In this document: positions 1-36,071 of the stretch, piece after piece
How the letters are laid out: every line of letters starts with the position of its first letter
How positions within the stretch are numbered: the first letter of the stretch is position 1
Assembly (NCBI RefSeq): GCF_001990485.1
Contig: NZ_LBFC01000024.1
Span: 1 to 36,071, forward strand
Length of the DNA: 36,071 nucleotides
Direction: 5' to 3'
DNA from: Thermosipho affectus
GTDB taxonomy: Bacteria > Thermotogota > Thermotogae > Thermotogales > Fervidobacteriaceae
Notes under the pieces: model-generated
Told to the model about the DNA's origin: nothing
Databases searched by the model: none
The model's input: the letters and a program-made list of their open reading frames with translations, nothing else
Made by a program: the position numbers and the translations under genes

Positions 1-150
1 TTCCCTTTTTTATACATTTTTATGTTGACTTTTACAAAAAACAAAGGAGGGACAAACTTAGAATCGCATTGCAAAGTCTTTCTTATGTTAATATACGTTT
101 TATATCAGTAAAATTTGCCAAAATAAAAATCAATTAAAGAACTAATTTTT
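1..150. other. Downstream flank of the csm operon, no gene recognised
   Basis: This AT-rich stretch lies beyond the stop codon of the leftmost cas6. I see no clear hairpin terminator for the minus-strand operon. On the plus strand there is an AAAGGAGGGA string (about 43-53) like the ribosome binding site of the second cas6, but no open frame follows it. It may be a decayed gene start or chance. Confidence 0.4.
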
Positions 151-954
151 TTATGTATCCTCCTTAAGATCTTTAACTTGCCCTAAACCCATAGCTGTCT
201 TATATCCCACGCCTGAAAAAAATGCAAACTTAGAAAGCAAATTCACAATCTTTGCCAATGTGTTGTTATTTCTATCAACGGAAAATACCACATCACCCAC
301 AAAACCTTTTAAGTAATAATTAGACATATATACCTTCTTTTTGTAAATTTTCATATTTGAGATCTTTATTTCATTAAAATCCTTTATGATTTCTTCCTTG
401 ATTTTCTTTGAACTGACTCTATTAAATTTTTTCAACAAATCCCCGAAGACCTTTTCAGGTTTTGGATAATACAAACAATCATTTTCTACTTTAAGTAAAG
501 TCGGGGTATAAAATCTCAGTTTTATTTCATTTTTAACATTATCAATTTTGAATAATTCTTCTTCTGTAGTAATACCCGCCCATTTACTTTGTTTTTCGTG
601 AAAATAAAGTTTTGTAACTAAAAACTTTATATTATCAATATCTAACTTCTTTTTATCAAACTTATTTTTGAACATATTTATTGCTATTGAGTTAAAAACG
701 TTGTCTTCAAGAAAAGTCATCCTTATATAATATAATTTTTCTTTTTCAATGACCAATGGTTTATCAACTTTCTTTCCCAAAAAAGAAGAAACAGTAAAAG
801 GTTTATGTCCAATATTATCATGTAGTTTCTTAGCAAGTTCACTATTATTCATCTTTAAAATACTAAAAAACATTCCGTGAATTTTTTCGCCGGGATAAGT
901 AAAAATAATTCCTGAATTTAAAGCTGTCAATTTAAAAACTAAACTGTAGAATAT
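151..954 (-). CDS. cas6: Cas6 endoribonuclease, copy 1 (end of csm operon)
   Basis: This is a CRISPR repeat RNA endonuclease that cuts pre-crRNA within each repeat. The N-terminal part carries TYPGEKIHG, the middle carries FHEKQSKWAG, and the C-terminus has the glycine-rich loop FSGVGYKTAMGLGQ typical of Cas6 ferredoxin folds. The first conventional start, TTG at 930, is about 28 nt from the GAGGTGA site at 965-959 and would remove the first beta strand. The ATA codon at 954-952 is 4 nt from that site and opens a frame reading IFYSLVFKLTALNSG. This matches the other Cas6 (IFFSLVLGLKAINSG) codon for codon, so I place the start at ATA. The gene is last in the minus-strand operon, just after csm5. 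By eye it is about half identical to the copy at 8065-8862. The family call is firm; the start is inferred. Confidence 0.93.
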   Translation of the reverse strand: MFYSLVFKLTALNSGIIFTYPGEKIHGMFFSILKMNNSELAKKLHDNIGHKPFTVSSFLGKKVDKPLVIEKEKLYYIRMTFLEDNVFNSIAINMFKNKFDKKKLDIDNIKFLVTKLYFHEKQSKWAGITTEEELFKIDNVKNEIKLRFYTPTLLKVENDCLYYPKPEKVFGDLLKKFNRVSSKKIKEEIIKDFNEIKISNMKIYKKKVYMSNYYLKGFVGDVVFSVDRNNNTLAKIVNLLSKFAFFSGVGYKTAMGLGQVKDLKEDT

Positions 955-974
955 ACTTTCACCTCATTTAAATA

Positions 975-2069
975 TTATCTCAACTCAACCTTTATCCAGC
1001 CTATGGGCGAAATAGGTTTTTCTTCTTCATCGATTAAGTAACGTCGAGAAATTGGGGGGATAGTTCCAGGATGTTTTGTAATAACCTTTGCAAATTCGTG
1101 TTTTACATCGTCACTAAGTACCGAAAAGACACTCATTGCATTTAATCCCCCACCATATCCAATATGCATTATATAGCCTTTTTCAGCTTTTATTTTTTCT
1201 ATTTTATTTGTTAATTTTTGAAAAAATTCTTTTTTTTCTTTGATATTTTTAATATATTCAAGTTCTTTGCTTATTACAAATCTATAAAATTCATCAACCA
1301 TTTTGAAAATATCTTCCAAACTTCTTGGAAGATTATTGTCAAATCTTCCTTGTTTAGATTCAAATAATTTTAAACCTTCTTCATCAAATTTTACTTCTGA
1401 TTCAAATTCGGCATTTTTAAGGATTGCTTCAAAAAAGATGTTAAAGTTCTTTTGATAAAAAGAATCCTTATTACTAACAAAAACACTTAGAGCTAAAATA
1501 GCAACCTTATCTGTAAAATTTGTATCTGAGATTTTTAAGAACTTAAGAAAATCATTTTTTGCATCTTTAAAATTTCCTACTCTAAATGAACTTTCAAGAA
1601 TTTTTGTGGCATCGTTAAGATTTTTTTTATGATTTTTTAACAAATTAAGTATTTTTTCTTCAACTTTATTTCTTAAATTTTTATTATTCATTAATATATA
1701 TCCCATAATTCCATTTCTTATACTTCCCTTAATACTACTTCCGGGAATATAAAACCTACCATCTGGATGTTTGATATTTTCTAACACTTCACCTCTAATT
1801 TTGTAATTAAATTTTCTTTTGCAGATATACCAAATATCATCGTCATTTAATACATTTTTATAATCTTCCCATTTTAGTACAGTTAATCTTCTACTATCAA
1901 CATAAAACGAACTTTTTATTTCAGGATGCCTTTTTAAAAGTTTTTTCAAAGACCTTTCCTTTAGTCTTATATATGAATTATTTCTTAAAACATAAAATAT
2001 AGGCAATAACTTTTCACCACTTCCAATGTGTAAAATAGTTAAAGGTTTTAATGAAATTTTTTTATTCAA
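975..2069 (-). CDS. csm5: Csm5, type III-A RAMP subunit
   Basis: This is the head subunit of the Csm effector, next to the 3' end of the crRNA, and is linked to crRNA maturation in characterised systems. The 364-residue protein starts at TTG behind GGTGGTGAT and overlaps the end of csm4 by 8 nt. It shows the RAMP pattern: an N-terminal strand with HIGSG, the motif DGRFYIPGSSIKGSIRNGI around residues 103-121, and a glycine-rich C-terminal segment GYGGGLNAMSVF. The middle (about 130-290) is lysine-rich and poorly conserved, as usual for Csm5. Position between csm4 and cas6 supports the call. Confidence 0.9.
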   Translation of the reverse strand: MNKKISLKPLTILHIGSGEKLLPIFYVLRNNSYIRLKERSLKKLLKRHPEIKSSFYVDSRRLTVLKWEDYKNVLNDDDIWYICKRKFNYKIRGEVLENIKHPDGRFYIPGSSIKGSIRNGIMGYILMNNKNLRNKVEEKILNLLKNHKKNLNDATKILESSFRVGNFKDAKNDFLKFLKISDTNFTDKVAILALSVFVSNKDSFYQKNFNIFFEAILKNAEFESEVKFDEEGLKLFESKQGRFDNNLPRSLEDIFKMVDEFYRFVISKELEYIKNIKEKKEFFQKLTNKIEKIKAEKGYIMHIGYGGGLNAMSVFSVLSDDVKHEFAKVITKHPGTIPPISRRYLIDEEEKPISPIGWIKVELR

Positions 2070-2931
2070 CTAAATCACCACCTAAATCAAACTTGAACAC
2101 TACTGTTGAACCAATTATATAGTAGTCATTTTGCAATTTGTTTGGTTCTCCAACGAAATTAAAATCAAATGTTGAACCTTCACTTAAATAGTAAAGTTCA
2201 TTCTTTAATTTTGGAACTATGTGTCTATGACCACGCAATTTTACTAATTTATAATATCCATTGTTTAGTTTTCTTATTTCGTCTTCATTAGGTCTTGCAA
2301 GACCAAGTAAAAGTGTTGTTGTTCCATTTTTATGAAAAATATCAGGTGGAACCTTAAATTTGGGCTCAAAAAGCCCAAACCCCCTTGTAGCATCAGCACC
2401 GAGTCCACTATCTCCTAATAATCTAACGCTAGCTTTTAGATGGTTTTCAAGATCATCTGGAAATTCTGCAATAAAATATGGGGTAAATTTATCTTTAAAA
2501 TAAATTAGCTCGATATTATACAAAGATGATGTATTTCTTACTCTATCCAAACTTACGACTAATCTATTATCTATTTTTACAGGAGAATCTTCGAAAAAAA
2601 TAGACTCTTTGAAATTATTGGATAACTTTGAAGCAAATACATATTGAGCTTTTTTTAATTTTTTTGGTTCCAGTTCAAGCTTCTCAGGTGGATATGTGTT
2701 AAAAAGAAAAGGTTTAGGTATCAAATATTCTTCACCAAACTTAAATAATAGAGAAGAAACCTTTAAACTCTTTGCTAGCTTATGCGCATCATCACCAAAT
2801 AATCTAAATGCATTATATATAATTGCCGAATATATTGTAGTAGATCTTACGGTATTTAATGTATCATCAGTTTCATTGCCCACTCCAACTCTTAATGGAG
2901 TTTTTATAATAAGCTCTACTATTAATTTCAT
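2062..2931 (-). CDS. csm4: Csm4, type III-A RAMP subunit
   Basis: This subunit caps the 5' end of the crRNA and contacts Cas10. The N-terminus (KLIVELIIKTPLRVGVG) is the first RAMP strand. A 'TVRSTTIYSAIIYNAFRLFG' element follows, equivalent to the S/T-x-x-L-y-s-A-l motif of Csm4, and a glycine-rich loop LGADATRGFGLF occurs near residue 190. An upstream in-frame GTG exists at 2940. The ATG at 2931, about 5 nt after a GGTGAT site, is the better start and gives 289 residues. It overlaps csm5 by 8 nt and lies 27 nt downstream of csm3, suggesting coupled translation. Confidence 0.9.
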   Translation of the reverse strand: MKLIVELIIKTPLRVGVGNETDDTLNTVRSTTIYSAIIYNAFRLFGDDAHKLAKSLKVSSLLFKFGEEYLIPKPFLFNTYPPEKLELEPKKLKKAQYVFASKLSNNFKESIFFEDSPVKIDNRLVVSLDRVRNTSSLYNIELIYFKDKFTPYFIAEFPDDLENHLKASVRLLGDSGLGADATRGFGLFEPKFKVPPDIFHKNGTTTLLLGLARPNEDEIRKLNNGYYKLVKLRGHRHIVPKLKNELYYLSEGSTFDFNFVGEPNKLQNDYYIIGSTVVFKFDLGGDLVE

Positions 2932-2958
2932 TAATATCACCTTCTTTTAAAAGAAAAA

Positions 2959-3717
2959 TCATTTTCCATTTAGCATTTCCTTAATTATCTCATCAAATTT
3001 TTCATCTTTTTTCAATTCTTTTCTCACGATTTTTGAAGGATCACCAGAAATATAGTACTCTACAGGTTTATAAATTATTTCCTTTATTTCAAACTTAACT
3101 TTTCCATTGCCTCTACTTCCACCGCCACCAAGGTAATCATCTTCTACAAGTTCAAGTGCTTGTTTTATCAAATTCAAATCTTCAATGCAATGTTTTTCAT
3201 TTTCATTAGTGTAAATTAACTCAAAACCAAATTCTGCTCCAGCTGGGACACGCTCTATTGGCCTTGGAACAGCGGCACATGTTATTCTATCAAGGGAATT
3301 TTCTGTTTTCCATTCAGCATATCGTGTGTCGGTCTCCATGTTTTCTAATTTTTTAATTGATTCTTCCGTCAAAAATGCATCTCTTACAATCAATCTAGAA
3401 GGAATATTTTCCTCTTTGCTTGCACCATAAACTCTACAAATTTTACAATCTGGATCCTTGCATTCATGTCTTCTAATTTTATTCTTACGTTCAACTAATT
3501 CTAATTTTTTGTTTAACGCTCTTTCCATTAATGCTCTCATTTTTCCCTTTAAAGAGCTACCAGGAACGTAGGGTTCACCGTTTATTGGATTTCTCACAAT
3601 TGGATTATCCATACCACCAATGGAAATTCCTAAATCTTTTCCTCCAATATGAAGACCCGTTAAAACCTTTATAGTACCTTTTATTATAAACTTTCCTAAT
3701 AATTTTCTTTCGTCCAT
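2959..3717 (-). CDS. csm3: Csm3, backbone subunit and target RNA slicer
   Basis: Csm3 is the repeated backbone protein that cuts target RNA every 6 nt in type III-A complexes. The 252-residue sequence has the RAMP start GTIKVLTGLHIGG and then GGMDNPIVRNP, where D37 matches the catalytic aspartate of the family. The motif YVPGSSLKGKMRALMERAL follows, then a probable zinc site H84, C86, C91 and C94 (HEC..., C-x-x-C). The C-terminal glycine-rich loop is YLGGGGSRGNGKVKF. A GGAGGTG site lies 7 nt before the ATG. Retention of D37 suggests that RNA slicing is intact. Confidence 0.95.
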   Translation of the reverse strand: MDERKLLGKFIIKGTIKVLTGLHIGGKDLGISIGGMDNPIVRNPINGEPYVPGSSLKGKMRALMERALNKKLELVERKNKIRRHECKDPDCKICRVYGASKEENIPSRLIVRDAFLTEESIKKLENMETDTRYAEWKTENSLDRITCAAVPRPIERVPAGAEFGFELIYTNENEKHCIEDLNLIKQALELVEDDYLGGGGSRGNGKVKFEIKEIIYKPVEYYISGDPSKIVRKELKKDEKFDEIIKEMLNGK

Positions 3718-3734
3718 CTCACAACACCTCCTAA

Positions 3735-4187
3735 TTAATCTTTTCCACCATAGTATTTGTGATATGCCAAAATTGCATCGTAAAATTTTTTAAAGGTTTC
3801 AAAGTCTTTTGAAGTTTTAACTTTATCAATTGCTTTTCCTATTATTTTTTCAAAGTCTTTATAAACATCGCTTTTCGTTCTACCTGCTTGATATGCAAGA
3901 TAAACTTTTACAAAACTTAATTCGTCAAGAATATCTTCTTTGAATTTTTCTTGATCATTTTCATACTTCATTTTATTTGAAATAAATTTTTGCCAAAATT
4001 TTGAAATATAGGAATGAAACTTTCTTATTTGATTAGCTTTAAAATTTTTACTCAAGTGCTCTCCAAACTTTTCAGCATCACTTATTAAGTCTTCCATTTT
4101 ATAATATGCTAAAGAATCAAGCGAAGAAATCCTCTCTAAAATACCTTTTACAAGACTTGAAGTATCTTTGGTTTTTTTATCATGCAT
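3735..4187 (-). CDS. csm2: Csm2, small subunit of the Csm complex
   Basis: This is a 150-residue, all-helical, lysine-rich protein in the position of Csm2, between cas10 and csm3. Csm2 forms the small-subunit filament along the crRNA-target duplex. The C-terminal part (FVKVYLAYQAGRTKSD, then a helix ending FYDAILAYHKYYGG) resembles the family's conserved KvyLaYqagR segment. The start ATG at 4187 overlaps the cas10 stop in TGATG. A GTG 3 nt upstream is an alternative. GGAGGT precedes both. Confidence 0.85.
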   Translation of the reverse strand: MHDKKTKDTSSLVKGILERISSLDSLAYYKMEDLISDAEKFGEHLSKNFKANQIRKFHSYISKFWQKFISNKMKYENDQEKFKEDILDELSFVKVYLAYQAGRTKSDVYKDFEKIIGKAIDKVKTSKDFETFKKFYDAILAYHKYYGGKD

Positions 4188-6367
4188 CACTTTCTACCTC
4201 CTCTATTTAATAAATCATAAAATTGGAGTACAACGTTCAAACCTGGAAATTCTACTTTTTTATTTTTGATAAGCTCCTCTAAAATGTTCTTTTCTTTTTC
4301 ATTATTGCTTCTGCTCATCAAATAAGCTAAAAAAACTTTGTCATATTTACTAGGACTAACTGACATATTTAAAAGTTTTCTAACGAGAGATCTACTTAAT
4401 TCGTCCTTTGAATTACACAATTTTTTATATAATTCATATGTTTTATTGATGAATTCGTTAAATTTTACTACTGAAACATTTTCTAAATAAAATTTTCCAT
4501 CTTTAAAGACTCTCTTAATTCCGTTAGAAAAAGCTATTGAGTCTTTTAACATTAACTCTTGCTGTGAATTTATACTTACAACCTCTACATTTTCCTTTGC
4601 TTTTGATTCAGAAATATCAGATAATTCCATAATAAACTTCATACTATCTTTTTCATCTACAAGTGCATATCCTGCAGAAATGGTTATAAATTTGTTACTT
4701 ATAAATTTAGAAAATTCTTTTCTCAAAACAACTGCAAAATTAAGAATTTCATCCCAACCTCCAAGAACAAATAAATCATCTCCTCCAGAATAAATCACAG
4801 CTAAATTTCTATTTTCAACCAATTTATACAAATACAGTTTAAAAAAGTATGAAAGTAGTCTAGAAAGAGCGCTAATTCTAATTAAAGTTTTAAGTGCTAA
4901 ACCTTCTCTAAAGATTTTTCCAAGATTATCCACATCAACTTTTAAAGCAGCTAACTTTTTTCCTGGTACATTTTTCGCCATTTCTGTCAAACTTTGCGTA
5001 CTGGAATAGGCAAGAACTTCAAGTCTAATTAAGTTTTTGTCGTTATTATCAAATTTATAACTTTCTTTTATCTTAAATCCAACTTTTTCGGGAATTGAAG
5101 AGAATTTATATTTTTTTCCAAAAATTTCAAATACATCTTCTTCATTTTTATTTGTTAAAACAATGTATTTCTTTTTATTATCCATAAGTTCTTTACCAAT
5201 GTTGTAAAGTGTTCTACAAAAATTACATGCAATTTCTTCTTCGTCTGCTCGCAAGGAAAACAATTGAGTGGTAAGTGCTCCACATACCTTACAAGTTTTC
5301 ATATTATTTCCATTTCTTCTTATCTTAAATAATTTCTCAAGTTCAAAGTCACTAAAAAGTCTATTTTTCTTCTCGTTGATCTTATGCGCTAACTTAGAAA
5401 AAACAACGTTCATATTTTTTACATCGGAAGGTTTAAATGAAACGTATTCCATAACTATACTTAAATCTAAATTGTTTTCAATGAACCAATTATTCACTTT
5501 TTGTTGGATTTTTTTCAATATATTCTTATTTTTTTCTGTGTTAGAAAGTACTAAATAAAAGTGTCCTCCACCAATAAAGTGTATATTTACTCTGTAAAAT
5601 TCCGTTTCCTCTAAAAGTTCATTGACAATTATTTCTTGTAACAATTCAATGAAAAAACTTCTTCCTCTATAAGATCTCAAAGCACCTTTTGATGAGACTT
5701 TGGAGATAAATTTTTGAATTCCAGAAACATCTCCACCAATAAGCAAAAATGTTTCCTTTTCATCTAAATTTTGCAAATCTCCAAAAGATGTTATTTTACC
5801 ATCTGTATAATCATATAAACAAAGTGACAACATTGCCGAAACTTTTCTATAATCATAGTAAGAAACATCAACTGCCTTTTTTGAAAAAATAAGATATGGA
5901 ACAAAACTAAAATGTTTCTTTATCACTGTTTCCAATGAATTTGGATTCAACGAATCTGATAATATTTTGAGATCTTTTTCAAAAGAATAGAAAACTTTTT
6001 TTATTTTTTCTTGTGAGAGTTCTCTATCAGAGGTGGATGATAACAAATCACTTATTACAAAAGGTTCAAAAAACGAATTTTTGCCTGTATTAAATACTAA
6101 TTCATTATTTACTATATTTTCATTGAAAACCTTTGAAAAAATATTTTCTAAATTACTAAATTTTGAGGTTTCAAATTTATATGGTGTGTTGTCGGATTTC
6201 AATAAACTATCCACGTATGATATATACCAATCTATTTTTTCATTAAAAGTTTTACTGTCAAAATATGTTAATTTATCTTTTTTGTCTAAAAAATCAAGGT
6301 TATTATTTATAATGTCATTTAATCCATACGTCAAAGCTCTAACAACAATCTGTTCACGTTCTTTCAA
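4187..6367 (-). CDS. cas10: Cas10/Csm1 with cyclase motif but degenerate HD domain
   Basis: Cas10 is the large type III subunit. Its palm domain turns ATP into cyclic oligoadenylate when target RNA is bound. The GGDD motif (YSGGDDLFVLGG) is at residues 528-531, and a zinc ribbon CKVC...CNFC spans 359-384. The N-terminus is unusual. Where Csm1 proteins read ALLHDIGK, this one reads RALTYGLNDIIN, and the later 'SLYDH' element reads SYYDYRK. Both histidine signatures are therefore missing and DNA cleavage by this domain is unlikely. TTG at 6367 lies behind GGAGGTGA with good spacing. An upstream ATG at 6394 lacks a binding site. The gene follows the CARF effector directly and overlaps csm2. Confidence 0.95.
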   Translation of the reverse strand: MKEREQIVVRALTYGLNDIINNNLDFLDKKDKLTYFDSKTFNEKIDWYISYVDSLLKSDNTPYKFETSKFSNLENIFSKVFNENIVNNELVFNTGKNSFFEPFVISDLLSSTSDRELSQEKIKKVFYSFEKDLKILSDSLNPNSLETVIKKHFSFVPYLIFSKKAVDVSYYDYRKVSAMLSLCLYDYTDGKITSFGDLQNLDEKETFLLIGGDVSGIQKFISKVSSKGALRSYRGRSFFIELLQEIIVNELLEETEFYRVNIHFIGGGHFYLVLSNTEKNKNILKKIQQKVNNWFIENNLDLSIVMEYVSFKPSDVKNMNVVFSKLAHKINEKKNRLFSDFELEKLFKIRRNGNNMKTCKVCGALTTQLFSLRADEEEIACNFCRTLYNIGKELMDNKKKYIVLTNKNEEDVFEIFGKKYKFSSIPEKVGFKIKESYKFDNNDKNLIRLEVLAYSSTQSLTEMAKNVPGKKLAALKVDVDNLGKIFREGLALKTLIRISALSRLLSYFFKLYLYKLVENRNLAVIYSGGDDLFVLGGWDEILNFAVVLRKEFSKFISNKFITISAGYALVDEKDSMKFIMELSDISESKAKENVEVVSINSQQELMLKDSIAFSNGIKRVFKDGKFYLENVSVVKFNEFINKTYELYKKLCNSKDELSRSLVRKLLNMSVSPSKYDKVFLAYLMSRSNNEKEKNILEELIKNKKVEFPGLNVVLQFYDLLNRGGRK

Positions 6368-6395
6368 GCAATTCACCTCCAATTTGACCAACATT

Positions 6396-7511
6396 TTAAA
6401 AAATGTCTTTTAAAAACTCTTCAAACTTAATTTTTATTAATTCTAACTCTCTTGAATCTCTTTTGGTGGTGTATGCCCTAAAATGCAATATGCCCAATTT
6501 TGTTGGTAAATTTACCACCAATTTATCTCCATTTGTCTTTACTCTTGGGGACCCGGATTTTTCTCTTTGTGAATATTTAAATACTTCAACTTTTGTTATA
6601 TATTTAAATTTTTCAAGTCTTTCTTTTAATTTAAATTTTTCAATCAATTCTTTAGAATGCTGTTCTTTTGAACTTGATTGGAATATTAAATTTCTTTTTC
6701 TTTCAACTAATTCAACATTTTTTGATAAATGGTAAAATTTATTTTTTATTATTTCCAAATAAATCTGTCCCATTGGACTTATTGCTAGATATTTTTTCCC
6801 ATCTATCATTGCTTCATCAAAGAATACCTTTGATTTTAAAGATAATGATTTATACAAATTTTCAACTTCCTTAAGTGGTTTTATATCATTTTCCAACTCT
6901 TCAAACAATGTTTTTGCTTCAAAATATATACTATCGTCTAAATCTATAGGTAATGGAATTAACTCTATTACTTCTGGAAATCTTTCGAATCTATAATATA
7001 CGGGAACACTTAACCCTTGTCCCAAAGCAAGTGCAAAAGCTATTTGGGCTTTGTATCCACCTGTTGCATTTATTATTACTTCACCAGAATGCCTTGCTAT
7101 AATACCAGCTATTTCTTTTATTAAATTTCTAAGTCCATGTATTTTAAAATCATTAGGTTTATCATCTCTCAACTTTGAAATAACTTTAACTTCAACATTT
7201 TCAAAATTATATCCTTTTTTTACTTTAAAGAAATTTTTCAATATAGTTCCGATTTTTCTTCCATCGTCTGTATCTGATACCAAAAAATAAAGATTTTTTC
7301 TTTCTGTTAAATATCCTTTCTTTACGATACTTGCAATCGAATTAATCTCTGCTCCAAACCCCCTAAATTCTTCTGGATCTTCATTACTTTCCGAAAAATA
7401 ATTTACTATAGCCTCTAATTGTGAGTTCTTGTAATACTCATTTAGTTTTTCATCCCTACTCAAATTACTAATCATACTTGCCCCTACTGTACATATTAAC
7501 GTATTAGCCAT
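6396..7511 (-). CDS. CARF-domain effector with RelE-like C-terminus (Cami1-like)
   Basis: This 371-residue protein is first in the csm operon. Residues 1-about 190 form a CARF domain: an N-terminal strand and loop LICTVGASM, a DTDDG segment near 80-84, and the signature INATGGYKAQIAFALALG near 147-164. The CARF domain binds cyclic oligoadenylate made by Cas10. A middle segment ending KKYLAISPMGQIYLEII looks like a winged helix. The last 90 residues (helices, then strands GDKLVVNLP and LGILHFRAYTTKRDSRE) resemble a RelE mRNA interferase. No HEPN R-x4-6-H motif is evident in the C-terminus, which argues against Csm6/Csx1. Order and length fit CARF-HTH-RelE proteins such as Cami1. The RelE call is inference; the CARF call is firm. 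AGGAGGGATAGG precedes the ATG. Confidence 0.82.
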   Translation of the reverse strand: MANTLICTVGASMISNLSRDEKLNEYYKNSQLEAIVNYFSESNEDPEEFRGFGAEINSIASIVKKGYLTERKNLYFLVSDTDDGRKIGTILKNFFKVKKGYNFENVEVKVISKLRDDKPNDFKIHGLRNLIKEIAGIIARHSGEVIINATGGYKAQIAFALALGQGLSVPVYYRFERFPEVIELIPLPIDLDDSIYFEAKTLFEELENDIKPLKEVENLYKSLSLKSKVFFDEAMIDGKKYLAISPMGQIYLEIIKNKFYHLSKNVELVERKRNLIFQSSSKEQHSKELIEKFKLKERLEKFKYITKVEVFKYSQREKSGSPRVKTNGDKLVVNLPTKLGILHFRAYTTKRDSRELELIKIKFEEFLKDIF

Positions 7512-7643
7512 CCTATCCCTCCTAAAATGAGCAATATTTAAAAATTTTTAGTCTCATAATATATAACGAATAGCATAGCAATTTTCTGACAAAAATTGAA
7601 TATTCTCTTTTGGTGTTTAAATGTTGATATATTGTTGTTATGT

Positions 7644-7696
7644 TAAAAATATACACATAAATACTTAACTATAACGAAATGATTATAACACAAATA
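7644..7696 (-). repeat. Left arm of 53-nt inverted repeat upstream of CARF gene
   Basis: Read on the minus strand this begins TATTTGTGTTATAAT and contains TTTCGTTATAGTTAAGT. It matches 7898-7950 on the plus strand at 48 of 53 positions; the five differences are all transitions. Confidence 0.85.
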
Positions 7697-7861
7697 TTTG
7701 GGATAAGAAACACTTAAATAAGCAAGAATATTTGTGAAAATATTTGAAAAAATATAAAAATTAAGATTTTGCAAAGTTGTACTTTCCAATAAAAAATACT
7801 TAATACATTTAATCAAAATATAGGTATGAGAAAGAATAATATTATAAAAAAGGAAAATATG

Positions 7862-7894
7862 TTTGGTATCAGATACAGACGATGGAAGAAAAAT
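7862..7894 (+). pseudogene. 33-nt fragment of the CARF gene, inverted copy
   Basis: These 33 nt are identical to the reverse complement of 7252-7284, which encodes residues 77-87 (LVSDTDDGRKI) of the CARF effector. The plus-strand frame reads the same residues and soon stops. It ends 3 nt before the right arm of the inverted repeat. It is best read as the remnant of a second CARF gene or of a rearrangement. Confidence 0.8.
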
Positions 7895-7897
7895 ATG

Positions 7898-7950
7898 TAT
7901 TTGTGTTATAATTGTTTCGTTATAGTTAAGTGTTTGTGTGTATGTTTTTA
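7898..7950 (+). repeat. Right arm of 53-nt inverted repeat upstream of second cas6
   Basis: Partner of 7644-7696, in opposite orientation and separated by about 200 nt. It lies about 115 nt upstream of the second cas6 start and could be an operator or part of a duplicated promoter. Confidence 0.85.
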
Positions 7951-8064
7951 TTTTTACTATGTTGATATATTTAAAATTTTGTACAAAGTTTAGGGGTTCC
8001 TAATAAAATCATAATGTTTGATGTATTTGAATAGTATAAATATTGAGACTAAAGGAGGGATAAT

Positions 8065-8862
8065 ATTTTCTTTAGTTTGGTATTAGGACTTAAGGCAATA
8101 AATTCTGGAGTTATTTCAACATATCCTGGGGAAAAGTTACATGGATTGTTTTTTGATATATTAAAGAATGCAAATGAAAGGTTAGCTGAACAGGTTCACG
8201 AAGAGGATAACTACAAGCCGTTTACTGTTTCATCAATTTTAGGAAAGAAAACGGATAGATTGATTATTATAGAAAAAGGAAGAAAATATTATATAAGAAT
8301 AACTTTTTTAAACGAGGAAGTTTTTAATTTTTTTACCATAAAAATATTTAAAAGTAAATATTCAAAAGAGAAATTAAAAATCAATGATCTTGAGTTTTAT
8401 ATTTCAAATGTGATATTTCATGAAAAACAAAGTAAATGGGCGGGGATTTTAACGGAAAATGAATTATTGTCAACAAATTATAATAATGACGTTATAAAAC
8501 TGCGATTTTATACTCCTACATTATTTAGGATAGGTGATAAACATTTAGGTTATCCTTTCCCCGACAAAGTTTTTAAAAGTCTTTTAAAAAAATTCAATAA
8601 ATATGCAGAGTTTAAAATAAATGAAGACTATGCTAATATGTTCTCAGATATAGAAATATTAAATAAAAGAACTTACAAAAAGCGGGTATATATGAGAAAT
8701 TATTATTTGGATGGATTTATAGGAACTGTTGAATATAAGATACCAACAGACGATAGGAATTTTTTCAAAGTAATACATATGTTGGCTGATTTTGCTTTTT
8801 TTTCTGGAGTTGGATATAAGACAACTATGGGATTTGGGCAAGTAAAAAAGTTGGGGGAATAA
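8065..8862 (+). CDS. cas6: Cas6 endoribonuclease, copy 2 (head of adaptation operon)
   Basis: This is a second Cas6, paralogous to the copy at 151-954. Shared blocks are TYPGEKLHG, KPFTVSS, FHEKQSKWAG, LRFYTPTL and the glycine loop FFSGVGYKTTMGFGQVK. AAAGGAGGG at 8051-8059 sits 5 nt before an ATT codon at 8065, giving IFFSLVLGLKAINSG. The nearest standard start, TTG at 8077, is 17 nt away and falls inside the first beta strand. I prefer ATT because the paralogue has the same layout with ATA. The gene starts the CAPP-cas1-cas2-ago operon, 4 nt before CAPP. It may serve this array or supply 5'-hydroxyl guides to Ago (inference). Confidence 0.92.
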   Translation: MFFSLVLGLKAINSGVISTYPGEKLHGLFFDILKNANERLAEQVHEEDNYKPFTVSSILGKKTDRLIIIEKGRKYYIRITFLNEEVFNFFTIKIFKSKYSKEKLKINDLEFYISNVIFHEKQSKWAGILTENELLSTNYNNDVIKLRFYTPTLFRIGDKHLGYPFPDKVFKSLLKKFNKYAEFKINEDYANMFSDIEILNKRTYKKRVYMRNYYLDGFIGTVEYKIPTDDRNFFKVIHMLADFAFFSGVGYKTTMGFGQVKKLGE

Positions 8863-8866
8863 CTTT

Positions 8867-10486
8867 ATGAATTTTAAAGAATTAGCATTAAGGGCCGAGG
8901 AAAATCTTGAATTTGAAAAAGCTCTTGAATATTTTGAAAAAGCCGAAGAAGAATTATCTGTCGAAGATGGAACACTAATAAGATATGGTGAATTACTATT
9001 TGATTTTCAAAAATACGAAATAGCAAGGAAAGTATTCGAAAAGATTGTTTCTAAACAACCTAAAAAGGAATATCTTTTAAGGCTAGCAGAAATATACGAA
9101 GAAATTAGTATGTTGGACAAAGCACTAGAGATATATGAAAAATTAAACATAACAGATAGAGTAAAGAATATAAAAGAACAATATGAAACAACTAATCCTA
9201 GAAGAACAATTTTAAGAAAGTTTTTAGAGTTATTTTCTGGAAGAGAAGATGTATTTGCAGTTCAGCTAAACGACGGGACATATAGACCTATTAGGCGTTC
9301 AATAAATTTTAATGACGTAAAAAAACATATTTCTGGGAAAACAACTATTGGAATATATCAACTGAAAAAGAATGATGAAATAAAATTTGCTGTTTTTGAT
9401 GTGGATATAAAGAAGAGTTTTTTGGAAAATAACAAAAATACGTATTTTGAAGAAGCTAAAACTGTTACTTTAAAAATTTCATCGATTTTGTCTCAGTATA
9501 ATATAAAAAATTATATAGAATTTACAGGAAACCGTGGATATCATGTTTGGTTCTTTTTTGATGAGGCATTATCAAGTTACAAGGTTAAAGTCTTTATGGA
9601 GTCAATATTGAAAAATATACATTTAGAAGAATCGATAGGTATTGAGGTTTTTCCAAAACAACCAACTTTAAACGGCGGGTTGGGGAATCTAATAAAAGTC
9701 CCCTTAGGATTACATAAAAAGACATATAAAAAAGCAGTTTTTGTGGATCAAAATTTTGAAGTTATAAAAAATCAATTAGATTTTCTTTTAAAAATAGAAT
9801 ATAACAGCAAAGAACATATAGAATCTTTATTTGACGAAATAATAACGGATTCCGTGCAAAGTTATAATTTCCAAAAAACCACATACAAAAAAAGAAAAAA
9901 CACTTCTATAAAGAAAGAGTTAGTAAAATCATTAGAGAAAGATAATTTAAGTGAATTTCATAAAGTAATTAGTAATTGCCATGTTTTATACCAAATAATA
10001 CAAAAAATAAAGAGGGATGCATATGTTTCAGAAATAGAAGAAGAAATTCTCATAAAATCTTCAATTAAAGCTATAAATGGAAGGGAGCAATTAATTGAAA
10101 TTTTAAAGAATACAATAAACTTTGATTATGATAGATTCAAAAAAATAGAACATCAAGTTGGTGAAATTCCTATATCTTGTAATAATATTAGAAATATTAT
10201 TATTAAATATAATTTATCTCTAAGTTTAGATAAATGTTTGTGCAAGTTTCCTGGTTATAATACACCGTATTCCTTTGTGAAAGATTTTGACGAAATTATC
10301 GAAGAATTTTCCGTGGAAGAAATAGTTAAAAAAATTATAGAAAAAACTTCTGAAAAGTTTGAATTAGAACGGGAAATAAAAAGCTTAAAAAAGATACTTT
10401 TGGAAAGAATGGGTGAAAATACAAAAATGACAGTGGGAATATGGACTATAAGAAAAAATGGAAATGATATTGAAATAATTATATAA
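8867..10486 (+). CDS. CRISPR-associated primase-polymerase (CAPP)
   Basis: CAPPs are archaeo-eukaryotic primase/polymerases found with cas1-cas2, proposed to help make or fill spacer DNA during adaptation. Residues 1-about 105 form tetratricopeptide-like helices (ALEYFEKAEEEL, ALEIYEKL). The primase core covers about 125-310, with FAVFDVD (D178 and D180, motif I), TGNRGYHVWFFFDE (H226, motif II), GIEVFPKQ and NLIKVPLGLHKKTYKKAVFVD (D294). The C-terminal domain has C371, C438, C457 and C459, possibly a zinc or iron-sulfur site as in primase large-subunit-like domains. It lies 4 nt after cas6 and 18 nt before cas1. The primase fold and catalytic residues look intact. The CAPP name rests on context and domain order. 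Confidence 0.88.
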   Translation: MNFKELALRAEENLEFEKALEYFEKAEEELSVEDGTLIRYGELLFDFQKYEIARKVFEKIVSKQPKKEYLLRLAEIYEEISMLDKALEIYEKLNITDRVKNIKEQYETTNPRRTILRKFLELFSGREDVFAVQLNDGTYRPIRRSINFNDVKKHISGKTTIGIYQLKKNDEIKFAVFDVDIKKSFLENNKNTYFEEAKTVTLKISSILSQYNIKNYIEFTGNRGYHVWFFFDEALSSYKVKVFMESILKNIHLEESIGIEVFPKQPTLNGGLGNLIKVPLGLHKKTYKKAVFVDQNFEVIKNQLDFLLKIEYNSKEHIESLFDEIITDSVQSYNFQKTTYKKRKNTSIKKELVKSLEKDNLSEFHKVISNCHVLYQIIQKIKRDAYVSEIEEEILIKSSIKAINGREQLIEILKNTINFDYDRFKKIEHQVGEIPISCNNIRNIIIKYNLSLSLDKCLCKFPGYNTPYSFVKDFDEIIEEFSVEEIVKKIIEKTSEKFELEREIKSLKKILLERMGENTKMTVGIWTIRKNGNDIEIII

Positions 10487-10504
10487 ATAAAATTAGGTGA
10501 AATA

Positions 10505-11509
10505 ATGGTAATTTACATTACTCAACAGGGCACGGTACTTTCAAAAAAACAAGGAAAATTAATCGTGAGCAAAGAAGGAAATATCATTTCTGAAATTCCA
10601 TTGAATAAGATAGATAAAGTTAACTTAATGGGAAATATATCTTTAACTACACCAATAATCAACTATTTTTTGAACAAAAAAATAGAAGTAATTTTTATGA
10701 CTCAAAATGGAAAATATCGTGGAAAGTTATATACTGACGATTATAAAAATGTATTACTGAGATTGAAACAGTATGAGCGGTCTAGCGATAAACAATTTAA
10801 ACTAAAAATGGCAAAAGCCATAGTAAAAGGAAAACTAAAAAATTACTATGATTTTTTGATAAACAAAAGCAAACATCTTCCAAAGGGGCAATTAGGTAAA
10901 GAGATAGCGACTATAAGGGTCATGATATCAAAGATAGAGCAAGCTAAAGATATAGACGTAGTGAGAGGCCTTGAAGGTGTTGGTACAAAAAGTTATTTTA
11001 AAGCTTTTTCAAGGTTAATAAAAAATCAAAATTTTAAATTTGAAAAAAGGACGATGAATCCACCAAAGGATCCAATAAATGCAATGTTATCATTTGGATA
11101 TTACTTATTATACAATGAGATTATGGCTGCTATAAATATAGTAGGACTGGATCCTTATTTTGGAAATCTTCATACAGTTGAAGTTTCTAAAAAATCTCTT
11201 TTATTTGATCTGGTTGAAGAATTTCGAAATATATTAATTGACAGTCTTGTCATAAATATGATTAATAGAAATGAATTTAATCAGTCTGATTTTATAAAAA
11301 AAGAAAAAAATATAGTTCATTTCACAGAAAATGGTATGAAAAAATTTATATCAAAATATGAAAAATGGTTAGGACGAAAAATGAGATATCATTTGGATGG
11401 TGAAACAAATTATATACGAACAATATTTCAAAAGCAAGTACGACATTATGCACGAGTTGTACTTGGTGATGAAGATAAATATATTCCTTTCTACAGGGTG
11501 ATAAAATGA
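10505..11509 (+). CDS. cas1: Cas1 integrase
   Basis: Cas1 is the catalytic subunit of the Cas1-Cas2 complex that inserts new spacers at the leader end of the array. The N-terminal beta domain begins VIYITQQGTVLSKKQGKL. The metal-binding residues of the helical domain are visible: E157 in RGLEGVGTKSYF, H223 in YFGNLHTVEV and E238 in LLFDLVEEFR. Its 334 residues are the usual length. AGGTGA precedes the ATG, and the last codons overlap cas2 by 4 nt. There is no fused reverse transcriptase; the neighbouring CAPP may fill a related role. Confidence 0.97.
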   Translation: MVIYITQQGTVLSKKQGKLIVSKEGNIISEIPLNKIDKVNLMGNISLTTPIINYFLNKKIEVIFMTQNGKYRGKLYTDDYKNVLLRLKQYERSSDKQFKLKMAKAIVKGKLKNYYDFLINKSKHLPKGQLGKEIATIRVMISKIEQAKDIDVVRGLEGVGTKSYFKAFSRLIKNQNFKFEKRTMNPPKDPINAMLSFGYYLLYNEIMAAINIVGLDPYFGNLHTVEVSKKSLLFDLVEEFRNILIDSLVINMINRNEFNQSDFIKKEKNIVHFTENGMKKFISKYEKWLGRKMRYHLDGETNYIRTIFQKQVRHYARVVLGDEDKYIPFYRVIK

Positions 11510-11784
11510 TGTATGTTATAAGTTATGATATTACTAACGATAAAAGAAGAAGAAAATTAACTAAATACTTAGAAAGTTATGGAGTAAGGGTTCAATATAG
11601 TGTTTTTGAAACGGAGCTTAGTAGGGAACAATTAAGTATATTAATAAGAGAGCTTAAAAAAAGGATAGATGAAAAGGAAGATACTATAAGAATATATCCA
11701 ATTTCAAAAGATGCGAGAAAATCTATTACTACGTTGGGAAAGGATAAAGGAAGTTATTATAAAGATGATTTTCTTATAATATAA
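11506..11784 (+). CDS. cas2: Cas2 adaptation protein
   Basis: This 92-residue ferredoxin-fold protein is the structural partner of Cas1. The first strand is MYVISYDITNDKRRRKL, with the conserved aspartate of the YDI motif, followed by LESYGVRVQYSVFE, the classical Cas2 second block. It overlaps cas1 by 4 nt (ATGA) and has two adjacent ATG codons. The ago start is 20 nt downstream. Confidence 0.97.
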   Translation: MMYVISYDITNDKRRRKLTKYLESYGVRVQYSVFETELSREQLSILIRELKKRIDEKEDTIRIYPISKDARKSITTLGKDKGSYYKDDFLII

Positions 11785-11804
11785 AACTTATGAGGAGAGG
11801 AAAA

Positions 11805-13757
11805 ATGTTCCTAAATCTTTATAGGCTTAAAATACCTTATAAAGTGAAAAGATTATATTTTTCAAATTCATCTACTCCAGCGGAGATATTATCAAAAAAC
11901 TTAACACGTGTAAATAACATAAGGTTCTACAATTCTTCAAAATTGGTATGGGTTGAAATACCAGATGTTGATTTTTCTATAAAGCCTTATCAAGCTAAAA
12001 ATTATTTATTAGACAAATTTGAAGTAATAGATGAATCTCAGGATCCTATACTTTTTGTAAAAACTTTATATAACTATGTAAAAAAACAATTTATAGATAA
12101 AGGTTATTATTTTAAAAGAAGAAGCATCTTTATTTCCAATGAAGATAAATTTTGCTTGAATACTAACAAAGATATAAATGCACATGTTAGCTATAAGATA
12201 AAGTTGTATAAATTAAATGGCAAATATTATTTTTCTATATTGCCAAGATTTACCTTCCTTTCTAAAGATCCAGCATTATATTCAAGAATAAAAAGCGCAT
12301 ACCTACTTAATATTAAAACAGGTAAGACCTTTTTGTATGTTTCAGGAGAAGACGAAAAAATAAAAATAAAAGTTGATGATGAAATAGTTACAGTAAAAAA
12401 TAACGACATTTATTATTTTAATTTTAGTTCGACTGAAGCAAAAGAATTAGGATTTTCGAAGGAATTACCACAAATTTATAAAAATCTAAATATGATTTAT
12501 TCTAATATGGAGAAGAAACTTAGTTTCTTAAACAATGTAATAGAAGTTGATATTCCATATAAAATTTTACAAAAAGATATTAAGAAACCAAAGATAACCT
12601 ATATATTCAAAAATGGCATTTCTGAAAACAAAAAGGATATTTTCAAGTTTTCATTTTATAAACCACCTAAAAAATTAAATATCGCATTTTTATTTTCTTC
12701 GAAAAAACAAGTGAAAAGTTTGTATCCTGTGTTAAAAAGTACATTTAATTCAAAAAATTCTTTGTTTTATATTGCGCTTAATCAATTAGGTATCAAAAAT
12801 ATAACAAATGTCAGATTTGAAAAAAATCCAATTAATAAAAAAGCTATTTTTTTCTATGACCCTGATACTCTTACTATAAAAGATAGAGAATTTTTATCGA
12901 ATAAAAGTTACAAAATAATAACTATTGTTGTATTGGATGAGCACGTGGGAAACATAGATAATTTACTTAAAAATGCACCAGATAATCTAATAATTGTTCC
13001 AATATTAAAAAATAATTTGTTAAAAATAAAGCCATACATTTTTAAAAGTTATATATACAAATTGCTTCTCTTTTGTACTGATTCGATGCCTTTTTTGTTA
13101 AAAAATCTTGATTTAAGAAGAAAAATACTGTATGTAGGAATTGATTTAAGTCATGATACATACAATAGAAAGACACATTTAGCTATTAGTGCTGTAACAA
13201 ATTTTGGGAATATCATATATTTAAGTAGATACAGAAATCTTATGCTTAACGAAAAATTAGAATTAGAAATTTTGGAAAAAGAATATGTAAGATTAATGGA
13301 TAAATATAAAGAAAAAACAAATAGTTATCCGGAAATTGTGTTTATTATAAGAGATGGTGTTTTCTTGGAAGATATTAAAGTAGTTGAAAACATATTAAAT
13401 ATGATCGAAGTTAAATATGTTCTTGCTGAAGTTAATAAAAATTCTAATATAAATTCATGTTTAAATCTAAAGGAGAATATAATAAGGCTTGAGAAAAATT
13501 CGTTTGTATATTTTCCAAGTTCCTATAATCACCAAAAAGGTGTAGAAATAAATATAATAAGGAATTGTACAGATTATTCATTTGAAAAAATAGCAGAGCA
13601 TATATATGGTTTAACAAAAATCAACCCCCCTTCTCCTTTTTCAGAACGTAGGTTGCCATATCCATTGTATATTGTTAACAAAGTAGCTTTAAGTGATTAC
13701 GAATGGAAAATTTATGTGCCAATTGGAAAGGATAAAATTTATAATTTTATTAGGTAA
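11805..13757 (+). CDS. ago: CRISPR-associated prokaryotic Argonaute, MpAgo-like, catalytic tetrad intact
   Basis: This is a long prokaryotic Argonaute, a guide-directed nuclease. The PIWI domain holds D447 (YVGIDLSHD), E483 (LMLNEKLE), D517 (FIIRDGV) and N625 (YPLYIVNKV). As I recall it, the published tetrad of Marinitoga piezophila MpAgo is D446, E482, D516 and N624, so this one matches with a constant offset of one residue. MpAgo prefers RNA guides with a 5'-hydroxyl. The MID region is about 290-430. The N and PAZ-like parts precede it and are weakly conserved. An ATG at 11790 is in frame, but GAGGAGAGG at 11792-11800 serves the ATG at 11805, giving 650 residues. It is last in the cas6-CAPP-cas1-cas2 operon and directly precedes the CRISPR leader. 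Confidence 0.93.
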   Translation: MFLNLYRLKIPYKVKRLYFSNSSTPAEILSKNLTRVNNIRFYNSSKLVWVEIPDVDFSIKPYQAKNYLLDKFEVIDESQDPILFVKTLYNYVKKQFIDKGYYFKRRSIFISNEDKFCLNTNKDINAHVSYKIKLYKLNGKYYFSILPRFTFLSKDPALYSRIKSAYLLNIKTGKTFLYVSGEDEKIKIKVDDEIVTVKNNDIYYFNFSSTEAKELGFSKELPQIYKNLNMIYSNMEKKLSFLNNVIEVDIPYKILQKDIKKPKITYIFKNGISENKKDIFKFSFYKPPKKLNIAFLFSSKKQVKSLYPVLKSTFNSKNSLFYIALNQLGIKNITNVRFEKNPINKKAIFFYDPDTLTIKDREFLSNKSYKIITIVVLDEHVGNIDNLLKNAPDNLIIVPILKNNLLKIKPYIFKSYIYKLLLFCTDSMPFLLKNLDLRRKILYVGIDLSHDTYNRKTHLAISAVTNFGNIIYLSRYRNLMLNEKLELEILEKEYVRLMDKYKEKTNSYPEIVFIIRDGVFLEDIKVVENILNMIEVKYVLAEVNKNSNINSCLNLKENIIRLEKNSFVYFPSSYNHQKGVEINIIRNCTDYSFEKIAEHIYGLTKINPPSPFSERRLPYPLYIVNKVALSDYEWKIYVPIGKDKIYNFIR

Positions 13758-14026
13758 TATGTGTATTTTTTTGTTGTCTAAAAATAAATAATTTTATGGT
13801 AAAATAAAGGTGATAACATGTTAAATTTATACCTATCAAGTCTGAAATAAAAATGTTGAAAATTCGCATAAATAAATGTTTTATCAAAAATAGGTTTGGA
13901 ACCTAGTATTTAAGAGGGTTTGTAGCAATTTTTTTTAAACAAAAATAAAGAAATGTTCTTTGAAAAGTTGGGTTCGGAAAAAAGCATTTACAAAGTATCA
14001 TAAATAAACGCTTGAAATTCTTTAGA
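13758..14026 (+). promoter_or_regulatory. CRISPR leader
   Basis: This 269-nt AT-rich region lies between the ago stop and repeat 1, on the side opposite the degenerate last repeat. It should contain the array promoter and the Cas1-Cas2 integration signals. I cannot name a convincing promoter. A 10-codon ORF with its own AGGTGAT site (13818-13850, MLNLYLSSLK) lies inside it. Confidence 0.7.
13818..13850 (+). other. Possible leader mini-ORF (10 codons)
   Basis: ATG follows AGGTGATAAC at ideal spacing, and the frame encodes MLNLYLSSLK then TAA. The start vaguely resembles that of Ago (LNLY). It could be a leader peptide, a gene relic or chance. Confidence 0.25.
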
Positions 14027-15653
14027 GTCCGAATAGTATTTCTCTCTGAAAGAGATGGAAACTGGGTCAACGACATTCTTTACGGGGACAAATAATGCCC
14101 CACAAGTCCGAATAGTATTTCTCTCTGAAAGAGATGGAAACACCACGCGTATCTCAGAAGCATACATGCTTCTGGATACGAAGTCCGAATAGTATTTCTC
14201 TCTGAAAGAGATGGAAACAACTACATTATCAAAAACCAATTTCATGTTGCATTCTAGTCCGAATAGTATTTCTCTCTGAAAGAGATGGAAACATCACAAT
14301 TCCGTACAGTGGGAATTCAGTGGTGTAAATTAGTCCGAATAGTATTTCTCTCTGAAAGAGATGGAAACTTCAAGGCATTTGGACTTGCTAAAAATGGTTC
14401 GGTCGTTAGTCCGAATAGTATTTCTCTCTGAAAGAGATGGAAACTTGGACTCGCTTTTTTCTATAGCTTGACCAAGCTTTATCAGTCCGAATAGTATTTC
14501 TCTCTGAAAGAGATGGAAACAACTTGCGACGGGCGACATCTTTGTAATTTACACCACTGAATTCGTCCGAATAGTATTTCTCTCTGAAAGAGATGGAAAC
14601 TCTTTTTAGACCTTCTAAGTCTCCTTGTTAGCATTTCTTGTCCGAATAGTATTTCTCTCTGAAAGAGATGGAAACAGTCCAGTTTCTGTTTAAAAGTATT
14701 TTAGCTAGCTTTGTTGGTCCGAATAGTATTTCTCTCTGAAAGAGATGGAAACTACCATTAGCTACTAGATCTTTTAGCTGACGTTTAGTGGTCCGAATAG
14801 TATTTCTCTCTGAAAGAGATGGAAACCAAATTACAAAGATGTCACCTACGGAGAGTTTGCTACCGGTCCGAATAGTATTTCTCTCTGAAAGAGATGGAAA
14901 CTATGTTCAAGAACAAAGGCCCAGCCGGCCTTGTCGGGTTTGTCCGAATAGTATTTCTCTCTGAAAGAGATGGAAACTAATTTCTGGTGGTATATCTGAG
15001 ATATCTGGGATATGTCCGAATAGTATTTCTCTCTGAAAGAGATGGAAACTAATTTCTGGTGGTATATCTGAGATATCTGGGATATGTCCGAATAGTATTT
15101 CTCTCTGAAAGAGATGGAAACTCATAGACTTTTCCTGTATCACCATTGAATCTAATGAAACGTCCGAATAGTATTTCTCTCTGAAAGAGATGGAAACTAA
15201 ACAAGCTCGCTTGCAAGTGAATCTCCATTAGAAAACGGTCCGAATAGTATTTCTCTCTGAAAGAGATGGAAACTAAACAAGCTCGCTTGCAAGTGAATCT
15301 CCATTAGAAAACGGTCCGAATAGTATTTCTCTCTGAAAGAGATGGAAACAAGATGCCTTTCTTGGTAACGCTCTTGATCGCAGCAGAGTCCGAATAGTAT
15401 TTCTCTCTGAAAGAGATGGAAACTTACTGCTATCAAACTTCAAAAATCCTATGCTTTCTAAAATGTCCGAATAGTATTTCTCTCTGAAAGAGATGGAAAC
15501 AAAGTCTTTACTGCCGTTTGTATATTCTGTTTATCTTGTCCGAATAGTATTTCTCTCTGAAAGAGATGGAAACTCGTCCCAGTCCCACCCAGCAAGTTTC
15601 CTTGCCGGGGGAACCAGGTCCGAATAGTACTTCTCTCTGAAAGAGATGGAAAC
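14027..15653 (+). CRISPR. CRISPR array, 22 repeats and 21 spacers
   Basis: The 36-nt repeat runs from GTCCGAATAGTATTTC to AAGAGATGGAAAC. It can fold as TCTCT-CTGAA-AGAGA, placing Cas6 cleavage at the 3' base of the stem and leaving the 8-nt tag AUGGAAAC, typical of type I/III systems. Repeat starts are 14027, 14106, 14183, 14257, 14333, 14409, 14485, 14565, 14640, 14717, 14791, 14866, 14942, 15014, 15086, 15162, 15238, 15314, 15388, 15465, 15538 and 15618. Spacers are 36-44 nt. The last repeat carries a T-to-C change (AGTACTTC), marking the old end, so transcription runs rightward from the leader. Spacers 13 and 14 are identical, as are 16 and 17. Spacer 4 overlaps the reverse complement of spacer 7. 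Several short open frames on the minus strand here are translations of repeats and are not genes. Confidence 0.99.
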
Positions 15654-16320
15654 CGTTTAGGACTGCCTTGCCATCCGCACTCGAATTACGGAGGAAATTA
15701 TGCACCGCAAATTCCGAGGAATGTTATTTTAAGATATTTTAAAGAGGGGGATTTTATCATCGATTTCATGATGGGAAGTGGTACGACTTTAATTGATGCG
15801 AAGTTGTTAAATAGAAGAGCAATTGAATATGATATAAATCCCGAAGCACTTAAAATCACAAAAGAAAATTTAAATTTTGATGGAATTTTTTTGTATAAAC
15901 CTATTGTTGAGATAGTGGATGTAAAATTGAGAGTATAGATTTAATTATTACTCATCCACCATGTTTAAATATAACCAAACATTCAGATAGAAAAATAAAA
16001 GAAGATCGTTTCAATATTTCAAATGTAAAAAAGTTCTGCGAGGAATTTGAGAAAGGGATTAAAGAAGTTTATAGAGTACTTAAACCTAATAAATACTGTG
16101 CAATATTAATTGGCGATACAAGAAAAAAGTGCATTATATTCCTTTGTCGTATTATATAATGAAACTTTTTAAAAAAATGGTTTTGTATTGAAATAAGATA
16201 TTATAAAAGCTCAACACAATTGCAAATCTACACCTTATTGGCAAAAACAAACTAAAAATATAATTTTTACCTGATTATGCACAAGCATTTATTTATTTTT
16301 AATTTCAATTTTAAACTCTT
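15654..16320 (+). pseudogene. Decayed DNA methyltransferase, 5' end replaced by the CRISPR array
   Basis: Starting in the codon next to the last repeat, the frame reads LGLPCHPHSNYGGNYAPQIP, then an AdoMet-binding motif DFMMGSGTTLIDAKLLNRRA and DINPEALKITKENL. It stops at about 15936. With a shift it resumes as IDLIITHPPCLNITKHS (the catalytic S/D-PP-Y/W position, here THPPC) and EVYRVLKPNKYCAILIGDT. A further shift gives HYIPLSYYIMKLF and later NCKSTPYWQKQTK. This fits an amino-methyltransferase (N4-cytosine or N6-adenine) with at least two frameshifts and no N-terminus. The protein is surely inactive. Confidence 0.8.
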
Positions 16321-16324
16321 TAGC

Positions 16325-16690
16325 AAAATTCTAAAAAAATGAAAGAATTAAGCAATTGTCTAAAATATTATTAAAATATCCTGAAGTTGTCAATGTTTTT
16401 CCAATTCTCATTGCGGAGAGAGTTAAAATAACAAATTAGAAATTTTCGTTCCTGAAAATTGGAAATTCATCACTTTTGAATTCAAACCAGAAAAAGTTAA
16501 TCCTGAAAATATACCAGATTGTATGAAATTTTGTAAAAGAGAAAGAATTATTGATTTATTTGATAAAATTAAAGATTTGTATGATTATCTCTTGGTGTAG
16601 AGGTAGGTATGGATACTAATGCTACAAAAAAATAGAAGTGGAGAATTTTTCGGAAAACTTTGTCAAAGAAAAATTGCGAAGCTAATAACT
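16325..16690 (+). pseudogene. Decayed type II restriction endonuclease (DpnII-like)
   Basis: Pieces in different frames read SKILLKYPEVVNVFPILIAE, then LEIFVPENWKFITFEFKPEK, then ERIIDLFDKIKDLYDYLL, then GVEVGMDTNATK, then NRSGEFFGKLCQRKIAK. The pattern 'fPiLiAeR ... GVEvGlDTNarKNRsG' is one I associate with DpnII/MboI-type endonucleases. At least three frameshifts or stops break it. It follows the methyltransferase relic in the same orientation, so the two look like a dead restriction-modification pair. The family assignment is from memory of motifs. Confidence 0.6.
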
Positions 16691-16699
16691 TTATTTTTC

Positions 16700-16830
16700 A
16701 TTCCTTCTCCAATATTGTCATCCTGAGGAACAAAGCAACGAACGATATTTGATTAGATAGTATTAGAAAATGTTAGCGAGATTAGAAAATTGATAAGAAG
16801 ATAAGATTCTTCAACGACTTAATTTACCTA
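16700..16830. repeat. Possible MITE-like intergenic element
   Basis: The string GTCATCCTGAGGAACAAAGC followed by AACGAACGAT resembles the common bacterial intergenic repeat beginning GTCATCCTGAGGAACG. AGATTCTTCAACGAC occurs about 90 nt later. Only one copy is in this window, so the call rests on recall of the consensus. Confidence 0.3.
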
Positions 16831-16908
16831 TATGTAATTTATTAGCAAATTTGTATTAAAAACAATTTAGTAAAATTAAAACATGTTTCCAAATCGGGGG
16901 GTAAAGCT

Positions 16909-19900
16909 TTGAAAAGAGCAATTCTAATATTAATGTTACTGTTAGGTATTCTTTCATTTTCAAGAGTATATTTTTTGACAAGCAATGTAGTAACTTATCC
17001 TAACAAAAAAGTATATTTTTCAACATATAATGAGGAAAATATAAAAGTCTTTGTCTTTTATAGCAAAATAAATAACAACATTCTAAACAATTTTGCATTT
17101 TCTAATACCTTTTCAACAATACTTGACTACACAATCAGGTTAGAAGAAAGTGGAACTTATCGAAAGCTTTATTCATTAGAACTACCTGGAGATCCCGGAG
17201 TATACCATGTTGTAGTTAATGGTTTGTCTTCAAAAGAATTATACAGAAAACTTTTTTATTTAACAAATTTGGAAGCTTTTGTCGCTTCTGATAAAGACAC
17301 ATTGTACTTTTCTATATTTGATTTGAAAAACAAAAAGTTTTTAGACAAGGTATATTACTATAGCAATTTTGAAAAGAAAACTTTAAATGGACCTATTTTT
17401 GAATATAATGCTATAGAAAGATACAAATCAAAATTCTTTTTCGTTGATAATAATGTAGTTCTTATTAGTAATTATGCTAACAAAAATACGTATTACCCAT
17501 TATATAAAGCATTGGTAATAACAGACAAACCTATTTACAAACCAGGAGATTTGATACATTTCAGAGTTAACATTTTTAAAAAGGAAGGCAGCAAATACAT
17601 TCCATATCCAAAAGATGCATTAGTTTCTTTAGAAGATCCATTTAACAATATCATTTATAAGGAAAATTTCACATCAGACGATTTGGGAGGATTCTCCTTT
17701 GACTATAGAACCTCTGAGGAAATAATTACTGGAAATTATACACTTATAATTTCTAACCTCAAAACTGAAGATGTTATTTCAGAGTATAACTTCATAATCC
17801 AAGATTATAAGAAACCTACATATACCGTTGAGTTAATACCATCCGCTACACAATTGGTTGCCGGTGATACCCTGACGGTTGAAATTAAGGTCAAATATTT
17901 AAATGGTGATCCTGTAAAAAATGCTCAGATAATATTTTATAGCTTTGAAAACTATTCCAGATTAATAAATAAGATGTCTTTAACTACCAATGAAAATGGA
18001 AAAGCAATATACAATGTATTGTTAAAAAATAGTGGAACATATAAAATACAAGCATTAATTACCGATGATAGTGGTTACCAAACAGAAAAAGTTACTTATG
18101 TTAATGTCAAATCAGATAACGTTGAAATTAAAAGTTCTATCGAAAATAATGCTTTAAAACTTTTCATTACCGATTTAAAAGGAAACCCTTTAAATGGTAT
18201 AGCTATTCTCATAATTAACAATAAAAAACTTTACGTGGAAGTATACAATGGAAAAGCCACTATTACGCTTCCAGAAAATGTCTGGTCTTTAGATGTTTTA
18301 TTTGGGAAAGAGGTAAAAACAATATATAGAAGATATAACATGAGCAAACAAGGAATAATAAGCTTAGATAAGAATACAGCTAAATTAGGTGAATATGTAA
18401 ATATCGAGGTTAAGCCAAAAGATGACGTTGGAATTCTTGTTATTGGTTCTGATAATAAAATTTGGAAAATATTTTTAGTTGACAAAAGTAAAAACTTCAA
18501 ATTCAAAATACCCGAAAATTTATTTGAAAATGATCTTTTTTTTGAATTTCGGGGTTTAAAATACTTAGATCATACAAAAGTAGAAATAAAATATGATAGA
18601 GTAAAAACTTTAAACATAAAAACAAATAAAAACATATACAAACCTGGTGAATTAATAAATGTAGAAATTAAAGATTCAAGAGAAAATTCTTTAAAAATAG
18701 TTGCTGTAGCAGATGAAGGACTATATCTTCTATCTAAACAATTCTCATTAACCGATTATTTGTATCCAAAATTAGATTTTCCGCTTTTTACAACATATCT
18801 TTCTTCAAAATACATATATTTTGATTCAATATCCAAATTAGAAAAGAACTTAATTAGTCATGTTTTTACTACCACTAAAGAATCCGAAGAGAGAAACATT
18901 AGAGACTATTTTTCAGAAACTGCGTACTGGAATCCATATCTTTTAAATACTACTTTTTCATTCAAATTACCAGATAATATTACAAAATGGAGAATAACCG
19001 TTTATGAAATTTCTAAAAGTTATGTAGCACAAGGATATACCGATATTGTTACAAATAAACCATTTGAAGTCAAAGTATTTTTGCCTGAATTTTTAACTGT
19101 TGGAGATAGGGTAAATGGAATTTTGTATATAAAAAATTACACGGGAAAAAGTGGGATAGTAAATATAAACCTTACAGCAAATGGGAAGATAATATTTAAC
19201 GACAAAGAGTTGTTAATAGAAAAAGATTTGAAAATTCCATTTGCTTTAAACGCCACAAAAACAGAACTTATTGAACTAATAGCAGAAGCTGAAATGAACA
19301 ACGAATATGATGGCGTTAAATTATATATTCCTGTAAAGTCAATAGATTTTGTAAAAAACTTAAGTTATATATATGTTATTAACAAAGAAACAACATTTAA
19401 AAAAACAGATAATATAAAGATAATCAGAAATTTAAAGGAATTAATTGAGCCTTCTATTAAAGCACTAATACATTTTCCATATGGATGTGTGGAGCAGACA
19501 ATGAGTTCATTCTATCCTGCTATAATTGCCAAGGGTTTAATAGAATATTCCAATTTAGATAATATAATTTTGAAAGGTTTACATAGACTTTTGAAATTTC
19601 AACATTTAGATGGCGGATGGGGTTGGTGGTCTTGGGATAAAAGTGACATTTTTATGACCTCTTACATATTAGAAGGATTTTATTATGCAAAAAAGAATGG
19701 ATATTATATCCCACAAAGCGTTATAGATGAAGCAATCAAATATCTTAAAAGTCAATCAATAAATGGTTATTCTGCATTTGTTCTAAAACTATATGGAGAA
19801 AATGTAGAATTTGAACCAGAAAGTATCATAGATTTTGTGTTCACAAATCCTGAAAAAATCAAAGAAATTGCTATAAAAGATAAGGATTTTGCATACGTAA

Positions 19901-20877
19901 AAGGTGAAAAATTCTATTCTACAATTTATCTAACGGCTCAATCTATTAGAACATTAGTAACAAATAATAAATATCCTGATTTGATAAAAAAGATGGTTAA
20001 CTACCTTTTAAACTCAAAAAAAGGACCGTTTTGGTATTCTACGAAAGATACAGCAGTTTCTATATTAGCAATATTAGAAAGTAACGTTCTTAGCGATTTT
20101 AAAAGCACATTACAGATCAAAGAAACTGAAGATTCTAAAATTGTAAGTGGAAAAGGCATTATTGAAGTTAAAACAAAAAAGATATTGTCGAATCAGAATA
20201 TAAATAATGGTATAAACTTGAAAACAAATTTATTTAAAAGATATGAAACTCTGTTTGAAGACGAATACGTTGATACTTTTCTTCCGCTAAACACAAAATT
20301 TGTTCCCGTTAGTATTAAAAACTCAACTACTACTACTCAACATTCCAAAATCCCAGATGAAATTGTAGAGATAATAAAAGATGGAACACCAATATACTTT
20401 GAAAACAATACACTTATCATTGAAGGACCATTCAAATTCATAGGAAATGAGGAATATTATAAAAAAGGTATATATGAAATAACATTCAAAGAAAATAAAG
20501 ACTTTTCTATACATAAAAATGACGTTTTAAAAACTGAAATTGATATTGAAGGAAATGGCGAATATTTGATCGTTGAAGAATATCTCCCGTCTTGTGCACA
20601 AGTAATAAAAGACTATGTTGAAAAGACTCCGTATTATAATTCGAAATATTTTTATAACTGGTACAAAGATAAAAAAAGAATTTGGTATAGCTATATAGAT
20701 ATTAAAAAGGATAAAATAGTTTTCTTTATTAGAAGGCTAAGACCTGGTAAATTAGTATACTATTGGAGGGTAAGATTTGACGGGAAGTTCTATAAGAAGC
20801 CAACATATGTGTATAACATGTATTACGAAGATACTTTTGCTATTAGTTCTGTTGTTTCCTTTAACACTGAAAAGTGA
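16909..20877 (+). CDS. Bacterial alpha-2-macroglobulin with thioester motif
   Basis: This is a secreted protease trap. Proteases cut a bait region, and an internal thioester then captures them. The 1322-residue protein starts at TTG behind GGGGGGT and has an N-terminal signal peptide (KRAILILMLLLGILSFS) without an evident lipobox cysteine. TDKPIYKPGDLIHFRV near 203-218 is the MG2-type motif. The thioester sequence GCVEQ is at 859-863 (C860, Q863), followed by the alpha-alpha domain HLDGGWGWWSWDKSD. The C-terminus has the MG10-like YYWRVRFDGKFYKKP. It is somewhat shorter than the enterobacterial homologues. It overlaps the next gene by 71 nt. The location is presumably periplasm or the toga space. 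No PBP1C gene, the usual partner of YfhM-type proteins, is next to it. Confidence 0.93.
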   Translation: MKRAILILMLLLGILSFSRVYFLTSNVVTYPNKKVYFSTYNEENIKVFVFYSKINNNILNNFAFSNTFSTILDYTIRLEESGTYRKLYSLELPGDPGVYHVVVNGLSSKELYRKLFYLTNLEAFVASDKDTLYFSIFDLKNKKFLDKVYYYSNFEKKTLNGPIFEYNAIERYKSKFFFVDNNVVLISNYANKNTYYPLYKALVITDKPIYKPGDLIHFRVNIFKKEGSKYIPYPKDALVSLEDPFNNIIYKENFTSDDLGGFSFDYRTSEEIITGNYTLIISNLKTEDVISEYNFIIQDYKKPTYTVELIPSATQLVAGDTLTVEIKVKYLNGDPVKNAQIIFYSFENYSRLINKMSLTTNENGKAIYNVLLKNSGTYKIQALITDDSGYQTEKVTYVNVKSDNVEIKSSIENNALKLFITDLKGNPLNGIAILIINNKKLYVEVYNGKATITLPENVWSLDVLFGKEVKTIYRRYNMSKQGIISLDKNTAKLGEYVNIEVKPKDDVGILVIGSDNKIWKIFLVDKSKNFKFKIPENLFENDLFFEFRGLKYLDHTKVEIKYDRVKTLNIKTNKNIYKPGELINVEIKDSRENSLKIVAVADEGLYLLSKQFSLTDYLYPKLDFPLFTTYLSSKYIYFDSISKLEKNLISHVFTTTKESEERNIRDYFSETAYWNPYLLNTTFSFKLPDNITKWRITVYEISKSYVAQGYTDIVTNKPFEVKVFLPEFLTVGDRVNGILYIKNYTGKSGIVNINLTANGKIIFNDKELLIEKDLKIPFALNATKTELIELIAEAEMNNEYDGVKLYIPVKSIDFVKNLSYIYVINKETTFKKTDNIKIIRNLKELIEPSIKALIHFPYGCVEQTMSSFYPAIIAKGLIEYSNLDNIILKGLHRLLKFQHLDGGWGWWSWDKSDIFMTSYILEGFYYAKKNGYYIPQSVIDEAIKYLKSQSINGYSAFVLKLYGENVEFEPESIIDFVFTNPEKIKEIAIKDKDFAYVKGEKFYSTIYLTAQSIRTLVTNNKYPDLIKKMVNYLLNSKKGPFWYSTKDTAVSILAILESNVLSDFKSTLQIKETEDSKIVSGKGIIEVKTKKILSNQNINNGINLKTNLFKRYETLFEDEYVDTFLPLNTKFVPVSIKNSTTTTQHSKIPDEIVEIIKDGTPIYFENNTLIIEGPFKFIGNEEYYKKGIYEITFKENKDFSIHKNDVLKTEIDIEGNGEYLIVEEYLPSCAQVIKDYVEKTPYYNSKYFYNWYKDKKRIWYSYIDIKKDKIVFFIRRLRPGKLVYYWRVRFDGKFYKKPTYVYNMYYEDTFAISSVVSFNTEK

Positions 20878-21289
20878 AATAATACCTGTGAATATTGAAA
20901 ATTTTGAACTTTCAAATTACGTTTGGAATAATTTATTAAAATTTCTCAACAATGCAAGTCTAACTATTCCTGCAACCCCCGTGATTGTATATCAAACAAA
21001 CAATTTGGAAGAATTTTACCAATTAACAAATAAACCCTATCATGTAGGAGGCGTTTATAAAGATTTTATAATAATTCTACAACCAATAAATATTTTAAAG
21101 AAAAAAGGTGTTTATGATAGAGTTTTACTACATGAATTACTACACTGGATTTTATATGGTTTGAATGAAAAATATCAAGAAGGACTAATTTACTGGTGGA
21201 TGGGAGAATATGACAAAAAAGAAGTTGATTATTTTCTTTCAGATTTTAATGGTGACTTACCCAGTTTTATCCTCAATCACTGGCATTAA
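20807..21289 (+). CDS. Small secreted HExxH protein (putative metallopeptidase)
   Basis: I do not recognise a named family. From the ATG at 20807 the protein has 160 residues. A signal peptide (TKILLLLVLLFPLTLKS) is followed by a compact domain with VYDRVLLHELLHWILYGLNE, that is H109-E-L-L-H113. E125 follows in KYQEGLIYWW, an arrangement like the HExxH...EG zinc site of gluzincin-like peptidases. The whole signal peptide is encoded inside the 3' end of the alpha-2-macroglobulin gene in another frame; an in-frame TTG at 20777 would lengthen the overlap to 101 nt. The last 80 nt are shared with the DUF1175 gene. Context suggests a partner of the macroglobulin. The catalytic role is inferred from the motif alone. 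Confidence 0.75.
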   Translation: MCITCITKILLLLVLLFPLTLKSEIIPVNIENFELSNYVWNNLLKFLNNASLTIPATPVIVYQTNNLEEFYQLTNKPYHVGGVYKDFIIILQPINILKKKGVYDRVLLHELLHWILYGLNEKYQEGLIYWWMGEYDKKEVDYFLSDFNGDLPSFILNHWH

Positions 21290-21863
21290 TTATCCAAAAA
21301 ATCTGATGTTGAATGCACAAGATTCAATTAATTTTAGGGCATGGTTTGTAGCCATTGCACTTGATAACATAGTAAAGGAGCATCCAACATTTAAAACAAA
21401 AGACTGCTCTGGCTTTATTTTTTATTGTTTAAAAGAAGCCTTAAAAAAACATGATAAGTCATGGTTTAGTAAGACGGGTTATGGAGGTCCAATATTTGAA
21501 GATGTAAAAAAATATAACTATCCCAACACACCATATGGTATAAATATTTTTTCAAATGGTGATAAATTAGTTTCATACGTTAATGCGTATAATCTTATAA
21601 CATATAATACAGATTTTATTTCATATGATAGATTCCACGCAAAACCTGGTGATTTAGTGTTTTTTCTTCATCCTCAAGATCCAGAATATCCTTTTCATGT
21701 AATGATATATACAGGCAAAGGTTATGTATACCATACAGGTCCTGATGGTCAGCTAAGATATGTATCTTATGAAAATCTCATGCTAACAGATATAGCATGG
21801 AGACCTATAAAACTTAATCCAAATTTTTTAGGATACTATAGGCTGAAATTTCTTTCAGATTAA
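21210..21863 (+). CDS. DUF1175 family secreted protein (YfaT-like)
   Basis: This 217-residue protein has an N-terminal signal peptide (KKLIIFFQILMVTYPVLS). The body contains TKDCSGFIFYCLKEALKKHD, HAKPGDLVFFLHPQDPEYPFHVMIYTG and a terminal DIAWRPIKLNPNFLGYYRLKFL. These fit DUF1175, whose cysteine-then-histidine layout recalls NlpC/P60 cysteine peptidases: C in KDCSGF, H in PFHVMIY. In Escherichia coli the member YfaT sits in the yfaS macroglobulin operon, which matches this context. The signal peptide is encoded within the last 80 nt of the HExxH gene, behind a GGGAG site. The biochemical function is unknown. Confidence 0.82.
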   Translation: MTKKKLIIFFQILMVTYPVLSSITGINYPKNLMLNAQDSINFRAWFVAIALDNIVKEHPTFKTKDCSGFIFYCLKEALKKHDKSWFSKTGYGGPIFEDVKKYNYPNTPYGINIFSNGDKLVSYVNAYNLITYNTDFISYDRFHAKPGDLVFFLHPQDPEYPFHVMIYTGKGYVYHTGPDGQLRYVSYENLMLTDIAWRPIKLNPNFLGYYRLKFLSD

Positions 21864-21957
21864 ATAAAATCTTAAAGATGACAATCCTTCTAATCTTTCC
21901 AACCTATCCAGTTTATTTTATATCCGCTGTTTAAATTTATGATTTATCACTGATTTT

Positions 21958-21993
21958 TTATATGCAATATAATGTACCTTATATTGCATATAA
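21958..21993. repeat. Palindrome family, copy 1 (ATGCAATATAA-N6-TTATATTGCAT)
   Basis: Here the arms are 15 nt and perfect (TTATATGCAATATAA and its complement) around the 6-nt centre TGTACC. The same 11-nt core arms with a 6-nt centre recur at 26360-26387 and 34293-34320. The sequence may be an operator, a REP-like element or the end of a small mobile element. It lacks the T-run of a typical terminator. Confidence 0.85.
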
Positions 21994-22387
21994 GAAATAC
22001 AAAAAAATACTCATTTATATTTGTTCAACAATAAATATATCATACACCTAAAAATTAATATAATTAAAACAAAATACACATTTAAATATAAAATGTACAA
22101 TCCATATGAAAAGTTATGTATGACTAAAAAATTTGCAAAAAAACACATAAAAATTGATCAAGAAAGTACACAGCTACTACAAGAAATTAATTTTTGAAAT
22201 TCTAACCTTTCCTATCTTAATCCAATAGCTATATTATCCTTTTTGTTTGTTCAACACTATTATATATCATCCAAAAAAATAAAAAACAATTTTTTCTATT
22301 TTTGATTACACTTAAAGTTACGAATATTTTCAAAAGTGTATACCAACACTTTATGTTCCACCACGACAAATTTTTACTGAAAGTTAA

Positions 22388-22415
22388 TTGAATAATTAAC
22401 AAGAAATGATAAAAT
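22388..22415 (+). promoter_or_regulatory. Likely promoter of the thioredoxin-like gene
   Basis: TTGAAT (22388-22393) and TAAAAT (22410-22415) are spaced by 16 nt, about 35 nt before the start codon. Confidence 0.45.
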
Positions 22416-22450
22416 AACGGTAGTTAAAAAACCGACTAAGGAGGTATAAT

Positions 22451-22720
22451 ATGAAAATATATTATTTTAAAAATGATAAATGTTCTGTTTGTAGTGCAAT
22501 CTTGCCTAAAGTAGAAAAAATTGCAAAAGAATATAAACTTAACTTTGAAATAATTGATGTGATTAAAAATCCTGAATTTGCTGGTCAACATCTTGTTCTA
22601 ACTGTTCCTACTGTGTTAATAACAGACAATGAACAAGAGCTAACCAGATTTGCCAGAAATTTCAGTATTTCTGATATAACATCATTCATTGACAGATATT
22701 TAGAATTTACAAAAAGTTAA
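22451..22720 (+). CDS. Small thioredoxin-like protein, CSVC active site
   Basis: This 89-residue thioredoxin-fold protein has a CxxC redox site at C11-S-V-C14 and the cis-proline at P53 (LTVPTVLI). There is no signal peptide, so it acts in the cytoplasm. It is probably a minimal thioredoxin or glutaredoxin-like electron carrier; the partner is unknown. AAGGAGGTATAAT precedes the ATG. It ends against the convergent dehydrogenase gene with no gap. Confidence 0.85.
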   Translation: MKIYYFKNDKCSVCSAILPKVEKIAKEYKLNFEIIDVIKNPEFAGQHLVLTVPTVLITDNEQELTRFARNFSISDITSFIDRYLEFTKS

Positions 22721-23485
22721 TCAAAAAAGCTTTTCTAATATCTTTGCTAAAAATTTATCAGATACTATTCCTCTTACAAGTGAATATAATAATTTATTAG
22801 AAGTTCCTGGTATATAAAGAGGTTTATTTTTTTCATATGCATTAATTGCACCTTTAACAACGAATTTAGTGCTCATTAATTTTTTTTGATTTTTCATGTT
22901 GGCTCTTTCAAAAAATCTTGTTTTTGTTTTTCCTGGAGCAAGGCACATTACATGCACATTATTTTTTCTCATTTCTGCCCAAAGTGATAAACTAAAGTTG
23001 TATACGTACGCTTTTGTAGCCCCGTATACTGCGAAATGTGGTATTGGAAAGAAAGCAGCTACGGATGCAACATTGATTATTCCGCCATTTTTTCTTTTTG
23101 AAAATTTTTCAGCGTAATAACGGGAAAGATAAGTGAGTGTTGAGATATTAACTAATATCATTTTTTCGTATATTTCTTGATTTGCATTTGTAAAATTACC
23201 ATACCAACCAAATCCAGCATTATTAATCAAGTGCGTTACATTGAAATTTTGTAATTTTTCTATAAGTTTATGTAGGTCCTTGCTTAGATCAAATGAAAAA
23301 GTAAGTGAGTCAATTTTTTTGTTTATTTTTCTTGTTTTTTCTGAAACTTTTTTTAATCTTTCAGAATCTCTTCCAATTAAGATTAGATTTACTCCTTTAT
23401 TTGCAAGTTGATAAGCAAATTCTTCACCTAGTCCAGAAGAACCTCCTGTAATTAAAACCCATTCTCCAGATTGAAACTTTGGCAT
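22721..23485 (-). CDS. Short-chain dehydrogenase/reductase
   Basis: This is a classical NAD(P)-dependent SDR of 254 residues. The cofactor motif TGGSSGLG is at 13-20, R39 follows the second strand (suggesting NADP preference), NNAG is at 88-91, and the catalytic residues are S141, Y154 and K158 (YGATK). The C-terminus (LVRGIVSDKFLAKILEKLF) is helical and resembles the SDR group annotated as DltE/YqjQ-like acyl or keto reductases. The substrate is unknown. AGAGGTGATTAT precedes the ATG. It is convergent with the thioredoxin-like gene and divergent from the TauE gene. Confidence 0.92.
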   Translation of the reverse strand: MPKFQSGEWVLITGGSSGLGEEFAYQLANKGVNLILIGRDSERLKKVSEKTRKINKKIDSLTFSFDLSKDLHKLIEKLQNFNVTHLINNAGFGWYGNFTNANQEIYEKMILVNISTLTYLSRYYAEKFSKRKNGGIINVASVAAFFPIPHFAVYGATKAYVYNFSLSLWAEMRKNNVHVMCLAPGKTKTRFFERANMKNQKKLMSTKFVVKGAINAYEKNKPLYIPGTSNKLLYSLVRGIVSDKFLAKILEKLF

Positions 23486-23631
23486 ATAATCACCTCTTTA
23501 TTTATTCTTACATACATTATATCAAATATTTTGGAGTGTTGTTATGTGAACATTTGATATTAGTGGTATAATCTTTTTTAGTATGTTATTGATTTTGTTC
23601 TGTTTTCTTTGAAAAACTTTCGAAAAGGGGG

Positions 23632-24405
23632 ATGATTTATTTGGAATTTACGATTAACGAGTTGATAACGTTGTTTTCATTGCTTTTTTTAGCAGGTTTT
23701 GTGGATTCAATTGCTGGAGGTGGCGGTCTAATATCACTCCCTGCTTATTTGTTTTTAGGATTACCTAGTCATAATGCACTTGCAACGAATAAATTATCTT
23801 CGAGTATTGGAACAACTTTTAGTACATTGAGGTATGCAAAGGGTAAATTTATAGTTTTTGAAGTTGCGCTTTTTTCTGTTATTTTTACGTTTGCTGGATC
23901 GTTCATTGGTGCCAACTTAGCTTTGCTAGTTTCTGAAAATAAATTAAAAATTGTTATTTCCATTTTAATAGTAATGGCTGCTTTTTTGATGCTTTTTCGA
24001 ACTAAAGCTAAAAGACTTAGGCAAGGAGTGAGTCTTTCAAAAATTAAAAGAGTATTAATCTCAAGTTTGATAGGTTTTTTGGTTGGTATGTATGATGGAT
24101 TCTTTGGTCCGGGTACTGGTACTTTTCTCATCATATTATATGTTAATTTTTTGTTTTTTGAACCAGTTGAAGCTTCTGGAACTTCTAAAATTGTTAATCT
24201 TGCATCTAATATTAGTGCATTATTTGCATTTATTTTAGAACACAAAGTTGTTTATTCCATAGGTTTACCAGCAGCGTTTTTTGGAATTTTGGGTAATTGG
24301 TTGGGCTCAGGGTTGGCAATTAAAAAGGGAGAGCGTATTATCAGACCAGTTATTATTATTGTTTTATTTTTGTTATTCATAAAGATTTTAAAAGATATTG
24401 TTTAA
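23632..24405 (+). CDS. TauE/SafE family membrane permease
   Basis: This polytopic membrane protein of 257 residues has about eight hydrophobic segments. The N-terminal LLFLAGFVDSIAGGGGLISLPAYL and the second-half YDGFFGPGTGTFLIILY are the two repeated TauE/SafE signatures. The family exports sulfite, sulfoacetate or related anions; the substrate here is unknown. ATG at 23632 is close to the AGGGGG run. TTG at 23641 is an alternative that gives better spacing and a start of MEFTINELI. A hairpin terminator follows. Confidence 0.9.
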   Translation: MIYLEFTINELITLFSLLFLAGFVDSIAGGGGLISLPAYLFLGLPSHNALATNKLSSSIGTTFSTLRYAKGKFIVFEVALFSVIFTFAGSFIGANLALLVSENKLKIVISILIVMAAFLMLFRTKAKRLRQGVSLSKIKRVLISSLIGFLVGMYDGFFGPGTGTFLIILYVNFLFFEPVEASGTSKIVNLASNISALFAFILEHKVVYSIGLPAAFFGILGNWLGSGLAIKKGERIIRPVIIIVLFLLFIKILKDIV

Positions 24406-24412
24406 TGAAATA

Positions 24413-24441
24413 AAACGGCTAAAGAAGTATTTTAGCTGTTT
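24413..24441 (+). terminator. Terminator after TauE/SafE gene
   Basis: AAACGGCTAAA and TTTAGCTGTTT form an 11-bp stem with one G-U pair around a short loop, 8 nt after the stop codon. It lies between two same-direction genes. Confidence 0.6.
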
Positions 24442-24471
24442 AAATTATTATTTATTAAGGAGGCATTTAAA

Positions 24472-25866
24472 ATGAATATTGGAATTGAAAGGAAAATTGA
24501 TGAATTAGTTGACAAGTATTTTGATAAAATTCTTGAATCATTAAAGAAAATAATAAAAATAAAATCAGTTATGGAAACAAAAAAAGATAACATGCCATTT
24601 GGGAAAGGTCCAGCTAGAGCGCTTTCTGAAACACTCAAAATTTGTAAAGAACTTGGTTTTGAAACTCTGAATGTAGATAATTATGCTGGTCATGTGACAT
24701 ATGGAAGTACAGGAAAATTATATGGAGTATTGTGTCATTTAGATGTTGTACCAGAAGGGGATATAAAAAAATGGGAATCTGATCCGTATGAATTGACGAT
24801 AAAAGATGGAAAAATGTATGGAAGAGGTGTTTCAGATGATAAAGGGCCAAGTATAGGTGCTTTATATGCATTAAAAATAGTATCTGAAATTGTTGAAAGA
24901 CCTAAAAATACAATAAGGATAATTTTTGGGACTAATGAAGAAAATGGTTCAAAATGTTTAAAATATTATTTTCAAAAAGAACCATATCCATATGCTGCAG
25001 TTACTCCAGATGGTGCCTTTCCACTTATATTTGCAGAAAAAGGAAATGCAACATATGAACTTTCAATTTCTTTAAATACAGATTATCATACAAAATTATT
25101 AAAACTTGAAGCAGGAACCGCCGTTAATGTAGTTCCAGAAATTTGTAAAGCTGTAATTGAAACTGAAAAGGTAAAGGAAATAGAATATATATTGCAAAAT
25201 CATAAAAGTAAATGTGGATTTGAATACAAAATAAACGAGAACAAAATCGAAATCAAATTTATTGGAAAATCAGCCCATGGTTCTACGCCAGAGCTTGGAA
25301 TAAATGCAGCAACATGTATGTTAGAGTTACTTACGAGAATTGACTTTGGCCCTGTTAATCAGATCATTGAAACCTTATATGAAAAACTTGGTAAAGATAT
25401 AAATGGAAGAGGATTGGATATCTATGGTGAAGATAAAGTAAGTGGAAAATTAACATGCAATCTTGGAATTTTAAAACTTCAAGATAATTTATTAAGGGCA
25501 TTTATAAACATTAGATATCCAATATTTTTTAATGTAGATATGATTACAAGACAGATAAATGAAGCAATGAAGGGGTTTGAAATTGAAAGAAGAAGTCATA
25601 GTACTCCTTTATACGTTTCAAGAGATAGCGAACTTGTCAAATTACTATTGAAAGTATATAGAGATGTTACAAAAGATGAAAGTGCACCAGTAGCAATTGG
25701 AGGAGGAACATATGCACGAGCGGTACCATATGGTGTGGCATTTGGAGCAACTTTTCCCGGGGAAAATACTAAAATGCATCAACCAAATGAGAATTGGTCC
25801 CTTGATTCTTTCAAAAAATTTGTAAGAATATATGCTAGATTGATGTATAGGTGGTTAACAGAGTGA
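24472..25866 (+). CDS. M20 family dipeptidase, PepV-like
   Basis: This is a zinc metallopeptidase that cleaves dipeptides and related small peptides in the cytoplasm. Visible M20 motifs are LCHLDVVPEG (H89, D91), GRGVSDDKGP (metal ligand D122) and GTNEENGS (E156 general base, E157 ligand). The dimerisation or lid region, with KSAHGSTPELG, follows at about 265-275, and the C-terminal ligand is H433 in KMHQPNE. At 464 residues it matches PepV/Sapep rather than the shorter DapE or ArgE. AAGGAGGCATTTAAA precedes the ATG. It has its own terminator. Confidence 0.92.
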   Translation: MNIGIERKIDELVDKYFDKILESLKKIIKIKSVMETKKDNMPFGKGPARALSETLKICKELGFETLNVDNYAGHVTYGSTGKLYGVLCHLDVVPEGDIKKWESDPYELTIKDGKMYGRGVSDDKGPSIGALYALKIVSEIVERPKNTIRIIFGTNEENGSKCLKYYFQKEPYPYAAVTPDGAFPLIFAEKGNATYELSISLNTDYHTKLLKLEAGTAVNVVPEICKAVIETEKVKEIEYILQNHKSKCGFEYKINENKIEIKFIGKSAHGSTPELGINAATCMLELLTRIDFGPVNQIIETLYEKLGKDINGRGLDIYGEDKVSGKLTCNLGILKLQDNLLRAFINIRYPIFFNVDMITRQINEAMKGFEIERRSHSTPLYVSRDSELVKLLLKVYRDVTKDESAPVAIGGGTYARAVPYGVAFGATFPGENTKMHQPNENWSLDSFKKFVRIYARLMYRWLTE

Positions 25867-25905
25867 AAAAGTAATTGTTGGAATTATAAATCTACCTTAA
25901 CTTAT

Positions 25906-25939
25906 AAAAAATGGTGTGTGGACGTGCACACCATTTTTT
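25906..25939 (+). terminator. Rho-independent terminator after the M20 peptidase
   Basis: AAAAAATGGTGTG pairs with CACACCATTTTTT around a short loop, ending in a T-run about 60 nt after the stop codon. Confidence 0.9.
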
Positions 25940-26789
25940 ATTGCAGTAATTAAATAACAAAATTCTATAGAAACTATCAATTGTACGGCGATTTCGAGGA
26001 TTTTATTAGCATTTAACAAGTTCATTAGTTCAACCTTTGGATTGAAAAATTGTTCTATCTAAAAAGTAGATATAATACCATCAAAAAAATTAGTAGTATA
26101 TCAAATAAAGAATAAAGCTTAAATTTTTGTAAGTTGATATTAAAAGTATTTTTGTTTGAAATGATTAGTTTCACGAATCACCGTTTATTTTCAAAAATAA
26201 GACCACTTTCAAAGATACAGATGGTAAATTTATATATCGAATGCATTGAAAAGACCTTAAAATCGAATTTAAAAATTAACGTCCGAAAATGGCTTGAATA
26301 AAGGGTTTTTGATGCATTGTTTAATATTTTCGAGAAATTTTTAGGACCATTTTCTTATAATGCAATATAAGAATGATTATATTGCATAATGGCAAAATAC
26401 CTTAAATACATCTTACTTAAAAAATTATGATATGAAATTGTGGTAAATGTAGTGTTGTACATTATGAGCATGGCTATGGATGCATAGTAGATACTTTGGA
26501 ATAAGAAAAACACAAATTTTGAAATTCTTATTTGTCAAGATGCGGGTTGGATAGACAAATTAAGTATAGGAATCTGTAGAGTTGTTTCTTATTTAACAAA
26601 AACTCAATTGTGCACTTATAAAAACTGTAAAATTGCATTTTCCTTTTCGTGCAATTGCAGATAATATCTTATTATTTTTTTTTGAACTTCCAAAAATCAG
26701 GAAATATTCAAAACTCTTTAGAAATAATCTTGAAATATTGTATTTCCAGTATTGAAAAAATAATTCTAGAAGTCGGATTTATAACTATC
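25940..26789. other. 850-nt region without a supported gene
   Basis: This long AT-rich gap lies between convergent genes and has no open frame of note. It holds palindrome copy 2 (26360-26387). A 13-nt string TTCAAAAATAAGA near 26190 also occurs upstream of palindrome copy 3. A segment near 26510-26600 reads FEILICQDAGWIDKLSIG in one frame and could be part of a dead gene, but no family is recognised. Confidence 0.5.
26360..26387. repeat. Palindrome family, copy 2
   Basis: ATGCAATATAA, then GAATGA, then TTATATTGCAT. The arms are identical to the core of copies 1 and 3; only the 6-nt centre differs. Confidence 0.85.
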
Positions 26790-27242
26790 TTAATTTTTTT
26801 TCAATTGACCTTTTAGAATTTTGGGTAGTTCTTTTTCTATATAATTTCTTAAGTTCTCTCTTGACAACTTGTCAACTAAGTTATTGAATTTATCATTAGT
26901 ATGTGCTTTTACTTTTTTGAAAGATACATCTATTTGATTTTTCAATTTTATTAACTCTTTAATATAATTATTTACTATGTGATTTTTTGTTCTCCTATAC
27001 GAGGAAGCAAACATTGGAATTTCGTTATAATCGTGTACAATTGTAACTTGTGAAATTCCTTTCAATTTGCAATACTTCAACGCCATTACTACACCTAATA
27101 GTTCGCTAACAACAGAATTTCCTTTTTTTATTCTCTTTGCTTTTTTTCTTACATCAATAATTTCTCCATCTTTTACTACACAAAATGCACAACTTGCAAC
27201 TTGATATGTATTTGAATATGAACCATCTACATAGATTGTCAT
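26790..27242 (-). CDS. Ribonuclease H (type 1 fold)
   Basis: This RNase HI-like protein of 150 residues degrades RNA in RNA-DNA hybrids. The metal-binding acidic residues are D6 (YVDGSYS), E47 (VVSELLGVVMAL), D71 (IVHDYNEI) and D124 (NNLVDKLS), with the loop histidine H114 in KAHTND. The substrate-handle region is short, as in RNases H from Gram-positive bacteria and Thermotogota. AAGGAGGTTAAAT precedes the ATG. The gene stands alone with its own promoter. Confidence 0.92.
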   Translation of the reverse strand: MTIYVDGSYSNTYQVASCAFCVVKDGEIIDVRKKAKRIKKGNSVVSELLGVVMALKYCKLKGISQVTIVHDYNEIPMFASSYRRTKNHIVNNYIKELIKLKNQIDVSFKKVKAHTNDKFNNLVDKLSRENLRNYIEKELPKILKGQLKKN

Positions 27243-27290
27243 ATTTAACCTCCTTGCAATTTTAGATAAAAATGATAGAGTTCATAAAAA

Positions 27291-27319
27291 ATTATACCAC
27301 TTTTAAATAAAAAGTTAAA
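27291..27319 (-). promoter_or_regulatory. Likely promoter of the RNase H gene
   Basis: On the minus strand TTTAAC (27319-27314) and TATAAT (27296-27291) are separated by 17 nt, about 50 nt upstream of the start codon. The -35 box touches the terminator stem of the upstream operon. Confidence 0.5.
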
Positions 27320-27365
27320 CAAAATAACAAAGCCCAGGATATACCTAGGCTTTGTTATTTTGTTT
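27317..27365 (-). terminator. Strong terminator of the sugar ABC-glycosyltransferase operon
   Basis: An 18-bp perfect stem (AAACAAAATAACAAAGCC and its complement) encloses a 13-nt loop just after the glycosyltransferase stop. The T-rich far arm provides the release tract. Confidence 0.9.
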
Positions 27366-27375
27366 TGAATGATTT

Positions 27376-28671
27376 TCATATAATTTTTTCTAGTATCTGT
27401 TTTAAAGTTTCAAGGCTATAGAATTTTTTAGCTATGTTAAAATTTTCATTTACAATCTTTTCATATTTTTCCTTATTAAATATAATTTCAAATAAACTTT
27501 CTGCAGCTTTTTGAATGATGGTTTCTTTTATTTGAACAAGACCTTCTTTTTGAGTATATATATTTCCTAAACTTATGTACTTAATTCCCGAATTTTTAAT
27601 ATCTTTTTCAAAAACTTCATATTCAAATAGTACTATTGGTTTTTTTATGATAATTGCTTCTAAAAGTTGATTCCCCCATCCTTCTAAAATTGATGGGTAA
27701 GTTATTGCATCTGCTATGTTGTATAGTTCCCAAAATGAAAATACATTATTTTCAACATTTGGATAAAGATCAACGGTTCTAATTCCATGTTTGAAGGCTT
27801 TATCTAATAATTTATATTTATAATTTTCACTTTCACACATTCCTGAAAATGCTAAAATAATATTTCCGTCAAAAGTCTTTCCATTGTATAATTTTTTTCC
27901 ATAATAATTTTTTGAAATTTTTGACATATAATGTACTAAATCAATTGAAAGTTCTATTGCTTTTCTTTCAGTAATCCTTGTTGCTTGCAATAATACAATG
28001 GAATTTTGAGATATATTATATTTTTCCCTTATTAAAATATTTAATTTTTCATCTTTTGTTGGTGGTTCTTCAAAATCCATAACATTTGGGACTATTGTTG
28101 AATTAACTCCTTTCTTTAAATATAAAACTTCTTTTGCCAATGAATTAATCACGACGTGTTTAATATTAGTACCAATTGGCGGACAAAATTTTTCTAATAG
28201 ATATTTAATCTTTTTGTCTTGATAATTTAAAAAATATTCTCTTTCCCACCAAAAATCATGATGGTGACCTATAAATGTCTTTTCCTTGTGAATTTTTGAA
28301 AATTTCTGAAAAGCTATTGCTGCAGGTAAAAAAGCACCAATTGACCAAATATTATTTAGGATTATAATTTCATGCATTGAAAGTTTATTTTCAAGATCAT
28401 TATATATCTTTTCGGATTCCTCGAAAATTAAATTGATTACTTCTTCTATAGAAAAATCTTCTAACTTTTCGAAACAGTTTTTATTAATCATTTTATATGT
28501 TGGATTTTCAAAACCTATAGAGGGAATTAATATGTCTACCCCACTTTTGTTATTACCGGCTACAATATCTACATCATGTCCCATTCTGAGTAAAACTTTT
28601 TTCCATTTTTCCATTTCTAAAGATACACCATCCATCAAACCAGCTCTGTAATGAACTAGTGCAATTTTCAT
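27376..28671 (-). CDS. Glycosyltransferase, GT-B fold (family 4-like)
   Basis: This 431-residue glycosyltransferase begins MKIALVHYRAGLMDGVSLEM with the glycine-containing N-terminal loop of GT-B enzymes. It has a second Rossmann domain beginning near SQNSIVLLQATRITERKAIE. The nucleotide-sugar motif is ADAITYPSILEGWGNQLLEAI, with the conserved E-x7-E pattern. Donor and acceptor are unknown. Its ATG overlaps the ATPase stop (TAATG), and GGAGG precedes it, so it is the last gene of the sugar uptake operon. Plausible roles are disaccharide or compatible-solute glycoside synthesis from the imported sugar, but that is conjecture. Confidence 0.88.
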   Translation of the reverse strand: MKIALVHYRAGLMDGVSLEMEKWKKVLLRMGHDVDIVAGNNKSGVDILIPSIGFENPTYKMINKNCFEKLEDFSIEEVINLIFEESEKIYNDLENKLSMHEIIILNNIWSIGAFLPAAIAFQKFSKIHKEKTFIGHHHDFWWEREYFLNYQDKKIKYLLEKFCPPIGTNIKHVVINSLAKEVLYLKKGVNSTIVPNVMDFEEPPTKDEKLNILIREKYNISQNSIVLLQATRITERKAIELSIDLVHYMSKISKNYYGKKLYNGKTFDGNIILAFSGMCESENYKYKLLDKAFKHGIRTVDLYPNVENNVFSFWELYNIADAITYPSILEGWGNQLLEAIIIKKPIVLFEYEVFEKDIKNSGIKYISLGNIYTQKEGLVQIKETIIQKAAESLFEIIFNKEKYEKIVNENFNIAKKFYSLETLKQILEKII

Positions 28672-29768
28672 TAAATATCCTCCAATCTTTCTTCAGTATC
28701 AATATCAAAAAGCATTAATCTTTCATGATCAAGTGAAACGTTTATAATTTCATCTGCAGAATATTTTGGAAATGCAGGAGCAACTATTTTAACGATTTGT
28801 TCGCCAAGTTCAACAGCAATTATTTGATGTGATCCTTGAGGTTCAACTACAAGAATTTTTTCTTTAAAGATAGCTTCATCATTATTATTTGTAATCAGAA
28901 GGTTTTCAGGCCTTATACCAACAATTATTTCATCTTTGTTATATTTTTCAAGAGATTTTTTGACTTTTTCGGAAATTTTTATATCAATATATTCATTTTT
29001 TAAATGAATCTCATCACTGCTTCTAATAACATTCATTTTAAAGAAGTTTGTTGGTGGAGTACCAATAAATCCTGCGACAAAAGTATTTGCACAGTTGAAA
29101 TATACTTCATCAGGTGTACCTACTTGTACAATTCTTCCATCTTTCATAATTACGATTCTATCTGCCATAGACATGGCCTCAGATTGGTCATGTGTGACAA
29201 AAATTGTTGTAGCACCTGTTTTATGATGTATAGCTTTCAATTCGGTTCTCATTTTAACTCTTAATTTGGCATCGAGGTTTGACAATGGTTCATCCATCAA
29301 AAAAATTTTAGGTTTAACAGCCAAAGCTCTTGCTAATGCTACACGCTGCCTTTGTCCACCTGAAAGTTGGGAAGGATACCTTTTTAAAAGTTCTTCAATT
29401 TTAACCATTTTTGAAACTTCTTCAACTGTTTTATCGATAAATTTGGAAGGCATTTTTCTAAGTTTTAAAGGAAATGCAATATTATCATATACTGTCATAT
29501 GTGGCCATACTGCATAGCTTTGAAAAACCATGCTAACTTCTCTTTTTCTTGGTTCGAGATATGTTACATCTTTTCCATCAATTATAACTTTTCCTTCAGT
29601 AACTTCTTCAAGACCAGCAATCATCCTTAAAGTTGTTGTTTTACCACAACCGGATGGGCCAAGAAAAACTACAAATTCTCCATTATTGACCTTTAAGTTT
29701 ACATTTTTTGCCCCCCAGACTTTTTTTCCATATCTTTTTGATAAATTTATCAATTCTAAAGTTGCCAT
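28671..29768 (-). CDS. Sugar ABC transporter ATPase, MalK/UgpC/MsmK type
   Basis: This is the energy-coupling subunit of a carbohydrate importer. Walker A is GPSGCGKTT near 37-45, the Q-loop is VFQSYAVWPHM, the signature is LSGGQRQRVALARAL, Walker B is IFLMDEPLSNLDA, and the switch histidine is FVTHDQSEA. The C-terminal 130 residues form the TOBE/OB domain found in MalK-type subunits (GIRPENLLI). Its 365 residues are typical. It lies 26 nt after the MalG-type permease gene and overlaps the glycosyltransferase by 1 nt. Confidence 0.95.
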   Translation of the reverse strand: MATLELINLSKRYGKKVWGAKNVNLKVNNGEFVVFLGPSGCGKTTTLRMIAGLEEVTEGKVIIDGKDVTYLEPRKREVSMVFQSYAVWPHMTVYDNIAFPLKLRKMPSKFIDKTVEEVSKMVKIEELLKRYPSQLSGGQRQRVALARALAVKPKIFLMDEPLSNLDAKLRVKMRTELKAIHHKTGATTIFVTHDQSEAMSMADRIVIMKDGRIVQVGTPDEVYFNCANTFVAGFIGTPPTNFFKMNVIRSSDEIHLKNEYIDIKISEKVKKSLEKYNKDEIIVGIRPENLLITNNNDEAIFKEKILVVEPQGSHQIIAVELGEQIVKIVAPAFPKYSADEIINVSLDHERLMLFDIDTEERLEDI

Positions 29769-29794
29769 ATTTCACCTCTCCTTTTTTATTGTGT

Positions 29795-31075
29795 TTAAAC
29801 CTTTACTCCTCCCCACATTTGTAAGATATATTTTCTAATTATAAGTGTAAAAACAACAGCCGGAAGGGCAAGGGAAACACCACCTGCTGCTGTTAAATTA
29901 ATCAGACCTTTTGCACCAACTAATGTTTGATAAACAACCACTGGAAATGTAGGATTAAACTGGGTTAATACAATGGCTTGTGCAGTTTCTGACCAGCTAC
30001 CAATAAATGCATACATAGCACTTGCTGCAAGTCCTGGAAGTGCTAGAGGTAATGTTACTTTAAAGAAAGCTCCAAATCTAGTTGTACCAAAGATCATTGC
30101 TGCCTCTTCAAGTTCAGTAGAAATTCCCATAAATATGCTTGCGGTAATCCATATAGTCATTCCTATTTGACCTACAGAATATACAAGAGATAGTCCTATA
30201 GGTTTATCATAAAATCCCATATTTATTAATATAATAACCATTGGCATTGCAATCGAAATACCAGGAAACATTCTTACAAATAGAACACTTAGTTTTAATA
30301 AGTTTTTTCCCTTAAAGCTATATCTTGCAAAAGCATATCCTGCCATACCACCAATAGTTAAAGAAATTAAAACTGTAAGTAATGATACTTGAATACTTCT
30401 AAATAATGCTGGGAGCGCATTGCTAGTTACTTTAAAGAAATTTATATAATTATCAAACAGATTTTTAGAAACCGTAAATTTTATAGAACCAATTTTTTCT
30501 AGTTCTGTTTTTAGTTTACTGATTTCCAACTCATATTCTCGTTTTTTTATTTCAATACTATTTATGCTTTGATTTAATTCTTCTATTAACGAAGACATAT
30601 TGAACTCTTTTGCTTTCTTTAATTGAGATTTATACTTAACTAGGTTTACTGTTAATTTATTTAATTTTGTTTTTAGATCATTTATCCTGCTTCTGAGATC
30701 TTTTATTTTAATACCATTAATTTTCATTAGTTTTTTTAACGTTTCAACATTTTTCTCAAATACTTCTCTTTTTATATTTGAATTTGTCTTATTTCTTACA
30801 AATTTTTGTAATTCTTCAAAACTACTTGTTTCAATAACCGTTGAAAACTCTTTTTTAGATTTGCTAAAAACAGAAATTAAATATTTTCCATTAACAATTT
30901 CTAATTTAAATTTGTTGACAAAAGATGGAATCATCTGTGTTGGCCAATCATACGCTTCTTGATCGGACATTAGCGATATAGATACTAAAAAATATATAGG
31001 AGTTAAAATTACGAGTACAATTCCAGCGATGATTATGTAAAATAAAGTTTGTTTTGCAATTTTATTTAATTTCAT
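29795..31075 (-). CDS. Sugar ABC permease, MalG type, with long coiled-coil insertion
   Basis: This is the second permease of the importer. The EAA loop LEEAAMIFGTTRFGAFFKVTLP contacts the ATPase. TM1 is about residues 11-36, and the other helices follow from about 215. Normal MalG proteins have about 280 residues. This one has 426 because about 150 residues between TM1 and TM2 form a lysine/glutamate-rich segment predicted to be coiled coil (LRSRINDLKTKLNKL, IEIKKREYELEISKLKTEL). That part should lie outside the membrane. ATG at 31075 is preceded by GGAGGAACTC and lies 1 nt after the MalF-type stop; an upstream TTG at 31102 is less likely. Confidence 0.92.
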   Translation of the reverse strand: MKLNKIAKQTLFYIIIAGIVLVILTPIYFLVSISLMSDQEAYDWPTQMIPSFVNKFKLEIVNGKYLISVFSKSKKEFSTVIETSSFEELQKFVRNKTNSNIKREVFEKNVETLKKLMKINGIKIKDLRSRINDLKTKLNKLTVNLVKYKSQLKKAKEFNMSSLIEELNQSINSIEIKKREYELEISKLKTELEKIGSIKFTVSKNLFDNYINFFKVTSNALPALFRSIQVSLLTVLISLTIGGMAGYAFARYSFKGKNLLKLSVLFVRMFPGISIAMPMVIILINMGFYDKPIGLSLVYSVGQIGMTIWITASIFMGISTELEEAAMIFGTTRFGAFFKVTLPLALPGLAASAMYAFIGSWSETAQAIVLTQFNPTFPVVVYQTLVGAKGLINLTAAGGVSLALPAVVFTLIIRKYILQMWGGVKV

Positions 31076-31076
31076 G

Positions 31077-31946
31077 TTAGAGTTCCTCCTTTTTAAAGGC
31101 ACCGGAAATTTTCAGGTATATGATTGAAACCACTGAAACGATTGCTGCTACAATTACAGAATAAGCAAGAGCTACTCTGTAAAATCCTATTAATTGTTCT
31201 TCGTAAAAGACAACTTCTTCAAGTAAAACTGGTATTCTCCTATATCCATATATCATTACTATTATTAACCATACTTGAATTGCTGAGATTATTCTCAAAA
31301 TTAACGCAGTTTGAATACTTGACTTCAACATTGGAAGAGTTATTTTTCTTAAAACTGTAAATTTGGTACCTCCAAAAATGTAACCAGCTTCTATTGAATC
31401 TTTGGGTAATCCCTGCAACCCTGCAAGAAGTATAACCATCATAAACGGTATAACTTGCCACGCGTCTATTAATATTATTAACATTAATGATTGAAAATCA
31501 TTTCCTGCTAAGAAAGCAAATTTCCCACTTTCTGAAATGATACCTAAATGGTACAATAAACTGTTAACCCAACCATAAGTTGCAAATCCACTTGACCACA
31601 TCGCACCAACTGCAACTGCAGGTAGGGCCATTGGAATTAAAGCAATTGAGAGAAGAATTTGTGCACCTTTAAATTTTTTATTAATTATCAAAGCTAATCC
31701 CAACGAAATTAAAAATTCAATAGTTACAGAAATAAGAACAAAAATAGATGTATTAATTAATGCCTGCTTAAAGTAAGGATCTTTAAATATTGTTATGTAA
31801 TTATTTAAAGTAAATATGTTACTTTCATCGAAAAAACTATAATATACAGATGAAATAACAGGCCTAAGCCAAAATACAATATAGTAAATCAAAGTAGGAG
31901 CAATTAAAATATAAGGAATCCATTTTTTTGTAATTGTTTTTTGCAA
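31077..31946 (-). CDS. Sugar ABC permease, MalF type
   Basis: This is the first permease subunit, 289 residues with six likely membrane helices. The EAA loop reads SIEAGYIFGGTKFTVLRKITLP. It starts at TTG behind GAGGTGATTTAAC and stops 1 nt before the MalG-type start, so the two are translationally coupled. A GC-rich hairpin separates it from the binding-protein gene upstream. Confidence 0.93.
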   Translation of the reverse strand: MQKTITKKWIPYILIAPTLIYYIVFWLRPVISSVYYSFFDESNIFTLNNYITIFKDPYFKQALINTSIFVLISVTIEFLISLGLALIINKKFKGAQILLSIALIPMALPAVAVGAMWSSGFATYGWVNSLLYHLGIISESGKFAFLAGNDFQSLMLIILIDAWQVIPFMMVILLAGLQGLPKDSIEAGYIFGGTKFTVLRKITLPMLKSSIQTALILRIISAIQVWLIIVMIYGYRRIPVLLEEVVFYEEQLIGFYRVALAYSVIVAAIVSVVSIIYLKISGAFKKEEL

Positions 31947-31972
31947 GTTAAATCACCTCACAATTAAAACCA

Positions 31973-31988
31973 GGGGGCAAAAGCCCCC
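31973..31988 (-). terminator. Intercistronic hairpin after the binding-protein gene
   Basis: GGGGGC-AAAA-GCCCCC forms a 6-bp GC stem in otherwise AT-rich DNA, between binding protein and permease genes. On the minus strand it is followed by TGGTTTTAA. Such hairpins usually attenuate or protect mRNA so that the binding protein is made in excess. Confidence 0.7.
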
Positions 31989-32003
31989 AAGAGATTAGTT
32001 ATT

Positions 32004-33212
32004 TCATTTTCTTTGTGCATCTATTTTTATTTGATATAATTCGAGCATGTCAATGTCTAATTTTTTCTCTTCTAATATCATTTTTTTGAATAATTCATCA
32101 TAGACCAATTTTACTTGTCCCCAATCTTTCCAAATTGGAGCAATATATGATAGTACTCCTTGGTTCATAACTTTTATAGCATTCTTTATTACTAAATCTT
32201 GATCCTCATCTCCAAGATATTTTACAGCTTCATCAACTGGTGGTATAAATCCACCTGTTCCTTTGTGAGATTTAACCATAATATCTGGTCTTGTCATATA
32301 TTCAAGAAATTTTAATGCAAGATCAAAATTCTTTGTTCCTTTTACGATAGCAAGTCCACTTGTTCCAGCAACTGAACCAATGCCTGCCGGTCCTTTTGGG
32401 GCAGGAGCAATTATAAATTGAGTAGGATTATTTTTGTATACTTCTCCTACTCTTGCACAATGAGCTACTGTCATCCAAGTTTCTTCTCTTTTCATTGGTG
32501 GTCTTGTATCATCATAAGTTTTTACTGCTGGTGAAAAAGCATTTTTCATTTTGTATATTAAGTACCATGCGGCAACGGATCCAGGATTATCTAGATTGGG
32601 CCAATGTGCACCATAAGAGAGGGCGATCGCACCAATTTGATAAATAAGTGATTTCATTGGAACACCTGTAACGGCAAATTTTCCTTCTCCTTCGCCTTCC
32701 GCAACCAAATTAGCCCATTCTGCTAGTTGTTCCCAAGTAATATTTTGGAGCTCAACATAATCTGGTTTGTATTTTAATGCCTTTTTGTTAATTAATGTAA
32801 GATAAACATCCGCACCAATTGGTAGAAAATATCTTTTTCCATCGAATACTGTCATTGAATCGAAACCTTTTGAAAAATGTCTATCATTCCATTTGGAAAC
32901 ATATGGCGTTAAATCAACTACTAAATCATTTTTAACCCATTCAGGCATTTTTGTTGCATAAGCTATAACAACATCTGTTGTAACTTTTCCAGTTTCCTTT
33001 TGAATTTTTACTTGTTTTAACATCGTTTCATCATCCATTGTTTGGAAAATAACTTTTACTCCATACATTTGCTCGAATGGTTTGATAATTTCATTGATAA
33101 TGAATTCTTTTTCTGTTGGTGGAGTCCATAATCTTGAACTAACAACAAGTGTTGTTTCAGAAAATGCAAAAATTATCAAAGTTGTTAACAACAAAACAAA
33201 TATCTTTCTCAT
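32004..33212 (-). CDS. Sugar ABC transporter substrate-binding protein (family 1)
   Basis: This is the extracytoplasmic binding protein that delivers a sugar to the permeases. It has a signal peptide (MRKIFVLLLTTLIIFAFS) with cleavage likely before ETTLVVSS, followed by a family-1 fold: IIKPFEQMYGVKVIFQ, then DVVIAYATKMPEWVKND, GKRYFLPIGADVYLTLINKK and GIGSVAGTSGLAIVKGTKN. The mature protein has about 385 residues. ATG at 33212 sits behind GGGAGGTGAAAAAC. The frame can be extended to 33290, but without a binding site. It is first in the operon and controlled by the operator-promoter at 33253-33280. The sugar cannot be told from sequence. Confidence 0.93.
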   Translation of the reverse strand: MRKIFVLLLTTLIIFAFSETTLVVSSRLWTPPTEKEFIINEIIKPFEQMYGVKVIFQTMDDETMLKQVKIQKETGKVTTDVVIAYATKMPEWVKNDLVVDLTPYVSKWNDRHFSKGFDSMTVFDGKRYFLPIGADVYLTLINKKALKYKPDYVELQNITWEQLAEWANLVAEGEGEGKFAVTGVPMKSLIYQIGAIALSYGAHWPNLDNPGSVAAWYLIYKMKNAFSPAVKTYDDTRPPMKREETWMTVAHCARVGEVYKNNPTQFIIAPAPKGPAGIGSVAGTSGLAIVKGTKNFDLALKFLEYMTRPDIMVKSHKGTGGFIPPVDEAVKYLGDEDQDLVIKNAIKVMNQGVLSYIAPIWKDWGQVKLVYDELFKKMILEEKKLDIDMLELYQIKIDAQRK

Positions 33213-33252
33213 GTTTTTCACCTCCCATTTAGATTTGTAAATGATGAAAAAT

Positions 33253-33280
33253 ATTGTATAATAATTGTAAGCGCTTTCAA
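33253..33280 (-). promoter_or_regulatory. Promoter of the sugar ABC operon
   Basis: On the minus strand TTGAAA (33280-33275) and TACAAT (33258-33253) have a 16-nt spacer, about 40 nt upstream of the binding-protein start. The -35 box overlaps the operator. Confidence 0.65.
33266..33279. promoter_or_regulatory. cre/LacI-type operator
   Basis: TGAAAGCGCTTACA (minus strand) matches the catabolite-response consensus TGWNANCGNTNWCA at every position. It covers the -35 region, so a LacI-family repressor or CcpA-like protein bound here would block transcription. No regulator gene is in the window. Confidence 0.75.
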
Positions 33281-33403
33281 AGAATGACATATAGATAATA
33301 ACACAAACGTATCAGAAAAATTAAATACAGTTAGCATTAAATAGATTAATCTAATGAAAATTATTAGCAATGAAATAAAATAATCTTATTGGGAGGCTTT
33401 AAA

Positions 33404-34096
33404 ATGGATTATAATGATTATAAAAAAGAGTTAATAAATTATAGACAGATAACGAATTTTAATTTATTAAAGAGTTGGAATCCAAAAGATGAATTGTACA
33501 AAAAAGTCAACAAGGATGGAAATTATGCAGATTTTAAAGGTGATACAATAATTTTCTTTTTAAAAGAAAATGAGAAAAGGTTTATTAAAGAAATCCAAAA
33601 AAAACTTTATGAAAACTTGGGAAAAATTCTAGCAAATGCTTTGAACAAAGAATTTTTTCATATAACTTTGCATGACTTGTGCAATTTGAATATTACAAAT
33701 AATGTCGAAAGGTGTATTAGAAACAATAAATCTATGATTAAAGGAATTTTTCAGGAGATCAAAGATTTTTCTCCAATAAAATTGGATTCAATTGGTTTAT
33801 ATAACGGAGGATCTGCAATAGGAGTAATGTTTGTACCAAACTCAAAAGAAGATTTTATAAAAATTTTTGAATTAAGAAGAAAATTTGATAAATTAATACC
33901 GCAAAATAGTTTATATATTCCACATGTTACGTTAGGCTATTATTTACCAAAAGAATATTCAAAAAAAGATAGAAAAGAAATATTTGATTATATCCAAAAT
34001 ACTAAAATTAATTTCTCGATTGAATTAACTTATGAACTCCTTAAATATACCATATTTCGTAATATGAATAGTTATATCCCGGTTTATCCTATCTGA
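33404..34096 (+). CDS. 2H phosphoesterase family protein
   Basis: This 230-residue protein has the two H-x-T motifs of the 2H phosphoesterase fold: H86-I-T88 (FFHITLHDL) and H174-V-T176 (IPHVTLGYY). The fold includes 2'-5' RNA ligase/LigT and cyclic nucleotide phosphodiesterases that open 2',3'-cyclic phosphates. The N-terminal 50 residues are extra relative to LigT. TTGGGAGGCTTTAAA precedes the ATG; the upstream TTG is part of the binding site. It stands alone. The substrate is unknown. Confidence 0.82.
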   Translation: MDYNDYKKELINYRQITNFNLLKSWNPKDELYKKVNKDGNYADFKGDTIIFFLKENEKRFIKEIQKKLYENLGKILANALNKEFFHITLHDLCNLNITNNVERCIRNNKSMIKGIFQEIKDFSPIKLDSIGLYNGGSAIGVMFVPNSKEDFIKIFELRRKFDKLIPQNSLYIPHVTLGYYLPKEYSKKDRKEIFDYIQNTKINFSIELTYELLKYTIFRNMNSYIPVYPI

Positions 34097-34427
34097 ATTA
34101 ACTATGTGTTTTCTAGCCTCTCAAACAATTCGCACAACAAATTACCTGTTGTATTCAAAAATAAGATGGTTATAATGTTGAAATATATAATATAGCATAT
34201 AAACAAAAATATAAAACCCTTAAATTAGATAAAGTGGTTATAAAGGATTTTATTGAGGTGGCAAAGATATATTTGTGACTTTTTCTCGATTGATGCAATA
34301 TAATAACTATTATATTGCATATATTTTGAGTATCTTATATAGTTAATCAAAAATATATTTTTATATTTTTATGATATAATCATTGTTAAAGTAAAATTAG
34401 TAAAATCTAAATAAAAGGAGGATATTC
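34097..34427. other. Intergenic region with palindrome copy 3
   Basis: No gene is visible in this 331-nt AT-rich gap. It holds the third palindrome and a TTCAAAAATAAGA string shared with the gap before RNase H. Confidence 0.55.
34293..34320. repeat. Palindrome family, copy 3
   Basis: ATGCAATATAA, then TAACTA, then TTATATTGCAT. The pairing extends to 13-nt arms around AC. It lies about 110 nt before the MFS start. Confidence 0.85.
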
Positions 34428-35636
34428 ATGACCAATGAAAATAGAAATTTCACGGCATTTATATGGCATGCTATTTTTTTGGCTTTTGCCAGTTCATTTA
34501 TTGAAATTAATACAGTAATTCCTTCGCTAATCTTAAAAGCAGGTGGTTCTGAAGTAATTATTGGATTAATCACCGCTATAAGTATTGGAATTCCTCTTTT
34601 AGCTCAATTATTATTTGCAAGTATTTTGGTTACAAAACCTCGAAAAAAGCCATATTTACTCTTGGGAATTTATCTTCGAATATTTTCTTTAGCAATGATT
34701 TCGTTTATATTATTTACAAATCTTCCCCCAAAGTCTATAATAATTTTTACAATAATTGGTTTAACTATTTTTTCATTTAGTGGAATTTTTGCAGGAATTA
34801 GTTATACTGATTTATTAGGAAAATCAATTTTAAGAAAAAATCTTAAAAAGTTTATGGGTACTAGACAAATTCTTAGAAGTATTTTTGCATTGTTTGGAGC
34901 TTTAACTGCAAGGGTGGTTATAAATAAATATAATTATCCTTTTAATTATTCTGTAATGTTTTTCATTGCATCATTTTCTTTGTTTATGGCGTCAATTGGT
35001 TTTTTAGTAATTAATGAGAAAAAAGTAAATTATGTGAAAAAAATTCCATCGTTTTTATCTGTGTTAAAAAGTATACCTACAATACTAACTAAAGACAAGA
35101 ACTTGCTAAATTATATTATTTTTAGTAACCTTACGGGGTTTGGTTTGATTATAATCCCATTTTATATGTCTCTTGCAAAACATTCGTTTTCTTTGAATAA
35201 TCAAATAATTGGAAATTATCTTTTTTCGCAAATGTTTGGTGTAGTTTTGGCGAGCTTTTTTTGGAAGAAAATTTTGCATAATGAAGGATACAAGAGGGTT
35301 TTAAAATATTGTGTAGTTTTTGGAAGTTTTTTACCAATACTGTCATTAATTTCTAGTAAGATATCTCCATTACTGTTTTCATTAGTATTTGTTTTTTCAG
35401 GAATTACTTTAAGTGCAAGGCAGATGTCTTTTGAAGGAGTTTTAATTGAAATAAGTAGTGAAGAAAACAGGGCATTGTATGTTGGTATTTCTGGTGCTTT
35501 AAATATTGTAACAGCAATACTTCCACTGTTAATCGGGGTAGTAATAAAGTATGTTGGATTTACTTTTGTGTTTATATTTGTATCGGTTATATTATTATTT
35601 AGCTTAAAATGTTTAAAAAATTTGGATATTAAATGA
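34428..35636 (+). CDS. MFS transporter
   Basis: This 402-residue membrane protein has about 12 hydrophobic helices and a central cytoplasmic loop near residues 190-220. The N-terminal part shows LILKAGGSEVIIGLITAISI, and basic loops such as TKPRKKPYLLLGIYLRI and RKNLKKFMGTRQILRSIF follow helices 2 and 4, as in the major facilitator superfamily. The substrate is unknown. AAAGGAGGATATTC precedes the ATG. Confidence 0.85.
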   Translation: MTNENRNFTAFIWHAIFLAFASSFIEINTVIPSLILKAGGSEVIIGLITAISIGIPLLAQLLFASILVTKPRKKPYLLLGIYLRIFSLAMISFILFTNLPPKSIIIFTIIGLTIFSFSGIFAGISYTDLLGKSILRKNLKKFMGTRQILRSIFALFGALTARVVINKYNYPFNYSVMFFIASFSLFMASIGFLVINEKKVNYVKKIPSFLSVLKSIPTILTKDKNLLNYIIFSNLTGFGLIIIPFYMSLAKHSFSLNNQIIGNYLFSQMFGVVLASFFWKKILHNEGYKRVLKYCVVFGSFLPILSLISSKISPLLFSLVFVFSGITLSARQMSFEGVLIEISSEENRALYVGISGALNIVTAILPLLIGVVIKYVGFTFVFIFVSVILLFSLKCLKNLDIK

Positions 35637-35689
35637 AAAACTTGGAAGTATTTGCACCGAATCCGAAAAATGAAACAATAAAGAAGTAT

Positions 35690-36071
35690 CATCTAAGGGA
35701 AGAGTAAAAGTTTTATGTTTTCCTAAATTAAGAAAAGAAGTCATTAACCTTTACTTTAAATAGATACTTTCAAAAAGAACCATTGTCTTTCTTTTGGGGA
35801 TTAATCAAAGAAGGAAACATTAAAAAAAGAAATAGAAATGTTAAAAACACTATATAAAAGATTAAGTATTTCAAGACAAAGATAAGTAATTTATAGAAAA
35901 AATTAAATAAATATCAAATACAATGGTAATTACGGATATTGTCGCATAATGATTGTAATAGAACAAAGAAGTATACAAATTAAAAAATCGAGAACAATTT
36001 AAAGCATGTCAAAAAAGAAAATATCTCAAAACAATAGTCTTTTAAAAAGTTTCTTTAGTTATTTTGAAGAA
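35690..36071 (+). pseudogene. Decayed IS3-like transposase, runs off the window
   Basis: Pieces in different frames read LRKEVINLYFK with LLGINQ (OrfA-like helix-turn-helix), then ETLKKEIEMLKTLYKRLSIS with SRQR (OrfA end and OrfB start), then KYNGNYGYCRIMIVIEQRSI, like the 'GxYGyRRI' block of IS3-family OrfB. Stops and frameshifts interrupt it throughout. The call rests on scattered motifs and is moderate. Confidence 0.45.

Follow-up and report, generated by a model that had tools for sequence, protein, structure and literature searches.

The window analyzed here, a 36,071-nt stretch of Thermosipho affectus DNA, carries at 8065-13757 on its plus strand the gene order cas6b-CAPP-cas1-cas2-ago, in which successive genes are separated by 4, 18, -4, and 5 nt. 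These values agree with the gaps or overlaps of at most about 20 nt given by the first-pass annotation, and such spacing suggests that the five genes (here called the module) form one operon. A csm/CARF operon in divergent orientation and a second Cas6 gene had also been described, and both are present in the window, in a minus-strand set that reads carf-csm1-csm2-csm3-csm4-csm5-cas6a. The genes are as follows.

8065..8862, plus strand: cas6b, a Cas6 endoribonuclease of the module clade (TIGR01877, 97.8 bits; PF10040; N-terminal alignment with the conserved His; tree)
8867..10486, plus strand: CAPP (NF040561 [PrimPol_Msp], 599 bits, residues 11-511; PF22548; structure model)
10505..11509, plus strand: cas1 (PF01867, 318 bits; TIGR00287, 294 bits)
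11506..11784, plus strand: cas2 (PF09827, TIGR01573)
11790..13757, plus strand: ago, an MpAgo-like long Argonaute (NF048006, 765 bits; PADLOC "PIWI linked to type III")
6396..7511, minus strand: CARF effector of the CARF7/APE2256 family, DUF2103 type (PF09651; PADLOC CARF7-CARF_DUF2103, E 1e-121)
4187..6394, minus strand: csm1/cas10 (TIGR02578, 441 bits, profile positions 61-753 only)
3735..4190, minus strand: csm2 (43-46% identity to csm2 in the csm operons of relatives)
2959..3717, minus strand: csm3 (55-57% identity to csm3 in the csm operons of relatives)
2062..2940, minus strand: csm4 (TIGR01903)
975..2069, minus strand: csm5 (TIGR01899)
151..954, minus strand: cas6a, the second Cas6, of the module clade (TIGR01877, 80.6 bits; 53% identical to cas6b)

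The window Ago matches NF048006 over its full length (residues 8-644 of 655) and above the curated cut-off of 700 bits, and it shares 49% identity with MpAgo (5i4a/5ux0) across 636 aligned positions. It had been called catalytically complete, and the alignment supports this prediction: the DEDN tetrad is intact, with D452, E488, D522, and N630 all matching MpAgo D446, E482, D516, and N624. Of the published residues of the MpAgo 5'-OH pocket, three were tested; K418 is kept (K424), and Y379 and K403 are replaced by H385 and N409, at two positions that also vary in other family members. Because two of the three differ, the guide preference of the window Ago may differ from that of MpAgo, an RNA-guided nuclease that prefers 5'-OH RNA guides and cleaves ssDNA/RNA (PMC5435312). 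Like the genes for the MID-OH group 5 pAgos, the window ago lies in a CRISPR locus that also has cas1 and cas2.

CAPP comprises TPRs (residues 1-110), an AEP primase-polymerase domain (residues 113-328), and a C-terminal domain with invariant cysteines; with all three present, the window protein is a CAPP_A of the TPR type. Its predicted structure matches the solved Marinitoga CAPP domain (7p9j/7nqd) with an E value of 5e-22 and 57% identity. Across nine homologues, D178, D180, and H226 are invariant, as are C371, C438, C457, and C459 of the C-terminal domain (window 9977-10243). The spacing of the first three cysteines is reminiscent of the iron-sulfur domain in the large subunit of primases, but we found no structural match. 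Work on Marinitoga piezophila CAPP (MpCAPP) has established that the enzyme primes and extends DNA and is a strand-displacing polymerase, that its C-terminal domain binds Ago and the remainder binds Cas1, and that the Cas1-Cas2 of the same operon integrates spacers (PMC8211822). Ago cuts were there proposed as entry points for CAPP, in a model of Ago-dependent adaptation (Zabrady 2021, PMC8211822).

We surveyed 103 Thermotogota genomes for these genes. Ten encode MpAgo-type Ago (NF048006), and exactly these 10 encode full-length CAPP (NF040561); a further three contain only a distant primase. In all 10 carriers ago and CAPP adjoin, together with cas1 and cas2, a co-occurrence with a chance of 4e-14 when descent is ignored. 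Nine genomes besides that of the window retain the core gene set, which puts the arrangement far beyond chance. A neighborhood survey had been named by the first-pass annotation as a possible refutation of its proposal; the adjacency proved not to be confined to the window strain, and the side-by-side position of ago and CAPP in 10/10 genomes carrying either upholds the idea of a conserved, co-inherited gene set.

The order cas6-capp-cas1-cas2-ago is found in the window genome (G000) and in G022, G026, G019 (whose ago copy is cut by the contig end), G088, and G100. The remaining carriers are arranged as capp-cas1-cas2-ago with cas6 in a neighboring cmr operon (G091), as capp-cas2-ago-cas1 (G013), or as capp-cas2-viperin-ago-cas1 (G004 and G008). 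The module accompanies csm in G000, G022, G026, and G019 and cmr in G088 and G091; because it is found with both, its tie appears to be with adaptation and not with a particular effector. Trees of Ago, CAPP, and Cas1 agree in their main groups and place the window copy with genomes of family f9, not with its own family, f1. This concordance, with the window copy inside the group of another family, points to transfer of the module as a unit. Our searches found no module on viruses or plasmids; a scan of genome contigs with a single Ago query gave no match, and a scan with an Ago alignment gave one named contig, from a Thermotogota bacterium.

The variable order, with capp-cas2-ago-cas1 in G013 and viperin inserted in G004 and G008, could be taken to mean that the locus is a loose defense cluster, in which Ago is an independent innate defense gene that lies beside CAPP-cas1-cas2 and shares nothing but a promoter with it. 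We regard this as very unlikely, given the all-or-none co-occurrence in 103 genomes and the concordant trees; moreover, no free-standing MpAgo-type gene was found among the 103 genomes, and physical binding has been published (PMC8211822).

The viperin genes lie between cas2 and ago, at 4645-5508 on the minus strand of locus L041 (G008) and at 6346-7209 on the plus strand of L042 (G004), and are recognized both by PADLOC (pVip, E 1e-49) and by similarity to a viperin of known structure (PDB 6b4c, E 1e-15). Viperin occurs in 4 of the 103 Thermotogota genomes; the copy in G087 is not beside CRISPR genes within the stretch read. In the open-licence literature, we found no report linking viperin to CAPP or to CRISPR-Ago. 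Viperins make chain-terminating nucleotides and CAPP is a polymerase, and the viperin-bearing relatives thus pose a separate, testable question.

Both window Cas6 proteins score above the TIGR01877 cut-off and contain GEKxHG, along with an N-terminal His invariant in 8 sequences. The probable start of cas6b is an ATT at 8065, 5 nt past AGGAGGG; the first ATG, GTG, or TTG is the TTG at 8077, and 8065 is preferred because homologues align from exactly this point (IFFSLV.. versus IFYSIV..). The probable start of cas6a is an ATA at 954 on the minus strand, with a TTG at 930. Judged by the N termini of homologues, both genes appear to use rare start codons shortly past Shine-Dalgarno-like stretches. 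In a tree that also sampled 28 further Cas6 proteins, all of which fall outside, the Cas6 of Ago-bearing genomes form one 100/100 clade of 11 proteins from 10 genomes, cas6a and cas6b included; the branching order within the clade is not settled. The first-pass annotation had spoken of a dedicated second Cas6. The second gene exists, but both Cas6 proteins belong to the module clade and the single operon of relatives has one Cas6, which argues that this second gene is not an added component of the pathway.

The region between the two halves of the locus contains the following elements.

7898..7950, plus strand: promoter-leader element preceding cas6b-ago; its extended -10 is TGTTATAAT
7644..7696, minus strand: a second, inverted copy of this promoter-leader element, preceding carf-csm
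7862..7894, plus strand: a scrap of the CARF gene, a 33-nt exact copy (33/33) of 7252-7284 on the minus strand, 3 nt before the plus-strand promoter copy

The two 53-nt promoter-leader copies are 91% identical and have TGTTATAAT and an early transcribed stretch in common; a whole-genome search found no further copies. The CARF scrap beside the plus-strand promoter is probably a duplication scar, and we infer that the promoter was captured by a duplication that dragged the scrap along and put both operons under one control signal. In G022 and G026, carf-csm1-5-csx22-cas6-capp-cas1-cas2-ago runs on one strand, with one extra gene before cas6 in G026. The one-piece operons of G022, G026, and G019 have the same gene families and the same relative order of csm and module genes as the window, but they run in a single direction, with one module-type cas6 and an HD-intact Csm1, whereas the window has split, divergent halves, two module-type cas6 genes (each half has one at its end or beginning), and two promoter copies. 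A simple duplication of the whole operon would fit the two cas6 genes and the two promoters but was rejected, the divergences being unequal: the DNA of cas6a and cas6b is 64% identical, compared with 91% for the promoter and 33/33 for the CARF scrap. For the same reason, the promoter was probably copied only after the cas6 pair had arisen.

The effector is of type III-A (Csm), with csm1 to csm5 present and the Cas10 GGDD motif (YSGGDD) in Csm1. The window Csm1 is without the HD-nuclease residues: the HDIGK of homologues is replaced by YGLND, and neither the next His nor the HH pair is present. The HD site is usual, though not obligatory, in type III-A Cas10, and alignment shows it kept in all 27 other Csm1 proteins of relatives with readable N termini. 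Another csm1 of the window genome, on contig C2, retains the HD site. The genome also contains two further cas1 genes, on contigs C2 and C5 (the latter within a 521-aa open frame), so the module is not the sole route of adaptation in this genome.

The loss of HD in the window Csm1 alone, next to an Ago with an intact tetrad, raises the question of whether Ago is chiefly an interference enzyme, to which crRNAs made by Cas6, either whole or trimmed to the spacer, supply guides for the DNA cutting that Csm1 has lost; the link with CAPP-Cas1-Cas2 would then be more one of coexpression than of function. Cas6 cleavage leaves 5'-OH ends, the kind of end that MpAgo prefers, which would suit such a role. 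We nevertheless think this explanation unlikely. Ago also lies beside HD-intact Csm1 in G019, G022, and G026, so that loss of HD does not generally go with Ago, and Ago is found beside cmr systems as well; direct binding of CAPP to Ago is documented in Marinitoga (PMC8211822); and untrimmed crRNAs would put a repeat-derived tag in the Ago seed. A fuller scheme, to which we give somewhat less credence still, has the Cas10 of this lineage giving up DNA cutting and Ago, loaded with Cas6-made 5'-OH crRNAs, becoming the DNA-cutting arm of type III-A, with its cuts feeding CAPP and Cas1-Cas2 in an Ago-primed adaptation. A Cas10 without its DNA-cutting site is a natural variant useful for testing Ago apart from Cas10.

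Downstream of ago lies the array.

14027..15653, plus strand: CRISPR array with 22 repeats of 36 nt (GTCCGAATAGTATTTCTCTCTGAAAGAGATGGAAAC) and 21 spacers, 19 of them unique

The array begins 269 nt past ago, and the genome has no other array with this repeat. Arrays of Ago-bearing genomes have a common 36-nt repeat family, GTC-GAA...CTCTCTGAAAGAGATGGAAAC; the stem in G100 is TCCCTGAAAGGGA, a compensatory change. Three Ago-less genomes (G036, G047, and G050) also have arrays of the module repeat, and stray copies occur elsewhere, a pattern consistent with loss of the module. Directly past the last, slightly altered repeat, 15654-16900 holds the apparent remains of a broken DNA methyltransferase frame. 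Three similar intergenic palindromic elements (ATGCAATATAA...TTATATTGCAT) are found in the window at 21962-21992, 26360-26390, and 34293-34323.

Some spacers of the array are related to one another. Spacer 7 overlaps spacers 4 and 11 in opposite orientation, indicating that acquisition at this array is not strictly strand selective. Primed acquisition would yield overlapping spacers, and these make up 17/133 of the spacers in Ago- and CAPP-bearing arrays compared to 18/380 in others (Fisher P = 0.004); as the overlapping spacers of the former come from 3 of 11 arrays and the spacers are not independent, we take it as a hint only of primed acquisition. Spacers 13 and 14 (14978-15085) and spacers 16 and 17 (15198-15313) are exact adjacent duplications. 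Spacer 2 (14142-14182) forms a near-perfect hairpin (z about -7), and hairpin spacers are seen in arrays of relatives with and without CAPP. That hairpin-rich spacers might be traces of CAPP snap-back was considered and rejected, since array L144 of a CAPP-less genome is proportionally equal (3/10). No credible target was found in phages for the spacers of the array, or in viral contigs for the 20-nt core common to spacers 4 and 7.

Taken together, we believe that the locus probably encodes a dedicated MpAgo-CAPP adaptation module acting with type III, an estimate that covers the module and its role and leaves the source of guides aside. On this model, transcripts of the array would be cut by Cas6 at the stem of the repeat to give 5'-OH crRNAs, as expected from Cas6 chemistry, and the Csm complex, loaded with crRNAs, would sense invader RNA and signal via GGDD and the CARF protein, as expected from their families. 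Ago would cut complementary single-stranded invader DNA or RNA, with Cas6 products as obvious candidate guides. CAPP, bound to Ago and Cas1, would prime and copy DNA at Ago cut sites to make double-stranded prespacers, fill gaps left by integration, or do both, and Cas1-Cas2 would insert the prespacers into the adjoining array. The duplicated promoter-leader would place both split halves under the same control. Use of crRNAs as guides by Ago, priming of adaptation by Ago, and the single pathway from RNA cleavage to guide handling suggested by the first-pass annotation are best regarded as hypotheses. In another conceivable scheme, the main task of CAPP would be to repair gaps once spacers have been integrated, and Ago, guided by array transcripts, would clear the array of R-loops or aberrant integration intermediates; crRNAs can pair with the array they come from, and CAPP displaces strands (PMC8211822). 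Action of Ago at arrays is, however, conjecture, and of the explanations weighed here we hold this one the least probable.

The union of these genes, put forward by the first-pass annotation, turns out to have been published (PMC6299218; PMC8211822), including binding of CAPP to Ago and to Cas1 and the adaptation model. Every MID-OH pAgo is found in a CRISPR locus near cas1 and cas2, where cas6, primase, and cmr have also been seen (Ryazansky 2018, PMC6299218), and a later study described the CAPP-cas1-cas2-ago operon together with the contacts among its proteins (Zabrady 2021, PMC8211822); nearly every part of the window locus belongs to this spacer-acquisition module known from Marinitoga and relatives. 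New here are a type III-A example whose operon is split and which has two Cas6 proteins, twin promoters, and an HD-less Cas10; the all-or-none co-occurrence of Ago and CAPP, the private Cas6 clade, and the shared repeat family in 10 genomes; and the viperin-bearing version of the operon in two relatives. Our survey merges two published links, of Ago and of CAPP each with cas1 and cas2, into one all-or-none module, and there is now one defined gene set in which to ask where an Argonaute obtains its guides and whether it feeds spacer acquisition.

Two known systems are closest. The MpCAPP-Cas1-Cas2-Ago operon of M. piezophila resembles the window in its four genes, their order, the TPR-AEP-CTD architecture of CAPP, and a nearby array (PMC8211822), but it is described as type III-B, whereas the window operon adjoins a csm operon of type III-A, is led by its own cas6, and has a second cas6 in the csm operon. 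The group 5 MID-OH pAgos (Ryazansky 2018, PMC6299218) share with the window a long-A pAgo beside cas1, cas2, cas6, and primase, a type III locus, and a retained catalytic tetrad; the window Ago differs from them in two of the three pocket residues tested (H385 and N409).
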